NCBI GenBank assembly: GCA_015066665.1
Contig: SVNX01000008.1
Span: 1 to 64,000 of the forward strand
Origin: Ruminococcus sp.
GTDB lineage: Bacteria; Bacillota; Clostridia; Oscillospirales; Ruminococcaceae
DNA length: 64,000 nt
Direction: 5' to 3'
This document shows, in pieces, positions 1-64,000 of the stretch; within the stretch, counting starts at the first letter, position 1; each line of letters starts with the position of its first letter. Under the pieces are notes generated by a model, which made no database searches, was not told where the DNA came from, and saw only the letters and a list, made by a program, of their open reading frames with translations. The position numbers were made by a program, and so were the translations under genes.

Positions 1-64
1 ATTGTTCACTTTTCAAGATGCAGTGTTGCGTGCTGTGCTTTTTTATCACCGCTGCAACTTCTTC
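1..64 (-). other. Probable rRNA-operon leader (gene off the left edge)
   Basis: Transcribed leftwards from the two promoters at 65-93 and 246-274. The stretch between the promoters includes a perfect 9-bp inverted repeat (104-123). No open reading frame on the minus strand is convincing here, so a stable RNA operon is the likeliest target; this is inference because the RNA itself is not in the window. The rest of 1-377 holds no gene. Confidence 0.45.
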
Positions 65-93
65 ATTATACCACATTTTCAGAAGTTTGTCAA
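65..93 (-). promoter_or_regulatory. Second strong leftward promoter
   Basis: Minus strand TTGACA, 17-nt spacer, TATAAT. It lies just upstream of a leader that contains TCTTGAAAAGTGAACAAT near position 1-18, resembling the short boxA-like segment that precedes 16S rRNA genes in clostridia. The downstream gene is outside the window. Confidence 0.75.
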
Positions 94-245
94 GTCTTTT
101 TTCAAAGTTTTTTGAAAAACTTTTTCATCGCTCATTCGCTCGCTTACGCTTCGCTCCGATAAAGACCTTCTCTATTCCTCTTTCAATGTGCTCTTTCTGT
201 CAGTTTTTCGGGCTTTTTGTTGTCCTCTCGTCCGACAGCTTTATT

Positions 246-274
246 ATTATATCATACTTTTCGGGGTTTGTCAA
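246..274 (-). promoter_or_regulatory. Strong leftward promoter (upstream of a pair)
   Basis: Read on the minus strand this is TTGACA, a 17-nt spacer and TATAAT, a perfect sigma-A consensus. It points out of the left edge of the window and has a second identical-quality promoter 180 nt downstream, an arrangement typical of rRNA operons (inference). Confidence 0.75.
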
Positions 275-377
275 CACCTTTTGAGACAATTTCTGACATT
301 CAGCCAAATTCACCTAAAATCTTCCTTTGTCTATGAAATTCTGTCCAATATGTCGAAGGTCTCCCCTGCCCGCATTG

Positions 378-405
378 CAAAAATCACCCCTCCGAAGAGG
401 GGTGA
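378..405 (-). terminator. Terminator of the arginine operon
   Basis: Stem TCACCCCTC / GAGGGGTGA with a CGAA loop followed on the minus strand by TTTTTG. It sits 12 nt after the argF stop codon and ends the arg operon. Confidence 0.85.
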
Positions 406-417
406 CTGTGTTCATTC

Positions 418-1326
418 TCAGTTCTGACCCATGAGCTTCACGAGGACAGCCTTCTGCGCATGCAGACGGTTCTCTGCCTCGTCAAAGATGGTATCTGCGT
501 GTGCCTCAAATACCTTCGCTGTGATCTCTTCCTCACGGTGTGCGGGCAGGCAGTGCATCACGATGGCATCGGGCTTAGCCACAGCCATGACCTCATCGTT
601 CACCTGATAGCCCTGGAATGCGATCTTGCGCTTCTCGATTTCAGCCTCCATGCCCATGGAAGACCATACGTCTGTGATGATGACATCGGCATCCACAGCA
701 GCCTCCAGCGGCTTGTCGGTGATGGAGAAGCAATCATATGTGTTTGCAAATTCCATAACCTGCGGATCGGGACGATAGCCCTCGGGGCAGGCAACGGACA
801 CAGCCATGCCGACCTTCAGGAAGCCGACGATCAGGGAGTTGGCCATGTTATTGCCATCGCCGATGTAGCACATCTTCAGGCCCTCAAAGGTAGCCTTCTT
901 CTCACGAACGGTCAGAAGGTCAGCGAGCACCTGACAGGGATGGGAGAAGTCAGTGAGGCCGTTGATGATCGGAATATCGCCATATTCAGCCAGATCCTCA
1001 ACTTCCTTCTGCTCGAAGGTACGGATCATGATGCCGTCGAGGTAACGGGACAGCACGCGTGCGGTATCCTGTACGGGCTCGCCTCTGCCGATCTGCAGAT
1101 CGTTTGCGGACAGGAACAGCGGATAACCGCCGAGCTGATACATGCCGGTCTCAAAGGATACACGGGTTCTGGTGGAAGCCTTCTGGAAAATCATACCCAG
1201 TGTCTTGCCCTCCAGAATCGGATGGGGAATATTATGCTTGGTCTGGTATTTGAGCTGGTCAGCCAGATCCAGAATCTCGATGATTTCTTCCTTGCTGAGG
1301 TCCAGCATCTTCAGTAAATGTTTCAT
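418..1326 (-). CDS. argF: Ornithine carbamoyltransferase
   Basis: Cytosolic enzyme that transfers the carbamoyl group of carbamoyl phosphate to ornithine, giving citrulline. The 302-residue length is normal. The carbamoyl-phosphate loop STRTR is at residues 51-55, HPCQ near 130 and HCLPAH near 260, all intact. It is the last gene of the arg operon and is followed by a clear terminator. The start is supported by the ribosome binding site AGGAGG eight nucleotides upstream. Confidence 0.97.
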   Translation of the reverse strand: MKHLLKMLDLSKEEIIEILDLADQLKYQTKHNIPHPILEGKTLGMIFQKASTRTRVSFETGMYQLGGYPLFLSANDLQIGRGEPVQDTARVLSRYLDGIMIRTFEQKEVEDLAEYGDIPIINGLTDFSHPCQVLADLLTVREKKATFEGLKMCYIGDGNNMANSLIVGFLKVGMAVSVACPEGYRPDPQVMEFANTYDCFSITDKPLEAAVDADVIITDVWSSMGMEAEIEKRKIAFQGYQVNDEVMAVAKPDAIVMHCLPAHREEEITAKVFEAHADTIFDEAENRLHAQKAVLVKLMGQN

Positions 1327-1341
1327 ATTATGTCCTCCTGA

Positions 1342-1806
1342 TTACTTGTTCAGATCGCTGAAGCACTTATCAATGCACACAGCGAAGAGCGGGATGTAGT
1401 CATCGAACGCCTTATCTTCGATCTCGATGAAATATTTCTGCTCGTTGTTCACCTGCTTTTCGGTGACGATCTTGCCGACGGGGTGGTCATTCTTCACGAT
1501 GGTGAAGTTCATGCGGTCGCTGCTCTTGATCTTGTACTTCATGCCCTGCCCTTCAAAAATCAGGGACGGGTCGAGATAGATCGACTTGCAGGTCACGGTC
1601 ATGAACGGTGCATCGTTGAATTCCACTTTAAAAGTGGGCTTCATGCCCTCAGAGGTCTGTCTGAGGGAATAGAGTGCATAGCCGCTGGCATCGTGCAGCA
1701 CGAGCAGCTGGCTGAATGCTTTCTTGGCAACGCTGTAGATCTTACGGTCCTTCTTGTCCGTGACAGAATACTTGCCTTTGCCCTTTGGTACAATAAACAA
1801 TTCCAT
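1342..1806 (-). CDS. LURP-one/tubby-like domain protein, unknown function
   Basis: A 154-residue soluble protein without signal peptide or membrane span. Its pattern of short beta strands (MELFIVPKGKGKYSVTDKKD, later YALYSLRQT and MKYKIKSSDRM) resembles LURP-one-related/tubby-C-like proteins, but the assignment rests on general resemblance only. It lies 3 nt after argD and 15 nt before argF, and its ribosome binding site GGAGGG overlaps the end of argD, so it is co-translated with the arginine genes. No role in arginine synthesis is known for this family. Confidence 0.7.
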   Translation of the reverse strand: MELFIVPKGKGKYSVTDKKDRKIYSVAKKAFSQLLVLHDASGYALYSLRQTSEGMKPTFKVEFNDAPFMTVTCKSIYLDPSLIFEGQGMKYKIKSSDRMNFTIVKNDHPVGKIVTEKQVNNEQKYFIEIEDKAFDDYIPLFAVCIDKCFSDLNK

Positions 1807-1809
1807 ACA

Positions 1810-2976
1810 TTAACCCTCCAGAACATTACACAGAATATCCATTCCCTTTGCAAGCTCCTCCATGGAGATCACAAGGGGCGGCAGAAGTCTGACTTTATCC
1901 TTTGCTGTCAGCACCAGCAGACCCTGTTCGAGGCACTGCTGCAGCACATCGGCAGCCTTCTTTTCCTTGAGGGCAATACCGATCATCAAGCCCTTTCCGC
2001 TGACGGCTGCCACTTCACTGACAGCACTGAGTCTCTCACGGATATAGGCACTTTTCGCTTCGATCTCGTCCATCACGCCGTCCTGCTCCATATATTCAAG
2101 CACCTTGACGGCACCTGCGCAGACAACGGGATTGCCGCCGAATGTGGAGCCGTGGCTGCCCTTTCCGAGCACATCGGCACATTTTTCATTGGCAAGGCAT
2201 GCACCGATCGGCAGACCGCCGCCGAGACCCTTGGCAAGGGTCGTCACATCGGCCATGCAGCCGAAATGTTCGCCCGCAAGGAGCTTGCCGGTACGGCCAA
2301 TGCCGGTCTGTACCTCGTCGGCGATCATGAGAATGTCACGCTCGGTGCAGATGCTGCGGATCTCCTTGATGAAATCGGCATCGAGGAGGCACACGCCGCC
2401 TTCGCCCTGGACATATTCGACCATGATGGCGCAGACGGTATCGTCGAGCTTTTCATGGAGATCGGCGATGTCATTGGCCTTCACATAGCGGAAGCCTTCC
2501 ACAAAGGGGAAGAAGAAGTTGTGGAAAACATCCTGTCCTGTGGCGGAGAGGGTGCAGAGGGTACGGCCGTGGAAGGAATTGACCAGCGTGATGATGGTAT
2601 GTCTGCCCGCACCGTACTTGTCGAAGCTGTATTTTCTGGCCAGCTTAATGGCGCACTCATTGGCTTCTGCGCCGCTGTTGCCGTAAAAGACCTTGCTGTA
2701 GCCCGTCATGGCGCAGAGCTTTTCCGCCAGCTGTGCCTGGGGGCTGTGGTAATAGAGGTTGGAGGTGTGCTGGAGGGTTCTCACCTGTGCGCACACGGCA
2801 TCCGCCCATGCTTCATTGCAGAAGCCCAGGGAATTGGTACCGATACCACTGCCGAAATCTATATAGGACTTGCCGTTTTCATCACGGCAGGTGGTCTCGC
2901 TGCCCGCTTCAAGGGTCACTGCGTTTCTGCCGTATGTAGACATAATATGTAATTCTGTTTGTTCGATTGCATTCAT
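1810..2976 (-). CDS. argD: Acetylornithine aminotransferase
   Basis: PLP-dependent class-III aminotransferase converting N-acetylglutamate semialdehyde to N-acetylornithine. The PLP lysine is in TTLAKGLGGGLPIGA, and STFGGNP, typical of the family, follows. I use the ATG at 2976 (388 residues) because AGGAG lies 12 nt before it; the upstream in-frame TTG at 2988 directly abuts that AGGAG and cannot be a start. Member of the arg operon between the DUF3592 protein and the LURP-like gene. Confidence 0.95.
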   Translation of the reverse strand: MNAIEQTELHIMSTYGRNAVTLEAGSETTCRDENGKSYIDFGSGIGTNSLGFCNEAWADAVCAQVRTLQHTSNLYYHSPQAQLAEKLCAMTGYSKVFYGNSGAEANECAIKLARKYSFDKYGAGRHTIITLVNSFHGRTLCTLSATGQDVFHNFFFPFVEGFRYVKANDIADLHEKLDDTVCAIMVEYVQGEGGVCLLDADFIKEIRSICTERDILMIADEVQTGIGRTGKLLAGEHFGCMADVTTLAKGLGGGLPIGACLANEKCADVLGKGSHGSTFGGNPVVCAGAVKVLEYMEQDGVMDEIEAKSAYIRERLSAVSEVAAVSGKGLMIGIALKEKKAADVLQQCLEQGLLVLTAKDKVRLLPPLVISMEELAKGMDILCNVLEG

Positions 2977-2998
2977 AAGGTGTACCAACTCCTTAGTT

Positions 2999-3415
2999 TT
3001 AATGATATTGCACCCAGAGGATGCCGTAGGCCAGCATCATGCCGATGCCGGCAGTCAGAAGCAGGACACGTCCTGTCCGGCTTCCTGTACTGTCACAGAA
3101 GGCAAAGTGCTCCGGACGGCTGCGGTCATAGCAGATGCGCACGCTGTCGCCGTTCCGGTAACGATACTGCCACTCGGGCAGGAAGTACTTGGCTGTGACG
3201 GTGATCTCTCCCCGCTCCGTTTCATAGCGGACAACGGGCGCAATGGCCTCGATCACCGAGCGGTTCTGATAGACCTGCTGTCTCACGCTTGAGACAATGG
3301 TCGCCTGTGTATACACGGGGTGCCGGATGCGCTTTCTTGAAAGAAGCGGCAGCAGCAGTCCCGCTGCGATGCACAGTGCCCCCAGAAGCAGGGGTGTCAG
3401 GCGGAGAAGCAGCAT
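2999..3415 (-). CDS. DUF3592-like small membrane protein
   Basis: About 138 residues with a hydrophobic N-terminal segment (residues 2-25), a soluble beta-rich middle with the DUF3592 hallmark of a sequence tolerating VRYETERGEITV, and a second hydrophobic segment near the C terminus. The ATG overlaps the argB stop as TGATG; a GTG three bases upstream is an alternative. Function unknown; it is translationally coupled to argB but nothing ties it to arginine chemistry. Confidence 0.7.
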   Translation of the reverse strand: MLLLRLTPLLLGALCIAAGLLLPLLSRKRIRHPVYTQATIVSSVRQQVYQNRSVIEAIAPVVRYETERGEITVTAKYFLPEWQYRYRNGDSVRICYDRSRPEHFAFCDSTGSRTGRVLLLTAGIGMMLAYGILWVQYH

Positions 3416-4275
3416 CACTTGAACTGTGTGCCGATTCCCTCACTGGAGAGAATTTCGATCAGAATGGAATGGGGCACACGGCCGTCGATGATGGCGGTTT
3501 TCTTCACACCGCGGCGAACGGCTTCCACGCAGCAGTCGATCTTGGGGATCATGCCGCCGGAGATGATGCCCTTGCGCTTGAGGAAGGGCACCTCGCTCAC
3601 ATTCACGAAGGGAATGAGGGTGGAGGGATCGTCCTTGTCACGCAGCAGACCGGCAATATCGGTCATGAGGATGAGGTTTTCTGCCTTGAGCTCCGCTGCG
3701 ATTCTGGCAGCGGCCGTATCGGCATTGACATTGTATGTCTGCCCCTTTTCGTCGCATGCCACAGTGGCAATGACGGGGATGACATCATTTGCAATGGCGT
3801 CGGTGATGGGCTTGGTGTTGACCTTTGTGATATGGCCGACATAGCCGTAATCCTCGCCGTTTTCGCCGACTTCACGCTCGGCGAGCAGCATCTGTTCATC
3901 GATGCCGCACAGACCCACGGCATTGCCGTTGTTCTGGGCAAGCAGGGTAACAAGATCCTTGTTGACCTTGCCTGCGAGCACCATTTTCACGACATCGACA
4001 GTGGCCGCATCCGTATAGCGCAGGCCGTTGATGAACTTGCTCTCGATGCCGAGACGCCCGAGCATGTCATTGATCTCGGGGCCGCCGCCGTGCACGAGCA
4101 CGACCTTGATGCCGACCAGATGCAGCAGGACGATGTCACTCATGACAGCCTGCTTGAGGGTCTCGTTGGTCATGGCGTTGCCGCCGTACTTGACCACAAC
4201 GACCTTATTATTATATCTCTGAATATAGGGCAGTGCGTCGTTGAGGACTCTTGCCCGGATCTCATTGGAAATCAT
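3415..4275 (-). CDS. argB: Acetylglutamate kinase
   Basis: Amino-acid-kinase-family enzyme that phosphorylates N-acetylglutamate, the second step of the cyclic arginine pathway. Seen: VVVKYGGNAM at the N terminus, VLVHGGGPEIN for substrate binding, and GGMIPK near the C terminus. Length 286 residues is normal. Preceded by GGAG eight nt upstream; 33 nt separate it from argJ upstream, and its stop overlaps the next gene. In many bacteria with argJ this kinase is the arginine-feedback point; residues for that cannot be judged here. Confidence 0.96.
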   Translation of the reverse strand: MISNEIRARVLNDALPYIQRYNNKVVVVKYGGNAMTNETLKQAVMSDIVLLHLVGIKVVLVHGGGPEINDMLGRLGIESKFINGLRYTDAATVDVVKMVLAGKVNKDLVTLLAQNNGNAVGLCGIDEQMLLAEREVGENGEDYGYVGHITKVNTKPITDAIANDVIPVIATVACDEKGQTYNVNADTAAARIAAELKAENLILMTDIAGLLRDKDDPSTLIPFVNVSEVPFLKRKGIISGGMIPKIDCCVEAVRRGVKKTAIIDGRVPHSILIEILSSEGIGTQFK

Positions 4276-4308
4276 ATCCGTTACTCCTTACATCCTGAAA
4301 ATGCGGCG

Positions 4309-5604
4309 TCAGCTTCTGTAGTCGCCGTTGATTCTGACATAGTCATAGGTCAGGTCGCAGCCCCATGCAATGGCAGTACCGGGGCCGTCGCCGATGGAAA
4401 CGAGCACCTCGATCTCCTCCTCGGAGAGCACTTCCTTGGCGAAATCCTCGGAGAAATCGACGCCTGCGCCGTTCTTGCAGACAATCAGCTTGCCCTTTGC
4501 AGAAGCGAGGCAGACATCCACCTTCTGGATATCGAAATCCGCAGGTGCATAGCCGACTGCGCAGAGGATTCTGCCCCAGTTGGCATCCTCACCGAAGATG
4601 GCAGCCTTGAAGAGGCTCGATGTGATGACGGACTTTGCCACGATCTCGGCAGTTCTGTCGTCATCCGCACCGGTGCACAGGCACTCGATGAGCTTTGTGG
4701 CACCCTCGCCGTCCCTTGCCATCATGCGTGCAAGATTCATCAGCACCGCATAGAGGGCATCCTTGAACAGCTCGTAGTCCTCATTTTCCTTCGCAATCAG
4801 GTCATTTTCCGCCATGCCGTCCGCCATGATGCAGACCATGTCATTGGTGGAAGTATCGCCGTCCACGCTCACACGGTTGAGTGTCAGGCCGACCACCTCA
4901 CGCAGTGCCTCCTGCAGGAGTGCGGCATCGATGGCACAGTCCGTGGTCAGGAAGGTCAGTGTCGTGGCCATGTTCGGATGGATCATGCCGCTGCCCTTGA
5001 GCATGCCGCCCAGATGGCAGGTCTTGCCGCCGAGTGTGAATGCCACAGCCACTTCCTTCGGAACGGTGTCGGTGGTCATGATAGCCTCAACCGCAGCGGT
5101 GTTGCCCTCGTAGGACAGACCCTCTGCAAGGCCGGGCACGCCTGCAATGATCGGTTCGATCGGCAGGGGCTGACCAATGACGCCGGTGGACGCCACGATG
5201 ATGGATTCCTTGTCAAGACCCAGTGCCTCAGCTGCCAGTTCGCACATCTTTTCGGCCTTTTCCACGCCGTCGGCGTTGCAGGTATTGGCATTGACGGAGT
5301 TGACAATCACCGCCTGTGCCATACCGTCCTTCAGATGCTTCTTGGTCACAGCAATGGGTGCACCCTTGACTTTATTGGTCGTATACATGGCCGCCGCTGT
5401 GCAGGGCTTGTCCGCACAGATCATGGCCAGATCGTTTTTCTTCTTTGTCTCTGCGGGCAGATTTGCCTCCGCCGCAGAATCCTCGGGCTTTTCAGCCAGT
5501 GCCTTACGGGAGATGCCGCAGTGCACGCCGTTTGCCTTAAAGCCCTTGGCTGCGCACACACCGCCCTCCACAAAAGTCATATTCTTGAATTCCTTCACTT
5601 GCAT
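4309..5604 (-). CDS. argJ: Bifunctional ornithine acetyltransferase / N-acetylglutamate synthase
   Basis: Recycles the acetyl group from N-acetylornithine to glutamate, so no separate ArgA is needed. The proenzyme self-cleaves between Ala and Thr in the motif KGSGMIHPNMATTLTFL, which is present, so alpha and beta chains are expected. I place the start at 5604 (MQVKEF, 431 residues) because GAGGTG lies nine nt upstream; the reading frame stays open to an ATG at 5637 inside argC, which lacks a ribosome binding site. Confidence 0.95.
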   Translation of the reverse strand: MQVKEFKNMTFVEGGVCAAKGFKANGVHCGISRKALAEKPEDSAAEANLPAETKKKNDLAMICADKPCTAAAMYTTNKVKGAPIAVTKKHLKDGMAQAVIVNSVNANTCNADGVEKAEKMCELAAEALGLDKESIIVASTGVIGQPLPIEPIIAGVPGLAEGLSYEGNTAAVEAIMTTDTVPKEVAVAFTLGGKTCHLGGMLKGSGMIHPNMATTLTFLTTDCAIDAALLQEALREVVGLTLNRVSVDGDTSTNDMVCIMADGMAENDLIAKENEDYELFKDALYAVLMNLARMMARDGEGATKLIECLCTGADDDRTAEIVAKSVITSSLFKAAIFGEDANWGRILCAVGYAPADFDIQKVDVCLASAKGKLIVCKNGAGVDFSEDFAKEVLSEEEIEVLVSIGDGPGTAIAWGCDLTYDYVRINGDYRS

Positions 5605-5629
5605 ATCGGAACACCTCAATTCGTCAGAT

Positions 5630-6571
5630 TCACACAAGACCCGTGGTCTCGTCGATGCCCATCATGATGTTCAGGCATTGCACCGCCGCACCCGATGCAC
5701 CCTTGCCGAGATTGTCAAGGCGTGCGCAGAGCAGGATCTGCTCGTCATTGCCGAAGGTGAAGATCTCGAGCTTGTTCTGGCCGCTGAGGGTGTTGGAAGC
5801 GAGGAAGAAGCTCTTCTGCTCCTCCTGCATCATGGGATTCACCTGCACGAGCTTTGCCTCGGCATAGTGCGCTGCGAACATCTCATTCACCTGCTGCAGC
5901 GTGATCTTCTTGTCGAGCATGCGTGTCTGTACGGGAATGGAAACCACCATACCGCTGTGATAATCGCAGATGATGGGATTGAACATGGGCGGATGGGTCA
6001 GCCCTGCAAACTTCTGCATCTCGGGCAGATGCTTATGCTGCTGTGCGAGTGCATACTGGCGGGGACTGCCGAATTCATAGGGCTTGTCCTCGGATTCATA
6101 CTGTGCAATGGCATTCTTGCCGGCACCGCTGTAGCCGGAGGTCGCATAGGCGAACACGGGGAAATCAGCGGGCAGCAGGCCATTGTGCACCATGGGATAC
6201 ATCAGCGACAGAAAGCCGCTGGCATAGCAGCCGGGCACAGCGGTTCTTCTGGAGGAAGCGATCTTCTCACGGAATGCGGGAGAAAGCTCCGGAAAACCAT
6301 AGGCCCAGTCGGGGTTGGTTCTGTGTGCGGTGGACGCATCGAGGATGCGTGTGCGGTCACCGGCGAGGGTCACGGCCTCTCTTGCGGCGTCATCGGGGAG
6401 ACAGAGGAAGGTGAAATCGGCCTCGGCCATCATTTCGGCACGTTTTTCGGGATTGCGGCGATCCTCCTCTGCAATCTTAAGCAGTGTGATGTCCTCACGG
6501 TTCTGCAGACGATCCACGATCTTCAGACCTGTGGTGCCTGCCTGACCGTCAATATATACCTTAGCGGACAT
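5630..6571 (-). CDS. argC: N-acetyl-gamma-glutamyl-phosphate reductase, short (type 2) form
   Basis: NADPH-dependent reductase making N-acetylglutamate semialdehyde. At 313 residues and with N-terminal YIDGQAGTTGLKI it belongs to the shorter type-2 class. The catalytic cysteine is in VPGCYASGF and the SGYSGAGK motif follows. AGGAGG lies upstream of the ATG. It is 3 nt from the small membrane gene before it and 25 nt from argJ after it. Confidence 0.94.
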   Translation of the reverse strand: MSAKVYIDGQAGTTGLKIVDRLQNREDITLLKIAEEDRRNPEKRAEMMAEADFTFLCLPDDAAREAVTLAGDRTRILDASTAHRTNPDWAYGFPELSPAFREKIASSRRTAVPGCYASGFLSLMYPMVHNGLLPADFPVFAYATSGYSGAGKNAIAQYESEDKPYEFGSPRQYALAQQHKHLPEMQKFAGLTHPPMFNPIICDYHSGMVVSIPVQTRMLDKKITLQQVNEMFAAHYAEAKLVQVNPMMQEEQKSFFLASNTLSGQNKLEIFTFGNDEQILLCARLDNLGKGASGAAVQCLNIMMGIDETTGLV

Positions 6572-6573
6572 GG

Positions 6574-6789
6574 TCAGTCCTCCTTATGTGCATCATTTTT
6601 ATCTGAATACGGCGCTCTCGGGCAGAAAATCAGGCTGTAGGTACAGCATCCGACAAGCACAAGCACCGCCCAGGCGACGGAAACCCACCAGTTATTGATG
6701 AATTCGCCGATGAGCAGCTCGCCGATGATCCAGATGATTGCGCTCAGGGTTGTAAGCGCAAGGATGAATTTGGCAGCTCGTTTCTTCAT
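6574..6789 (-). CDS. Small two-span membrane protein in arg operon
   Basis: 71 residues, with two hydrophobic stretches (about residues 10-28 and 35-55) and a charged C-terminal tail. Start at 6789 is preferred because AGGA lies eight nt upstream inside the end of argH and the gap to the argH stop is one base. I do not recognise the family. Possible roles are a small membrane passenger gene or a transporter accessory; neither is supported beyond position. Confidence 0.55.
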   Translation of the reverse strand: MKKRAAKFILALTTLSAIIWIIGELLIGEFINNWWVSVAWAVLVLVGCCTYSLIFCPRAPYSDKNDAHKED

Positions 6790-6790
6790 G

Positions 6791-8170
6791 TTATGCATCC
6801 TGTGCAAGGCGTGCACGCAGCTGAGTCAGCTGAACGGCAACGGCCTTCGGGGAGGGGCCGCCCTCGGAGGAGCGTTCCTTCACGCAGGTATCGAGAGAAA
6901 TGGCTTCGTAAACGTCTTCGGTGAAGAGCTCGGTCATTTCCTTGTACTGTGCAAGGGGCAGTGTCTCGAGCGTCAGCTCCTGCGCAATGCACTTTGCAAC
7001 GAGTGTGCCGGTGATCTTGTACGCATCGCGGAAGGGCATACCCTTCTTCACGAGGTAGTCAGCGCAGTCGGTGGCATTGATAAAGCCCTTGGCTGCGGCT
7101 TTTCTCATGTTGTCCTTGAGGACTCTCATGGTGGAGAGCATGGGGGTGAAGGTCTTGACGCAGAGCTTGACATTGTCAATGGCGTCAAAGATGGCTTCCT
7201 TATCCTCCTGCATATCCTTATTATAGGCAAGGGGCAGACCCTTGAGCATGGAGAGGAGGGTCATGAGATCGCCCACCACTCTGCCGGTCTTGCCGCGGAT
7301 GAGTTCGGTGACATCGGGGTTCTTCTTCTGGGGCATGATGGAAGAGCCGGTTGCATAGGCATCGTCCAGCTCAATGAACTTGAATTCCCAGGAACACCAC
7401 AGGATGATCTCCTCGGAGAAGCGGGACAGATGGGTCATCAGCAGGGACAGGGCACATGCAAGCTCCACGCAGAAATCACGGTCGGATACGCCGTCGAGGC
7501 TGTTGGCAACGGGTCTGTCGAAGCCAAGCAGTGCAGCCGTCTGCTGACGGTTGATCGGATAAGTGGTACCGGCCAGCGCACCGCTGCCGAGGGGGCATTC
7601 GTTCATGCGCTTTGCGGTATCGTCAAGACGCTCAAGGTCCCGTGCGAGCATCTGTGCATAGGCAAGCAGATGGTGTGCAAAGGTAATGGGCTGTGCTCTC
7701 TGGAGATGTGTGTAGCCGGGCATGATGGTCTCGGTGTGCTGCGCAGCCATATTGCAGAGTGTTTCTGCAAGCTCAAGCACCAGCGCCTTGATCTCGGTGA
7801 TCTCATCACGCAGATACATGCGGATGTCGAGTGCCACCTGATCGTTGCGGGAACGTGCCGTGTGCAGACGCTTGCCCGTGCTGCCCAGACGCTTTGTCAG
7901 TTCCGCCTCCACAAACATGTGGATGTCCTCGGCATTCGGGTCGAACATCAGTCTTCCCTCCTGCAGATCCGCCAGAATCTCCTGCAATCCCTTGATGATT
8001 GCTTCGCTTTCAGACTTTTCAATCACACCGCAGTCGCCGAGCATGGTTGCATGTGCAATGCTCCCCCGGATATCCTGTGCATACATCCGGGCATCAAATG
8101 CGATTGAAGAGTTAAAAGCGTTGACGGTCTCGTCCACTTCCTTAGAAAATCTACCTGCCCAAAGAGCCAT
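6791..8170 (-). CDS. argH: Argininosuccinate lyase
   Basis: Fumarase/aspartase-superfamily enzyme splitting argininosuccinate into arginine and fumarate. The superfamily signature GSSIMPQKKNPD is intact. I start at MALWAGRF (8170, 459 residues), the usual N terminus of the family, with GGAGGGAA upstream; the longer frame to 8239 runs through the terminator-like hairpin in the argG-argH gap. Confidence 0.96.
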   Translation of the reverse strand: MALWAGRFSKEVDETVNAFNSSIAFDARMYAQDIRGSIAHATMLGDCGVIEKSESEAIIKGLQEILADLQEGRLMFDPNAEDIHMFVEAELTKRLGSTGKRLHTARSRNDQVALDIRMYLRDEITEIKALVLELAETLCNMAAQHTETIMPGYTHLQRAQPITFAHHLLAYAQMLARDLERLDDTAKRMNECPLGSGALAGTTYPINRQQTAALLGFDRPVANSLDGVSDRDFCVELACALSLLMTHLSRFSEEIILWCSWEFKFIELDDAYATGSSIMPQKKNPDVTELIRGKTGRVVGDLMTLLSMLKGLPLAYNKDMQEDKEAIFDAIDNVKLCVKTFTPMLSTMRVLKDNMRKAAAKGFINATDCADYLVKKGMPFRDAYKITGTLVAKCIAQELTLETLPLAQYKEMTELFTEDVYEAISLDTCVKERSSEGGPSPKAVAVQLTQLRARLAQDA

Positions 8171-8186
8171 GTTGCTTCCCTCCGTG

Positions 8187-8227
8187 AAAAACAGAAACAC
8201 CGGGGACCGGCAAAGCCCCCGTGTTTC
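8187..8227 (-). terminator. Terminator-like hairpin between argG and argH
   Basis: Stem GAAACAC plus GGGG pairs with CCCC plus GTGTTTC (8194-8205 with 8216-8227), followed on the minus strand by a TGTTTTTC run. It may attenuate read-through from argG into argH and the rest of the operon. Confidence 0.6.
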
Positions 8228-8258
8228 GTTATGATTCAATTAGAAATATCAGTATTGC

Positions 8259-9491
8259 TTAGTTCTGCTCAGCGCGCTTCCTGTCGAGCTGTGCCTTTAC
8301 CTTGATCGGCAGACCGAACAGGTTGATGAAGCCTGCGCTGTCCTTCTGATCGTAGACTTCGTCAGCGTCGAATGTAGCCACTTCCTCATCGTACAGAGTG
8401 TAGGGAGAAGTTACGCCGGCGTTGATGATGTTGCCCTTGTAGAGCTTGAGACGAACGTCACCGGTTACCGTCTTCTGGGTCTCGGTTACGAATGCGCTCA
8501 GTGCCTCACGCAGAGGTGTGTACCACTGGCCGTTGTAAACGATATCAGCGAACTTGATGCCGATGTGCTGCTTCATTCTTGCAGTTTCCTTATCGATGGT
8601 GATGGTCTCGAGCACCTCGTGTGCGTGGTACAGGATGGCACCGCCGGGAGTCTCATATACACCTCTGGACTTCATGCCGACCAGACGGTTCTCAACGAGG
8701 TCAGCCAGACCGATACCGTTCTCGCCGCCGAGCTTGTTGAGAGTCTCAACCAGCTCAACTGCACCCATCTCCTTGCCGTCGATGGCAGTCGGAACACCCT
8801 TTTCGAAGTGGATGGTCACATATGTAGGCTTGTCAGGTGCCTGGAGCGGGGAAACGCCCATCTCGAGGAAGCCTTCCTTCTCATACTGCGGCTCGTTTGC
8901 CGGATCCTCCAGATCCAGACCCTCGTGGGACAGATGCCAGATGTTCTTATCCTTGGAGTAGTTGGTCTCACGGTTGATCTTCAGCGGGATGTTGTGTGCC
9001 TCAGCGTAGTCGATCTCCTCGTCTCTGGACTTGATGTCCCAGATTCTCCAGGGAGCAATGATCTGCATTTCAGGAGCGAAAGCCTTGATGGCCAGCTCGA
9101 AACGAACCTGGTCGTTGCCCTTGCCGGTGCAGCCGTGGCAGATGGCATCTGCGCCCTCAGCCAGAGCGATCTCAGCGATTCTCTTTGCGATGATGGGACG
9201 TGCGAAAGAGGTACCCAGCATGTAGCGGTTCTCATAGATTGCGCCGGCCTGTACGGTCGGGAATACATAATCAGTGATGAACTCCTCTGTCAGGTGCTCG
9301 ATATACAGCTTGGAAGCGCCGGTCTTGATGGCCTTCTCCTCGAGGCCGTCCAGCTCTGTACCCTGACCTACGTCACCGGATACAGCGATCACCTCGCAGT
9401 TATTATAGTTTTCCTTCAGCCACGGAATGATAATGGATGTATCCAGACCGCCGGAATACGCAAGTACGACCTTTTTGATTTCTTTTGCCAT
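8259..9491 (-). CDS. argG: Argininosuccinate synthase
   Basis: ATP-dependent ligation of citrulline and aspartate. The P-loop-like motif [10 protein letters not shown] is at the N terminus, and [15 protein letters not shown] follows. Length 410 residues is typical of the type-1 family. AGGAGG lies eleven nt upstream of the ATG. First gene of the arg operon, with a consensus promoter at 9530-9558. Confidence 0.97.
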
Positions 9492-9529
9492 GGAAGATTC
9501 CTCCTAAAGTTATAATTTGCAACAGTATC

Positions 9530-9558
9530 ATTATACACTAACTATCCGTAAATGTCAA
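9530..9558 (-). promoter_or_regulatory. Promoter of the arginine operon
   Basis: Minus strand TTGACA, 17-nt spacer, TATAAT, 39 nt upstream of the argG ATG. Confidence 0.8.
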
Positions 9559-9604
9559 GTGCTTTTTTGCAGAAATATACAGATTTTTTTTGAATTTTAC
9601 CGCA

Positions 9605-9650
9605 AATATACATTCAAACATGAATATTCTGCATTTTATACATTCAACAA
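9605..9650. promoter_or_regulatory. Possible ArgR operator region
   Basis: Contains ATTCA (9612-9616), TGAAT (9621-9625), TGCAT (9630-9634) and ATTCA (9642-9646). These resemble halves of ARG boxes, and lie about 50 nt upstream of the argG promoter. The spacing is not a perfect match to a known ARG box, so this is tentative. Confidence 0.35.
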
Positions 9651-9961
9651 TGTGTAATCTGTATACAAAGACAAACGAAGCGTAAAGGATGTGAATCGAT
9701 CCTGTTTTTGTACAAACCGGTAAAATTATGAATGAATCATGACAGCGTCATTGACCTAATATGTTCTTTTGTGCGACTCCGACAAAAACAAACAAAATAC
9801 GATCCAAAATTTCTACGAGCTGTAATTGATATGAGCCAAAGAGACGGATGCATGGAGCGTAGATCCAAACAAATATATACAAATTCCAAAGGGAGTCATC
9901 ATCTCTTATTTTCATACGAGAAAAATCGGGCAATGCGTCCGAACGACATTTTGGCGATTGG

Positions 9962-9968
9962 TTCGACA
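9962..9968 (-). promoter_or_regulatory. Spo0A-binding 0A box upstream of spo0A
   Basis: The minus strand reads TTTTTTTGTCGAA, matching the 0A-box core TGTCGAA with its usual T-rich flank. It lies ten bases upstream of the spo0A -35 hexamer, a position suited to autoregulation. Confidence 0.6.
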
Positions 9969-9978
9969 AAAAAAGCTC

Positions 9979-10007
9979 TTGCAAAGGTGGATTCCGTGTG
10001 ATAAGAT
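9979..10007 (+). promoter_or_regulatory. spo0A promoter
   Basis: TTGCAA, 17-nt spacer, TAAGAT, 31 nt upstream of the spo0A ATG. The rest of 9600-9980 contains no gene with a credible ribosome binding site. Confidence 0.6.
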
Positions 10008-10038
10008 AGTTGTAGTAGAGCGAAGGAGGCAACACCCC

Positions 10039-10815
10039 ATGCAGGAGCAGAAGAAAATACTGATCGGAGATGATTCCGTCGATTATGGCATTACGACGGC
10101 AAGTGCTCTGCGCAGCCACGGTTTATATGCTTTTACGAGAAAGAAAGACGGCAATGTTCTGCTGCATGCGATCCTTGAGGAGCAGCCGGACATCGTACTG
10201 ATCGATGCGGTCATGCCGCACATGGATGCCATTGAGGTGATCAAGCGTACGAAGGCGGAAGCAAAAAAATTCCCGGAATTCATTGTCACATCGGGATATG
10301 ATAATCCATTCGTTGAGCGGCAGATCATGGAACTGGGGGCGGCCTACTACATGCTCAAGCCCTTTGACACTGCGCAGCTTGCCGACCGGATTCAATCGCT
10401 GCTGACCTGCCACGACGCCGCATCAAGGAACACGCAGAGTCTGGAAGTAACGGTCACGGATGTCATTCATCAGCTGGGCGTACCGGCACACATCAAGGGC
10501 TATCATTATCTGCGTGAAGCAATCCTCTCCTCGATTCAGAACCCCGAGCTGCTGGAGAGTGTGACAAAGCTGCTGTACCCTTCTGTGGCAAGCAAGTACG
10601 GCACGACGGCATCGAGAGTGGAGCGTGCCATCCGGCATGCGATTGAAATCGCATGGGACAGAGGCGATCTGGACATACTCAATGCATTTTTCGGTTACAC
10701 GGTCAATACATGCAAGGGCAAGCCGACGAACTCGGAATTCATCGCCCTCATCACGGACAAGCTCCGCCTGCAGCAGAAGTGCAGCCTGCTGCGCACGGGC
10801 ACGGGCATGTTCTGA
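10039..10815 (+). CDS. spo0A: Sporulation transcription factor Spo0A
   Basis: Response regulator that controls entry to sporulation in Firmicutes. The N-terminal receiver has the acidic pair in ILIGDDS, the phosphorylatable Asp in [11 protein letters not shown] and the conserved Lys in MLKPFD. The C-terminal DNA-binding domain (about residues 135-255) has the Spo0A recognition-helix region [20 protein letters not shown]. Start at 10039 (258 residues) is set by GAAGGAGG eight nt upstream; the open frame extends to 9958 without a binding site. It is followed by a terminator, so monocistronic. No sporulation kinase is visible here. Confidence 0.95.
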
Positions 10816-10819
10816 TGCT

Positions 10820-10850
10820 CTCCCCCTGTCGAAGGACGGGGGGATTTTTG
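10820..10850 (+). terminator. Terminator after spo0A
   Basis: Stem TCCCCCTGTC / GACGGGGGGA with a GAAG loop, then TTTTTG. Confidence 0.85.
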
Positions 10851-10930
10851 CGTTTCTGTGTTGCAGTTGAGAGGCTGCATCCGAATGTTAGAGTGAAGGC
10901 CGATGCTTTCAGACAGAAAGGAGGGATCGT

Positions 10931-11494
10931 ATGACGGATGAAGAACTGCGCAGGGCACTGTCCGACTCTGACGAGGCAGGCTGGCGGGCACTCCATGACG
11001 GATGCTTCCGCTACATATACACCATTGTGTACCGCATACTGCATGGCTCTGCTGCGCAGGAAGATGTGGAGGAATGCGTTGCCGATGTGATGCTCGAGGT
11101 ACTGCGCAGCTATGATGCATCCCACGGCGGTTCGGTCAAGGCACTGGCCGGTACGGTTGCCAGGAGGCGTGCCATTGATCTGCGTCGGCATCTCTGCGCC
11201 CAAAGCAAATATCTCAGCCATTCTCAGGACGAAGCCGATGCCCCCGACATGCCCTCTTCCGAATCGGTGGAGGAGACGGTTGAACAGGCGGAAAGCTGTC
11301 ACATCCTGCTCGAAGCGATCCTTGCACTCGGCGAACCCGACACCGCCATTATCCTGCAGAAATATTTCTATGACCGGCGTGCGGGTGAGATCGCAAAGTC
11401 AACCGGCCTCTCCCCTGCCGCTGTGAGGATGCGGGCGAGCCGGGCCGTCCGGCGGCTGCGCACCGCATTGAAAGACAAAGGCATCACATTCTGA
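10931..11494 (+). CDS. ECF-type RNA polymerase sigma factor
   Basis: 187 residues. Region 2 is at about residues 20-95 (ending in TVARRRAIDLRRH) and region 4 is at about 125-185 with the HTH AGEIAKSTGLSPAAVRMRASRAVRRLR. GAAAGGAGG precedes the ATG. The adjoining gene 38 bp downstream encodes a single-span membrane protein that is its probable anti-sigma partner. Target promoters are unknown. Confidence 0.9.
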   Translation: MTDEELRRALSDSDEAGWRALHDGCFRYIYTIVYRILHGSAAQEDVEECVADVMLEVLRSYDASHGGSVKALAGTVARRRAIDLRRHLCAQSKYLSHSQDEADAPDMPSSESVEETVEQAESCHILLEAILALGEPDTAIILQKYFYDRRAGEIAKSTGLSPAAVRMRASRAVRRLRTALKDKGITF

Positions 11495-11532
11495 AGGGCG
11501 TGCCAACACGACCTAAAAAAGGAGGGCTTGGA

Positions 11533-12840
11533 ATGAAACGATTTGAAAAACGATTGCAGCAGGAACTGCATCGGGCAGACGAGGACACCCTTGCACGCAT
11601 TGCGGCGCATTGCCCAGCGGATATACCGATACGCATCCAAAGCCGCATGCTGAAGAAACTCGGGACACAGACCGCTGCCCATCTGGAAACGGGCATTGTA
11701 CAGACAGCGGGAAGCCGATATGGCTGGCCGGCCGCCGCAGCCTGTGCGGCACTCTGCATCGGCATCATGGGGCTGCTTGGGACGCTGCATGCAGACAGTC
11801 CGTCCATGCAGCAGCCGGATTCCATGACGGCAACCATCGTGTCAGCAGGAACGGAAACGGAAGGCTCAGAACGGACAACGACTTCAGAAGCGGCTGCGTC
11901 GCGGACGGATATCATATGCATGCTGCCCGAATCCGCATCATCCGCATCATCGGAAGCAGCCACAAACTGTCCCGTCACAGAACCGGCCACATCCCTGACA
12001 GAAACGCAGCCGCCGCAGACTGCGCAGTCGGTTCCGGTACAGGAATCCATCACTTCGGCGGGACTGGGCTGGCAGATCCGGCTGCATGAACTGGATGAGG
12101 AGATGGTCCTGCCAACGGGGGAAACCATTCCGGCCGGTGCGGTCGCAGCGACGTTCTCACATCCGGTGCATGGGGATTTTGACAATCTGGTGCTGACACT
12201 TGCCATCGTGCAGGAAAACATGCTGTACACGGCAGAAGATGGACGGATTCTGCTTTCGGCGGAAGCAGCCATGTACCATGCAATGGTGACGGGGCAGCTT
12301 TCCGAGGATGGGCGCACGCTCTGCATAGCGGGTGCAGCAGCGGTTCTCTGCGACGGGGATGCGGCACTCTTCACGCTGTACCTGAAGCCGGAAACGCAGA
12401 TGACGCAGGCACTTTTTGAAGCACTGTCATCGGAGATGAGTGTGACGGAAGCCGTCCCGCCCGTTGTGAATGAAATTCCGGAGGACACAGGAAACGGCTG
12501 GTATGTACGCTGGCATTACCGTGCGGGGGATGCGGATGACAACACGCTGCACGACAACGATGAACAAATCGACACGAAGGATGCGGTTTACATTCTGCGG
12601 GCATGTGAAGCAGCCCCCGATCACGAGCTGCATGTCACGGAAATTGACGATGCTGCGGGTACATGGCGGCAGTACTTTCCGGCAGCACGCTCGGCGGAAT
12701 GTGCCGATGCCAACGGCAACACTTACATCACGCATGAGGATGCATTGGAGATTCTGCAATACATCACAGCCAGAAACACAGGCCGTCCCTACCATGGAAT
12801 GGTGGGCACCACGCTCATTGACATGGCCGTGATACAATAA
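11533..12840 (+). CDS. Single-span membrane protein with cohesin-like and dockerin-like ectodomain; putative anti-sigma factor
   Basis: 435 residues from the ATG at 11533 (GGAGGG upstream). A basic cytoplasmic N terminus of about 63 residues is followed by one membrane span (about 64-84), a Ser/Thr-rich linker (to about 160), then a region of about 120 residues with cohesin-like strands (AGAVAATFSHPVHGDFDNL, later DGDAALFTLYLKPE). The C-terminal 110 residues resemble a dockerin: one half has the loop DNDEQIDTKDAVYILR, the other DANGNTYITHEDALEILQYI. No HxxxCxxC zinc anti-sigma motif is present. Position directly after an ECF sigma gene suggests a sigma regulator; the function of the ectodomain is inferred from fold resemblance only. 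Confidence 0.75.
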   Translation: MKRFEKRLQQELHRADEDTLARIAAHCPADIPIRIQSRMLKKLGTQTAAHLETGIVQTAGSRYGWPAAAACAALCIGIMGLLGTLHADSPSMQQPDSMTATIVSAGTETEGSERTTTSEAAASRTDIICMLPESASSASSEAATNCPVTEPATSLTETQPPQTAQSVPVQESITSAGLGWQIRLHELDEEMVLPTGETIPAGAVAATFSHPVHGDFDNLVLTLAIVQENMLYTAEDGRILLSAEAAMYHAMVTGQLSEDGRTLCIAGAAAVLCDGDAALFTLYLKPETQMTQALFEALSSEMSVTEAVPPVVNEIPEDTGNGWYVRWHYRAGDADDNTLHDNDEQIDTKDAVYILRACEAAPDHELHVTEIDDAAGTWRQYFPAARSAECADANGNTYITHEDALEILQYITARNTGRPYHGMVGTTLIDMAVIQ

Positions 12841-12871
12841 AAAAAACGCCCCATAACGGGGCGTTTTTCAT
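12841..12871. terminator. Bidirectional terminator
   Basis: AACGCCCC / GGGGCGTT with an ATAA loop, flanked by A-run and T-run. It serves both the sigma/dockerin pair and the convergent small gene. Confidence 0.85.
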
Positions 12872-12880
12872 TCTGCAATA

Positions 12881-13150
12881 TCACATCACAGCATGCTTCA
12901 CCTTAGCTTCATGCTCGGCACGCTTGGAGTCATTGAGCTTTGTCATATCGTTGACAAGGTAGTCGGTGGCACGGTAGGTATGGAAACGGATGGGGGGATT
13001 GTAGGAAATATTGACATAATCGCCGTCGACCTCCAGAATGATCTCAAGATCATCGGGCAATACGGTGCCGTACTTCTTCTTGGTATAGAACACATAGGCA
13101 TCGATTTCAGACTGCGGCAGTGTACCGCCTTTGACAGTGACACGGAACAT
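12881..13150 (-). CDS. Small protein resembling the NrdD C-terminal tail
   Basis: 89 residues, no signal peptide. The C-terminal third (ATDYLVNDMTKLNDSKRAE, then VKHAVM) resembles the pattern near the C terminus of anaerobic ribonucleotide reductases (a GYL motif, then FN..K..E...RVKH), but the cysteines and glycyl-radical site are absent, so it is not itself a reductase. The N-terminal two thirds look like an alpha/beta domain with no motif I recognise. GAGGAG precedes the ATG and a good promoter lies upstream. Confidence 0.6.
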   Translation of the reverse strand: MFRVTVKGGTLPQSEIDAYVFYTKKKYGTVLPDDLEIILEVDGDYVNISYNPPIRFHTYRATDYLVNDMTKLNDSKRAEHEAKVKHAVM

Positions 13151-13197
13151 AGCGGACTCCTCTCTTTCTTCGGCGTTTTTTGCGCTCTCTTTGTGTT

Positions 13198-13226
13198 ATT
13201 ATACCATATTTATAAGAAGAAATCAA
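13198..13226 (-). promoter_or_regulatory. Promoter of the small NrdD-tail-like gene
   Basis: Minus strand TTGATT, 17-nt spacer, TATAAT, with TGG before the -10 (extended -10). Confidence 0.65.
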
Positions 13227-13249
13227 GTGTTTTTCTACAATTCCATAAG

Positions 13250-13279
13250 TTGTATTTTCTGGGGCTTCTATGGTATAAT
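13250..13279 (+). promoter_or_regulatory. Possible promoter ahead of the repeat tract and ABC-F gene
   Basis: TTGTAT, 18-nt spacer, TATAAT with TGG before the -10. If used, the transcript would run through the repeat tract 13324-13800 before reaching the ABC-F gene. Confidence 0.45.
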
Positions 13280-13323
13280 TAAGGCTATATGGGTGGATTG
13301 CGGGGAGACGGCGGCATTTCACT

Positions 13324-13421
13324 CACCCCCAACCCCCTCCCCCTTTCAGGGGGAGGGGGCTTTAGAGCGGGGGCTGCGCCCCCGCTACCCGCCAAGGGGG
13401 CATCGCTTCGCTTGCCCCCTT
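13324..13421 (+). repeat. GC-rich three-hairpin element, copy 1
   Basis: C-rich tract followed by three stems: CCCCTCCCCC/GGGGGAGGGG, GCGGGGGC/GCCCCCGC and AAGGGGGCA/TGCCCCCTT. It runs directly into the tandem array that follows. Confidence 0.85.
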
Positions 13422-13800
13422 GCACCCCGTTTAGCTCGGGTAAACCGCCGGAGAGCTTCGCCCCTCCCTTGCACCCCGTTCGGCTCGGGTAAACCGCTGG
13501 AGAGCTTCGCCCTCCCTTGCACCCCGTTCGGCTCGGGTAAACCGCCGGAGAGCTTCGCCCCCTCCCTTGCACCCCGTTCGGCTCGGGTAAACCGCTGGAG
13601 AGCTTCGCCCCCCTTGAACCCCGTTCTGCTCGGGTAAACCGCCGGAGAGCTTCGCACCCTCCCTTGAACCCCGTTTAGCTCGGGTAAACCGCCGGAGGGC
13701 TTCGCCCCCCTTGCACCCCGTTTAGCTCGGGTAAACCGCCGGAGAGCTTCGCCTCCCTTGCACCCCGTTTAGCTTGGGTAAACCGCCGGAGGGCTTCGCT
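13420..13800 (+). repeat. Tandem array of eight 46-50 bp units
   Basis: Eight head-to-tail units, each starting TTGCACCCC or TTGAACCCC and containing GTTTAGCTCGGGTAAAC (or a GTTCGGCTCGGG variant) and CCGGAGAGCTTCGC. The central part of the unit is an inverted repeat (GTTTA...TAAAC). Units differ at a few positions only. No credible protein is encoded; the frames that run through it have no ribosome binding site. A ninth decayed unit follows to about 13870. Confidence 0.9.
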
Positions 13801-13920
13801 CGCATCTATGAACCCCCGGTTCAGCTCGGTGTTTGCCCCCAGACCCCCGTTCGGATCGGGAAGGTACACCTTGCCGTGTCTACAGAAATATATCCCTATT
13901 AACCACTAAGGAGTAGAATT

Positions 13921-15516
13921 ATGATTACCGTTTCCAATGTCAGCCTCTCATTCGGCAGCGATCTGCTGTTCAAGAATGTCGACCTCAAATTCACCGGCGG
14001 CAACTGCTATGGCGTCATCGGTGCCAATGGTGCAGGAAAATCCACTTTCCTCAAAATCCTCTGCGGTGACCTCGAGCCGACAACCGGCGAAGTCACCATC
14101 GATAAGGGTCTGCGCCTGAGTATCCTCAAGCAGGATCACTTCGCTTATGACCAGTATACCGTCCTCGATACCATCCTCATGGGCAATGCCCGCCTCTATG
14201 AAATCATGCAGCAGAAGGATGCCCTCTATGCTAAAGAAGATTTCACCGAGGAGGACGGCGTCCTCGCTTCCGAGCTTGAGGGCGAATTTGCCGAGCTCAA
14301 CGGCTGGGAAGCCGAATCCGATGCGTCCAAGCTCCTGCAGGGTCTGGGTCTGCCCGAAGAACTCCTCTACATGCAGATGGATGCCCTCTCCGGCAACGAA
14401 AAGGTCAAGGTGCTCCTCGCACAGGCACTCTTCGGCAATCCCGATATCATCCTCCTCGACGAGCCGACCAACCACCTCGACATCGATGCCATCCGCTGGC
14501 TCGAGGATTTCCTTGCCGAATACTTCGGTACAGTGATCGTTGTCTCCCATGACCGTCACTTCCTCAACAATGTCTGCACGCATATCGTCGACATCGACTA
14601 CACCAAAATCAAGCTCTATGTCGGCAACTATGCCTTCTGGTATGAATCCAGCCAGCTCATGCAGCGTCTGATCAAGCAGCAGAACAAGAAGGCCGAGGAG
14701 AAAATCAAGGAGCTCAAGTCCTTCATCGAGCGTTTCTCTGCAAACAAATCCAAATCCGGTCAGGCGACGGCCCGCCGCAAGCTCATTGAAAAGCTGACCG
14801 TGGAAGAAATGCCCGCATCCAGCCGCCGTTATCCGTTCATCGGCTTTGAGGCGGACAGGGAGCTTGGCAAGGACGTTCTGCAGGTGAACGGCATTTCAAA
14901 GACCGTGGACGGCGAGAAGCTACTGAACAACGTATCCTTCACCATCGGCCGCACGGACAAGGTGGCGTTTGTGGGTGAGAGTGAGCAGGCCATCACGATG
15001 CTGATGAAGATCCTGATGGAAGAGGAGCAGCCGGATGAAGGTACCTTCAAGTGGGGTGTATCGACATCCGTGTCGTACTTCCCTGTTGACCACTCGAAAT
15101 TCTTTGATGACTGCCCGCTGAATCTGATCGAATGGATGCGGCAGTATGCGGTCAAGGAAGAAACCGAGACCTATCTGCGTGGTTTTCTTGGCAGAATGCT
15201 GTTCTCGGGTGATGATGTATACAAGAATGTACAGGTACTTTCCGGCGGTGAGAAGGTACGCTGCATGTTCTCCCGCATGATGCTGTTCGGTTCGAACGTT
15301 CTGCTTCTGGACAGACCGACGAACCATCTGGATCTGGAGAGCATCACGGCGGTGAACAATGGCCTGACGGCATTCAAGGGTGTTGTCATGTTCTCCTCCC
15401 ACGACCATGAGATGCTGGAGACGGTAGCGGATCGCATCATTGAGATCACACCGGACGGCTGCATTGACCGCACGGGCACTTATGAAGAATATCTGGAGTG
15501 GAAGAGAACGAAGTAA
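13921..15516 (+). CDS. ABC-F family ATPase (YbiT/YkpA type) with degenerate second nucleotide site
   Basis: 531 residues with two ABC cassettes and the linker of the ABC-F family, which act on ribosomes and do not span membranes. Cassette 1 is intact: GANGAGKST Walker A, LSGNEKVKVLLAQAL in place of LSGGQ, and LLLDEPTNHLD. Cassette 2 has GESEQAITM where Walker A GxxGxGKS/T is expected, and LLLDRPTNHLD where the catalytic Glu is replaced by Arg, although its signature LSGGEKVR is kept. Overall sequence follows YbiT along its length (for example SHDRHFLNNVCTHIVDIDY). AAGGAG precedes the ATG. The second site is probably not hydrolytic. Confidence 0.9.
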   Translation: MITVSNVSLSFGSDLLFKNVDLKFTGGNCYGVIGANGAGKSTFLKILCGDLEPTTGEVTIDKGLRLSILKQDHFAYDQYTVLDTILMGNARLYEIMQQKDALYAKEDFTEEDGVLASELEGEFAELNGWEAESDASKLLQGLGLPEELLYMQMDALSGNEKVKVLLAQALFGNPDIILLDEPTNHLDIDAIRWLEDFLAEYFGTVIVVSHDRHFLNNVCTHIVDIDYTKIKLYVGNYAFWYESSQLMQRLIKQQNKKAEEKIKELKSFIERFSANKSKSGQATARRKLIEKLTVEEMPASSRRYPFIGFEADRELGKDVLQVNGISKTVDGEKLLNNVSFTIGRTDKVAFVGESEQAITMLMKILMEEEQPDEGTFKWGVSTSVSYFPVDHSKFFDDCPLNLIEWMRQYAVKEETETYLRGFLGRMLFSGDDVYKNVQVLSGGEKVRCMFSRMMLFGSNVLLLDRPTNHLDLESITAVNNGLTAFKGVVMFSSHDHEMLETVADRIIEITPDGCIDRTGTYEEYLEWKRTK

Positions 15517-15628
15517 GGCGGTTCTGCGTGCTGCGTGAAAGCGTGCGTGACTTGATTTTCCTGTTGTGTCTGTGGCGGAGTGCGGCGAGCTGGACTTGAG
15601 GGCCCGGGTGCGAGCGATGCGCCCCCCC

Positions 15629-15657
15629 TTGACAAACCCTCCCCATGCGTGTATAAT
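15629..15657 (+). promoter_or_regulatory. Promoter of the riboflavin operon
   Basis: TTGACA, 17-nt spacer, TATAAT; transcription would start about ten bases before the FMN aptamer. Confidence 0.85.
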
Positions 15658-15667
15658 ATAAGAGTAC

Positions 15668-15796
15668 TATTCTTCGGGGTATGTGAAATTCATAACCGAC
15701 GGTAATTGACACGCCGTGTCATCAGTCCGTGAGCCGCATAACGGCCGATCCGGTGCAATTCCGGAACCGACGGTACAGTCCGGATGGGAGAAGAAT
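15668..15796 (+). promoter_or_regulatory. FMN riboswitch (RFN element)
   Basis: Closing stem ATTCTTC / GAAGAAT encloses the conserved blocks of the RFN element: TTCGGGG near the 5' end, AACCGACGGTAATTGACA, CAGTCCGTGAGC, GGTGCAATTCCGGAACCGAC and CAGTCCGGATGGGAGAAG. It lies in the leader of ribD, as expected for FMN feedback on riboflavin synthesis. Confidence 0.95.
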
Positions 15797-15820
15797 CGCA
15801 TACGCTGATACTGCCTATGC

Positions 15821-15850
15821 ATACCCCGAGTCAAATCGGGGTATTTTTGT
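15821..15850 (+). terminator. Riboswitch expression-platform terminator
   Basis: Stem ATACCCCGA / TCGGGGTAT followed by TTTTTG, 25 nt after the FMN aptamer and 36 nt before the ribD start. The arrangement indicates control by premature termination when FMN is bound. Confidence 0.85.
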
Positions 15851-15885
15851 TTATATACGGATTTTTTGAAATGAAGGTGAATTCT

Positions 15886-16977
15886 ATGACCGATCTGGAT
15901 TATATGCGCCGTGCCATCGTGCTCGCAAAGCGAGGCATCGGTTTTGTCAATCCCAATCCCCTCGTCGGTGCTGTCATCGTGCGGGGCAATCGTGTCATCG
16001 GTGAAGGCTGGCATGAACAGTACGGCCAGCCCCATGCCGAACGCAATGCTCTCGCCAACTGCAAGGAGGATCCGAAGGGCGCCACAATGTATGTGACCCT
16101 CGAGCCCTGCTGCCATCACGGCAAGAATCCCCCCTGCACACAGGCCGTCATCGAAAGCGGCATCGCCCGCCTCGTTGTCGGCTCGGATGATCCCAATCCC
16201 CTCGTAGCAGGCAAGGGACTTGCACGGATTGAAGCCGCCGGCATTGAGGTCGTGCGCCATATCTGCAAGGATGAGTGCGATGCCCTCAACAAGGTCTTCT
16301 TCCACTACATCACCACCCGCACGCCCTACTGCATCCTCAAATCCGCCATGACCGCCGATGGCAAAACTGCCACCAAGGCCGGCCTCTCCCAGTGGATCAC
16401 AAACGAGGCCTCCCGCCGTCATGTGCATGAAAGCCGCAAACGCTATGCCGCCATTATGATCGGCATCGGTACCGTGCTGGCGGATGATCCCATGCTCAAT
16501 TGCAGACTCGAAGAGCCAAGCCATCCCATCCGCATCGTGTGCGATACCAATCTCCAGATCCCCACCGACTGCCGCCTTGTTGTGACGGCAAAGGAAATCC
16601 CGACCTATGTCGCAACCTGCCGCAGAGAACCCCGAAAGGAAGCCTTCCTCGAAAAATGCGGCGTGAAGCTCCTGCATATGCCCGCCATGGACGGACATGT
16701 TGACCTCCACACCCTCATGCTCCATCTTGGCGAGATGGGCATCGACAGCGTCCTGCTCGAGGGCGGCTCGGCACTGCATGAGGCAGCACTCAGACACAGG
16801 ATCGTGCAGCATGTGCAGATCTATATCGCACCCAAGATTTTCGGCGGTGTATCTGCTAAAACTGCGGTCGGCGGCATCGGTGTCGATACGCCTGACGAAG
16901 CCTACCGCCTGAGCAGACCCGAGATCACACGCTTTGGTGACGATGTCCTGCTTGAATATGATCTGGAGGTGGGCTGA
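15886..16977 (+). CDS. ribD: Bifunctional pyrimidine deaminase / reductase
   Basis: Second and third steps of riboflavin synthesis. The N-terminal cytidine-deaminase-like domain (residues 1-145) has the zinc motif HAERNAL with PCCHHGKNPPC; the C-terminal NADPH-dependent reductase domain ends near residue 363. Start at 15886 (MTDLDY) has GAAGGTGA upstream; frames extending to 15784 would run through the terminator. The stop overlaps the next start as TGATG. Confidence 0.96.
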   Translation: MTDLDYMRRAIVLAKRGIGFVNPNPLVGAVIVRGNRVIGEGWHEQYGQPHAERNALANCKEDPKGATMYVTLEPCCHHGKNPPCTQAVIESGIARLVVGSDDPNPLVAGKGLARIEAAGIEVVRHICKDECDALNKVFFHYITTRTPYCILKSAMTADGKTATKAGLSQWITNEASRRHVHESRKRYAAIMIGIGTVLADDPMLNCRLEEPSHPIRIVCDTNLQIPTDCRLVVTAKEIPTYVATCRREPRKEAFLEKCGVKLLHMPAMDGHVDLHTLMLHLGEMGIDSVLLEGGSALHEAALRHRIVQHVQIYIAPKIFGGVSAKTAVGGIGVDTPDEAYRLSRPEITRFGDDVLLEYDLEVG

Positions 16978-17618
16978 TGTTTACCGGCATCATTGAAGAG
17001 ATCGGCACTGTCCGTACAATAAGGACAGGTGCCAAATCCTGCGTGATCGATATCGCTGCACAGCGCATCCTGTCGGATGTGCACATGGGCGACAGCATCG
17101 CCGTGAACGGCACCTGCCTGACTGTGTGCCGGTTCGATGGGCAGAGCTTTTCTGCCGATGTCATGCCCGAAACCATGCGCCGCACGAACCTTGGGCTGCT
17201 CAAGGCCGGCTCGCAGGTGAATCTTGAACGTGCCATGGCCGCAAACGGCCGCTTCGGCGGACATATTGTCTCGGGGCACATTGACGGCACGGGGCGGATC
17301 CTCTCACTCCGGCGTGAGGACAATGCGGTCTGGGTGCACATCGGTGCGGATGCATCGGTACTGCGCTACATCATCGAAAAAGGCTCGGTGGCCATTGACG
17401 GCATCAGCCTGACGGTCGCAAAGGTGACGGGCAAGGATTTTGCTGTCTCGATCATTCCGCACACGGCATCGGAGACAACGCTGCTCACGAAGCGTGCGGG
17501 GGATCTTGTGAATCTTGAGTGCGACATCATCGGCAAATATGTCGAGCGGCTCTGCGGCAATCCGCAGAAAACCGGCGGCATTACAGCAGAATTCTTAGCC
17601 GGACACGGCTTTATATAG
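16977..17618 (+). CDS. ribE: Riboflavin synthase alpha chain
   Basis: 213-residue enzyme that dismutates lumazine to riboflavin. Typical N terminus [12 protein letters not shown] and two repeated barrel halves, each with a GxxxxVNGxCLTV or [12 protein letters not shown] motif. One-base overlap with ribD indicates translational coupling. Confidence 0.96.
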
Positions 17619-17632
17619 AAAGGAATTTGCAT

Positions 17633-18838
17633 ATGAAATTCAATACCATTCCCGAAGCACTGGATGTGCTGCGGGCGGGCGGACTGATTCTGGTGACGGA
17701 CGATCCCGATCGTGAGAACGAGGGCGATCTGATCTGTGCGGCACAGTTTGCCACAACGGACAATGTCAACTTCATGGCGACCTATGCCAAGGGTCTGATC
17801 TGCATGCCGATGAGTGCAGCTTACACGCAGAAGCTCGGCCTGCGGCAGATGGTGAGCCACAACACGGACAATCACTGCACGGCCTTCACGGAATCGATCG
17901 ACCACATTGACACAACGACGGGCATTTCCGCAGAAGAGCGTGGTTTCACAGCGAGAATGTGTGTGGATGCCTCGGCAAAACCCTCCGATTTCCGCCGTCC
18001 GGGTCACATGTTCCCGCTGGAAGCGAAGGCCGGCGGCGTACTCGAGCGCAACGGTCACACGGAAGCCACGGTCGATCTGATGCGGCTTGCGGGGCTTAAG
18101 GAATGCGGTCTTTGCTGTGAGATCATGGCGGATGACGGCAGAATGATGCGGCTGACGGAACTCAAAGAATTTGCAGCGGAGCATGAGCTTGTGTTCATCA
18201 CGATCGAGGATCTGCAGAAATACCGCCGTCTCCACGACCCCTTCATGGATCGTGTCTCCCATGCACAGCTGCCGACAAAGTATGGTGAGTTTGAGATCTA
18301 CGGCTATCAGAACCGCATCACGGGTCGTGAGCATGTGGCACTGGTGATGGGCGATGTTACGGATGGTGAACCTGTGCTGTGCCGTGTACATTCGGAATGT
18401 CTGACGGGGGATGTGTTCGGCTCATGCCGCTGCGACTGCGGCGAGCAGCTTGATTCGGCAATGAAGCGGATTGCATCGGAGGGCAGAGGTATTCTGCTGT
18501 ATCTGCGTCAGGAGGGACGCGGCATCGGTCTGCTCAACAAGATCCGTGCCTATGATCTGCAGGAGCATGGCCGTGACACGGTGGAAGCGAATGTGGAGCT
18601 TGGGTTTGCGCCCGATCTGCGTGACTACAGCGAGGGTGCACAGATTCTGCGGGATCTGGGTGCGGCACGGCTGCGGATCATGACGAACAATCCTGAAAAG
18701 ATCGCCGATCTGACGGAATACGGGGTGGAGATTGTCTCCCGTGAGGCGATTGAAATTCCCCCGAAGGCGGAGAATCTCTTCTATCTGCGGACGAAGCAGG
18801 AGAAGATGGGGCATATGATTGATGTTACTGAGGCGTAG
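17633..18838 (+). CDS. ribBA: Bifunctional DHBP synthase / GTP cyclohydrolase II
   Basis: 401 residues from MKFNTI at 17633 (AAAGGAA upstream). The N-terminal half has the DHBP-synthase motif [11 protein letters not shown]. The C-terminal half has the GTP cyclohydrolase II zinc site [19 protein letters not shown] and the RQEGRGIGL motif. It supplies both precursors of the pathway. Its stop is followed by the GC-rich element that splits the operon. Confidence 0.96.
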
Positions 18839-18844
18839 CTGCGG

Positions 18845-19110
18845 GGTTTGCCCCTGATGTCAGCCGGGGCTCCGCCCCGGCATCCACCAGGGGTTGCCCC
18901 CATACCCCCCTGCCCCCTCTCCCCCACGGGGGAGAGGGGGGAGTTTAGGCGGGGGCTGCGCCCCCGCCGCCCCCAAGGGGGCAACGCTGCCGCTCGCCCC
19001 CTTGAACCCCCACGGAGCAACGCTCGCCCCATGATCCACTCGAAGCATCGCTCATCCCCTGAACCACTCAGAGCAACGCTCGCCCCATGAACTCCTCGGG
19101 GCATCGATCG
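18845..19110 (+). repeat. GC-rich three-hairpin element, copy 2, with flanking repeats, inside the rib operon
   Basis: The core at about 18903-19003 has stems CCCCTCTCCCCC/GGGGGAGAGGGG, GGCGGGGGC/GCCCCCGCC and CAAGGGGGC/GCCCCCTTG; an additional GCCGGGGC/GCCCCGGC hairpin precedes it. After it come degenerate repeats of the form GAACCACTC..GAGCAACGCTCGCCCC (to about 19110). The element separates ribBA from ribH by 371 bases and may act as a partial terminator or RNA-stability element. Confidence 0.75.
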
Positions 19111-19209
19111 TCCCCCTCGAACCCCCTCGGGTTCAGCAAACATGATTCCCAAACAAATCAGAGAGCACCGCTCACTGATACAAATCACATTCGGAAAGGA
19201 ACATATATC

Positions 19210-19671
19210 ATGAAAGTTTTAGAAGGTATCTACTGCGGAAAAGAACTGAAAATCGCCATCGTGGCATCCCGTTTCAATGAATTCATCACCTCCAAGCTCA
19301 TCGGCGGTGCACAGGACTGCCTCGTGCGCCATGGTGTCGCTGATGATGATATCACCCTCGCTTGGGTGCCCGGTGCGTATGAGATCCCCCTCGTTGCAAA
19401 GAAGCTCGCAAAATCGGGAAATTATGACGCCATCATCTGCGTTGGTGCGGTCATCCGCGGCTCAACTTCCCACTATGACTACGTCTGCGCTGAAGTCTCC
19501 AAGGGCATTGCTGCTGTCTCCCTCGAGACCGAAATTCCCGTCCTCTTCGGCGTCCTGACCACCGATACCATCGAGCAGGCGATCGAGCGTGCCGGCACCA
19601 AGGCAGGCAATAAGGGTTATGACTGCGCCATGTCCGCCCTCGAGCTTGTCCATGTGCTGAAAGAGGCGTAA
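19210..19671 (+). CDS. ribH: 6,7-dimethyl-8-ribityllumazine synthase
   Basis: 153 residues, normal for the capsid-forming lumazine synthase. Seen: [12 protein letters not shown] at the N terminus, [10 protein letters not shown] and [23 protein letters not shown] precedes the ATG; the longer frame from 19087 runs through repeats. Only one base separates it from the HAD gene downstream. Confidence 0.96.
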
Positions 19672-19672
19672 G

Positions 19673-20479
19673 ATGCCTAAGAAAATCATGTTCTTTGATA
19701 TAGACGGCACCCTCATGTCCGATGACCCCTCCCACTTTGTGCCCGAGAGCACAAAGGAGGCGCTCCGGCTTGCCAGAAAGGCAGGGCATCTGCTCTATGT
19801 CAATACCGGCCGTCCCGTCGTCAATGTTGATGCGGATGTCCGTGTACTCGGCTTCGATGGCTATGTCTGCGGCTGCGGCACCTATGTTGAATGCGGCGGC
19901 ACAGAGCTGTTCTATCAGACCGTCCCTGCCGATGTCTGCCGGAAAATGGTCGAACTGGTGCGAAGCTGCAATGCCTCCCCGCTCTATGAGCATCGTGACG
20001 GTTTTTTCTTCGACCCGCAAACCCGCATGCTGAAGATCATTGCCGAGGTGCAGGAAATCTTCCGGATGCAGGACAAAAACATCTGGAGAAGCACCGAGGA
20101 TGCGGATTTTGCCTTTGACAAATTCATCATCGGCTATGATGAACAGACCGATCTTGAGGCTTTCAAGGCAGGGATTGCACCGTATTTTGCGTTCATTGAC
20201 CGGGGTTGGGGCTTTGCGGAGCTTGCGCCCCTCACCTGCTCCAAGGCAACGGGCATGGAGCGGGTGCTTTCACATCACGGTCTGACAAAGCAGGATGCCT
20301 ATGCCATCGGCGACAGTCTGAACGATCTGCCGATGTTTGAAGCGGCGGGCACCTCGATTGCGATGGGCAACGGCGAAAAGCTCATCCCCTATGCGGACTA
20401 TGTGACCGATGATTTCCGTGCGGACGGCATTTATAAAGCGATGGAACGGTTTGGATTTTTTGAACCGACAGAGGAATAA
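19673..20479 (+). CDS. HAD-family (Cof-type) phosphatase, candidate riboflavin-pathway phosphatase
   Basis: 268 residues. The HAD motif I nucleophile is FFDIDGTLM (Asp pair), motif II is in LYVNTGRPV, and motif IV is GDSLNDLPMF. The cap is of the Cof type. It starts one base after ribH with no terminator between, and the riboflavin pathway needs a phosphatase for 5-amino-6-ribitylamino-uracil phosphate, a job done by HAD proteins in several bacteria. That substrate is inferred from position only. Confidence 0.85.
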   Translation: MPKKIMFFDIDGTLMSDDPSHFVPESTKEALRLARKAGHLLYVNTGRPVVNVDADVRVLGFDGYVCGCGTYVECGGTELFYQTVPADVCRKMVELVRSCNASPLYEHRDGFFFDPQTRMLKIIAEVQEIFRMQDKNIWRSTEDADFAFDKFIIGYDEQTDLEAFKAGIAPYFAFIDRGWGFAELAPLTCSKATGMERVLSHHGLTKQDAYAIGDSLNDLPMFEAAGTSIAMGNGEKLIPYADYVTDDFRADGIYKAMERFGFFEPTEE

Positions 20480-20487
20480 TAGAAGTA

Positions 20488-20515
20488 ACCCTCCCCTGTG
20501 GGGGAGGGTATTTTT
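20488..20515 (+). terminator. Terminator of the riboflavin operon
   Basis: ACCCTCCCC / GGGGAGGGT with a TGTG loop followed by ATTTTTC. Confidence 0.85.
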
Positions 20516-20526
20516 CGGAGGTAATT

Positions 20527-21912
20527 ATGAGCAGAGAAAAACTTGGCAGCCGGCTTGGCTTCATCCTGCTGAGTGCGGGCTGTGCCATCGGTATCGGCAA
20601 TGTCTGGAAGTTCCCGTACATGGTCGGACAGCATGGCGGCGGACTGTTCGTGCTGATCTATCTGTTCTTCCTGCTGGCGATCGGCGTGCCGGTCATGACG
20701 ATGGAATTTGCCATTGGCAGAGCGAGCCGCAAAAGTCCTGCAAAAATGTATCAGGAACTGGAGCCTGCGGGCAGCAAGTGGCATCTCCATGGCTATGCCG
20801 CCCTCATCGGCAGTTATCTGCTGATGATGTTTTACACGGTCGTCTCGGGCTGGATGCTGCGTTATTTCATTGACATGGCAAAGGGTGCTTTTGTCGGACT
20901 TGACAGCACGGGCGTAACAGCGCATTTCAATGCAATGCTGGGTGAGCCTTTGCCGCTTGTGATTTTCACAGGAATCGTTGTGATCATTGGCTTTTTAGTG
21001 TGTTCGATCGGCCTGCAGAACGGCCTCGAAAAGATCACAAAGGTGATGATGATCGCACTTCTTGCGATCATGGTGATTCTGGCCGTCAACAGCATTTTCA
21101 TGAAGGGCGGACAGGAAGGTCTGCGGTTCTATCTGGTACCGGATTTTGCCCGTGTAGAAGAAGCGGGCGGCATCGGACAGGTCATTGTCGGTGCGCTCAA
21201 CCAGTCGTTCTTCACGCTGAGTCTGGGCATGGGTGCAATGGCGATCTTCGGCAGCTACATTGACAAGGATCGTGCACTGCTTGGCGAATCGGTGAACATT
21301 GCACTGCTGGACACATTTGTGGCACTGGTATCCGGTCTGATCATTTTCCCCGCATGCTTTGCCTACAACAACGGCGAAGTGAACAGCGGCCCGCCGCTGA
21401 TCTTCATCACGCTGCCGAACATCTTCAACGACATGCCGCTCGGACGGCTGTGGGGCAGTCTGTTCTTTGTATTCCTTTCGTTTGCGGCACTTTCAACAGT
21501 ACTGACCGTTTTTGAAGGCATCATTGCCTGCACCTGCGATCTGTTCGGCTGGAGCCGGAAGAAGAGCTGTCTCATCAACGGCATTGCGATGTTCATACTG
21601 GCGATGCCCTGTGCACTGGGCTTCAATCTCCTCAGCTTCATTGCGCCCTTTGGAGAGGGTTCAACGATCATGGATCTGGAGGATTTCCTTGTGAGTCAGC
21701 TGCTGCTGCCGCTCGGCTCGATGTGCTTCATTCTCTTCTGCACGCTGAAAAAAGCGTGGGGATGGGAGAAATTCACTGCGGAAGCCAATACCGGCAAGGG
21801 TCTGAAGATTCCTGCATTCCTGCGGGGGTACATGACGTATGTGCTGCCGGTGATTGTGGTGCTGCTCTTTATTGTGAGTATGTATAATTTTGTTGTGGGG
21901 CTGATGGGGTAG
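20527..21912 (+). CDS. Neurotransmitter:sodium symporter (NSS) family transporter
   Basis: 461 residues with eleven or so hydrophobic spans. The N terminus LGSRLGFILLSAGCAIGIGN and WKFPYMVGQHGGGLF are the first transmembrane segment of the NSS/SNF family, which holds sodium and substrate sites. TTCGGAGG precedes the ATG. Substrate is probably an amino acid (by family), but cannot be fixed from sequence. Not evidently linked to the riboflavin operon, which ends in a terminator just before. Confidence 0.92.
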   Translation: MSREKLGSRLGFILLSAGCAIGIGNVWKFPYMVGQHGGGLFVLIYLFFLLAIGVPVMTMEFAIGRASRKSPAKMYQELEPAGSKWHLHGYAALIGSYLLMMFYTVVSGWMLRYFIDMAKGAFVGLDSTGVTAHFNAMLGEPLPLVIFTGIVVIIGFLVCSIGLQNGLEKITKVMMIALLAIMVILAVNSIFMKGGQEGLRFYLVPDFARVEEAGGIGQVIVGALNQSFFTLSLGMGAMAIFGSYIDKDRALLGESVNIALLDTFVALVSGLIIFPACFAYNNGEVNSGPPLIFITLPNIFNDMPLGRLWGSLFFVFLSFAALSTVLTVFEGIIACTCDLFGWSRKKSCLINGIAMFILAMPCALGFNLLSFIAPFGEGSTIMDLEDFLVSQLLLPLGSMCFILFCTLKKAWGWEKFTAEANTGKGLKIPAFLRGYMTYVLPVIVVLLFIVSMYNFVVGLMG

Positions 21913-21964
21913 ACGATTCGCATTGCACTCACCCGGACTTTGTCCGGGATCCTGCAATGCCTTG

Positions 21965-22060
21965 CCCCACCCCCAACCCCCTCCCCTCGGGGAGGGGGCT
22001 TTTTAGCCCGGGCCTTCGGCCCGGGCACCCACTGGGGGACGGGCTGACGCCGTCCCCCAG
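21965..22060 (+). repeat. GC-rich three-hairpin element, copy 3 (divergent stems)
   Basis: First stem CCCCCTCCCC/GGGGAGGGGG, second stem GCCCGGGCC/GGCCCGGGC, third stem CTGGGGGACGG/CCGTCCCCCAG. The second and third stems differ in sequence from other copies but pair perfectly. Confidence 0.85.
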
Positions 22061-22165
22061 ACCCCCTCGGGGTATCGCTGCGATCGTCCACCCTGAAACC
22101 TCGGGACTTCGCTGCGATCGTCCATCCTGAACCCCTCGGGGCATGAATACCGTTCCCCCATTGAA

Positions 22166-22205
22166 CAACAAAACAGCCCCCTTCCCATCCGGAAAAGGGG
22201 CTGTT
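22166..22205 (-). terminator. Terminator after the anti-sigma gene
   Basis: Stem ACAGCCCC / GGGGCTGT with an inner CTT..AAG extension, followed on the minus strand by TTTTGTTGTT. Confidence 0.7.
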
Positions 22206-22212
22206 CATTCTA

Positions 22213-23367
22213 TCAACCGAAAATTTTCGCAACATCTTCTGCAAGTGCTTCCGTGCAGCCGTCTGTGTGTACTGTCACCATCTCCGCTGTCGGCGGGATC
22301 ATCCCCAGATACGTCTGGTACAGCCGTGTCTGCATGACCGCACTGCCCTGTGCATCATGCGCCGTCAGTATAAAATCCTGATACAGCTGCTCGCGTTCCT
22401 CATCATAGCACAGTTCCATGATGCAGTTGTCCACCTCGTAGCCCTTCTTGTAGAAGGCCGTCACGGCTTCTTCTACCTGCGCATCATAGGCATCATCAAA
22501 ACGATCCAGCACACCCTTCATCATGAAGTTCAGCCGCTTCTCATTCGCAGGCTCGCCCTTTGTCTCCAGCAGCATCTCAAACCAGCCATACGGCACCGGT
22601 TCATGATAATCGGCATAATTCACCGCATACTCAAATGCATCTGCTTTTGGATGCTCTGACTGCTGCAGCACATACACCGAAAACAGACCGTCCACATCAC
22701 GGACAACTTCCAGGGAAAGCTGTCTGCCATCCTCATACCTAATCACGACCTGCGTGTCAATGCTGGTATTGTCTTCCATCGAATACAACCCGACATGCTG
22801 GGATTCGACGTCGATGTTCTTCACCTTTGCATCACCATAAGCCGCTGCATAGGTCTCGCCGATGTTCTTCACATCCTGTTCATGCAGCGTATACATGTCT
22901 GTGATCTGTACCTCCATGGAGTTGATTTCCGTCATATCCATCCAGGTCATCATCTTCTGATAGGTCTCCATATCGCCCTCGGTGAGTGCTTTTACCATCT
23001 GCCGCACCTCAATGGACTGCCAGACTGTCGAGAAGCTCTGCACTTCCTGAATCTTCATGACCTGACCGGCGGTGAGATAGCCGACGGGCAGCACGACAGC
23101 AGCAAGGGCAATGCTGAGGAGAATCGTGCCGAGGCGGCTGCGCTTCATTTTTCTGCGCACCTTGCGGAAGGCCTTGCCCTCATCGGGGACGGGTACATTG
23201 CCGGCATCGGGGCTGGGGACATCGGGGAGATTTTCACGGAGCAGTCTGCAGCTCTCGCACTGTTCAATGTGTTCACGGACGGCTTTGGCCGCTTCCTCGC
23301 TGCACAAGCCTTCGCTGTCAAGGGGGATGAGATCACGGATGATATCACAATTCAGATGATTTTTCAT
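22213..23367 (-). CDS. Zinc-finger anti-sigma factor
   Basis: 384 residues. The N-terminal cytoplasmic domain has the zinc anti-sigma motif HIEQCESC (HxxxCxxC), one membrane span lies at about residues 82-102 (after KVRRKMKRSRLG), and the remainder is an extracellular domain with no recognised fold. Its start overlaps the sigma gene by 23 nt, which couples the two. The ectodomain would sense an unknown cell-surface signal. Confidence 0.85.
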   Translation of the reverse strand: MKNHLNCDIIRDLIPLDSEGLCSEEAAKAVREHIEQCESCRLLRENLPDVPSPDAGNVPVPDEGKAFRKVRRKMKRSRLGTILLSIALAAVVLPVGYLTAGQVMKIQEVQSFSTVWQSIEVRQMVKALTEGDMETYQKMMTWMDMTEINSMEVQITDMYTLHEQDVKNIGETYAAAYGDAKVKNIDVESQHVGLYSMEDNTSIDTQVVIRYEDGRQLSLEVVRDVDGLFSVYVLQQSEHPKADAFEYAVNYADYHEPVPYGWFEMLLETKGEPANEKRLNFMMKGVLDRFDDAYDAQVEEAVTAFYKKGYEVDNCIMELCYDEEREQLYQDFILTAHDAQGSAVMQTRLYQTYLGMIPPTAEMVTVHTDGCTEALAEDVAKIFG

Positions 23368-23863
23368 AAGAAGCCTCCTGTTCCTGCATCAAAGCAATGA
23401 TTTTTGATTTCGCCCGAAAGAATGTGACTCTTGCCCAGTTTTCCGACTTGCCGAAGAGGCTGCCGATCTCACTGAAGCGCAGCTCGGCGAAGACACGCAG
23501 GGTAAAGATTTCCCTGTAGGGTTCGTCAAGCTGATGGAGCAGCCAATGGATGGACATGGCCTGCGACTGATCTGCGAAGCGATGTTCAAGGGGTTCGTCA
23601 TTGGCTGCATGCACAGCCTCCTCGAGTGGGAGACTGCGGTTGGCGGGACGTTTGCAGTAGTTGTAGTACTCATTGCGCGCGATGGTACAGAGCCAGGTTT
23701 TCATGGAACAATTCTGCTGAAACGAATCGATGGACTCAATGGCCTTGAGCATGGTATCCTGCAGGATATCCATACTGACGGACTCATTTTTGGAAAGTCC
23801 GAGGAGATAATGATAGACATCGCCGGCATATTTTCTATAGATTTCATCAAAGGCGTCTTTCAC
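23345..23863 (-). CDS. ECF-type sigma factor
   Basis: 172 residues starting at a GTG with AGGAGG seven bases upstream. Region 2 has DILQDTMLKAIESI and KTWLCTIARNEYYNYCKR; region 4 has LRVFAELRFSEIGSLFGKSENWARVTFFRAKSK. Upstream lies a candidate ECF-type promoter (23893-23922), so the pair may be autoregulated. Confidence 0.9.
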   Translation of the reverse strand: MKDAFDEIYRKYAGDVYHYLLGLSKNESVSMDILQDTMLKAIESIDSFQQNCSMKTWLCTIARNEYYNYCKRPANRSLPLEEAVHAANDEPLEHRFADQSQAMSIHWLLHQLDEPYREIFTLRVFAELRFSEIGSLFGKSENWARVTFFRAKSKIIALMQEQEASYEKSSEL

Positions 23864-23892
23864 GGCTGCACCTCCTTTCGGGTTTCTGTCAA

Positions 23893-23922
23893 TTAGACAA
23901 CTGCGGATGACAGAATGTTACA
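23893..23922 (-). promoter_or_regulatory. Candidate autoregulated ECF promoter
   Basis: Minus strand has TGTAAC and TGTCTAA about 16-18 nt apart, resembling ECF -35 (TGTAAC) and -10 (GTCTAA) elements. No good sigma-A promoter is seen instead. Confidence 0.4.
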
Positions 23923-23939
23923 GGGTTTACAGATTTTTT

Positions 23940-24197
23940 TCGAAAAGATTTTGAGGAATTGCGGGGCGAGGGCTGGGAGATGGTGTCAGCCCGTTCCCTT
24001 GGCATGCGGCAGGGGTACAAGGGGGCGAGCGCAGCGTTGCCCCGAGCCAAGACAGGATGCTGTTTGAGGCGAGTGGGTACATCGGCACAGGATGTAAGCC
24101 GATGCGCCCCGAGGGGAATTGTGGGACGCCTCCCCTGCTTGAAAGGGGGGCTGGGAGATGGTGTCAGCTCGTTCCCTTGGCATGCGGGCAGGGGTAC
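23940..24197. repeat. Degenerate repeat tract upstream of element copy 4
   Basis: Two direct copies of a segment beginning GGCTGGGAGATGGTGTCAGC and containing CATGCGGCAGGGGTACAAGGGGGCGAGCGC lead into the hairpin element. No gene is supported in 23870-24350; open frames there have no ribosome binding site. Confidence 0.6.
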
Positions 24198-24294
24198 AAG
24201 GGGGCGAGCGCAGCGTTGCCCCCTTGGTGGGGGCGGGGGCGCAGCCCCCGCCTTAAAGCCCCCTCCCCTGTGGGGAGGGGGTTGGGGGTGGGGC
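24198..24294 (-). repeat. GC-rich three-hairpin element, copy 4 (inverted)
   Basis: Read on the minus strand: C-rich tract, CCCCCTCCCC/GGGGAGGGGG, GGCGGGGGC/GCCCCCGCC and CAAGGGGGCAACGC..GCTCGCCCCCTTG. Confidence 0.85.
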
Positions 24295-24349
24295 AACCTC
24301 TGCCTGATGCCATGGCAGCGCCATGGTTGAAGGCAGAGGCGCCGTCACG

Positions 24350-24379
24350 AAAAAAGCCTCCCCGTGTGGGGAGGCTTTT
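24350..24379. terminator. Terminator after the rhomboid gene
   Basis: AAGCCTCCCC / GGGGAGGCTT with a GTGT loop; the minus strand continues TTTTT. Confidence 0.85.
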
Positions 24380-24397
24380 GTGCATGAGGAAACCCCG

Positions 24398-24976
24398 CTA
24401 CGCCTTCGCGTGCTTGGAATTATAATAGAGTCCGAATCCCACGCCGCACAAGCCGCCGAGGATGTGCGTCATATGGGAAATATTATCCTCCGAAGTGAAG
24501 CCCGCCACAACCTCCTGACCGATGTAGATCACCACCACAAAGATCAGCGTCAGCGGAATCTTACCGCTCGCAACAGATGTACAGGAGCACAGGATGATGA
24601 ACATGAACACAATCCCGCTCGCACCACGCAGGCCGGATGTCGTCAGCAGCAGATTCGCTGCACCGCCGACAATCGCCGTTGCAAACATCATGCCAAGCAG
24701 AGGCTTGCTGCCGTATTTCTCCTCAAGCATGGGGCCAAGGATCATGATCAGGAAGAAATTGTCCACAAAATGGGCAAAATCCGAATGCCCGAAGACATAT
24801 GTAATCATCCGCAGCCACATCATCGGATCGGAAACAGATGTCCGGTAGCAGGTGAAAAGCGTATCCGTGATTTCATTTTCCGTCGCATAGCCGATGAGCA
24901 GTGCGAGAAAAGAGATCAGCGAATACCAGATCACCACGGGGGCATTCAGTTCCAGTTTCGGAATCTGCAGCTTCAT
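24398..24976 (-). CDS. Rhomboid family intramembrane serine protease
   Basis: 192 residues with about six membrane spans. Catalytic Ser120 is in LRGASGIVF and His171 in HMTHILGGLCG; the upstream HxxxxHxxxN motif is GHSDFAHFVDN. All residues needed for proteolysis are present. Its ATG overlaps the stop of the phosphoribosyltransferase-like gene (TGATG). Substrate unknown. Confidence 0.9.
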   Translation of the reverse strand: MKLQIPKLELNAPVVIWYSLISFLALLIGYATENEITDTLFTCYRTSVSDPMMWLRMITYVFGHSDFAHFVDNFFLIMILGPMLEEKYGSKPLLGMMFATAIVGGAANLLLTTSGLRGASGIVFMFIILCSCTSVASGKIPLTLIFVVVIYIGQEVVAGFTSEDNISHMTHILGGLCGVGFGLYYNSKHAKA

Positions 24977-25614
24977 CAGATCTTGGAGTAGCCATAGCTG
25001 TTGACAATGGCATCTACCTTCTTGCCGTCAGCACAGAGGGGGCATTCCATGGGGATGACGCTCTTGTACTCGGGAACATCCTTCATGGTGAAGGCCGCAT
25101 TGACCTTGACATCATTGTAGCTGTCGATTGCGCTGAAGATGGCAGATACACCTGCAAGATTGCCGCTGTAGTACTGCAGGCAGTCCATGCATCTGCTGAT
25201 GGTCTTGCCGGTGGAAACGGATGCCATCAGGAGCAGAACTTCCTTATTGTAGATCTTCTTCTGTACATTATCACGGAAGATCATCTGATTGTTCATGTTG
25301 GTCTCGGGGGTGAGCACAGTGATATTGCGGCCGCTGTTCATACCGCTGCCATGCTCGCAGAGATCTCTTGCAAGGAATGCACCGATCATCTCTGTGCCCT
25401 CCTGACAGATGATCACATCGATGGGTGTGCTGTGGGCATAGGCCTTGGCCAGCTCTCTTGCTGTCTCACGCGCTGCACGGTACTCGGTCTTGATGGTTGT
25501 CATGTCAACATAGAAGTTAACATGGGAATGGTTGGTTGCAAAATGGCCGGGAATCAGGCCGAGCTTCACGCTCTTATTGGACTTGACGGTCACTTCGATC
25601 TTTCTTTCTTCCAT
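24976..25614 (-). CDS. Phosphoribosyltransferase-like protein
   Basis: 212 residues starting at MEERKIEV with AGGTGA five bases upstream. The C-terminal half has a PRTase-like fold region: IDVIICQEGTEMIGAFLARDL and VLLLMASVSTGKTISRCMD, where a PRPP-binding loop would be expected, although the classical acidic PRPP motif is weak. Two CxxC pairs are absent but ECPLC occurs near the C terminus. The hairpin CACCTGTG/CACAGGTG lies just before the start and may affect translation. It may be an orotate-PRTase-like regulator rather than an enzyme. Confidence 0.65.
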   Translation of the reverse strand: MEERKIEVTVKSNKSVKLGLIPGHFATNHSHVNFYVDMTTIKTEYRAARETARELAKAYAHSTPIDVIICQEGTEMIGAFLARDLCEHGSGMNSGRNITVLTPETNMNNQMIFRDNVQKKIYNKEVLLLMASVSTGKTISRCMDCLQYYSGNLAGVSAIFSAIDSYNDVKVNAAFTMKDVPEYKSVIPMECPLCADGKKVDAIVNSYGYSKI

Positions 25615-25690
25615 ATTTGTCACCTGTGGGATACACAGGTTTCCTCCTTTCGGTTTGTCAGGATGCGGTATGGGATTACCGTTCATTTTT

Positions 25691-25719
25691 ATTATAACAG
25701 AAAAAGCAGGAAATGTCAA
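25691..25719 (-). promoter_or_regulatory. Promoter of the PRTase-like/rhomboid pair
   Basis: Minus strand TTGACA, 17-nt spacer, TATAAT. Confidence 0.8.
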
Positions 25720-25787
25720 TGGTGAATTGCGGGGGGGCGATCCTTCGCTCAGGGGGGACTTGCGTCCCCCGTCGCTCAGGATTTGGT

Positions 25788-25891
25788 ACCCCCACCCCCA
25801 ACCCCCTCCCCCTTTCAGGGGGAGGGGGCTTTAGGGCGGGGGCTGCGCCCCCGCCGCCCGCCAAGGGGGCATCGCTTCGCTTGCCCCCTTT
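25788..25891 (+). repeat. GC-rich three-hairpin element, copy 5
   Basis: C-rich tract, CCCCTCCCCC/GGGGGAGGGG, GGCGGGGGC/GCCCCCGCC, CAAGGGGGCA/TGCCCCCTTTG. Followed to about 25990 by CCTCAAGCAGGGGG and GGACAGTCTGTTCGGCTCGG repeats shared with other copies. Confidence 0.9.
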
Positions 25892-26085
25892 GAACCCCCC
25901 TCAAGCAGGGGGATGTCCTCCTGCCCCCTCAAGCAGGGGGGGATGTCCTCCTGCCCCCCTTAGGACAGTCTGTTCGGCTCGGGGCACCCCAACCCCCTCC
26001 CCCACTCAGGGGGATAGCTGCTGTACTCCTTTGTACCCCCGCTCGCTGCTATCTCAGCAGCTATGGTGCTCTGCTTGCAAGCGCC

Positions 26086-26610
26086 ATGCGGTTCCCGAAA
26101 CCTGACCGCGATGTATGGTCTTCCGGACTATGCTGCACTCCCCTGACGCGGGCAACGGCACGGTTGCCGTGCCTTCCGCTTGCGCAGCATTGGTACCCCC
26201 ACCCCCAACCCCCTCCCCCTTCCAGGGGGAGGGGGCTTTGGGGCGGGGGCTGCGCCCCCGCCGCCCGCCAAGGGGGCATCGCTTCGCTTGCCCCCTTTGA
26301 ACCCCCCTCAAGCAGGGGGGATGTCCTCCTGCCCACCTTAAGACAGTCTGTTCGGCTCGGGGCACCCTCCTCCCCCACTCAGGGGGGAATAGCCGCTCTG
26401 CTTGCAAGCGCCATGCGATTCCCGAAGCCTGACCGCGATGTATGGTCTTCCGGACTAAGCTGCACTCCCCCGACGCGCCTAACGGCACGGTTGCCGTGCC
26501 TTCCGCTTGCGCAGCAAAGGAAGCTGCGGTTCCCGAAGCCTGACCGCGATGTATGATCTTCCGGACTCGCCCGCACTTCCCTGACGCGGGTAACAGCACG
26601 GTTGCCGTGC
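26086..26610 (+). repeat. Three copies of palindromic repeat B around element copy 6
   Basis: Copies at 26086-26172, 26410-26499 and 26525-26610. Each begins near GCGATTCCCGAAGCCTGACC, contains GCGATGTATGGTCTTCCGGA and ends in the 15-bp palindrome GCACGGTTGCCGTGC. No gene is found in 25720-26734. Confidence 0.85.
26195..26299 (+). repeat. GC-rich three-hairpin element, copy 6
   Basis: Same three stems as copy 5 with TTCCA as the first loop; sits between two copies of repeat B. Confidence 0.9.
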
Positions 26611-26626
26611 TGCCGTGCTGCCGTGC

Positions 26627-26712
26627 GTTGTACAGAAGCGTACAACTTTGCTGCGTTTTCCACCATCAGTAGAACAATGTGAAAAATGACTGCGCACTCA
26701 CCTGCGTACAAC
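26627..26712. promoter_or_regulatory. Inverted repeat GTTGTAC-N6-GTACAAC plus a third half-site
   Basis: Perfect 7-bp inverted repeat at 26627-26646 and a further GTACAAC at 26706-26712, just before the DUF6291-type gene. It may be an operator; no regulator is identified. Confidence 0.4.
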
Positions 26713-26722
26713 AAATCTATGA

Positions 26723-27636
<914 letters not shown>

Positions 27637-30600
27637 TTAATGCACGATGAAATAGCCGCTTGTGTAGGTCACACGGCCGCCGGCAACATAGTCGGTCTGA
27701 CTATTGAAATCATACCAGAGATGGCTGTCTGTTGCCTGTGAAACGTACTCAATCCGGTACACATCACCGGGCTTTGCATCCGCCGGAATCGTCAGAACAA
27801 CGGTGAACAGCGTGCCCGTATCCGTAACCGTACGGGTTGTTGCACCGCTCAGCCAGATGAGATCGCCGTTCTTGTAATCGGCAACCGGAATCTTAATGTC
27901 ACCGCCGTACGGGTCGATGGCATGATCATTCACCGCTGCCATACGGATGCCGAACTCATAGGAACTCACACCCGCATTATTGCTCAGATAAACAGGCACA
28001 GTCACTCTCTGACCGGCCGCTGCCGCATCCAGATACGAGGTGCCGATCTGCACATGCACATCGCCCTTCGCTGCAATCGTAATCGTGCAGGAAACGCTGC
28101 TTGTGCTTGTCGATGCTGTCACAACGGCTGTACCCGGGCTGATGCCTGTGACATAGGCATAGGCAAAGCCCGTGCTCGATGTGGGGGCGCCGAGCTTGAT
28201 GACGGCAGGATTCGAACAGCTCCAGTTCACAGTCGGATTGTCCGCATCCGCCAGTACCATGACCAGAAGCTGGTCGCCGACATGACCGTTCAGACTGCTC
28301 TGCACCATGGTCAGCTGGACATTCTCCACAACACGGATGACAATACTTGCACTGTAATCACGGGTGGTGGCAAGGCCGTAATAGGTCGCATGTGCTGTGA
28401 TGGTCGCTGTGCCCTCGGAAACGGCACTGAGATTGCCGCTGTTGTCTACGGAAAGAACGGAGCTGTCACTGCTTTCCCACGACATGACGATCATATTCGG
28501 GGTGTTGGTTGCTGCGGTCACGCGTGCTGTCTCACCCTTGCCGAGCAGTTCGGGGGCGGTCAGTGTGATCTCGGGGCTGACAACACGGATGCGGCAGACA
28601 TCCTTGTAGGTGATGCCGCCGAATGTGAGCGAGGCTGTGATATTCACATCGCCTGCATTGAGACAGGTCACAACGCCGCTGCTGGATACACTTGCGACAT
28701 TCGGATTGCTGCTCGTCCATTTGAGCTGTGTGGGCTTCATGGTGCAGCCGAGTGCATAGCTTTCGCCCGTGCACAGGTCGAGATTGTCATATTCAAGCGT
28801 CACTTCCGGTGTGCTGACCATGACGATGCAGGTGGCCTTCTTGCCGCCCGCAGCGGTTTCCGCTGTGATGGTCGCAGTGCCGGGGCCCTTTGCCACGACA
28901 AAGCCCGTGATGGTGACGGTGGCAACATCGGGATTATCCGAGCTCCAGTTCACCTGCTTATTCGTAGCGGTGGAGGGCGAAACGGTGGCGGCGAGCTGAA
29001 TCGAATCGCCGTAATTAAGCGAGGCAGTCTTTGTATTCAGGCTCACGCTTGCGGGGAGGATGATATTGCTGCCCTTGCTGACCTCAAGCAGGATGCTTGT
29101 GCCCTTGGGCTGGGAGGTACCGCCGGCAGGATTCTGCGTGATCACCTGACCTGCGGGGACGGTATCGCTGAAGATTTCGTTGACCTTGACGGTAAAGCCG
29201 GCGCTTCTGAGGGCGGATTCGGCATCCGCACGCTTCATGCCGACCACGGCAGGCACGCTGAACAGCTCCTCACCCGTGCTGATGGTCAGGATCACGGCAC
29301 TGCCGGCATAGACCTCGGTATTCGCACCGATGCTCTGGGCAAGGACGGTACCCTCGGCGGCAGTACTGCTGTGCTCATAGCCGACGGAAACGGTCAGACC
29401 CTTTGCGGAGAGTGCGGCACGGGCTTCTGCCTCGGTCATGCCGACAACACTTGGCATGGCAAAGGGCTTGCCGCCCTTGCTGACCACGAGGCTGATGGCT
29501 GTACCGGGATCGGTTTCGGCACCGGCGGGGGGATTCTGGGTCATGACGAGTCCTGCACGGACGGTATCGCTGGTTTCGTAGGAAATATTTGCCGTGAGGC
29601 CATTGGCTTCGAGCAGGGCAATGGCATCGGCCTCGGTACGGTACTGCACATCGGGCACACGGATGATCTGAATGCCGAGGGAGACCGTCAGCTCGATGGT
29701 GCTGCCGCTCATGATGGGCGTGCCGGGGGCGGCACTCTGCGCCATGATCGTATTTTCGGGATATTCCGCACTATAGGTACGGGTTTTGGCGAGGAGCATG
29801 AGACCGGCTTCCTGCGCAATCTGCTGGGCTTCCTCATAGGTTTTGCCGATGAATTCGGGGACGGTGATCTCCACGGCCTCAAAGGCTTCATTCGGGTCAC
29901 GGCCGAGGGAGATGGTCAGGACGATCTCTGTGCCGACGGGCATTTCGGTATTGCCGGCGATGCTCTGGGAGAGCACGGCACTTTCGGCCATGGCATTGCT
30001 GTAGGCATATTCCATCGAGACGGCAAAGCCAAGCGCTTTGAGCGACTGGATGGCATCCTCACTGTAAAGACCCTCGACATTGGGGATGACGGCCATCTGG
30101 GCGCCGCCGCTGACGACGAGGTCGATGAGGGTATTCTCTGCAACGACGGCACCGCCGCCGATGCTCTGGGTGAGAATCATATCTGCGGGAATCTTATCGG
30201 AATACTCCTTACCGGCGATGCTGTAGAGCAAAAGGGCATCGGTCAGGCGCAGCTCGGCATCGGCCATGCCGGTATTGACAACGGAGGGCACACGGGACAT
30301 GCCGTCGGGGATGAAGATGTGCTCCTGAATATCGTTGCGGAAGCCGATGATACCTGTGGCAAAGAGCGTACCGAGCGTAAGAATGAGCACGGCAGCGGTG
30401 GGCACAAGGATCTTTGCCCAGAGGGGCCATGTGAAGAAATCGACGCCCTTGATGCGGCCCTTCCGTCTGCGGACACGGGTTTCGCTTTTGAGTTCGGCGA
30501 TGAAATCGTTCATGGTTGCGGTTCTGTCCTCGGCACGGAGATTGAGTGCGTTGAGGATTGCATTTTCGAGATCATCGGGGATATCCTTGCAGTGCTTGGA

Positions 30601-31461
30601 GGCGGGCTGCAGAAGGTCGGTTCTCTTATTGCGAAGGCTTGTGAGGCGGTTGAGTGCATCGGGCGGGTCGATGCCCGTGATCATGCGGTAGAGCACAGCA
30701 CTGAGGGCATAGACATCGGTGAAGCTGCCCTGGGGGTCCTTGGACTGGTACTGCTCAACGGGCGAAAAGCCGGGCTTAATGAGCATGGTCAGGGATTTGC
30801 TGTGGGTACTGCTGGCATAGCGAGCGGCACCGAAGTCGATGAGCTTGGCCTTGCCGTCCTTGGTCAGGAAGACATTATCGGGGGCAATATCACGGTGGAT
30901 AATGCCGGTTTCATGGACACTTGCGAGGGACTCGGCGATGGGCAGAATGAGACCCACGGCTTCCTCATGGGGAATTTTTCCGTCACGTTCGAGGCGTGCG
31001 GAGAGGGTTTCGCCCTCGAGCAGCTCCATGATGATATAGGCGGTATTGTTTTCCTCGAAGGTATCGAAGATTTTGACGATGCCGTCGACGCTGCTGAATT
31101 TGGCGAGGCGTTTTGCTTCCTCATGGAATTTGACAAGACCGTCATGGAACTGTTCGGCACGCTGATCAGCTTCGCCGCCGATGATGGTCACGGCGGTGTC
31201 ACCGATGGCACGGGTGGAGAACTCACTGGGGAGGTACTCCTTGATGGCGACCTTGTGTTCAAGGAGGGCATCATAGCCGATATAGGTGACGCCGAATCCG
31301 CCGAAGCCAAGGCATTTTCCGACGATATAGCGTTCTCTGAGGACGGTACCCTGCGGAATATGGAGGGCATCATCCCCGACAGTCCGATCGCTTCCGCAGT
31401 GCGGGCAGACGGTAAGATTGTCATCATATTGTTCCATGCAGGACATACAGAATTGACTCAT
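27637..31461 (-). CDS. Transmembrane Ser/Thr kinase with PASTA, Ig-like and cohesin-like ectodomain
   Basis: 1274 residues starting at MSQFCMSC (AGGAGG upstream; the longer frame runs into a GC-rich repeat). A zinc ribbon has C5, C8, C19 and C22. The kinase domain (about 45-325) has the G-loop GFGGFG, Lys74, catalytic HRDIAPDN (D191) and DFG (D209), so it is probably active. One span lies at about 347-372. Outside are six PASTA repeats (about 388-790), four BIG2/Ig-like domains (about 790-1130) and a final 140 residues that look like a cohesin (VTVPVYLSNNAGVSSYEFGI, later TGTLFTVVLTIPADAKPGDV). PASTA kinases usually sense peptidoglycan; a cohesin would bind dockerins. The last gene of the kinase/phosphatase operon, 199 nt after the second kinase, with a GC-rich element between. 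Confidence 0.9.
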   Translation of the reverse strand: MSQFCMSCMEQYDDNLTVCPHCGSDRTVGDDALHIPQGTVLRERYIVGKCLGFGGFGVTYIGYDALLEHKVAIKEYLPSEFSTRAIGDTAVTIIGGEADQRAEQFHDGLVKFHEEAKRLAKFSSVDGIVKIFDTFEENNTAYIIMELLEGETLSARLERDGKIPHEEAVGLILPIAESLASVHETGIIHRDIAPDNVFLTKDGKAKLIDFGAARYASSTHSKSLTMLIKPGFSPVEQYQSKDPQGSFTDVYALSAVLYRMITGIDPPDALNRLTSLRNKRTDLLQPASKHCKDIPDDLENAILNALNLRAEDRTATMNDFIAELKSETRVRRRKGRIKGVDFFTWPLWAKILVPTAAVLILTLGTLFATGIIGFRNDIQEHIFIPDGMSRVPSVVNTGMADAELRLTDALLLYSIAGKEYSDKIPADMILTQSIGGGAVVAENTLIDLVVSGGAQMAVIPNVEGLYSEDAIQSLKALGFAVSMEYAYSNAMAESAVLSQSIAGNTEMPVGTEIVLTISLGRDPNEAFEAVEITVPEFIGKTYEEAQQIAQEAGLMLLAKTRTYSAEYPENTIMAQSAAPGTPIMSGSTIELTVSLGIQIIRVPDVQYRTEADAIALLEANGLTANISYETSDTVRAGLVMTQNPPAGAETDPGTAISLVVSKGGKPFAMPSVVGMTEAEARAALSAKGLTVSVGYEHSSTAAEGTVLAQSIGANTEVYAGSAVILTISTGEELFSVPAVVGMKRADAESALRSAGFTVKVNEIFSDTVPAGQVITQNPAGGTSQPKGTSILLEVSKGSNIILPASVSLNTKTASLNYGDSIQLAATVSPSTATNKQVNWSSDNPDVATVTITGFVVAKGPGTATITAETAAGGKKATCIVMVSTPEVTLEYDNLDLCTGESYALGCTMKPTQLKWTSSNPNVASVSSSGVVTCLNAGDVNITASLTFGGITYKDVCRIRVVSPEITLTAPELLGKGETARVTAATNTPNMIVMSWESSDSSVLSVDNSGNLSAVSEGTATITAHATYYGLATTRDYSASIVIRVVENVQLTMVQSSLNGHVGDQLLVMVLADADNPTVNWSCSNPAVIKLGAPTSSTGFAYAYVTGISPGTAVVTASTSTSSVSCTITIAAKGDVHVQIGTSYLDAAAAGQRVTVPVYLSNNAGVSSYEFGIRMAAVNDHAIDPYGGDIKIPVADYKNGDLIWLSGATTRTVTDTGTLFTVVLTIPADAKPGDVYRIEYVSQATDSHLWYDFNSQTDYVAGGRVTYTSGYFIVH

Positions 31462-31567
31462 AGGAGCCTCCTTGGTTTTATTTTGTGAGGGATTCTTGGC
31501 AGCTTGCTGCCCGTGGCGGCAGGGTATGCCGGCACAGGATATCGCCGGCAGCCGCACGCCCCGACTG

Positions 31568-31609
31568 AAGCCCCCTCCCCCGTGGGGAGGGGGTTGGGGG
31601 TGGGGCAAG
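31568..31609 (-). repeat. GC-rich element, truncated copy 7 (first stem only)
   Basis: Minus strand CCCCACCCCCAACCCCCTCC, then CCCCTCCCC/GGGGAGGGG. Stems two and three are missing. It lies between the two kinase genes. Confidence 0.7.
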
Positions 31610-31660
31610 CCGCCGGACGACGCCGGACGGATGTCCGGCCTGAGGACGGCGGCCGCCGTC

Positions 31661-33643
31661 TTACTCAGGCGATGCCCCTGCGGTATACACTGTCATATCC
31701 TCAAACAGCGGTGCATAATCCGCATACACATCCCCATAGACCTCGAGCGCCCTCTTGTTCAGAGGCAGTGCCGAAGCCTGATTGCGGATGTAGTAATGAT
31801 CCTGTGAATTATCACTGAGCAGGAATGTCATAAATCGCGATGCGGCTTTCTTTTCCGCCGATTTCAGACCGCTTCCCATGCTCCAGCATTCATCAAATGT
31901 GCAGGGCACGGAGGCAAGTCCCACCGCTGCCATGCGGTAGCGTGCGGGCATCGAGCGGCTGACGATCTCATACATCGCACTGTCCGACAGCAGGCTCTGT
32001 GCACTGCCGCTGTAGAACTGCTCCATGCTGACACCCTGCGCTACGGCATCCTCACCATAGAGCGATGCAAATATCTCACGGTCACGCACATCCACGGCAA
32101 AGCGGTCGCCTTCCGTTGTCAGCTCGTCCACTGCGCTCAGACGGTCGGCTGCAAAATGACATGTGGTCGAATTCACATAGACCACCGGCATGTTAAAGCC
32201 CGTCGGCAGCCTGTCATAGTCGGGATAAACCGTCTCATAGGCATCCAGCAGCCAGTAATCCTCCATCAGAACCGAGGCTGTCACATCGTCAAGCGGCGTG
32301 ATCATTTCCGCCGTCAGTTCAATTTCATCCGACCAGAACAGCGGCGGCATCTCGCCCGCTGCGGCGGCCTCGGCGATCCTGTCTTCATATTCAGCCTGCG
32401 GAATCTCCACAAGCTCAATGGTCACGGTGTCATAGTTTTCGCAGAACTCATCACGGATGGCTTCCAGTGCTTCCGCACGGCCGGCATCACCGGAAGGATA
32501 CCAGATCGCAAGTGACGCCTTCGGAAGTGTCTTTTCAGAACGCTGCTGATTCACACTCCACGCAAACAGGCCGCATCCCACGGCCACCGCTGCAAGCGAT
32601 ATGCCAAGCCCGAAGGCTCTGCGTCTCCTGCGGCGCTTTCGCTCCTTGGCAAGCGGCAGAACACGGCGCTTCTGCTGCAATGCTTCCTCAAATTCCGTAA
32701 TCGTTTTAAATCGCATGTGCGGCTCCATCGCCATTGCCTTCATGACCGTGTCATTGAGCTGGGGCGTAATGCCGCTCTGCAGTGCCGATACCTCTTCAAG
32801 CGGGTCGTTTTCCTCCGTGCGGTCGGTCGATTCCACGGGCTTGACGCCCGTGAGCATGTGATAAAGCGTCGCACCAAGGGCGTAAATATCCGTGAAATCG
32901 CCCTGCGGTGTGGTCGACTGGTACTGCTCCTTGGGCGCATAACCGGGCTTGATGATGATTGTCATCATGCGGGGATCCTCTTCCGTGATATTACCGGCAG
33001 GACGTGCCGCGCCAAAGTCGAACAGCTTGATGCCGCCGCCGTTGATCAGAAAGATATTATCCGGTGCGATGTCACGATGCACGAAGCCTTCCTTATGGAT
33101 GGATCTGAGCGCATTGCACATGCAAAGCGCAATTTCCACCGATGTATCCGGATCGATTCGTCCTTCATCGACCATTTTCATGTATTTATCAAGCGGCTGA
33201 CCGTCCATGTATTCCATTACGATATATGCAGTGCGGTTCGCCTCAAAATATTCAAAGACATTCACAATGTTCGGATGCGAGCCGAATCTCGCTACAATTC
33301 GCGCTTCCTCGATGAATTTGGCGAGATTGTAGTTATAAATCTTCTGCTTGTTGCCGCTGAACAGGATCACACGCTCCGTGCCCGGCGTGCGGTTCACAAG
33401 GCCATTGGGGAAGAACTCCTTGATCGCCACAATCGCATCGAGATTGTTGTCCCATGCTTTGTAGGTAATGCCAAAGCCGCCGGCGCCGCAGACCTCACCG
33501 ATAATGTAGCGGCTGTTCAGGATCGTGCCAGGTACAAGGTGATTCGCCACACGCTTGACACTGGACGGATCGTGCCCGCAATGCGGGCATTTCGGCTGCT
33601 TCGCATCATAGTCCTCAAAGCAGTTATAGCATTTGATTGCCAT
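31661..33643 (-). CDS. Transmembrane Ser/Thr kinase with a solute-binding-protein-like ectodomain
   Basis: 660 residues. N-terminal zinc ribbon (C5, C8, C19, C22) with the same spacing as in the other kinase. Kinase domain (about 46-320) has GAGGFG, Lys74, HRDIAPDN (D191) and DFG (D209). An arginine-rich stretch precedes a single span (about 343-365). The ectodomain (375-650; ASLAIWYPSGDAGR, later PPLFWSDEIE and LPTGFNMPVVYVNS) resembles family-1 sugar-binding lipoproteins of ABC transporters but has no lipobox since it is anchored by the span. GAGGTG precedes the ATG, 3 nt after the FHA gene. It could pass extracellular ligand binding to kinase activity. Confidence 0.85.
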   Translation of the reverse strand: MAIKCYNCFEDYDAKQPKCPHCGHDPSSVKRVANHLVPGTILNSRYIIGEVCGAGGFGITYKAWDNNLDAIVAIKEFFPNGLVNRTPGTERVILFSGNKQKIYNYNLAKFIEEARIVARFGSHPNIVNVFEYFEANRTAYIVMEYMDGQPLDKYMKMVDEGRIDPDTSVEIALCMCNALRSIHKEGFVHRDIAPDNIFLINGGGIKLFDFGAARPAGNITEEDPRMMTIIIKPGYAPKEQYQSTTPQGDFTDIYALGATLYHMLTGVKPVESTDRTEENDPLEEVSALQSGITPQLNDTVMKAMAMEPHMRFKTITEFEEALQQKRRVLPLAKERKRRRRRRAFGLGISLAAVAVGCGLFAWSVNQQRSEKTLPKASLAIWYPSGDAGRAEALEAIRDEFCENYDTVTIELVEIPQAEYEDRIAEAAAAGEMPPLFWSDEIELTAEMITPLDDVTASVLMEDYWLLDAYETVYPDYDRLPTGFNMPVVYVNSTTCHFAADRLSAVDELTTEGDRFAVDVRDREIFASLYGEDAVAQGVSMEQFYSGSAQSLLSDSAMYEIVSRSMPARYRMAAVGLASVPCTFDECWSMGSGLKSAEKKAASRFMTFLLSDNSQDHYYIRNQASALPLNKRALEVYGDVYADYAPLFEDMTVYTAGASPE

Positions 33644-33646
33644 GGA

Positions 33647-34984
33647 TTACACCTCAACGTCCGTATATTCATCCCAGGAGAAATTCCTGCCGCACAGCGG
33701 CATGAACAGGTATTTGCTGTCTCCGATCTGAATCTTATCATAAACACGCAGCTCGCGATACTGCATGAGCAGCTCGCCGTTCACATAAGTCAGACTTCTG
33801 CTGCGGCCGGGCTGGATGTAGTAACGGCGTGTCTTGGGATCGAAAATCACGATGGTATGGCACTCACGGGAGATACTCTTCTCCTCGGTCAGGGCAATGT
33901 CATTGGTCAGTGCACGGCCGATGAAATTCTGTCCGGCCTTGAGATTGAAGCTCTCGCCAAAATAGAAGCCGCTCAGACCGATGATCCAGCCAACCACGGG
34001 CTCGGCATCCTCAAACTGATAATATGCCATGGTCTTGCCCTCATCGATGATGTTGCGCTCCTTGGCTGCGGCAACAGCGTCGGCAAGATTCTGCTTGGCG
34101 TCCGCTGCGGTCTCCGCTGCGGGACGCGCGGGCGCCGGTGCTTCTGCCGGACGTGCACTCTGCTGACCCTGACGGAATACAGGATTGGCAGGCTGTGCGG
34201 GCATGGGCTGTGCCATCATCGGCTGACCCATCATCGGCTGTCCCATCATGGGCTGCGCCATCATGGGCTGACCCATCATGGGCTGTGCCATCATCGGCTG
34301 ACCCATCATCGGCATCATGGGCTGACCCATCATCGGCTGCTGCATCGGCTGCACGGGCTGCTGCACGGGATGCTGCATCGGCTGCTGTGCCGGAACGGAG
34401 GCAGGTTTTTCGGGCTGCACCGGCTTTGCCTTGGGTGCCTGCGGGAGGCTGCGGGAGGCTGCGGGATCGGAGAAATCGGAAGGATTCATTTTCTTGGCAC
34501 CGGAATCAGGGAATTCTCCATCCTTCGCTGTCATGGGACGCTCGCTCTTTCTGGGGGCAGATGCTTCCATTGCACTGTCAATGGGCGCACCGGGGGATTT
34601 TGCCGCAGTTTCACCGGAGAATCCGGCATGGTTCACGCCGGCGAAATCCTGCATCGGATCGTCGTCAGCGGACGACTGCGGACGCTTTTTTCCGAAAAGA
34701 GTGCCGATCTTCGAGAAAAATCCGGTGTCCATAGCCTCCTCACTATGAAGCGTATCGGCAAAGGTTTCCTCTTTCTGGGATGCAGGCATAGTCTGACCCC
34801 GCAAATCATCGGGACGTGCGGGGGCTTTGTTTGCCGCAGCATCGGGGGCTGCGATTCGTGTATCATTCATCTTCGCACGCTCTGCTGCTGCAGCGGCAGC
34901 CTCCTTACGGCAATGAGGGCATGCGTCATGGATATCCATATCATAGTAATGGTTGGGATTTTTCTGGCATCTTGTCAGCTTCAT
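33647..34984 (-). CDS. FHA-domain protein with zinc ribbon and Met-Gln-Pro linker
   Basis: 445 residues from the ATG at 34984 (a GTG three codons earlier is an alternative). A Cys-containing N terminus (CQKNPNHYY..ACPHC) looks like a metal ribbon. Residues about 200-270 are QPMMGQPMMAQ repeats. The FHA phosphopeptide-binding domain is at about 345-435, with NFIGRALTNDI and SRECHTIVIFD, and YVNGELL typical of the fold. No membrane span. As FHA domains bind phospho-Thr, it is likely a partner of the two kinases beside it. Confidence 0.88.
   Translation of the reverse strand: MKLTRCQKNPNHYYDMDIHDACPHCRKEAAAAAAERAKMNDTRIAAPDAAANKAPARPDDLRGQTMPASQKEETFADTLHSEEAMDTGFFSKIGTLFGKKRPQSSADDDPMQDFAGVNHAGFSGETAAKSPGAPIDSAMEASAPRKSERPMTAKDGEFPDSGAKKMNPSDFSDPAASRSLPQAPKAKPVQPEKPASVPAQQPMQHPVQQPVQPMQQPMMGQPMMPMMGQPMMAQPMMGQPMMAQPMMGQPMMGQPMMAQPMPAQPANPVFRQGQQSARPAEAPAPARPAAETAADAKQNLADAVAAAKERNIIDEGKTMAYYQFEDAEPVVGWIIGLSGFYFGESFNLKAGQNFIGRALTNDIALTEEKSISRECHTIVIFDPKTRRYYIQPGRSRSLTYVNGELLMQYRELRVYDKIQIGDSKYLFMPLCGRNFSWDEYTDVEV
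34195..34350 (-). repeat. 15-bp tandem repeat coding the QPMMG/QPMMA linker
   Basis: Repeats of the type CATCATGGGCTG/CATCATCGGCTG within the FHA gene; length change would stay in frame. Confidence 0.8.
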
Positions 34985-35027
34985 ACAATTCACTCTTTCT
35001 GATTTTCGATCAATCTATATAATGTAT

Positions 35028-35825
35028 TCACTCATCCTGTGCAAGGCAGCGGATGAGAATGAACGACGTGTTGTCACGGACGAGCAGATCGCATTCGTCG
35101 ATCATACGCTCGATGATCTCCATGGCTTCAGGGACGGTTTTTCCGCCGATCTGCGTGAGATCGTCCATGTTAATGGCATTGTACAGCCCATCCGATGTGA
35201 GCAGTACAAAATCCCCCGGATACAGGGGAAGAGGTGCGGCGGGCGTGTCCATCAGACGGATGCCGCCGATCCCGAGAAAGCTCGTGAGCGAGCCGTGTTT
35301 CTTCGCTTCGCCGTCGAACTGTTCCTGCGTAATGCGTTTCTGGGCGAGTCTGTCGAGCAGCTGTTCGCCGTAGGTGTGATCCCGTGTGACCTGCACAAGG
35401 TCGCTCTCACGCAGCACATAAATGCGGCTGTCACCGACGGACAGCCAGTGCAGCAGATTCTCCCGCAGGATGACGGAAACAATCGTTGTGCCCGCTTTCA
35501 GGCGGTTTTTGTTCTCATCCTCAAGGAAATACACCTTTGCGTCAAGCAGATCGACACTGTCTTCATAAAAGCCCGAAGGATCGGCAAGCGACTCCTCCAT
35601 GAACAGATTGAAGAGCAGATCCACCGCTGTGCGGCTGGCCACATCGCCGCCGCCGAGTCCGCCCATGCCGTCACACACTGCGGCAAGGACGGTGCCGTCC
35701 CGCTCGGTCACGAGCATGCTGTCCTCCTGACAGGTGCGTGTCCCGATGTCCTGCCAGGCACCGATCTCATATCTCTGGCTGCCGCAGATAAACTGCGATA
35801 CTCCGTAATTTTTTTGTACTTCCAT
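35028..35825 (-). CDS. PP2C-family Ser/Thr phosphatase
   Basis: 265 residues. The metal-binding motifs CDGMGGLGGGDVAS, SVGDSRIYVLR and LTSDGLYNAI are present. It begins one base after the preceding PP2C gene stops. It would reverse phosphorylation by the operon's kinases (inference from context and family). Confidence 0.93.
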   Translation of the reverse strand: MEVQKNYGVSQFICGSQRYEIGAWQDIGTRTCQEDSMLVTERDGTVLAAVCDGMGGLGGGDVASRTAVDLLFNLFMEESLADPSGFYEDSVDLLDAKVYFLEDENKNRLKAGTTIVSVILRENLLHWLSVGDSRIYVLRESDLVQVTRDHTYGEQLLDRLAQKRITQEQFDGEAKKHGSLTSFLGIGGIRLMDTPAAPLPLYPGDFVLLTSDGLYNAINMDDLTQIGGKTVPEAMEIIERMIDECDLLVRDNTSFILIRCLAQDE

Positions 35826-35826
35826 G

Positions 35827-36549
35827 TCATATCCTCACGGCAATGGCCGTATGATTGTCCATCGTCATGCCGCTGCCGTTCTTCTTCACATCGGCAAGCA
35901 TGAGCGCCATCCAGTCCTGTGCGGTTTTCGTTTTCTTCAAGTGGCGGCACATCTCCTTTTCGGTGATGCACTCCCAGAAGCCGTCGCTGCACAGTAGGAA
36001 GGCCTGGCACTTGGAAAGTGGGCGAACGTCCGAAATTTCGTACTTTTTCCCCTCCCACGGAATTCCCATCACACGCAGCAGACAGTTGCGGTCGGGATGG
36101 AGACGGATGTCCTTTTCCTTGATCTCGCGGGCGTTCACGAGCATCTGCGGGACGCTGTGGTCGAGCGTGCGAAGGACGTCCTTGTTTCTGTGGAAGACAT
36201 AGAGCCGTGAATCGCCGATATACCCCCAGATGGCCGATGTCTCGTCACAAATGAGCACCGTCAGCGTGGTCTTGAGGTCGGAAAAAGCACGCAGCTCAGC
36301 CTGCTTGGCAAGCAGTGCCGCCTGTGCCTTTTCAAAGGCTTCTGCAAGGAATTCTGCCGATAATTCGCCCTTTTCTTCGAAAAGAGAAATTACCGCTTCC
36401 ACAGCCATCTCCGAGGCAACCTCCCCCCTGCCATGTCCGCCGAGTCCATCGGCGAGCACATAGCATGAAAGCGTGTCCCGTGTGGCCGTTCTGGCAAAAT
36501 CCTCGTTGATGTCACGATTTCCCAGCTCAGAAATCATACTGCAATCCAT
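35827..36549 (-). CDS. PP2C-family Ser/Thr phosphatase, first gene of kinase operon
   Basis: 240 residues starting at MDCSMISELG; GGCGGTG lies upstream. Metal-binding motifs LADGLGGHGRGEVASEM, YIGDSRLYVF and LCSDGFWECI are present. It is shorter than its downstream neighbour and the two are clearly paralogous, not duplicates of each other. Confidence 0.92.
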   Translation of the reverse strand: MDCSMISELGNRDINEDFARTATRDTLSCYVLADGLGGHGRGEVASEMAVEAVISLFEEKGELSAEFLAEAFEKAQAALLAKQAELRAFSDLKTTLTVLICDETSAIWGYIGDSRLYVFHRNKDVLRTLDHSVPQMLVNAREIKEKDIRLHPDRNCLLRVMGIPWEGKKYEISDVRPLSKCQAFLLCSDGFWECITEKEMCRHLKKTKTAQDWMALMLADVKKNGSGMTMDNHTAIAVRI

Positions 36550-36618
36550 TGTTTCACCGCCAGATTCATAAAAAATTGCGCTCTCGCGCCGTTGGGGACA
36601 TACCTCCCCATTGTTATT

Positions 36619-36647
36619 ATTGTACAATATGTACAGCTAAAAGTCAA
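36619..36647 (-). promoter_or_regulatory. Promoter of the kinase/phosphatase operon
   Basis: Minus strand TTGACT, 17-nt spacer, TACAAT; the start would be about 60 nt before the first PP2C gene. Confidence 0.75.
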
Positions 36648-36731
36648 TTGTATTCCGAGAAATATACAGAATCGTTATATTTTTTGGTTGAACTGATGAA
36701 AAATCGCTTGTTTTTTTGTTAGGGTTGCCGA

Positions 36732-36759
36732 TTGACAAAACCGTCATTTTGTGTAAGAT
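36732..36759 (+). promoter_or_regulatory. Promoter of small dockerin gene
   Basis: TTGACA, 16-nt spacer, TAAGAT, leaving a leader of about 115 nt. Confidence 0.6.
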
Positions 36760-36879
36760 CGGGATACACATATTGTGCAATGTGCCAAAAACAGAGAAAA
36801 TCCGCAGAATCATCCAATCTTTTCACATTTCGGTTGTTATATAAGAAAGGGACTGTAGCCCGTGAAAGGAGTGCTGACT

Positions 36880-37152
36880 ATGAAAAAAATGAAGGCTTAT
36901 CTGACCGCCCTGCTGCTGGCGGCATCCTTGTGCAGCGGCGGGATTCCGGCGTTTGCAGCAAAGGAAAATGCCGATTTACAGGCAAATTATGCAGTGATCG
37001 GGGTGGATGTTGTGATGGTGAACCGTCATGTAATGGGCGCCGACATGGCACGCACTACAATGAACACGGACGCCGCCGACTTTGACAAGAACGGCGAAGT
37101 CACCCACGAGGACTCCCTCTCCATTCTCAAGAGACTGGTGGGGCTGGTGTAG
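36880..37152 (+). CDS. Small secreted protein with half-degenerate dockerin
   Basis: 90 residues from the ATG with AAAGGAG upstream. A signal peptide (MKKMKAYLTALLLAASLCSG, cleavage after AFA) is followed almost immediately by one dockerin. Its first repeat (ANYAVIGVDVVMVNRHVMG) has lost the calcium loop; the second (DFDKNGEVTHEDSLSILKRL) is intact. No enzymatic domain is present. The last about 80 bases are almost identical to those of the dockerin gene at 38511-39248. Confidence 0.75.
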   Translation: MKKMKAYLTALLLAASLCSGGIPAFAAKENADLQANYAVIGVDVVMVNRHVMGADMARTTMNTDAADFDKNGEVTHEDSLSILKRLVGLV

Positions 37153-37245
37153 CATCTGCCAGAGATATGCTGAAAATGTGCATTCTGCACAAAAACAAGC
37201 TGTTGATTTCGTACGATATAACATGTATTTTTTCATGGTTTTTCA

Positions 37246-37274
37246 TTGACAAACAGTTTGCGATATGTTATACT
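37246..37274 (+). promoter_or_regulatory. Promoter of dockerin-protease gene
   Basis: TTGACA, 17-nt spacer, TATACT, with TG one base before the -10. Confidence 0.75.
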
Positions 37275-37327
37275 GAAATTACAGGGAAGCTTTTCCTGTA
37301 AAATGATTATTGAAAGGGGAAATTTTT

Positions 37328-38494
37328 ATGAGACGAATGAAAAGTCTGGCAGCGATTGCTGTCATCGGGGCAATGGTATCGGGAATGGGTGCATTGCCGG
37401 CGGCGGCGTACGATCCGTGCGATGTGAATCAGGATGGGACGGTGAGCATGATTGATGTCATTGCCATTAACCAGCATCTGGCAGGTACAAGGTATTTCAC
37501 AGACTACAATAAGCTGGATGCTAACCGGAGTCATACGATTGACAAGACGGACAGCAACTGTGTACTGCAAAAATTGGTTGCTAACAGTTATTCTGCATGT
37601 TACATCCGCCAATATCCCAATGCATACATGGGAGTGGTGAATATGCCAGCTGTTTCAAGTACGGTTGTATTGGATGATTCAGCTAATAACACGCAAGGCA
37701 GATGGTACATCGGGTATTCCTATCTTGATAACGCAGCCATCCCCCGCTATCAGTTGACACCAACAACTGCGCCCCTGAGTTCAACACATTCTAATCAGTC
37801 AAGAAGTTTAGTCAATGGTGATGATAATCGTGGCATAGCGCATGGATATGAAAATACTGGTATTGTATATGTCGGTGGTACAACAGGATTTATCGTGGGT
37901 GATCATCAGATTGCTACAGCTGCGCACTCTGTAACTAGTGGTACTACAATTGAGCGAAATGTTGAAGTTTTTACTTATGATCGTACAGGACTGCCAGTTG
38001 AAGGAGGCGAATTAACTGTAGCTGAAATCCATATCCCAGAGGATTACACAGTAGCTTGTACGGAATACGATTATGCACTCATTACAGTTGTAGAGGATTT
38101 GTCAGATTACGTACATTTTAATATTGGCAATAGCTATAATATGACAGCTGATGAAGCAGGAACGATTCCGATTCATGTGACAGGATGTCCTCAATACATA
38201 GGAAATAATTCGGAAATAGAGAATACATCAAAGACTCTCTACACGCACAATGGAAGCATTTTTGGGAATGACAACAAATCGCTTTTCCATTACACTGCTG
38301 ACACAACCGGCGGTCAGAGCGGCGCACCTGTTTATACCATTACTCGTGAGCGATATAATAATACAGATTATTATACCTACACTGCGCTTGCCATTCATAC
38401 AGGGGGCGCAGGCAGTGCGTACAATTTTGGTACTTTAATGTCGCAGTACCATGTTCAGTTCTACGGAAACAACCCGAATATCAGCTATCAGTAA
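37328..38494 (+). CDS. Secreted trypsin-like (V8-type) serine protease with N-terminal dockerin
   Basis: 388 residues. Signal peptide (1-27), then a dockerin at about 28-88 with loops DVNQDGTVSMID and DANRSHTIDKTD, then a chymotrypsin-fold protease: His200 in IATAAHSV, Asp248 in EYDYALITV and Ser331 in TTGGQSGAPVY. GAAAGGGG precedes the ATG. The dockerin is at the N terminus, which is less usual than C-terminal. Base composition of the protease part is more AT-rich than its neighbours, suggesting transfer. Confidence 0.87.
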   Translation: MRRMKSLAAIAVIGAMVSGMGALPAAAYDPCDVNQDGTVSMIDVIAINQHLAGTRYFTDYNKLDANRSHTIDKTDSNCVLQKLVANSYSACYIRQYPNAYMGVVNMPAVSSTVVLDDSANNTQGRWYIGYSYLDNAAIPRYQLTPTTAPLSSTHSNQSRSLVNGDDNRGIAHGYENTGIVYVGGTTGFIVGDHQIATAAHSVTSGTTIERNVEVFTYDRTGLPVEGGELTVAEIHIPEDYTVACTEYDYALITVVEDLSDYVHFNIGNSYNMTADEAGTIPIHVTGCPQYIGNNSEIENTSKTLYTHNGSIFGNDNKSLFHYTADTTGGQSGAPVYTITRERYNNTDYYTYTALAIHTGGAGSAYNFGTLMSQYHVQFYGNNPNISYQ

Positions 38495-38510
38495 TAAAGG
38501 AGGTCATATT

Positions 38511-39248
38511 ATGAAAAAAAGAGTAACAGCATTATTGACCGCCCTCTGCTGCCTGTGTGCACCTCTGACTGCATATGCGGAATCTGTCGATGTGGATGTG
38601 GAATTCACCTATATGACCGACACGTTTACCTACAGAACGAATCATCGATATGGTGACGGAAGCGGTTTTTATCTCGAGTCAGAGATTGCTGATCCGGATT
38701 TCATGGTGGTGGGCTATTTTTATCGTGACGAATCGCCTGAAATATATTGTTATGCGGTGACCCCCATCAATGATGATCATCTGATCAAGCGTGGCACAGG
38801 CCAACTGGAACTTATCACTGTGGAAAGCGAGCTGGGAGATCAGGAGCTTGAGATCGGCGATCTGCTCAAGATTGACGGTGAAATTGATGTAGCTGAATGT
38901 GATCCAGTGATCTATTGTCCGGCAGAACCCGGCACCATGTCCTATCTTGGCAATGGCATTGACGTGTTCGGTGAGGAATTTGCAAGAGTTATCCGTATGC
39001 AGATGTATATTGATCTGAAAGCGTATTATGAATCTCCTGACCATTATTTTGGTCTGCACATTGTACACGGTGACGTCAACGTGGACGACAACCTCAGCAT
39101 CGTTGACTGCGTCATGCTCAACAAGAGCCTGATGGGTGATGAAACCCTGTGTGACTACGCAGAACTGGCCGCCGACTTTGACGAGAACGGCGAAGTCACC
39201 CACGAGGATTCCCTCTCCATTCTCAAGAGACTGGTGGGGCTGGTATAA
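38511..39248 (+). CDS. Secreted dockerin protein of unknown function
   Basis: 245 residues. Signal peptide (MKKRVTALLTALCCLCAPLT, then AYAES). The middle (25-170) is beta-rich and not recognised. The C-terminal dockerin has HGDVNVDDNLSIVDCVMLNK and DFDENGEVTHEDSLSILKRL. AAAGGAGG precedes the ATG; 16 nt after the protease gene, so probably co-transcribed with it. Confidence 0.8.
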   Translation: MKKRVTALLTALCCLCAPLTAYAESVDVDVEFTYMTDTFTYRTNHRYGDGSGFYLESEIADPDFMVVGYFYRDESPEIYCYAVTPINDDHLIKRGTGQLELITVESELGDQELEIGDLLKIDGEIDVAECDPVIYCPAEPGTMSYLGNGIDVFGEEFARVIRMQMYIDLKAYYESPDHYFGLHIVHGDVNVDDNLSIVDCVMLNKSLMGDETLCDYAELAADFDENGEVTHEDSLSILKRLVGLV

Positions 39249-39274
39249 TTCTTCTCATAAACATCATAAACAAG

Positions 39275-39302
39275 AAAGCCTCCGCAGATGCGGGGGCTTT
39301 TT
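39275..39302 (+). terminator. Terminator of the dockerin pair
   Basis: AAAGCCTCCGCA / GCGGGGGCTTT with a GAT loop followed by TT. Confidence 0.75.
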
Positions 39303-39328
39303 CATGCATTCCGGTTTTTCCTGCGGAC

Positions 39329-39356
39329 TTGACAAATTCTCCATTTGCATTATAAT
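39329..39356 (+). promoter_or_regulatory. rfbB promoter
   Basis: TTGACA, 16-nt spacer, TATAAT, 29 nt before the rfbB ATG. Confidence 0.8.
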
Positions 39357-39384
39357 AGAGATAGTACAAAAAAGGAGGTTCTCC

Positions 39385-40332
39385 ATGACCATTCTCGTGA
39401 CGGGCGGTGCCGGCTTCATCGGCTCTGCCTTCCTGCTCCATATGCGTGCACGCCATCCGGATGTGCGGCTCGTCTGCCTCGACAAGCTCACCTATGCCGG
39501 CCGCCTTGAACATCTCGCCCCCCTGCGTGACGACCCTGCGTTCCGCTTTGTGCAGGGCGATATCTGTGACCGTGATGCCGTGCTGCGGCTCTTCGAGGAG
39601 GAAAAGCCACGATTCTGCGTGAATTTCGCCGCAGAGAGCCATGTTGACCGTTCAATCGACGACCCCTCGGTCTTCCTTTCTACGAACATCCTCGGCACGG
39701 GGGTGCTGCTGGAGGCCTGCCGGCTGCGGGGGACGCATTTCCATCAGATCTCGACGGATGAGGTCTATGGTGCACTGCCGCTGGATGCATCGGCGGCACG
39801 CTTCACGGAGCAGTCCCCGCTCACGGCCGGAAGCCCCTATTCTGCGTCGAAAGCCTCGGCCGATCTGCTTGTGCTCGCCTGCCGGAATACCTATGGGCAG
39901 CCGGTGACGATCTCACGCTGTTCGAACAATTTCGGGCCGCGGCAATATCCGGAGAAGCTGATTCCGCTGATGATCGAGCGGGCGCAGGCGGATCTGCCGC
40001 TGCCGGTTTACGGCGATGGCCGTTATGTCCGTGACTGGCTCTATGTGGACGATCACTGCGAGGCGGTGGCACGGATTCTGGAGGCGGGGCATGCGGGCGA
40101 AGTGTACAACATCGGCGGGGACTGCGAGCTGGACAATCTGACCGTCATCCGGAAAATCCTCGCAATACTGGGAAAACCCGAGTCCCTCATCACGCATGTG
40201 AAGGATCGGCCGGGGCATGACCGCCGTTATGCGATCGATGCGGGGAAGCTGCGCACGGCACTCGGCTGGAGACCGGCTGTGGACTTTGACGAGGGGCTTC
40301 TGCGGACGATTGCCTATATGCGTGGGGCGTGA
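39385..40332 (+). CDS. rfbB: dTDP-glucose 4,6-dehydratase
   Basis: 315 residues; Rossmann motif TGGAGFIGS, catalytic YSASKAS (YxxxK) and RCSNNFGPRQYPEKLIPL typical of RfbB/RmlB. Makes the 4-keto-6-deoxy sugar for dTDP-rhamnose and related sugars. AAGGAGG precedes the ATG. No other dTDP-sugar genes are in the window, so it stands alone. Confidence 0.92.
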   Translation: MTILVTGGAGFIGSAFLLHMRARHPDVRLVCLDKLTYAGRLEHLAPLRDDPAFRFVQGDICDRDAVLRLFEEEKPRFCVNFAAESHVDRSIDDPSVFLSTNILGTGVLLEACRLRGTHFHQISTDEVYGALPLDASAARFTEQSPLTAGSPYSASKASADLLVLACRNTYGQPVTISRCSNNFGPRQYPEKLIPLMIERAQADLPLPVYGDGRYVRDWLYVDDHCEAVARILEAGHAGEVYNIGGDCELDNLTVIRKILAILGKPESLITHVKDRPGHDRRYAIDAGKLRTALGWRPAVDFDEGLLRTIAYMRGA

Positions 40333-40370
40333 GGGCTGTTCCCTTCCGCAGAACCGATCATAAACAACGA

Positions 40371-40406
40371 AAAACCGCCGTTTTCCGATATGGAAGAGGC
40401 GGTTTT
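40371..40406. terminator. Bidirectional terminator
   Basis: AAAACCGCC / GGCGGTTTT with inner TTCC/GGAA pairs, between convergent rfbB and the DUF5662 gene. Confidence 0.8.
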
Positions 40407-40416
40407 GTCATCAGCA

Positions 40417-40962
40417 TCAATACTCCCGGTTCTCTCGGAGGATGCGGCGGATATGGGCGAAGGTTTGCGCCTCCCCTTCTTCGGCGAGCATGCGCAGGAG
40501 GGATTCGAGGAATGCGGAGGTTTCGGGGTGAATGATCCTGCCGGGCTTGCCCCGTTCGAAGTAGGCAAGGGGGTCGCTGTCCTGATATTTCGCCCCGTTA
40601 TAGATCTTGCAGGCGGCGACACGGTCGCAGAACATCTCGATGACCCAGCGCAGGGGCATTTTCACGGGCTCGACACGGCGGGTGGCCATGGAGTAATCCG
40701 TCCAGTATTCAAAGTGGTGGCGGTTGCGTCCCTTGTGGTGCATCCATGCGGAGGAATAGCCTTTTTCCTGACGTTCCTGCTCATTGGGGCTGCGGGTGCC
40801 CTGATAATAGCGGACGCCGGAGATGAATTCCTGCGGGCTGAATTTGGAGAGATCGTGCCGCAGTCCCTGCCAGAAAATGCCGGCTTTCCGGCAATGCCGG
40901 ATGACAGCATTGCGATGGCGTGTGACGGTGGAGAGATGGCCGATGAAATTCCGTATGCGCAT
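40417..40962 (-). CDS. DUF5662-like protein
   Basis: 181 residues from MRIRNF (AAAGGAG upstream). Conserved-looking HDLSKFSPQEF, SSAWMHHKGRNRHHFEYW and EMFCDRVAACKIYN make a histidine-rich, all-helical protein that resembles the DUF5662 family. The His/Asp clusters suggest metal binding. No signal peptide; cytosolic. Function unknown. Confidence 0.75.
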   Translation of the reverse strand: MRIRNFIGHLSTVTRHRNAVIRHCRKAGIFWQGLRHDLSKFSPQEFISGVRYYQGTRSPNEQERQEKGYSSAWMHHKGRNRHHFEYWTDYSMATRRVEPVKMPLRWVIEMFCDRVAACKIYNGAKYQDSDPLAYFERGKPGRIIHPETSAFLESLLRMLAEEGEAQTFAHIRRILRENREY

Positions 40963-40992
40963 GGTGCGGCTCCTTTCGCTCTTGTTTTCTCT

Positions 40993-41021
40993 ATTATAGC
41001 ATATTTTGCGGAGGAATGCAA
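40993..41021 (-). promoter_or_regulatory. Promoter of the DUF5662-like gene
   Basis: Minus strand TTGCAT, 17-nt spacer, TATAAT, 31 nt before the ATG. Confidence 0.75.
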
Positions 41022-41101
41022 GATGGGGGGATACAATACAAACGCCTGCGTTTTTGCCGTTATGCACAACAACTTATTTTAAAATTCATCTATTTCGCAT
41101 A

Positions 41102-41130
41102 TTGACAGCGCTTCATTTGGTAAGTATAAT
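41102..41130 (+). promoter_or_regulatory. Promoter of peptide/protease operon
   Basis: TTGACA, 17-nt spacer, TATAAT, 30 nt before the ATG of the small peptide gene. Confidence 0.8.
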
Positions 41131-41160
41131 GAAATTATAAAATCAATAAAGGGGAGTGAT

Positions 41161-41256
41161 ATGAACTATAGGAAGACAAGATGGGATATTTTAAAAAAGG
41201 GGGTGTGCCAGATCGTTTTATTTATGTATAGAATGTCTATAGCAGTCAGATTATAA
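41161..41256 (+). CDS. 31-residue basic peptide
   Basis: A short open frame (M-N-Y-R-K-T-R-W, then DILKKGVCQIVLFMYRMSIA, then V-R-L) with AAAGGGGAGTGAT directly upstream of its ATG and a consensus promoter before that. It ends 13 nt before the C70 protease start, whose own ribosome binding site overlaps the peptide stop. One Cys, five Arg, three Lys and a hydrophobic second half. No family recognised; candidates include a signalling or substrate peptide. Too short for certainty but well placed. Confidence 0.55.
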   Translation: MNYRKTRWDILKKGVCQIVLFMYRMSIAVRL

Positions 41257-41269
41257 AGGGAGTGTTATA

Positions 41270-41890
41270 ATGAAAAAATGGAAAAAGATTGCTTCGGCAG
41301 CTTTTCTGACAGCTGCGATCTGCAACTTCGGGGTATCGCTTGTTGTTTCAGCGAGTACAAATGGATGGGCGGTAACCTATCGAAAGTATGCCCAGGAGCA
41401 CGAAAACTGGTGTTGGGCAGCATGCGCCCAGGCAAGCGGCCGACATGAGAATGATAATTCAATTGTAACGCAAACACAAGTTGCTTCTCATGGAAAAAAT
41501 GGCACAAATATTTATACAATGGGTACGATTGAACAGACACTTGACGCCGCTGAATTTGCATCCTTGGATACTGCCACATATGCAATTGGCAGTACAAATT
41601 ATCCTTTTGAGTTTTATATCGCACAGCTTGTAAATGATCATGTCACAATCGTCGGTCTAATGTACACTGATGACAACGGTAATATTCTTGGAACTGGTGG
41701 TCACATGGTCACCATTGGTGCTGCAAGAATTGTTGCTGGTTCAAGCCGGTTTATTACTTATTTCGATCCGTATGATGGCGGCTACACCAGAGAGTGTGCC
41801 TACGGTAATTTTTATAACGGTACAAAGGTACTTGCCAATCAATCAGTACCTTCTGCCGTAAGTGATATTCTGTATCCAACGGGGGGTTAA
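41270..41890 (+). CDS. Secreted papain-like cysteine protease, C70 (AvrRpt2)-type
   Basis: 206 residues. Signal peptide (about 1-29), then ENWCWAACAQA (Cys48, the hallmark NWCWAAC of this family), GGHMVTIGA (His145) and YFDPYDGG (Asp166), giving the Cys-His-Asp set in the papain order. Two nt separate it from the membrane protein downstream. AT-rich relative to its neighbours. Secreted rather than dockerin-bearing, unlike the other proteases here. Confidence 0.82.
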   Translation: MKKWKKIASAAFLTAAICNFGVSLVVSASTNGWAVTYRKYAQEHENWCWAACAQASGRHENDNSIVTQTQVASHGKNGTNIYTMGTIEQTLDAAEFASLDTATYAIGSTNYPFEFYIAQLVNDHVTIVGLMYTDDNGNILGTGGHMVTIGAARIVAGSSRFITYFDPYDGGYTRECAYGNFYNGTKVLANQSVPSAVSDILYPTGG

Positions 41891-41892
41891 TT

Positions 41893-42798
41893 ATGAAAAA
41901 AACAATTGCTTCTGCACTGATAGTATGCCTGATGACAGCATCGATGATGACATTGACCGGTGCTGCATATGAAAGCTATGAACCGGACACGCAGACCAAG
42001 ACAGAGCTTCTCACTTTTCTTGAAGATTTCGACAAGACGAATGCCGATTCCGGTGTGACGTTTTTCGGTGAAGCCAATGCATCTGCGGCAAGTTTTGATC
42101 TCGATGCCTGTTATGAGATTTATGCATTGGAATTACAGGCTGATTTTTCCGGTGAGCGATTCGAAGAAATGATTGCTGACGCTGTCAATTACGAGGTGCC
42201 CTATGCCAGCAGTGCAACCACAGGTGTAGCCACTGTTTATCGAAACGATTCCGGACAGCTGGAATTTTTGCAGCGAACCATCGACCAGAATACGGATACC
42301 ATGCTCTATAGTGCTTCCGCACTTTCCAATATTGAAACCACGATTGCAGATACTTTCGGCAGTGACAATATCATGGAGATCCGTCTCACAAATGATACGT
42401 TCTACCACATCCATGCCGTTTACATTGATACAACCGAGGGGGAATACGTCATGCCATTTCTCAACGCTCTCTATGATGAGGAGAAGTGCGGTATCCGATC
42501 GGGCAGCATCTACAGTGCCTCCGACTTCATGGAATGGATCCGACGCTCCGTTGTGATCCAGTCCCCCTATGATGAGGATGGCAATTTCCTATATGGCAAC
42601 CCAGTAAGCTGCACGGGCGGCTTTACCATCACTCCGGTTACGTCTATGCAGGCAGCAGAATTGCCCATTGCTGCAGCATCGGCCAATCACAGCTGGTTCT
42701 ACCCCACTGTTTCCGGCGCAGTACTTTTCACTGCAGGCGGCATTGCGCTGCTCGCATTCAAAAAGAAAAAAACGGAAGCCGACGCTTCATCAACATAA
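41893..42798 (+). CDS. Secreted protein with a C-terminal membrane anchor, partner of the C70 protease
   Basis: 301 residues. Signal peptide (1-24), an ectodomain of unknown fold (25-265), and a C-terminal span (about 271-290) followed by KKKK, which suggests anchoring with the ectodomain outside. Starts two bases after the protease stop, so co-expressed. It may be a receptor, substrate or inhibitor for the protease; nothing in the sequence decides. Confidence 0.7.
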   Translation: MKKTIASALIVCLMTASMMTLTGAAYESYEPDTQTKTELLTFLEDFDKTNADSGVTFFGEANASAASFDLDACYEIYALELQADFSGERFEEMIADAVNYEVPYASSATTGVATVYRNDSGQLEFLQRTIDQNTDTMLYSASALSNIETTIADTFGSDNIMEIRLTNDTFYHIHAVYIDTTEGEYVMPFLNALYDEEKCGIRSGSIYSASDFMEWIRRSVVIQSPYDEDGNFLYGNPVSCTGGFTITPVTSMQAAELPIAAASANHSWFYPTVSGAVLFTAGGIALLAFKKKKTEADASST

Positions 42799-42803
42799 TA
42801 CAC

Positions 42804-42834
42804 AAAGCCCCGACTCTTGCGAATCGGGGCTTTT
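42804..42834. terminator. Bidirectional terminator
   Basis: AAAGCCCCGA / TCGGGGCTTT with TTTT following; ends both the peptide/protease operon and rel. Confidence 0.85.
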
Positions 42835-42839
42835 CCGCA

Positions 42840-45035
42840 TCAGTTGGACGCTCTTTCCACCGTCATGACGCCCTTGACCTTGCGCATGCGGTCAAACATC
42901 GCCGTGAGCTGGGATTTATTCACGATCCGGATCGTTGCTTCAAATACAGCGTTGCCGTTCTTCAGAAGGCGGCTTGAGGAATGGATGATCGGGACACGGG
43001 CTTCGGTCAGAATCGCCGAAATATCGAACATCAGGCCAACTCTGTCCTGTGCCACGATCTCAATGCTCGTCTGCATTGCGGCATCCGAATTCTCCGTCCA
43101 CTGCACTTCCATCCAGCGTTCCTTCTCCTCGGGGATGTTGCGGGAGAGCATTGAGCGGTAGTTCACGCAGCTTGTTGTATGCACGGAAATACCGTGGCCC
43201 CGTGTGATGAAGCCCACGATCTCATCGCCCGGCAGCGGGCTGCAGCACTGTGCAAATTTCACTGCACAATCGGTGATCTCATCGAGAATGATGCGGCTCT
43301 GTCTGCCCTTCGGGACGGGAGTGACAATGGGCTGGACAATATCGGGCACATCGTCCGAATAATTCTTATGGTACAGATCCTTCCAGCGGGGCAGGAGCTT
43401 TTGCAGCATGATGCCGCCATAGCCGATGGATGCGAAGAAATCGTCCAGACTTGTGCAGTTATGGCGTTTCATATCGTCGCCGAGGAATTTTTCAAGCTCA
43501 TCCTCGGGGATGCGGATGCGGCTGCGCTTGAACTCCTTCTCGAGCATGGTGCGGCCGGTGATGATGTTTTCCTCACGGCGTTCCTTCTTGAACCACGAAC
43601 GGATTTTGGACTTTGCCTCATTCGTATGGGCAATGTCGAGCCATGCACGGTTGGGGCCTTTCTCGGGGTCCTTGCTGGTCATGATCTCGCAGATCTGGCC
43701 GGTCTGAAGCTCATAATCGAGCGGGACAATGCGGCCGTCGACCTTGGCACCCATGGTCTTATGGCCGATCTGCGTATGGATCCGGTAGGCAAAATCGATG
43801 ACGGTGGAGCCGACGGGAAGGGAGATGGTATCGCCCTTGGGGGTCATGACGATGATATCCTCGGGGGCGAGGTCATTCTTGATGATGCGGACGATTTCCT
43901 CCACATCGTCGGAGGTCTGCTGGGCTTCGAGCACCTGACGCACCCAGGCAAGACGCTGTTCCATCTTATCCTTGCCGCGGATGCCCTCCTTGTACTTCCA
44001 GTGAGCAGCAATGCCGTATTCGGCGGTAGCGTGCATTTCCCAGGTACGGATCTGCACCTCGAAGGGGATGCCCTCACGGCCGAGCACGGTGGTATGCAGG
44101 GACTGATACATATTGGACTTGGGTGTGGAAATATAATCCTTGAAGCGGTTCGGGAGGGGGCGGTACATATCGTGGATGACGCCGAGGACGTTATAGCACT
44201 CGGGGACGGTGGACACGATGACACGGACGGCATATTTATCGTAGATCTGCTCCATTTCCTTATGGGCGATGTAGACTTTTTTATAGATGCCGTAGATGCT
44301 CTTGACACGGCCTTCGATCTGGGGTTCCTCCTCAAAGGGGACATCCTGAAGGCGTTTGGCAATGCGTTCCTTAATGGAATGGATGAACTCCTCACGCTCG
44401 TCCTTTTTGATTTCCATGAGGTGTTCGATCTCGGAATATGCAAAGGGGTCGAGATAATGGAATGCGAGATCCTCAAGCTCATCCTTGACGGCACGGATAC
44501 CGAGACGATGGGCAAGGGGGGCATAGATATTCATGGTTTCAAGGGCGGTATGCCGCTGCTTATGGACGGGACGATAGTGGAGCGTCCGCATATTATGGAG
44601 ACGGTCGCAGAGCTTGATGATGATGACACGGATGTCCTGGGACATGGCGAGCATGATTTTGCGGACATTCTCGGCCTGCTGCTGCTCCTTATTGAAGATG
44701 GGGATTTTTGTGAGCTTGGTGACGCCCTCGACGAGCATGGCGACATCACGGCCGAAGCGCTTCTGAAGCTCCTCGGAGGTGGCGGCAGTATCCTCGACGA
44801 CATCGTGCAGGAGTGCGGCACAGATGGTATCGGTATCCATACCCAGCTCAAGGAGGATGTGCGCAACTGCCAGGGGATGGATGATATAGGGCTGTCCGGA
44901 GGAACGGGTTTGTCCCTCGTGTGCCTTTGCGGCGAATTCATAGGCAGATGTGATCTTGCTCAGGTCATACTGCTTGTCGTTGGTAAGGATCATCTGCACG
45001 AGCTGATCCATGGTGATGATTTTTTCCTCTGGCAT
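42840..45035 (-). CDS. rel: (p)ppGpp synthetase/hydrolase, RelA/SpoT family
   Basis: 731 residues from MPEEKI (GGAGGAAT upstream). The HD hydrolase domain has YIIHPLAVA and LLHDVVEDT; the synthetase has VRVIVSTVPECYNVLG and YQSLHTTVLG; then a TGS domain (VMTPKGDTISLPVGSTVIDF), and a C-terminal ACT domain (about 655-731). All parts of the long bifunctional form are present. The frame is open upstream into the GC-rich repeat but has no credible start there. Confidence 0.95.
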   Translation of the reverse strand: MPEEKIITMDQLVQMILTNDKQYDLSKITSAYEFAAKAHEGQTRSSGQPYIIHPLAVAHILLELGMDTDTICAALLHDVVEDTAATSEELQKRFGRDVAMLVEGVTKLTKIPIFNKEQQQAENVRKIMLAMSQDIRVIIIKLCDRLHNMRTLHYRPVHKQRHTALETMNIYAPLAHRLGIRAVKDELEDLAFHYLDPFAYSEIEHLMEIKKDEREEFIHSIKERIAKRLQDVPFEEEPQIEGRVKSIYGIYKKVYIAHKEMEQIYDKYAVRVIVSTVPECYNVLGVIHDMYRPLPNRFKDYISTPKSNMYQSLHTTVLGREGIPFEVQIRTWEMHATAEYGIAAHWKYKEGIRGKDKMEQRLAWVRQVLEAQQTSDDVEEIVRIIKNDLAPEDIIVMTPKGDTISLPVGSTVIDFAYRIHTQIGHKTMGAKVDGRIVPLDYELQTGQICEIMTSKDPEKGPNRAWLDIAHTNEAKSKIRSWFKKERREENIITGRTMLEKEFKRSRIRIPEDELEKFLGDDMKRHNCTSLDDFFASIGYGGIMLQKLLPRWKDLYHKNYSDDVPDIVQPIVTPVPKGRQSRIILDEITDCAVKFAQCCSPLPGDEIVGFITRGHGISVHTTSCVNYRSMLSRNIPEEKERWMEVQWTENSDAAMQTSIEIVAQDRVGLMFDISAILTEARVPIIHSSSRLLKNGNAVFEATIRIVNKSQLTAMFDRMRKVKGVMTVERASN

Positions 45036-45126
45036 AGGAATTCCTCCAGAATATTGAGATTTTTCGTATGGGGCAGCGATCCTTCGCTCAAGGGGGACTT
45101 GCGTCCCCCGTCGCTCAGGATTTGGT

Positions 45127-45231
45127 ACCCCCACCCCCAACCCCCTCCCCCTTCCAGGGGGAGGGGGCTTTGGGGCGGGGGCTGCGCCCCCGCCGCCCGC
45201 CAAGGGGGCATCGCTTCGCTTGCCCCCTTTG
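45127..45231 (+). repeat. GC-rich three-hairpin element, copy 8
   Basis: Same three stems as copy 6, between rel and recJ. No gene is supported in 45036-45518. Confidence 0.9.
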
Positions 45232-45385
45232 AACCCCCTCAAGCAGGGGGGATGTCCTCCTGACCCCTTAGGGCAGTCTGTTCGGCCCGGGGCACCCTCC
45301 AGCCCCACTCAGGGGGGATAGCTGCTGTACTCCTTTGTACCCCCGCTCGCTGCTATCTCAGCAGCTATGGTGCTCTGCTTGAAAG

Positions 45386-45592
45386 CGCCATGCGATTCCC
45401 GAAACATGACCGCGATGTATGGTCTTCCGGACTCGCCCGCACTCACCTGACGCGGGTAACGGCACGGTTGCCGTGCCTTCCGCTTGCGCAGCAAAGGAAG
45501 CATGCGATTCCCAAAGCCTTATCGCGATGTATGGTCTTCCGGACTCACCCGCACTTCCCCGACGTGGGTAACGGCACGGTTGCCGTGCCGTG
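45386..45592 (+). repeat. Two copies of repeat B, one entering recJ
   Basis: Copies at 45386-45477 and 45501-45592, each with GCGATGTATGGTCTTCCGGA and the closing palindrome GCACGGTTGCCGTGC. The second contains the 3' end of recJ, including its stop codon. Confidence 0.9.
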
Positions 45593-47603
45593 CTTCTAAA
45601 TTACGCAGGATGGTCGAATCCTGCAGGTTCACTTTCTTCGTAACCGGCAATAACATGACCTGACCTTCCGGTTCCGTTATCGACATCAGGCCAAGCTCTG
45701 CAAAAATATCCAGACATACACGGAGCTTGCAGTAGTTCAGCCCCTCACTGTGCAGCTGCAGGGCAAGCTGCTCGATCGCAATTCCTGCCTGCGGTACTCT
45801 CTTGTATACCGTGATGCATTCCTCCCGTGTCGGACAGGCCGATGTGTATAATGCGGGAGAAAGCGCTTCCCTTCGACGTAATCGCTCGTAGGCCTGCCGT
45901 GCCGCCAGCATCCGGCTCTGGTTCAGTCCCGCTGTCCGGAAATCCTGTACCAGCAGATTCACCGACTCCCGGCCACGGAATACATTGATGCTCAGCTGCA
46001 CCATCATGTGGCAGAAATCTCCCACATGCAGTCCCGTCGCTTCCGGTGATGTCCGGAACAGCAGCGCTTCATAGCTCTGCCCGCCTGCAAGCAGCGTGAA
46101 TTTCGTATGGGCGCCCTCCGATAAGCTCCGGATCGCCGTGATCTGGGCGTTTTCCAGCAGGAAAACAGGCTCCGGATTGCCCTCGCCGAATGGCTCAAGC
46201 TGCGATAAGCTGCGGATTTCTTCCATATCCAGCATCGCCGGTGTGAGCGCACAGACCGCTCTCAGCTCACGCACGGGCATTACATCATGCTGTGCAGCCG
46301 CAAAGGCGGCAACCCTTTCACGAAATTCCGCAATGCGCTCGGCTTTCACCGTAAAACCGCCCGCTGCCGGATGGCCGCCGAATTTTTCAAGGCAGTCGCT
46401 GCATGCGGACAGGCATTCGAATACTGAAAATTCGCCGAAGCTGCGTGCCGATCCGACGCCCACGCCATCCTTCACGCCGATCATGAAACAGGGCTTGCCG
46501 AAGCGTTCGGACAATCTTGCTGCGGTAATGCCGATGACGCCCGCATCCCAGCCCTCGCCGTCAAGGACGAGCACACGGTCATAGAGACGGTCGGGACACG
46601 CCCGCAGCGATGCACTCACGGCCGCAAGAATCCCCTGCTCGGTCTCCATACGGCGGGCATTGAGCACGTTGATCTGCTCGGCAAGCTCGGCCGCACGGCG
46701 TGGATTCTCCTCAAGGAGCAGCTCGACGGCCAGTCTCGGCGAAGCCATCCGGCCGGTGGCATTGATGCGGGGGGACAGGCTGAAGGCGATGCTCCGTGCG
46801 GTGAGGGGCTTTTCACCGAGGCCGCTGATCTCACGCAGGGCACGGAGTCCGGGACGTTCGGTATTCTCAAGATACTGCATGCCCATTTCGACGATGTAAC
46901 GGTTTTCGCCGGTCAGCGTGACCACATCGGCAATGGTGGCAATGGCGGCAAGATCACCGAACTGCTCGAGGGCCATTTCGGTATCGCCGTCACTGAGGGC
47001 GGCCACAAGGAGCAGGGCAATGCCCGCACCGCAATACTGGCGGAAGGGCGAGAGATTTTCCTCACGATGGGCATCGACAACGGCCACGGCATGGGGCAGC
47101 GTTTTGCCCGGACGGTGGTGGTCGGTGATGACGAGATCAATGCCGAGCTCTGCGGCAAGCTCGGCTTCGGCGATGGCGGCGATGCCATTGTCAACAGTCA
47201 CGATGAGACCGACGCCGTCATCATGCATTTCACGGATGACATCGGGGTTGAGTCCATAGCCCTCCGCACGCTCGGGGACACGCCACGAGACATTTGCGCC
47301 GATTTCCGACAAGAACGAATAGAGGATGACGGTGGCGGTGATGCCGTCGCAGTCATAGTCGCCGTAGACGCAGATATGGGTGCCGTCATCGATGGCGGCA
47401 TTGATGCGGTCGGCGGCCTCCTGCATATCCCGCAGAAGGAAGGGATCACTGAGGGCACGGCTGCCGATCCGCTCGCCGGCCTGCGTAATATCGAGGCAGC
47501 CTCCGGCCGCCAGTACGGTACAGCAGAGCTGCGAGAGGTCGCTCTGACGATGCAGCGCTGTAACCACGGCTGCATCCGGCTTCCCGATGACCCATTTTTT
47601 CAT
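45519..47603 (-). CDS. recJ: Single-stranded-DNA-specific exonuclease RecJ with repeat-derived C terminus
   Basis: 694 residues. DHH motifs are intact: YGDYDCDGITA, IVTVDNGI, ITDHHRPGK and SRINATGRM-like PRINATGRM; the DHHA1 part has FGGHPAAGG. The OB-fold and a winged C-terminal region follow. The last residues, RHGNRAVTHVGEV then RVSPEDHTSR, are the translation of repeat B, whose sequence also gives the TAA. So the natural 3' end was replaced by a repeat insertion. The catalytic core is complete, so the protein is likely active. Confidence 0.93.
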   Translation of the reverse strand: MKKWVIGKPDAAVVTALHRQSDLSQLCCTVLAAGGCLDITQAGERIGSRALSDPFLLRDMQEAADRINAAIDDGTHICVYGDYDCDGITATVILYSFLSEIGANVSWRVPERAEGYGLNPDVIREMHDDGVGLIVTVDNGIAAIAEAELAAELGIDLVITDHHRPGKTLPHAVAVVDAHREENLSPFRQYCGAGIALLLVAALSDGDTEMALEQFGDLAAIATIADVVTLTGENRYIVEMGMQYLENTERPGLRALREISGLGEKPLTARSIAFSLSPRINATGRMASPRLAVELLLEENPRRAAELAEQINVLNARRMETEQGILAAVSASLRACPDRLYDRVLVLDGEGWDAGVIGITAARLSERFGKPCFMIGVKDGVGVGSARSFGEFSVFECLSACSDCLEKFGGHPAAGGFTVKAERIAEFRERVAAFAAAQHDVMPVRELRAVCALTPAMLDMEEIRSLSQLEPFGEGNPEPVFLLENAQITAIRSLSEGAHTKFTLLAGGQSYEALLFRTSPEATGLHVGDFCHMMVQLSINVFRGRESVNLLVQDFRTAGLNQSRMLAARQAYERLRRREALSPALYTSACPTREECITVYKRVPQAGIAIEQLALQLHSEGLNYCKLRVCLDIFAELGLMSITEPEGQVMLLPVTKKVNLQDSTILRNLEARHGNRAVTHVGEVRVSPEDHTSR

Positions 47604-47642
47604 GACATCCTCCTGTTTTTCAGTGTTGTATACTTATATACC

Positions 47643-47671
47643 ATTATATCATTTTTTCACACAGATTGCAA
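47643..47671 (-). promoter_or_regulatory. recJ promoter
   Basis: Minus strand TTGCAA, 17-nt spacer, TATAAT, about 40 nt before the recJ ATG. Confidence 0.75.
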
Positions 47672-47691
47672 GATATATTTGTAAATTTTAG

Positions 47692-48003
47692 CACGGCAAC
47701 CGTGCCGTTAGTCGCGTCAGGTGAGTGCAGCTTAGTCCGGAAGACCATACATCGCGATAAGGCTTTGGAAACCGCAGCTTCCTTTGCTTCGCAAGCGGAA
47801 GCAGGCTATTGGGAGATGAAGAAAGCTAAGAAATCCCGCCCTCGAGTGTGGGTACAAAGGTGCACGGCAACCGTGCTGTTAGACGCGTCAGGTGAGTGCA
47901 GTTTAGTCCGGAAGACCATACATCGCGATAAGGTTTCAGGAACCGCAGCTTCCTTTGCTTCGCAAGCGGAAGCAGGCTTTTGGAAGATGAAGAAAGCTAA
48001 GAA
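47692..48003 (-). repeat. Two direct copies of repeat B and flank
   Basis: Copies at about 47692-47781 and 47862-47953, read on the minus strand; the flanking AAGCTAAGAAATCCC segments are also duplicated, giving a direct repeat of about 170 bp. 47604-48286 has no other gene. Confidence 0.85.
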
Positions 48004-48092
48004 ATCCCCACCCGAGCGAGGGAAGCTGCCCCGAGCCGAACAGACTGTCCTAAGGAGGGGCAGGAGGACATCCCCCCTTCTTGAGAGGGGGG

Positions 48093-48199
48093 TCAAAGGG
48101 GGCAAGCGAAGCGATGCCCCCTTGGCGGGCGGCGGGGGCGCAGCCCCCGCCCCAAAGCCCCCTCCCCCTTCCAGGGGGAGGGGGTTGGGGGTGGGGGTA
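48093..48199 (-). repeat. GC-rich three-hairpin element, copy 9 (inverted)
   Basis: Minus strand C-rich tract followed by the same three stems as copy 8. Confidence 0.9.
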
Positions 48200-48286
48200 C
48201 CAAATCCTGAGCGACGGGGGACGCCGCATGGCGCTTGCAAGCAGAGCGCCATAGCTGCTGAGTGAGCATGGTAACCGCACGTCGGC

Positions 48287-48841
48287 CTACACGCCCAAAA
48301 GATCTCTGCAGAAGATCCAAAGGCCCAGCAGCATCAGCACGAGACCGCCCGCACACTGGGCATAGCGTCCGCAGAGACGACCCAGCCGCCTGCCGCCCCA
48401 TGCACCCAAAAACGACATGGCCGCTGTGATGCCTGCGATCGTGAGGCATGCCGGCAGCATCCGCACATCGGGCATTGCGGAAAAGCTCAGGCCTGCGGCC
48501 ATGGCATCGAGGCTTGTGGCGATGCCCTGCAGGAGGATGGTGCGGCAGCTGAGGACGGGAACCTCGCTGACATCGGGTTCATGACGGGCATCGAGCAGCA
48601 TTTTCAGGCCGATGCCGCCGAGGATCACAAGCGCAAGATAATGATCGACGGAAGCAATCTGTGCGGCGAATCTCTGTCCGAGCAGGAAGCCCAGCGCCGG
48701 CATCATCCCCTGTGCCGTGCCGAATACGGCGGCCATGAAGAGGAGCATCCATCGGGGCATGCGGCTTCCGCTCAGGCCATTTGTGACGGACACGGCAAAG
48801 GCATCCATGGACAGTCCTGCGGCAAGGAGGAGGGTTGTCAT
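48287..48841 (-). CDS. mntP: Manganese efflux pump MntP
   Basis: 184 residues with six spans; the two half-repeat motifs GLSMDAFAVSVTNGL and GIATSLDAMAAGLS carry the conserved Asp residues of the MntP family. It exports Mn(II) by family knowledge. Preceded by GAAAGG. Independent of tgt, which ends in a terminator upstream. Confidence 0.9.
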   Translation of the reverse strand: MTTLLLAAGLSMDAFAVSVTNGLSGSRMPRWMLLFMAAVFGTAQGMMPALGFLLGQRFAAQIASVDHYLALVILGGIGLKMLLDARHEPDVSEVPVLSCRTILLQGIATSLDAMAAGLSFSAMPDVRMLPACLTIAGITAAMSFLGAWGGRRLGRLCGRYAQCAGGLVLMLLGLWIFCRDLLGV

Positions 48842-48861
48842 CGTGCATCAGACCTTTCTGT

Positions 48862-48903
48862 AAAAAAACGGCCCCCTCCTGCCTTCAGGGCAGGAGAAGG
48901 CCG
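48862..48903 (-). terminator. tgt terminator
   Basis: CTCCTGCC / GGGCAGGAG inside CGGCC/GGCCG, followed on the minus strand by TTTTTTT. Confidence 0.9.
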
Positions 48904-48923
48904 GAGGGATGCGGACTTCTTTC

Positions 48924-50096
<1,173 letters not shown>

Positions 50097-50109
50097 TTAT
50101 GCTTATCCT

Positions 50110-50138
50110 ATCATACCATGAATGGGCGGGAATGTCAA
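50110..50138 (-). promoter_or_regulatory. tgt promoter
   Basis: Minus strand TTGACA, 17-nt spacer, TATGAT. Confidence 0.75.
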
Positions 50139-50350
50139 GGGGTGGGGGTGCAGAGCTTACGCTGCGAGCCGCCTTATTTACGTCATTTTATGGATTTCCT
50201 ACCCTTTTTTTCTGATTTGGGTAGTGTGCAGAAACGGAATTTCTGTTATGATATCTGTAAGGGAAAAGAACGGATCCGCCTGCATGCATGGATGGTTTCT
50301 TTGTACGGTGCCTGCGGGGATCCCTATGACGCAATATGGAGGTTGGAAAA

Positions 50351-52714
50351 ATGAAAAAGACATACAAGCGTTTCCTATCCGCAGCAGCTGCGGCGGCCAT
50401 GGTTTTCTGCACAGCGGTCAGCCCTGTTTCGGCGGCAGAACTGAATACATACGATGCAATCGTCAGCATTGCCTATCCCCGTCCCGATGAGGCAGTGCAG
50501 AAGCCTGTGATCACAGATTCGGGCACAGAAATCGAGTTTCTCGGCGGCTTCTGGATTGAATCAAGCACAGGCTATGCAAAGATGTATGATCACCCCGTGA
50601 TCACATGGATGATGGAAGTGGGAGGCTTTGCAGGTTATGATGGCTATTTCACGACATTCACAGATGCGGACAAGTATGATGTCACCATTCTTGGCAGGAT
50701 CGAAAATTACACAGGTTTGTCAAGCAATCAGGGCGAGGCGACCTTTGTGGATGCCGCCACCGGTGAAACCATCGACACGGGCGATGTACAGGTCATGTCA
50801 GTATCGGCACTGCTCTCCATGCTTGGAAGTGAAACAGAGCTTCCTGACGGACTGACAGCGTCCGATGCGCTTGTGACGATTTCCATAGACGGAGAATTGA
50901 TGTGTTCGCCGGAGGGGCATCTCCACGAATCTTCAGGATATTATGCATACGATGAAAATCAGCACTGGCATGTATGCGAATGTGGTACTGCATTAAGAGG
51001 CACCGCTTATGATCACTCCTGCGCATACACAATTAACGAGCCTTGGCAGATTGTCAAAACCGCCACAGAAACAGAAAGCGGACTGTGGGAAAAGAAGTGC
51101 TTCTGCGGACAGGTCATGGAATCCATCATCATTCCGCCGAAAAGCGAGCAGACCATTGTTTCCACATATGAGGCACTGAAGTCCGCACTTGCGGAGGGCG
51201 GAAAGCAGTGGATCACACTTGATGTGAGCGGATCGACAAAATGGACGGTGCAGACCGATATGGAATACAACAATATGCTTGTTCTGGATGATCCCTCGGC
51301 GGACATCGTACTGGATCTGAACGGCTGCGGTCTTGCAAGAGAAACGGGCAGATATGACGAGGCACTGTTTGATATTGCGGCGGGTTCGCTGAGAGTCATC
51401 AGCAAATCGGTGGCGACACCTACGGACAGCACGACAAATCTGAATTTTTCAAGTGCTGCAAGCAAGGACTGCGTATTCCGTGTGCATGAGGGCGCATCGC
51501 TCCGTCTGACAAATGTTTCTGCCATGTCTCCTACGGACGAATTTGCATACAGCTGTCCGTCTGTGATCTCTGAGGGCAATCTGCAGATCGACGGCGGAAG
51601 CTATTATCTGTATGACAACGAGTTCACGCCTTCGCAAAGCGAGTATGCACTGGCTTCCATCGTTCTTGACGGCGGTACGGCTGTCATCAACGGCGGCACA
51701 TTCGACGGTAAAGGCTGCGGAATGCTCGTCAGAGGCGACACAAAGCTCACCATTAACGATGGCTATTTCAACAGTTGGGATTACGGATTGTATCAGACAG
51801 GCAACGCAAAGGTGATCATCAACGGCGGAATGTTCGGCGATGATGAAGACCCCCATAGCTTTGGCTTTTATATGGACGGCGGTACAGCAAGAATTTACAG
51901 CGGAAGCTTTTACGGAAAAACAGCGGGTGCGTATGCAAAAAGCGGTGATATCCGTATCAGCAAAGGCTATTTCAAAATGACGGAAGACACGGGATATGGT
52001 GCATTTTCGTTCAACGTAACAGATGTCAGTGCCGAGATCATCCGCGGCGACTTCAGAGGCGCAAAAGGCATCTCCACCCGCTGGGATCTGTTCGATGAGT
52101 TCACAGAAAAGGAACCAAGCGCATACATCGCTTACGGCTCCACTGCAGCAGATGCAGGAAAGTTGATTGACCTTTCCGTAGCAACAACATATATCGGCGA
52201 GGATTATCTTGAAGTCACAACAACCAAGCCTGTATTTACCTTGCAGCCTGAGGATGCAGTGATCTATGAGGGCGGCAGTGCTGCGTTTAAGGTGGAAGCT
52301 GATCATGCTGACAGCTATGTCTGGTATATCACGGATGCGGATGATGATTCTCTTCAGCCATATGACTGGGCGGATGTGGCACGTTACTGCGATGTATCGG
52401 GAATCGAATCGGATACACTGATCATCGAAAACGTCGGAAGCTGGCTGAATGACAAGGCCGTTTACTGCGAGGCATACAACGGCAGCTACATGCTTTCGGA
52501 TACGGCCGTGATCACGGTCAAGCAGATGATACGAGGCGATGTCAATGCAGATGATGCCTTCACACTTATGGATGTGGTTATGCTGCAGAAGTGGCTGCTC
52601 TGCACACCGGATGCCGCACTGACCAACTGGCGTGCGGGCGATCTGCGTGAGGATGGGCGGATGGATGCTTTTGACCTTTGCATTATGAAACGTGAGCTGC
52701 TTGCGGCGCATTAA
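50351..52714 (+). CDS. Secreted dockerin protein with a parallel beta-helix region
   Basis: 787 residues from MKKTYK (GGAGG upstream). Signal peptide 1-34. A middle stretch (about 300-560) has short repeats of the type GGTAVINGGTF, DTKLTINDGYF, NAKVIINGGMF, GGTARIYSGSF and GDIRISKGYF, as in right-handed beta-helix proteins. A Cys/His pair HWHVCECG and KKCFCG lies at about 200-260. An Ig-like domain follows, then a C-terminal type-I dockerin (about 730-787, GDVNADDAFTLMDVVMLQKW). No catalytic residues can be assigned. A possible extended -10 (TGTTATGAT) is at 50245-50252. Confidence 0.82.
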   Translation: MKKTYKRFLSAAAAAAMVFCTAVSPVSAAELNTYDAIVSIAYPRPDEAVQKPVITDSGTEIEFLGGFWIESSTGYAKMYDHPVITWMMEVGGFAGYDGYFTTFTDADKYDVTILGRIENYTGLSSNQGEATFVDAATGETIDTGDVQVMSVSALLSMLGSETELPDGLTASDALVTISIDGELMCSPEGHLHESSGYYAYDENQHWHVCECGTALRGTAYDHSCAYTINEPWQIVKTATETESGLWEKKCFCGQVMESIIIPPKSEQTIVSTYEALKSALAEGGKQWITLDVSGSTKWTVQTDMEYNNMLVLDDPSADIVLDLNGCGLARETGRYDEALFDIAAGSLRVISKSVATPTDSTTNLNFSSAASKDCVFRVHEGASLRLTNVSAMSPTDEFAYSCPSVISEGNLQIDGGSYYLYDNEFTPSQSEYALASIVLDGGTAVINGGTFDGKGCGMLVRGDTKLTINDGYFNSWDYGLYQTGNAKVIINGGMFGDDEDPHSFGFYMDGGTARIYSGSFYGKTAGAYAKSGDIRISKGYFKMTEDTGYGAFSFNVTDVSAEIIRGDFRGAKGISTRWDLFDEFTEKEPSAYIAYGSTAADAGKLIDLSVATTYIGEDYLEVTTTKPVFTLQPEDAVIYEGGSAAFKVEADHADSYVWYITDADDDSLQPYDWADVARYCDVSGIESDTLIIENVGSWLNDKAVYCEAYNGSYMLSDTAVITVKQMIRGDVNADDAFTLMDVVMLQKWLLCTPDAALTNWRAGDLREDGRMDAFDLCIMKRELLAAH

Positions 52715-52738
52715 CCAAATATTCCCCGAATGGACAGA

Positions 52739-52779
52739 CGCCCCATACAGATGATCTGAATCTGTATGGGGCGTTTTTT
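52739..52779 (+). terminator. Terminator after beta-helix dockerin gene
   Basis: CGCCCCATACAGAT / ATCTGTATGGGGCG followed by TTTTTT. Confidence 0.9.
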
Positions 52780-52825
52780 GCAGCCTTATCGCAATGCGGC
52801 GTCTTCCGTTGCTCAGGATTTGGTA

Positions 52826-52929
52826 CCCCCACCCCCAACCCCCTCCCCCTTCCAGGGGGAGGGGGCTTTGGGGCGGGGGCTGCGCCCCCGCCGCCCGCCA
52901 AGGGGGCATCGCTTCGCTTGCCCCCTTTG
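52826..52929 (+). repeat. GC-rich three-hairpin element, copy 10
   Basis: Same three stems as copy 6. Confidence 0.9.
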
Positions 52930-52994
52930 AACCCCCTTCAAGCAGGGGGGGTGTCCTCCTGCCCCCCTTAGGACAGTCTGTTCGGCTCGGGGCA

Positions 52995-53083
52995 CCCCCC
53001 CTCCCCCACTCAGGGGGAGGGGCTTTAGGGCGGGGGCTGCGCCCCCGCCGCCCGCCAAGGGGGCATCGCTTCGCTTGCCCCCT
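52995..53083 (+). repeat. GC-rich three-hairpin element, copy 11
   Basis: CCCCTCCCC..GGGGAGGGG-type first stem, GGCGGGGGC/GCCCCCGCC and CAAGGGGGCA/TGCCCCCTTTG. The preceding tract is shorter than in copy 10, which lies 65 nt away. Confidence 0.85.
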
Positions 53084-53228
53084 TTGCCCCCCCTCAAGAA
53101 GGGGGGATGTCCTCCTGCCCCCCTTAGGACAGTCTGTTCGGCTCGGGGCAGCTTCCCTCGCTCGGGCGGGGATTTCTCAGCTTTCTTCATCTCCCAAAAG
53201 CTTGCTTCCGCTTGCGCAGCAAAGGAAG

Positions 53229-53352
53229 CTGCGATTCCCGAAGCCTGACCGCGATGTATGGTCTTCCGGTCTCGCCCGCACTTCCCCGACGCGGGTAACA
53301 GCACGGTTGCCGTGCCACTCACCTGACGCTGGCAACGGCACGGTTGCCGTGC
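53229..53352 (+). repeat. Repeat B copy and partial copy
   Basis: One full unit at 53229-53316 and a partial unit ending at 53352 in the palindrome GCACGGTTGCCGTGC, followed by GCCGTGCTGCCGTGC extension. Its end abuts the -35 of the next promoter. Confidence 0.85.
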
Positions 53353-53368
53353 TGCCGTGCTGCCGTGC

Positions 53369-53397
53369 TTGCAATTCTTTGCGGCTTGTGCTATAAT
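53369..53397 (+). promoter_or_regulatory. Promoter of YjbR-like/C39 operon
   Basis: TTGCAA, 17-nt spacer, TATAAT with TG one base before (extended -10). The -35 begins right at the end of a repeat B unit. Confidence 0.8.
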
Positions 53398-53430
53398 GGG
53401 TACAGTATCCAATGAATCGGAGGAATCGCC

Positions 53431-53787
53431 ATGACGACAAAACAGGATGCCATCCGGCATTGCCTCGGTTATCCCGATGCCTATGAGGATTATCCCTTCC
53501 ATGACCCCAATTGGTGCGTCATAAGACATCGCAGCAATCACCGTGTCTTTGCCTGGATCTTCGATAAGGACGGCTTTGTCTGGATCAATGTCAAATGTGA
53601 CCCCGCATGGACGCAGTTCTGGCGGGATGCCTTCCCCGCTGTCCGCCCCGCTTATCACCTCAATAAAACCCACTGGAATTCCATCATCCTCGATGGCTCC
53701 ATCCCCACTGAGGATATCCATACCATGATCCGTGAAAGCCATCAGCTTACCGCCCCTAAACGGAAAGGAGCCCCCCATGCTCGCTAA
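53431..53787 (+). CDS. MmcQ/YjbR family protein
   Basis: 118 residues, cytosolic. DAYEDYPFHDPNW, IDKDGFVWINVKCDP-like FDKDGFVWINVKCD, and HLNKTHWNSIILDGSIP are the usual landmarks of the MmcQ/YjbR (CyaY-like fold) family of possible DNA-binding proteins. GGAGG precedes the ATG. It overlaps the next gene by 11 nt. Confidence 0.87.
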   Translation: MTTKQDAIRHCLGYPDAYEDYPFHDPNWCVIRHRSNHRVFAWIFDKDGFVWINVKCDPAWTQFWRDAFPAVRPAYHLNKTHWNSIILDGSIPTEDIHTMIRESHQLTAPKRKGAPHAR

Positions 53788-55828
53788 ATTCTTCTCTGCT
53801 GCCATCGCAGCTGCCCTCCTCCTCTCCCCCCTCCATGCACTCCCCGCATCCGCCGATGCGTCCCCTTCGACAGAACCCGCAATCGAATCCACTACGGAAT
53901 CCACGACCGATACCGCTCCCGCATCCACGACCGCATCTTCCACAGAGATTCCCACCACTGAAATCTCCACAGAACCGACCACTGAAACCACCACCGAAAT
54001 CACCACCGAGCCGACCGAACCCGCTCTTTCCCCTGCAAAAATCTATGCCGACCGCATCTATACCGAAATCATGGGACAAGCACCCGATGAGGCGACCCTT
54101 CAGGCGCTTGCCTCGTCCCTTGCTTCCCACGAAACAACCGTTTCCGCTGCCGTTCTCACGCTCCTTGAGAGCGAGACCCATACAAACCGGCTGACCACCA
54201 ATGCTACTTATGTCACCCTGCTCTACCGTGCCCTCCTCGGGCATGATCCCGATCCCGCAGGCCTCGACCACTGGTGCGAGCATCTGCGGTACTTCAGCCG
54301 CCGCTCCGTCCTGCGCAGCATCCTCGGCTCCGGTGAAGCGGGCGCCCTCATTAAAGAAGCCGGACTCTCCCGCGGTACCCTCTCCCTCCCCGAAGCACGG
54401 GATCAGAATCCCGCCCTCACCCGCTTTGTCTGCCAGATGTATCTCGCTGCCCTTGACCGCATGCCCACTGTCGGCGAATCCAATGCCGCTGCGGGGGATC
54501 TCCTCTCCGGCACACGCTCGCTGAGCGTCATCTGCCTCGATCTCCTCGAGTCCGATGCCTTCGTGCAGATGCATCCGGACGATGCCGCCTACATCCGTGC
54601 GCTCTCCCTGATCTTCACCGGCGCCGAGCCGTCCATTCCGGAGCTGACGGCCCATCTCGATGCGCTCCGCACCGGCATGACACGGTTCTCCGTCTTCCTT
54701 GCCTATGCCAAATCCGAGCGTGCCGCACAGTATCTTGCCAATCACGGCTTACCCGATGCCTGTGCCGATCTTGCCTATGCATTCCCGCAGGTGTCGGCCA
54801 ATGCCAAGTACTATATCTACCTCTCGCCGAGCTTTGATGCCTCGGGGCTGGGCTATGTCTATGCCGGTCAGATTCTGACCGTGACGGGACTGCAGGGCGA
54901 ATGGCTCGAGGTTTCCTTCCACAACCGGACGGGCTATATCCACCGTGAACGGGTCGCCGGTTATGAGGGCGAGGGCATCCGTGTGCTGCCCGTTTCGAAC
55001 ATCCCGCAAAGCTCCAACATCGGCGGCACGCCGCTCCCGACCGGCTGCGAGGTCGCTTCGCTCTCCGTGCTGCTGCTCTATCTCGGCTATGACGGTGCCG
55101 GCAAGAATCTTCTCGCCAACACCTATATGCCCAAGGGCACGATCGGCCAGACCGACCCCCGCTATGCCTTTGTCGGCACACCCGAATATGCAAGCTCCTA
55201 TGGGGCATTCTCCGGCGTCATGATCCAAACCTGCAACAATTATTTCAATGCCATCGGCAGCACACGCCACACCATCCGTGACATCAGCGGTGCGGACAAG
55301 GAGGCACTCTATGCGCAGATCGATGCCGGTCATCCCGTGCTCGTCTGGTACACGATGAACTGCACAACCAAGCGGACTTACGGTGCAACATGGAGCCTGC
55401 GGCGGGGCACCTCTTGGACGGAGCCCGGCACCGGCACCTACAGCTTCACATGGCGCAACAGTGAGCACTGCTCAGTGCTTGTGGGCTACAACCGTGTGAA
55501 GGACACCGTGATTCTGGCCGATGTCTGGGCCAACAGCGGTGCTGCCTCGGGCGGACTCACGGAATACAGCGCCGACAAATTCTTCAGTGCCTATGAATGG
55601 CTCGACCGGCAGGCACTCATCATCACCGATGAAGCGGCACCCTTTGCCCCCGGCGATGTGAACACGGACGGCACGGTCTCGGCACTCGATGCCGTGCTGA
55701 TGCAGCAGCATCTTGTACATGGCGTACCGCTCACCGATGCCGGAGCCAAGGCCGCCGACCTCGATTTTGACAATCACATCACGGCGTTCGACCTCTCGCT
55801 GCTCAAGCGAAAGCTCCTGCAAACATAA
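53777..55828 (+). CDS. Secreted C39-type cysteine peptidase with DUF4214, SH3-like and dockerin domains
   Basis: 683 residues from MLAKFF (GGAAAGGAG upstream). Signal peptide (1-27), Thr/Glu/Pro-rich linker (28-85), two DUF4214-like helical segments (about 86-330, VTLLYRALLGHDPDPAGLDH), an SH3b-like domain (about 340-396), and a C39_2-like peptidase (about 404-617) with PTGCEVASL (Cys424), HCSVLVGY (His564) and LADVW (Asp582). The C-terminal dockerin (625-683) has GDVNTDGTVSALDAVLM and DLDFDNHITAFDLSLLK. Its reading frame begins inside the MmcQ gene. Confidence 0.85.
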   Translation: MLAKFFSAAIAAALLLSPLHALPASADASPSTEPAIESTTESTTDTAPASTTASSTEIPTTEISTEPTTETTTEITTEPTEPALSPAKIYADRIYTEIMGQAPDEATLQALASSLASHETTVSAAVLTLLESETHTNRLTTNATYVTLLYRALLGHDPDPAGLDHWCEHLRYFSRRSVLRSILGSGEAGALIKEAGLSRGTLSLPEARDQNPALTRFVCQMYLAALDRMPTVGESNAAAGDLLSGTRSLSVICLDLLESDAFVQMHPDDAAYIRALSLIFTGAEPSIPELTAHLDALRTGMTRFSVFLAYAKSERAAQYLANHGLPDACADLAYAFPQVSANAKYYIYLSPSFDASGLGYVYAGQILTVTGLQGEWLEVSFHNRTGYIHRERVAGYEGEGIRVLPVSNIPQSSNIGGTPLPTGCEVASLSVLLLYLGYDGAGKNLLANTYMPKGTIGQTDPRYAFVGTPEYASSYGAFSGVMIQTCNNYFNAIGSTRHTIRDISGADKEALYAQIDAGHPVLVWYTMNCTTKRTYGATWSLRRGTSWTEPGTGTYSFTWRNSEHCSVLVGYNRVKDTVILADVWANSGAASGGLTEYSADKFFSAYEWLDRQALIITDEAAPFAPGDVNTDGTVSALDAVLMQQHLVHGVPLTDAGAKAADLDFDNHITAFDLSLLKRKLLQT

Positions 55829-55833
55829 AAACT

Positions 55834-55869
55834 ATCTGCGGACACGGCATTGTGTTCGCAGATTTTTTT
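55834..55869 (+). terminator. Terminator after C39-dockerin gene
   Basis: ATCTGCGGACAC / GTGTTCGCAGAT with a GGCATT loop, followed by TTTTTTT. Confidence 0.9.
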
Positions 55870-55871
55870 AC

Positions 55872-55900
55872 ATGACAACGGCGGGAAATTATGGTATCCT
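55872..55900 (+). promoter_or_regulatory. Promoter of structured RNA
   Basis: ATGACA, 17-nt spacer, TATCCT. It begins three bases after the preceding terminator, so the RNA has its own start. Confidence 0.6.
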
Positions 55901-55904
55901 ATGA

Positions 55905-56265
55905 ATACAGACACGACCCTTGCCCATGTGTCCGGATCGCATGGGGGTACGTGAGGCAATGCCAGAACGTATGCCGGTGGTCTGGTGATTTGGTTTAAGC
56001 AGGTTCGAATCCTGCACAAGCTTTGGGCGCTTGCAATGAAAAATGACTATGTCAGTCACTTATGAATCAAAACGCAGTCCGCATTCGGTTCGCTCTCCGG
56101 AGCGGACGTGGCGATGCCGCTCTGCCGGAGGCCGGATACCGACGCCGGCACATTCTGCCAGACCTGTTCCCGCAGTCTGTGACCGCCGTCTCAAGATCTC
56201 TGCCGCCGCATTGCCATCAGAATGCGAAATGTGCACATCCGTCCCGTGATTGCGGGGTTTTCCAC
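55905..56265 (+). ncRNA. Structured non-coding RNA, possibly raiA-motif type
   Basis: No credible open frame. The segment has a T-arm-like hairpin (GCAGG TTCGAAT CCTGC, 55999-56015), CCCATG..CATGGG (55923-55946), GGCA..TGCC, TGACT..AGTCA (56044-56058), GTCCGC..GCGGAC (56077-56107) and CGCATT..AATGCG, and ends in a GC hairpin with GTTTT (56242-56262). It sits between a terminator and the SPFH gene with its own promoter. The T-loop and the GGCAATGCC/TATGCCGG segments remind me of the raiA RNA motif, but I cannot confirm this; a leader controlling the SPFH gene is an alternative. No tRNA acceptor stem is found, so it is not a tRNA. Confidence 0.5.
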
Positions 56266-56281
56266 ATAAAAGGAGGCAATT

Positions 56282-57385
56282 ATGCAGTACATCATCAAGG
56301 AAACAGAACGAGGCTTTCTCTTTAAAAAAGGGCAGTTTGAGCGTATGCTCGAGCCCGGCATCCACCGTGTCCTCGGCCGGTCGGAATGCCGCATCCTGCC
56401 GCTGAACGAACCCCTCACCGATGCATTCGATGAGGCAATGCTCACACGTCTGCTGAAGGATGAGACCTTCCGCCGGAGCGTGGATGTGTGCGAGGTCGGC
56501 AATGCACAGCTTGCACTGCACGAGCGTGACGGCCGCTTCGTGAATGCGCTGGAAACCGGCCGCCACATCTTCTGGAAGGCAGCGGGCGCACACCGCTTCA
56601 CGCACTATGATCTGGACACCCCCGAGGTGCCCGACACCCTCCCCCGCCACATCTGCGATGCACTCTGCGATGACGACTGGATGACGGCGTACCGCATCCC
56701 CGAGCATGCAAAGGGCATGCTGCTCTTTGACGGCCGTCTGGCCCGTGTGCTCGAGCCGGGGGTGTATTATTTCTGGAGCGGCGGCGTGGATGTGGACTGC
56801 GAGCTGGCCGACACACGACTGCAGCAGCTGACCATCACGGGACAGGAGATCCTGACGAAGGACAAGGTGAGCGTACGGCTGAACTTCGTGTGCAGCTACC
56901 GCATCACGGATTTTGTATCGATGTACAAGGAGATCCGTGATTATGCGGGACAATTCCACATTGCCGCACAGATGGCTGCCCGTGAATGTGTGGCAGTGCG
57001 GACGCTTGACGAGCTGCTTTCCGATCGGGAAGTGATTGCCGCCGAGATCCTTGCACAGCTGCAGAAAAAGGCACAGGCGATGTATCTTGATGTGACAGAA
57101 GCGGGCATCCGTGACATCATCCTGCCGGGCGAGGTGCGTGACATCATGAACACGGTGCTGATTGCGGAAAAGCGTGCGCAGGCGAATGTCATCACCCGCC
57201 GTGAGGAAGTGGCTTCGACCCGATCGCTGCTGAATACGGCACGCATGATGGAGGAAAACAAGACGCTCTACAAGCTCAAGGAGCTGGAATATCTGGAGCG
57301 CATCTGTGAGAATGTGGGGAATCTCTCGGTCGGCGGGGGTGATCTGCTGGTGCAGCTGCGGGAGATTCTGGGTGTGAGGGGGTAA
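56282..57385 (+). CDS. SPFH/band-7 (slipin-like) protein
   Basis: 367 residues. The N terminus has two copies of the entry motif (ERGFLFKKGQFERMLEPGIH and AKGMLLFDGRLARVLEPGVY), then the SPFH domain with a coiled-coil (EKRAQANVITRREEVASTRS) near residues 300-340. No clear membrane span, so it probably associates by the domain itself. AAAGGAGG precedes the ATG. Function in membrane organisation is by family. Confidence 0.83.
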   Translation: MQYIIKETERGFLFKKGQFERMLEPGIHRVLGRSECRILPLNEPLTDAFDEAMLTRLLKDETFRRSVDVCEVGNAQLALHERDGRFVNALETGRHIFWKAAGAHRFTHYDLDTPEVPDTLPRHICDALCDDDWMTAYRIPEHAKGMLLFDGRLARVLEPGVYYFWSGGVDVDCELADTRLQQLTITGQEILTKDKVSVRLNFVCSYRITDFVSMYKEIRDYAGQFHIAAQMAARECVAVRTLDELLSDREVIAAEILAQLQKKAQAMYLDVTEAGIRDIILPGEVRDIMNTVLIAEKRAQANVITRREEVASTRSLLNTARMMEENKTLYKLKELEYLERICENVGNLSVGGGDLLVQLREILGVRG

Positions 57386-57446
57386 CCATACCGAATTTTC
57401 AGGATGCACTGCCCTGTTTTTTGAGCATAAACGGCAGCATACAGCA

Positions 57447-57472
57447 AAAGCCTCCCCTGATGGGGAGGCTTT
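57447..57472. terminator. Bidirectional terminator
   Basis: AAAGCCTCCCC / GGGGAGGCTTT with a TGAT loop between convergent SPFH and cysK genes. Confidence 0.85.
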
Positions 57473-57487
57473 CCTGCAATTATGCCT

Positions 57488-58447
57488 TTATTCTGCCATT
57501 TCTGTGAACTGCAGCACCTCATCACGGAACAGAGGCGTGCTGAAATAACGCTCCGCTGTATCCGGCAGCACGGTCACCACCGTCTTGCCCTTGCCCAGCT
57601 TCTTTGCAAGTGCAATCGCTGCTGCCACGTTCGTGCCCGCTGAAATGCCGCACATCAGACCCTCCTTGCGTGCCAGTGCACGGGAGGTGTGGATGGCTTC
57701 CTTATCGGTGACAATGTAGATGTCGCTGTAGATCTCTGTGTTGAGATTCGCCGGAATCAGGCCGTCACCGATGCCCATCTGCAGATGTGTGCCGATGTTG
57801 CCGCCGGACAGAATGGCTGCATTCTCCGGCTCAACTGCCCAGATCTCCATATCGGGATTGGCTGCACGCAGTGTTTCACCAATGCCGGTGATGGTGCCGC
57901 CCGTGCCGATGCCGGCGCAGAAGCCGTGGATCGGGCCGTCCACCTGTGCAAGGATCTCCTGACCGGTATGGTCACGGTGCACCTGGGGGTTGGCGGGGTT
58001 CTCGAACTGCTGCGGAATGAAGACATTGGGGTTGTTTTTCTGCATGCGCAGTGCGGTCTGGAGGCACTCCTCGATGCACTTGCCGATATCGCCGTCATCG
58101 TGCACGAGGATGACCTTGGCACCATAATGGCACACGAGCTTGCGGCGTTCCTCGCTGACGGAATCGGGCATGATGATGACAGTCTTATAGCCCTTGACAG
58201 CACCGATGAGGGCAAGGCCGATGCCCTGATTGCCGCTGGTCGGCTCAACGATGATGGTATCCTCATGGATGAGGCCTTTTTCCTCGGCGTCGCAGATCAT
58301 ATTATAGGCAGTACGGGTCTTGATGGAACCGCCGACATTGAGTCCCTCGAACTTCACGAGCACCTGAGCGGCATCCTCGGGCACCATATTACGCAGGCGA
58401 ACGAGGGGGGTGTTGCCGATCGCCTCGAGAATATTATCGTAAAACAT
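57488..58447 (-). CDS. cysK: Cysteine synthase (O-acetylserine sulfhydrylase)
   Basis: 319 residues from MFYDNI (AAGAGGTT upstream). PLP lysine is in GGSIKTRTAYN, a variant of the usual NPGGSIKDR, and the substrate loop is TSGNQGIG in place of TSGNTGI. GTGGTITGIGE is intact. A hairpin (CGCCCC / GGGGCG, 58463-58486) lies just before the ribosome binding site. Confidence 0.93.
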   Translation of the reverse strand: MFYDNILEAIGNTPLVRLRNMVPEDAAQVLVKFEGLNVGGSIKTRTAYNMICDAEEKGLIHEDTIIVEPTSGNQGIGLALIGAVKGYKTVIIMPDSVSEERRKLVCHYGAKVILVHDDGDIGKCIEECLQTALRMQKNNPNVFIPQQFENPANPQVHRDHTGQEILAQVDGPIHGFCAGIGTGGTITGIGETLRAANPDMEIWAVEPENAAILSGGNIGTHLQMGIGDGLIPANLNTEIYSDIYIVTDKEAIHTSRALARKEGLMCGISAGTNVAAAIALAKKLGKGKTVVTVLPDTAERYFSTPLFRDEVLQFTEMAE

Positions 58448-58513
58448 TGTAAAACCTCTTTTCAACGCCCCCGGTGCAATGCGGGGCGACTCTGTACTTA
58501 CGCACCATCTTAT

Positions 58514-58542
58514 ATTATAATACATCTGACAGAATTTTGCAA
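58514..58542 (-). promoter_or_regulatory. cysK promoter
   Basis: Minus strand TTGCAA, 17-nt spacer, TATAAT. Confidence 0.75.
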
Positions 58543-58592
58543 GGGGTTACAGGAAAAAAATGCTGGATTTGATGCGGACAAGCCTGAACAGC

Positions 58593-58622
58593 AAAAAAAC
58601 TGCGCCCCCAAGCGGAGCGCAG
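58593..58622 (-). terminator. Terminator after the XRE gene
   Basis: CTGCGC / GCGCAG with the minus-strand run TTTTTTT. Confidence 0.75.
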
Positions 58623-58627
58623 AAAAT

Positions 58628-58855
58628 TCAGTCAATTCTTCCTGTCAGATAGTCCAGACTTGTGCCGAAGAGATCCGCAATGCGGGCAAGCACCTCGGCC
58701 GGCATGGCATGCACGCCACGCTCATAATTTGCATAGGTGCGCCGGCTGATGCCAAGCCGCTGGGCAATATCCGACTGCGTCATGTGGTTCATCTTTCTGT
58801 GCGACCGGATGCGCTGATGCATGATGGCACGAATGCTTTCATAGTCCTTTTCCAT
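58628..58855 (-). CDS. XRE-family transcriptional regulator
   Basis: 75 residues from MEKDYE (AGGAGG upstream). Helix-turn-helix MTQSDIAQRLGISRRTYANYERG is followed by AEVLARIADLFGTSLDYLTGR, the usual Xre ending. A TTGGAGACCCCAA inverted repeat (58913-58925) near its promoter region may be an autoregulatory operator. Targets unknown. Confidence 0.9.
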   Translation of the reverse strand: MEKDYESIRAIMHQRIRSHRKMNHMTQSDIAQRLGISRRTYANYERGVHAMPAEVLARIADLFGTSLDYLTGRID

Positions 58856-58994
58856 TAGTCTGCCTCCTCTTGTGTTGTGATGCTGCAGGATCATCTATAT
58901 TATATAAACACATTGGAGACCCCAAAATTGACAGTTTTTTTGAAATTTTAATTTTTTTCGTATGCATGCACAAAATAATGACTTAGTCTTTGTG

Positions 58995-59522
58995 CTATTC
59001 TTCCAGTTCTACAATGCGGCCGACCCATTTTCCGTAGAGGACTTCATAGGCATGGCGGCAGGCATCCCTTGTGACGGGCGCACTGCTCAGGAGTTCCATC
59101 GGGATGCCCATGAGCCTGACACGGTGTCCCGTGTCGAGAAATCCGCAGCGTTCATAGAAACGCTTGCGGGAGAGCCGCTGCGCCTGATTCGGGGCATCAG
59201 GGTCGGGGGCTTCGATCTCAAGGAAGAGGGGTTTTCCCCCATAATACGACCGGATTGCATCGAGGGCATGGCTGCCCAGTCCCCCGCCCCGCATGGAAGG
59301 ATCGATGGCAAAATAGTCGATGAGCACGGGCTCGGCACAGATCGCCGTGACGATCAGTCCCACGGGGGCATCGCCCTCGCATAGGATAAGCATCTCCATC
59401 CGGCCTCGTTTCACCTCACGCCGGAGCATGGAAACGGGCTTGCGTTCACTGCGGGGGAACGCCTCACGATAGAGCCTGCGGAAAAACGGAAGATCGCTGG
59501 ATTTTGCCGGTCGGATCGTCAT
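58995..59522 (-). CDS. GNAT-family acetyltransferase
   Basis: 175 residues from MTIRPAK (AAAGGAG upstream). Acetyl-CoA motif region FAIDPSMRGGGLGSHALDA; also EIEAPDPDAPNQAQRLSRKR. Substrate cannot be inferred. Confidence 0.88.
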   Translation of the reverse strand: MTIRPAKSSDLPFFRRLYREAFPRSERKPVSMLRREVKRGRMEMLILCEGDAPVGLIVTAICAEPVLIDYFAIDPSMRGGGLGSHALDAIRSYYGGKPLFLEIEAPDPDAPNQAQRLSRKRFYERCGFLDTGHRVRLMGIPMELLSSAPVTRDACRHAYEVLYGKWVGRIVELEE

Positions 59523-59542
59523 ACATACTCCTTTCATGCGGA

Positions 59543-59573
59543 AAGGTTCCCCCGTCAGGGACGGAGGAACCTT
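59543..59573 (-). terminator. Terminator of the glycogen operon
   Basis: AAGGTTCC / GGAACCTT with inner GTC/GAC, followed on the minus strand by TTTCC; the T-run is short. Confidence 0.55.
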
Positions 59574-59579
59574 GTTTCA

Positions 59580-61007
59580 TCATGATTCTGCATCGGGGCA
59601 AAGGCCCTCATACAGCTTGATATAGGTGCTGGCGGACGCATCCCAGCTGAAATCACAGCTGAGCGCACGCTTCACAAGTGCCTTCCATGCGGAGGCATTA
59701 TCGAATTCTGCCCTTGCTCTTGCACAGGCATCGAGCATGTCGTGGGCGTTGTAGGTCTTGAAGGTATAGCCGTTGCCGTCGCCGTTGCCGTTGTCGGTCA
59801 CGGAATCACGCAGACCGCCGGTTTCACGGACGATCGGGATGGTACCATAACGCATGGAGACCATCTGTGCAAGGCCGCACGGTTCACTCTGCGAGGGCAT
59901 GAGGAAGAGATCGGCACCTGCATAGATTTTTCTTGCCAGTGCCGGCACAAAGCCCGTGGTCACGCTGACGGACTCGGGATAGCGCCACTGCATCTCCTTG
60001 AAGAAGTCCTCGTAGATTTTCTCACCGCTGCCGAGGATGACAAACCGGAAGCCGAGCTTCAGGATATCCTCGAAGACATAGCGGATGAGGTCGATGCCCT
60101 TATGCGACACAAAGCGTGTCACAATACCGATGACGGGGGCATCGCCGGCGGGCAGACCCACCTCAGCCAGCAGTGCTTCCTTGCAGGCAGCCTTGCCGCC
60201 GGGGGTTCTGGCACTGAATTTCTTGGCAATGCTCTTGTCCTTGGCAGGGTTGTACAGATTGGTATCGATGCCGTTGAGGATGCCCGAGAGCTTATCCTGC
60301 TTATTGACAAGGATCCGGTCGAGGCCGTGGGCATACCACGGATCCAGAATTTCAGAAGCATAGCTGGGGCTGACAGTTGTGATGCGGTCAGCGGTTTCCA
60401 GCGCACCCTTCATCATATTGATGGCACCGTCATACTCGAGGATGCCCATATGATAGAGCGGGATGCCCATCACTTCATTGAGCACCTCACGGCCATAACA
60501 GCCCTGATACTGAATGTTGTGGATGGTGAACACATGCTTGATCTTCTGATAGCCCTGCTGGTACTTGTAGAATACCTGATAGAACACGGGAATGAGGGCG
60601 GTCTGCCAGTCATTGCCGTGGATGATGTCGGGTTCGAAATCGATATAGCGGAGCATTTCCAGCACGGCACGGGAGAAGAACACAAAGCGTTCGCAGTCGT
60701 CATAGAACCCATAGAGTCCCTCCCTGCCGAAGTAATATTCGTTGTCGATGAAATAATAGGTTACACCGTTCCACTGTGCGGTGAAAATACCGCAGTACTG
60801 CTTGCGCCAGGAGACATCCACGGTGATGTTGGCGAGGAAGGTCATCTGGTTGCGCATTTCAGCGGGGATGGACATATAGAGCGGAATCACCACGCGGCAG
60901 TCCTGTCCCTGCTTGCAGATGGCTTCCGGCAGGGAGCCGATCACATCGGCAAGACCACCGGAGGCGGCATAGGGTACGGCTTCACTTGCGGCAAAGAGAA
61001 TTTTCAA
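59580..61007 (-). CDS. glgA: Glycogen synthase
   Basis: 475 residues, GT5 family. N terminus MKILFAASEAVPYAASGGLADV; the classical KTGGL reads ASGGL here, so the Lys is missing. C-terminal SQSEPCGLAQMVSMRYGTIP and GGLRDSV are normal. Last gene of the glg operon, 17 nt after glgD. Uses ADP-glucose. Confidence 0.94.
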   Translation of the reverse strand: MKILFAASEAVPYAASGGLADVIGSLPEAICKQGQDCRVVIPLYMSIPAEMRNQMTFLANITVDVSWRKQYCGIFTAQWNGVTYYFIDNEYYFGREGLYGFYDDCERFVFFSRAVLEMLRYIDFEPDIIHGNDWQTALIPVFYQVFYKYQQGYQKIKHVFTIHNIQYQGCYGREVLNEVMGIPLYHMGILEYDGAINMMKGALETADRITTVSPSYASEILDPWYAHGLDRILVNKQDKLSGILNGIDTNLYNPAKDKSIAKKFSARTPGGKAACKEALLAEVGLPAGDAPVIGIVTRFVSHKGIDLIRYVFEDILKLGFRFVILGSGEKIYEDFFKEMQWRYPESVSVTTGFVPALARKIYAGADLFLMPSQSEPCGLAQMVSMRYGTIPIVRETGGLRDSVTDNGNGDGNGYTFKTYNAHDMLDACARARAEFDNASAWKALVKRALSCDFSWDASASTYIKLYEGLCPDAES

Positions 61008-61024
61008 ATCCGATCATCCTTCCA

Positions 61025-62149
61025 TTACAGTTTCGCATTCTTTCCGATGTAGATCGGATAGGACTCGGAACCGGTGAGTACACGGCCGTCCACAATTTCA
61101 ACATTCTTATCGGTGATCACAGAGGTCAGCTCGCAGCCGCTGCCGATCTTTGTGCCCTGCTGGAGCACGCAGTTTCTGACAACGCTGCCCTTGCCGATCT
61201 TGCAGCCGCGGAAGAGGATGCAGTTTTCCACTGTGCCCTCAATGATGCAGCCGTCGGCGATGAGGCTGTTCTTCACCTTGGAATCGATGCCGTACTTCAC
61301 AGGGCCGTTGTCGCCGATCTTGGTGTAGATGGGCGAGTCGGGGAGGAAGAGAGCATCACGGTTCTTGCTGTCGAGCAGGGCCATATTGGCTTCATAGTAG
61401 CTCTTGACGCAGTCGATGCGGCTGAAGTAGCCCTTATGTTCATAGCCCATGAACTTGAATTCATTGACTCTTGCCTGCAGGATATCACGCACCAGGCTGT
61501 ACTGGCTCTTGCTTGCGGCATCCTTGACGATGCGGCTGAGGAAGTCCTTACGCATCACGAACATATCAAGGGAGATGTTGAATTCGCCGGAGATCTTGGG
61601 ATCGATGAGGACGCTTTCAATGCGGCCCTCTTCGTTCATTTCAAGAACATCCACGCAGGAGCCGGATTCCTCGTTGTATCTGTACTTGCCGTACACAGCG
61701 GTGATATCGGCACCGGTGGCGATATGCTGTTCGATCACAGCTTCAAAATCGATATTGGTCACATAGTCACAGTCCGCCATGACAACATATTCGGCATGGG
61801 AATGTTCCACAAACGGCCAGACATTGTTCAGTGCCTCGAGACGGCCTCTGTAGATGGAGCCGTCATGCTGGCTGAAGGGGGGCAGAAGGTGCAGACCGCC
61901 CTTCTTTCTGGCCAGATCCCACTCTCTGCCGGAGCCGAGGTGGTCGAGCAGGGAGCCGTAGTTGGACTTGGTGATGACGCCGACATCATAAATGCCGGAG
62001 TTGACCATATTGGACAGGGGGAAGTCGATGAGTCTGTATCTGCCGCCGAACATGATGGAACCCATGGTTCTGTGCTTGGTCAGATCAATGACAAGGGAAT
62101 CATGCAGGCTTGCAAAAATCAAGCCGAGTACTTTATTATTTACGCCCAT
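61025..62149 (-). CDS. glgD: Glucose-1-phosphate adenylyltransferase, GlgD (regulatory-type) subunit
   Basis: 374 residues. Starts MGVNNKVLGLIFASLHDSLV, where GlgC has the Gly-rich GGQGSRL catalytic loop, so this loop is lost. GGRYRLIDFPLSN is kept. In Firmicutes GlgD pairs with GlgC as a partner with low activity. AAGGAGG precedes the ATG; 12 nt after glgC. Confidence 0.93.
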   Translation of the reverse strand: MGVNNKVLGLIFASLHDSLVIDLTKHRTMGSIMFGGRYRLIDFPLSNMVNSGIYDVGVITKSNYGSLLDHLGSGREWDLARKKGGLHLLPPFSQHDGSIYRGRLEALNNVWPFVEHSHAEYVVMADCDYVTNIDFEAVIEQHIATGADITAVYGKYRYNEESGSCVDVLEMNEEGRIESVLIDPKISGEFNISLDMFVMRKDFLSRIVKDAASKSQYSLVRDILQARVNEFKFMGYEHKGYFSRIDCVKSYYEANMALLDSKNRDALFLPDSPIYTKIGDNGPVKYGIDSKVKNSLIADGCIIEGTVENCILFRGCKIGKGSVVRNCVLQQGTKIGSGCELTSVITDKNVEIVDGRVLTGSESYPIYIGKNAKL

Positions 62150-62161
62150 TATGAAGCCTCC

Positions 62162-63364
62162 TTACACATTTTCAGAGATGATCTGTTTGGGAAGAACAGC
62201 GGCATTCTCAGAGATCGTCACATTGTGGCCGACCACGGCAATGCCCCATTCATCGCGGTTTTCGATGCTCTCGGGGCTCAGGCCCACCTTTGCACCGGAT
62301 TCCACAACGCAGTTTTCGCCGACGATGGCATATTCCACCACAGCGCCTGCCTTGACAACGGTGCCGGGCATGAGGATGCTGTAGTTGACAACTGCGCCCT
62401 CTTCAATGGTCACGCCGGAGAAAATGACGGAGAAATCGACCTTACCGCTGATGCTGCTGCCCTCGGTGATCATGGAGTTTTCGATCTGGGCATTCTCGCC
62501 GATGTACTGCGGGGGCATATTGTTGTGACGGGCATAGATCTTCCACTTGGGATCATAGAGATCAAGCGGAACGCTGGGGCTGAGCAGATCCATGTTGGCT
62601 TCCCACAGGCTGTCGAGGGTGCCGACATCCTTCCAGTAGCCCTCAAATGTGTAGCCGAACAGACGCTCACCGTTTGCGAGCATTGCGGGAATGATGTCCT
62701 TACCGAAGTCCTTGGAGCCGGTATTGGCATTCTCATTCTCGATGAGGTACTTCTTGAGCTTCTCCCATGTGAAGACATAGATACCCATGGAAGCGAGTGT
62801 GGACTTGGGCTGTGCGGGCTTCTCGGTGAAGTCCACAACTCTGCCCTCGCCGTCGCAGGTCATGATACCGAAGCGGGAAGCTTCCTCGAGGGATACATCG
62901 ATGACAGCAATGGTACCGTCAGCGTTGTTCTTCTCGTGGAAATCCACCATCTTGGAATAGTCCATCTTATAGATGTGGTCGCCGCCGAGGACGATGACAT
63001 ACTCGGGGTCATAACGCTCGATGAAGCGCATATTCTGATAGATGGCATTGGCAGTGCCCTGGAACCAGTCCGCGCCCTCCTTGGTCTCGAAGGGAGAGAG
63101 CACATGCACGCCGCCGTACATTTTGTCGAGATCCCACGGCTGGCCGTTGCCGATATAATCATTGAGCACCAGGGGCTGATACTGTGTCAGCACGCCGACG
63201 GTATCGATACCGGAATTGGTGCAGTTGGACAGTGCAAAGTCAATGATGCGGTACTTACCGCCATAAGGTACAGCGGGCTTGGCAACGTCACGGGTCAGCG
63301 CATAGAGTCGGCTGCCCTGACCGCCGGCAAGGAGCATGGCCACGCATTTCTTTTTTGCTTTCAT
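62162..63364 (-). CDS. glgC: Glucose-1-phosphate adenylyltransferase, catalytic subunit
   Basis: 400 residues. Gly-rich loop [14 protein letters not shown], catalytic Asp in [12 protein letters not shown], and left-handed helix repeats at the C terminus. Makes ADP-glucose. AGGAGG precedes the ATG. Confidence 0.96.
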
Positions 63365-63442
63365 ACTTTTCCTCCTAAAATCTGATGATATATCAATAAA
63401 ACAGGATGGGTCTGTTTCCTATAAAGCGGAATCCGTTCCTAT

Positions 63443-64000
63443 TTATTTTGTCTTCTCTTTCTTACCGGAAGCAAGTGTTTTGGCAGTGCCTGACTTGGCG
63501 GTCTTCTTGGCCTTTGCCGGTACATGCTTGAGATAGAGCACGGACAGCGGCGGCAGGGTCAGGGAGATGCACTGATCGAAGCCATGCATGCCGTATTCGA
63601 TGGTTTCACAGGACTTCTTGGCGAGGCCGTCGCCGCCGAATTCCTTGGCATCGGTGCTGAAGAGCAGCTCATACTTACCCTCAAACGGCACGCCGATCTT
63701 GTAATCCTCGCGGCCGACGGGCACAAAATTGCACACAGCAATCACCTCACTGCCGTCATCCGCAATGCGGCGGAAGGCAATGACGCTCTGCTTGTAGTCA
63801 TCGTGAGAAATCCAGCTGAAGCCGCTCCACGAATCGTCATTGTCCCAGAGAGCGGGGCTGTCGAGGTAGAGCTTGTTGAGCTTGGCGGTGAAATCCTGCA
63901 TCTGGGCATGTTCCTTCTGCTCAAGCAGATGCCAGTCGAGCTGGGTCTGATAATTCCACTCGTTCTTCTGGGCGAATTCCTGACCCATGAAGAGCATCTT
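63443..64000 (-). CDS. glgB: 1,4-alpha-glucan branching enzyme, C-terminal part (cut by the right edge)
   Basis: The frame is open to the end of the window. LLFMGQEFAQKNEWNYQTQLDWHLL is the end of the catalytic barrel of GH13 branching enzymes, followed by the C-terminal beta domain. The last about 20 residues are a Lys-rich tail not typical of the family. It lies 78 nt upstream of glgC in the same operon. Confidence 0.92.
   Translation of the reverse strand, partial: KMLFMGQEFAQKNEWNYQTQLDWHLLEQKEHAQMQDFTAKLNKLYLDSPALWDNDDSWSGFSWISHDDYKQSVIAFRRIADDGSEVIAVCNFVPVGREDYKIGVPFEGKYELLFSTDAKEFGGDGLAKKSCETIEYGMHGFDQCISLTLPPLSVLYLKHVPAKAKKTAKSGTAKTLASGKKEKTK

Follow-up and report, generated by a model that had tools for sequence, protein, structure and literature searches.

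Can a bacterial Ser/Thr kinase carry at the tip of its ectodomain a cohesin, through which docked dockerin proteins signal to the cytoplasm? A gene in the 64,000-nucleotide stretch of Ruminococcus sp. DNA analysed here (the window) raises this question. We examined whether its C-terminal module is a cohesin, what kind of cohesin it resembles and which partners the genome could offer it.

Domain organization of the kinase

The open reading frame runs from an ATG at 31461 to a stop that follows 27640, and its product combines the domains listed in Table 1. The kinase domain retains VAIK (residue 71), HRD (189) and DFG (209), in agreement with the earlier note's impression of a catalytically complete enzyme. 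Its motifs, together with the membrane helix and the PASTA repeats that follow the helix, identify the protein as a PASTA Ser/Thr kinase. Six PASTA and four Ig-like repeats had also been proposed, and this count stands: Pfam recognizes all six of the former and three of the latter, as Big_2, and a fourth Big_2-like unit was recognized by eye at about residues 1048-1131. Two CxxC pairs, read directly at residues 5-22, lie N-terminal to the kinase domain in a region that matches Pfam zinc ribbons weakly (E 0.22-0.26).

PrkC and PknB possess a cytoplasmic kinase, one membrane helix and an extracellular region made of PASTA repeats only. The window kinase is predicted to share this layout up to the PASTA repeats, but differs in the CxxC pairs before the kinase domain and in the four Big domains and the cohesin that come after the six repeats, so that its ectodomain is not PASTA-only. 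It also differs in being clustered with an SBP-type kinase, an FHA protein and two PP2C phosphatases.

Table 1 Features of the kinase cluster and of the dockerin genes in the window
Feature	Position	Strand	Basis
Full-length transmembrane Ser/Thr kinase of 1274 aa, with PASTA repeats, Big_2 domains and terminal cohesin-type module	27640..31461	-	ORF, translation, Pfam
Kinase domain, residues 47-315	30517..31323	-	Pfam Pkinase E 4.4e-31 and motifs
Predicted transmembrane helix, about residues 349-369	30355..30417	-	Hydropathy
Six PASTA repeats, about residues 387-799	29065..30303	-	Pfam E 1.2e-86, 6 stretches
Four Big_2-like domains, about residues 804-1131	28069..29052	-	Pfam E 3.5e-27 (3 stretches) and by eye
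C-terminal cohesin-type module, residues 1133-1274	27640..28065	-	Pfam, PDB, profile comparison, subfamily models
Second kinase, SBP_bac_8-like ectodomain	31661..33643	-	Pfam
FHA-domain protein	33647..34993	-	Pfam
PP2C-type phosphatase	35028..35825	-	Pfam
PP2C-type phosphatase, first gene of the cluster	35827..36627	-	Pfam
Short secreted peptide with degenerate dockerin, divergent from the kinase cluster	36862..37152	+	ORF, by eye
Trypsin-like protease with N-terminal dockerin, type A	37310..38494	+	Domain scan, motif typing
Protein with C-terminal dockerin, type A	38451..39248	+	ORF, motif typing
Protein with C-terminal dockerin, type B	50336..52714	+	Dockerin scan, motif typing
C39-like peptidase with DUF4214, SH3_3 and dockerin, type B	53732..55828	+	Dockerin scan, motif typing

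A cohesin-type module at the C terminus

The earlier note saw a cohesin-like domain at the end of the protein, and sequence comparisons bear this out: residues 1133-1274 (the tail) are, by homology, a cohesin. The tail matches both cohesins of solved structure and scaffoldin cohesins of its own genome. Searched alone against the PDB, it has six best matches, at E 1e-4 to 0.008, whose names denote cohesins or anchoring proteins, among them 2zf9 (named ScaE) and 4iu2 (named as a cell-wall anchoring protein). With hhalign the tail alone gives E 2.3e-6 against five ScaA/ScaB cohesins of the same genome and E 0.9 against the Big domains of the same protein; Ig-like domains gave no match. A model of seven related cohesins that excludes the tail matches it at 75 bits, compared with 10 bits for the best of 3000 shuffled sequences, although this match is not fully independent because the seven cohesins came from a search with the tail as query.

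The cohesin fold is a nine-strand jelly-roll. Single-sequence AlphaFold modelling of the tail returns an all-β, ten-strand structure with low confidence (mean pLDDT 45.9, pTM 0.41). Identity to any characterised cohesin is low, so that the binding face cannot be mapped. The Pfam Cohesin model scores 19.3 bits on the whole protein (E 0.0014), under the cut-off of 24.1, and 25 bits in the genome scan (E 2.7e-5), narrowly over it. HMM searches are reported to miss Ruminococcus cohesins (PMC11557425), and Dassa et al. left open the authenticity of such putative modules as cohesins (PMC4081043).

Relatives of the cohesin module

Among subfamily models, the one built from 8 single cohesins joined to sortase-like, TIR or dockerin partners gives the tail its highest score (88 bits), followed by the clade of lipoprotein C39 (65 bits; 19 sequences), ScaB (40 bits; 26 sequences), ScaE-like proteins (27 bits; 3 sequences), ScaA (22 bits; 3 sequences) and ScaC (10 bits; 2 sequences). 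The nearest match in its own genome, at 33% identity and E 3e-19, is a cohesin that has a T-rich linker and a C terminus judged sortase-like by eye. Single cohesins that lack a kinase are common in the genus. As one part of the best explanation set out below, to which we give about an even chance as a whole, the tail would belong to the single-cohesin surface or adaptor kind that is found throughout the genus. A midpoint-rooted tree separates the tail's side from ScaA, ScaB and ScaC with 70/88 support; the bootstrap is unsettled and the place of the tail within the tree is not fixed.

Dockerin_1 matches at E <= 0.01 occur in 9 of 10 scanned proteins of the tail's cohesin family, two of them below the cut-off, indicating that the family lives in a dockerin system. 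Pfam Cohesin at the same E value matches none of these ten, nor the TIR protein described below, nor proteins C3 and C39; since Pfam misses these relatives, it is profile comparison and matches in the PDB that tie the family to cohesins.

A search with the tail alone covered 148 family genomes taken from a larger set; 21 matched at E <= 0.1, and among those beyond the genus the best E value is 4.6e-6. No relatives were found in viral contigs. One genome-contig locus (L124) was found, whose alignment with the tail is too poor for use, and a circularly permuted cohesin considered in lipoprotein C34 was rejected, its significance being confined to the N-terminal half, at the end of the ORF. Of 95 ORFs that match the A1 cohesin model in the loci retrieved from the matches listed, one also matches the kinase, a count in which overlapping loci recur and beyond which other cases may exist. 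The tail's family also includes, in another species (genome G035), a protein composed of a TIR domain, a membrane helix and a cohesin.

One of the three kinase orthologs found carries the cohesin tail. The ortholog in genome G009 aligns with residues 1-1132 at 46% and the alignment stops there; beyond this border it has leucine-rich repeats (LRR_5) in the cohesin's place. In the G020 ortholog the cohesin is absent. An SBP_bac_8 kinase adjoins the ortholog in G009 and G020 too, and Tad-pilus-like neighbours were read by eye in both genomes.

Dockerins in the genome and in the window

The genome encodes 89 dockerin matches, 87 of them over the cut-off, and one contig carries a sca-like cluster of proteins read as ScaC, ScaA and ScaB with an X-dockerin (names assigned from gene order and architecture). 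The tail is thus a cohesin in a genome with dockerin proteins and scaffoldin-like proteins. We sorted dockerins into motif types A, B and C as defined in this analysis, with C being symmetric. Outside the window, two type A dockerins are borne by plant-wall enzymes (a GH9 with CBM3 and a pectate lyase) and one of type B by a transglutaminase-like protein; the ScaB X-dockerin is of type C, as are dockerins of leucine-rich-repeat proteins. This bacterium appears to build plant-fibre-degrading enzyme complexes. RsgI_N has no match in this one genome, which is 77% complete. Type C dockerins also occur on phage distal tail (Dit) proteins: two Dit-dockerin genes lie in this genome, and full-length matches number 10 across the genus, spread over 7 of the 38 genomes.

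The earlier note counted at least five dockerin proteins near the kinase. Five matches do lie in the window (at 36973, 37421, 39066, 52535 and 55649), but one of them, at 36973, is below the Pfam cut-off and by eye lacks a normal first calcium loop, and there is no clear excess: about 2.8 would be expected per 64 kb (89 matches in 2.03 Mb), giving a Poisson chance of about 0.15. The peptide containing this degenerate dockerin is possibly a remnant, and its gene shares an 80-nt repeat with 39168-39247. The interval 36880-39248, previously taken as one dockerin protein, is not a single reading frame (49 stops) and holds three ORFs. All five dockerins are of types A and B, and none in the window is type C. 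We therefore discarded the nearby dockerins as an argument for docking, given the lack of clear excess and a type other than that expected for a surface cohesin. The protease-dockerin gene was likewise rejected as a conserved partner, its G020 ortholog being on a different contig from the kinase.

A candidate docking receptor

A cohesin recognizable by sequence, conserved kinase motifs, scaffoldin-like proteins and the 89 dockerin matches together make a docking receptor plausible. The explanation we favour, at roughly even chances, is that the kinase bears a genuine surface-type cohesin that captures a dockerin protein, most likely of type C, altering kinase activity. The PASTA and Big rod would carry the cohesin outward through the cell wall, where the exposed module would capture a dockerin-bearing protein. 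For a module that resembles surface-type single cohesins, the precedent of R. flavefaciens (PMC5301203) makes type C dockerins the more probable partners, and the captured protein would more likely bear a dockerin of that type, like those of ScaB and of leucine-rich-repeat proteins, than be one of the dockerin proteins encoded nearby. Docking, or a pull on the assembled complex, may then shift the clustering of the ectodomain and so change cytoplasmic kinase activity, and the output would be handled by the cluster's FHA protein and its two PP2C phosphatases.

PrkC-type kinases respond to peptidoglycan through PASTA repeats. The six repeats seen here would fit a kinase that does the same and uses a true cohesin merely to anchor a dockerin protein, with no docking signal; the abundance of kinase-free single cohesins in the genus and the cohesin-less G020 ortholog point the same way. 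We consider this rather unlikely, as a kinase would be an odd choice of plain anchor where other surface-type cohesins exist, and the fusion of a same-family cohesin to TIR in another species suggests that signalling matters. It is similarly improbable, in our view, that the fold does not bind dockerins at all and instead recognizes a glycan, another surface protein or itself, or caps the Ig-like rod. The whole-protein Pfam score under the curated cut-off, the relatives missed by Pfam and paper titles that name cohesin domains outside cellulosomes are consistent with such a role, as is the LRR_5 region of G009, which suggests that any adhesive module might suffice there. Against it stand the wealth of dockerins in this genome, the dockerins carried by most scanned family members and the reported tendency of Ruminococcus cohesins to evade HMMs (PMC11557425).

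An assembly chimera would account for the single kinase-cohesin instance among the matches listed, and the genome is an incomplete draft of 40 contigs in which GC3 falls to 0.61 in the tail from 0.68-0.73 upstream. The frame is nevertheless open across the join, which lies at a domain border where an ortholog changes too, and the tail does not duplicate any of the other cohesins found in the genome, making a chimera very unlikely. A long shot, though less remote, is that the tail reads dockerins on phage tails, such that cohesin-tipped kinase or TIR receptors detect phage at the surface. The Dit-dockerin genes here and elsewhere in the genus and the TIR-TM-cohesin protein fit this idea, and its odds are raised slightly by PADLOC matches: the window kinase is hit by PD-T4-6 defence-kinase models at E 4.8e-90, the adjacent SBP-type kinase by the same models at E 3e-52, and the TIR protein by ThsB models at E 1.5e-11. 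These matches, however, cover general kinase (and PASTA) or TIR domains and are not specific; one PP2C was matched, but PADLOC found nothing in the FHA protein, the other PP2C or two ORFs next to the TIR gene. G035 has no full-length Dit-dockerin match, and a Dit-dockerin may be a simple adhesin exploiting host cohesins.

Relation to known systems

In CotH, the protein is docked into the cellulosome by a dockerin. The docking receptor that we favour would instead have a cytoplasmic kinase, by prediction, and itself bear the cohesin, the common trait being a tie between kinase and cellulosome; CotH proteins are described as tying kinase activity to the cellulosome, with the kinase a component of the complex (PMC12484212). 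ScaB and CttA are ligands of the ScaE-type anchoring scaffoldin found in R. flavefaciens (PMC4081043, PMC5301203). Like ScaE, the window kinase would present one cohesin at the cell surface, in line with 2zf9 and 4iu2 among its PDB matches; unlike ScaE, which has a sortase signal, its cohesin would be attached through a membrane helix that leads to a kinase, and the ScaE-like model gives the tail just 27 bits.

RsgI-type anti-sigma receptors detect polysaccharide through carbohydrate-binding modules (PMC12484212). Like these receptors of Acetivibrio-type cellulosomes, the window kinase would connect fibre breakdown outside the cell with the cytoplasm, but it would do so by docking a protein rather than detecting polysaccharide. 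A 2024 survey assigned RsgI polysaccharide sensors to Acetivibrio-type cellulosomes only (PMC11557425), which raises the question of how the cell senses Ruminococcus-type systems from inside. We tentatively suggest that cohesin-tipped membrane signalling proteins, with a kinase here and TIR in G035, could form a so far unnamed receptor class in cellulosome-type bacteria that reads docked dockerin proteins, its own complexes first and possibly phage tails, and signals inward. If the docking reading is true, a kinase with a cohesin ectodomain would provide a direct protein-to-protein link from the enzyme complex to the cytoplasm, one that purified modules would allow to be tested, and a natural design for receptors gated by cohesin-dockerin binding.

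A kinase tipped with a cohesin-type module

Translation of the minus strand gives a kinase of 1,274 residues at the coordinates that an earlier note had assigned to it. As that note had read from the sequence, the catalytic motifs are complete (VAIK at residue 71, HRD at 189 and DFG at 209) and six PASTA repeats follow; of the four Ig-like repeats it had counted, three are recognized by Pfam as Big_2 and the fourth comes from reading by eye. A hydropathy script predicts a single membrane helix between the kinase domain and the PASTA repeats. The protein ends in a cohesin-type module (residues 1133-1274, hereafter the tail), which has a slightly lower GC3 than the upstream regions (0.61 versus 0.68-0.73).

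Coordinates of the kinase, its domains and other features discussed in the text
Feature	Position	E value	Source or remark
Kinase ORF	window 27640-31461 (-) plus stop; ATG at 31461		translation
Pkinase domain	residues 47-315	4.4e-31	Pfam
PASTA	six stretches	1.2e-86	Pfam
Big_2	three stretches	3.5e-27	Pfam
Fourth Ig-like unit			placed by eye
Cohesin	residues 1146-1245	0.0014	Pfam
TIR protein, genome G035	L171:1094-3028 (-)
TIR domain of this protein		2.2e-20
Membrane helix of this protein	residues 170-194
Cohesin of this protein	residues 234-382		tail's family
Dit-dockerin genes, own genome	L257:6018-6749 (-); L258:6372-7154 (+)		contigs C34 and C6
Lipoprotein-like ORF, own genome	L070:1411-2247 (+)		contig C34
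LRR_5 protein, genome G020	L072:3-7661 (+)		>2500 residues
Another kinase locus, own genome	L074, C38:49089-53304		adjoins type C dockerin protein
Trypsin-like dockerin protease	window 37310-38494
Dispersed repeat blocks	window 25731-26610; 45070-45588		about 180-200 nt, 93-95% identical

The earlier note's proposal of a cohesin-like C-terminal domain is borne out by sequence comparison, on which the assignment of a cohesin fold rests. The Pfam Cohesin model gives 19.3 bits in a scan of the whole protein, below its cut-off of 24.1, and 25 bits, barely above it, in a scan of the genome. Two further, independent comparisons agree with this. In a PDB search with the tail alone, the six top-ranking chains all bear the name of a cohesin or an anchoring protein, ScaE (2zf9) being one of them, with E values between 1e-4 and 0.008, and hhalign aligns the tail with five ScaA and ScaB cohesins of the same genome (E 2.3e-6, probability 89%); the control alignment with the protein's own four Big domains gives E 0.9. 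A profile of eight relatives, tail included, reaches solved cohesins with E down to 6e-14 and the genome's own ScaA/ScaB profile with E 7e-10. The tail scores 75 bits with a profile of the seven members other than itself (best of 3,000 shuffles, 10), to which we give less weight because its members were chosen by likeness to the tail. Structure prediction, the check the note had suggested, yields an all-beta fold from the single sequence without relatives, but with poor confidence (mean pLDDT 45.9). The Pfam model found none of ten relatives of the tail in one scan, and also missed the TIR protein and the C3 and C39 proteins described below; according to a survey from 2024, Pfam and InterPro often miss the cohesins of Ruminococcus, which were recognized only through predicted structures (PMC11557425).

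Relatives of the tail

Among subfamily models, which differ in size so that their bit scores are not strictly comparable, the highest score of the tail, 88 bits, comes from the model of single cohesins whose partners are sortase-like, TIR or dockerin (8 sequences, some recruited with the tail as query). The model of the clade of C39, a protein that like two relatives appears lipoprotein-like by eye (these three were looked at), gives 65 bits (19 sequences), followed by ScaB (40 bits, 26 sequences), ScaE-like (27 bits, 3), ScaA (22 bits, 3) and ScaC (10 bits, 2), the Sca names being our own reading of gene order and architecture. The best match within the genome is C3, a 293-residue ORF (33% identity, E 3e-19) in which the cohesin is followed by a T-rich linker and a C terminus that looks sortase-like by eye. 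A midpoint-rooted tree of 111 domains places the tail on the side of the C3- and C39-type proteins, away from ScaA, ScaB and ScaC, with a support for this split of only 70/88 in a bootstrap that had not settled.

A partial cohesin was also seen in a lipoprotein-like ORF (L070) that ends in the N-terminal half of the domain. The stretch ahead of it resembles the C-terminal half, with significance for the N-terminal half only, and the cohesin may be circularly permuted; partial matches of this kind occur across the genus.

A second signalling protein carries a cohesin of the same family. This protein, picked from the cohesin ORFs retrieved, joins an N-terminal TIR domain through a membrane helix to the cohesin, after which come repeats that look MORN-like by eye. 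Seven ORFs have a hydrophobic segment beyond residue 110; a signalling domain precedes it in two, the window kinase and the TIR protein, and the remaining five have it at the C terminus. The best indication of a functional fusion is that one cohesin family occurs with two different signalling domains. Among the titles and abstract openings listed from the open-licence literature, none concerns a cohesin fused to PASTA, kinase, TIR or two-component domains, and the word kinase is absent from the main text of four cited or related papers; such absence is weak evidence. A 2025 review mentions kinase activity of CotH (PMC12484212), and RsgI_N has no match in the 77% complete draft genome.

The kinase tip differs between orthologs

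Searching 36 other genomes of the genus with the whole protein identified kinase-PASTA orthologs in two, G009 and G020, each adjoined by an SBP_bac_8 kinase; the next match covers the kinase only (E 3.6e-79 versus 4e-214). The G009 ortholog aligns at 46% over residues 1-1132 and then continues into Big_3 and LRR_5, and that of G020 has four PASTA matches and one Big_2 match, with the cohesin absent. Relative to the orthologs the tip changes where one domain gives way to the next. This speaks against an assembly chimera as the source of the join and suggests that the tip is the adaptable, ligand-facing part. Convergent with the G020 ortholog lies the gene for a large LRR_5 protein whose dockerin reads as type C.

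Candidate dockerin partners

In the draft genome, which spans 2.03 Mb in 40 contigs, there are 89 dockerin matches, 87 of them above cut-off. One contig, with an assembly gap between the genes, encodes proteins that we interpret as ScaC, ScaA and a ScaB that bears an X-dockerin. A home-made motif script sorted all 89 into our own types A (32), B (33) and the symmetric C (19); the five left over are type C by eye, as is the ScaB X-dockerin by reading. Outside the window, one of the two type A hosts scanned combines GH9 and CBM3 and the other is a pectate lyase, and the one type B host scanned is transglutaminase-like; LRR_5 occurs in three of five type C hosts scanned, phage proteins set aside. 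In R. flavefaciens, symmetric group-4 dockerins, including those of ScaB and CttA, are reported to bind the ScaE cohesin, and groups 1, 3 and 6 to bind ScaA, ScaB or ScaC (PMC5301203). We infer by analogy that the tail would prefer type C. The window contains five dockerins, a number that is no clear excess; they are of types A and B, and one is degenerate. Elsewhere in the genome another kinase adjoins a type C dockerin protein (L074), and ORFs of this locus match both parts of the window's trypsin-like dockerin protease.

Type C dockerins are also carried by two phage distal tail (Dit, phrog_33) proteins of the genome, one of whose genes adjoins tail and tape-measure genes. Of 38 genomes of the genus, 7 have matches that span Dit and dockerin; they total 10 copies, one of which is interrupted by a stop (two own-genome proteins were domain-scanned singly, eight counted by match span). 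INPHARED has 19 matching records, all covering less than 80% of the query, and the 15 listed among them end at residues 142-144, before the dockerin. Such phages may attach to cohesins of their host and adsorb by way of its cohesin-dockerin system.

Possible signalling by docking and its alternatives

A role in defence for the cohesin-tipped receptors would fit matches of PADLOC models of the defence kinase PD-T4-6 to the window kinase (E 4.8e-90) and to its SBP-type neighbour (E 3e-52, among its best), and of ThsB to the TIR protein (E 1.5e-11). These matches are unspecific, covering stretches common to kinase, PASTA or TIR domains in general, and for both kinases the PD-T4-6 match is probably a general kinase match. 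Because of the matches and the phage Dit-dockerin proteins we keep this reading, at a chance raised by a hair and still very small.

Two other readings are live: that the tail docks dockerin proteins without signalling, and that its cohesin fold serves a different ligand. We consider signalling by docking the likeliest reading for the window kinase, at roughly an even chance: the cohesin would hold a dockerin protein at the cell surface, the docked protein would alter the kinase, and the output would involve the cluster's FHA and PP2C proteins.
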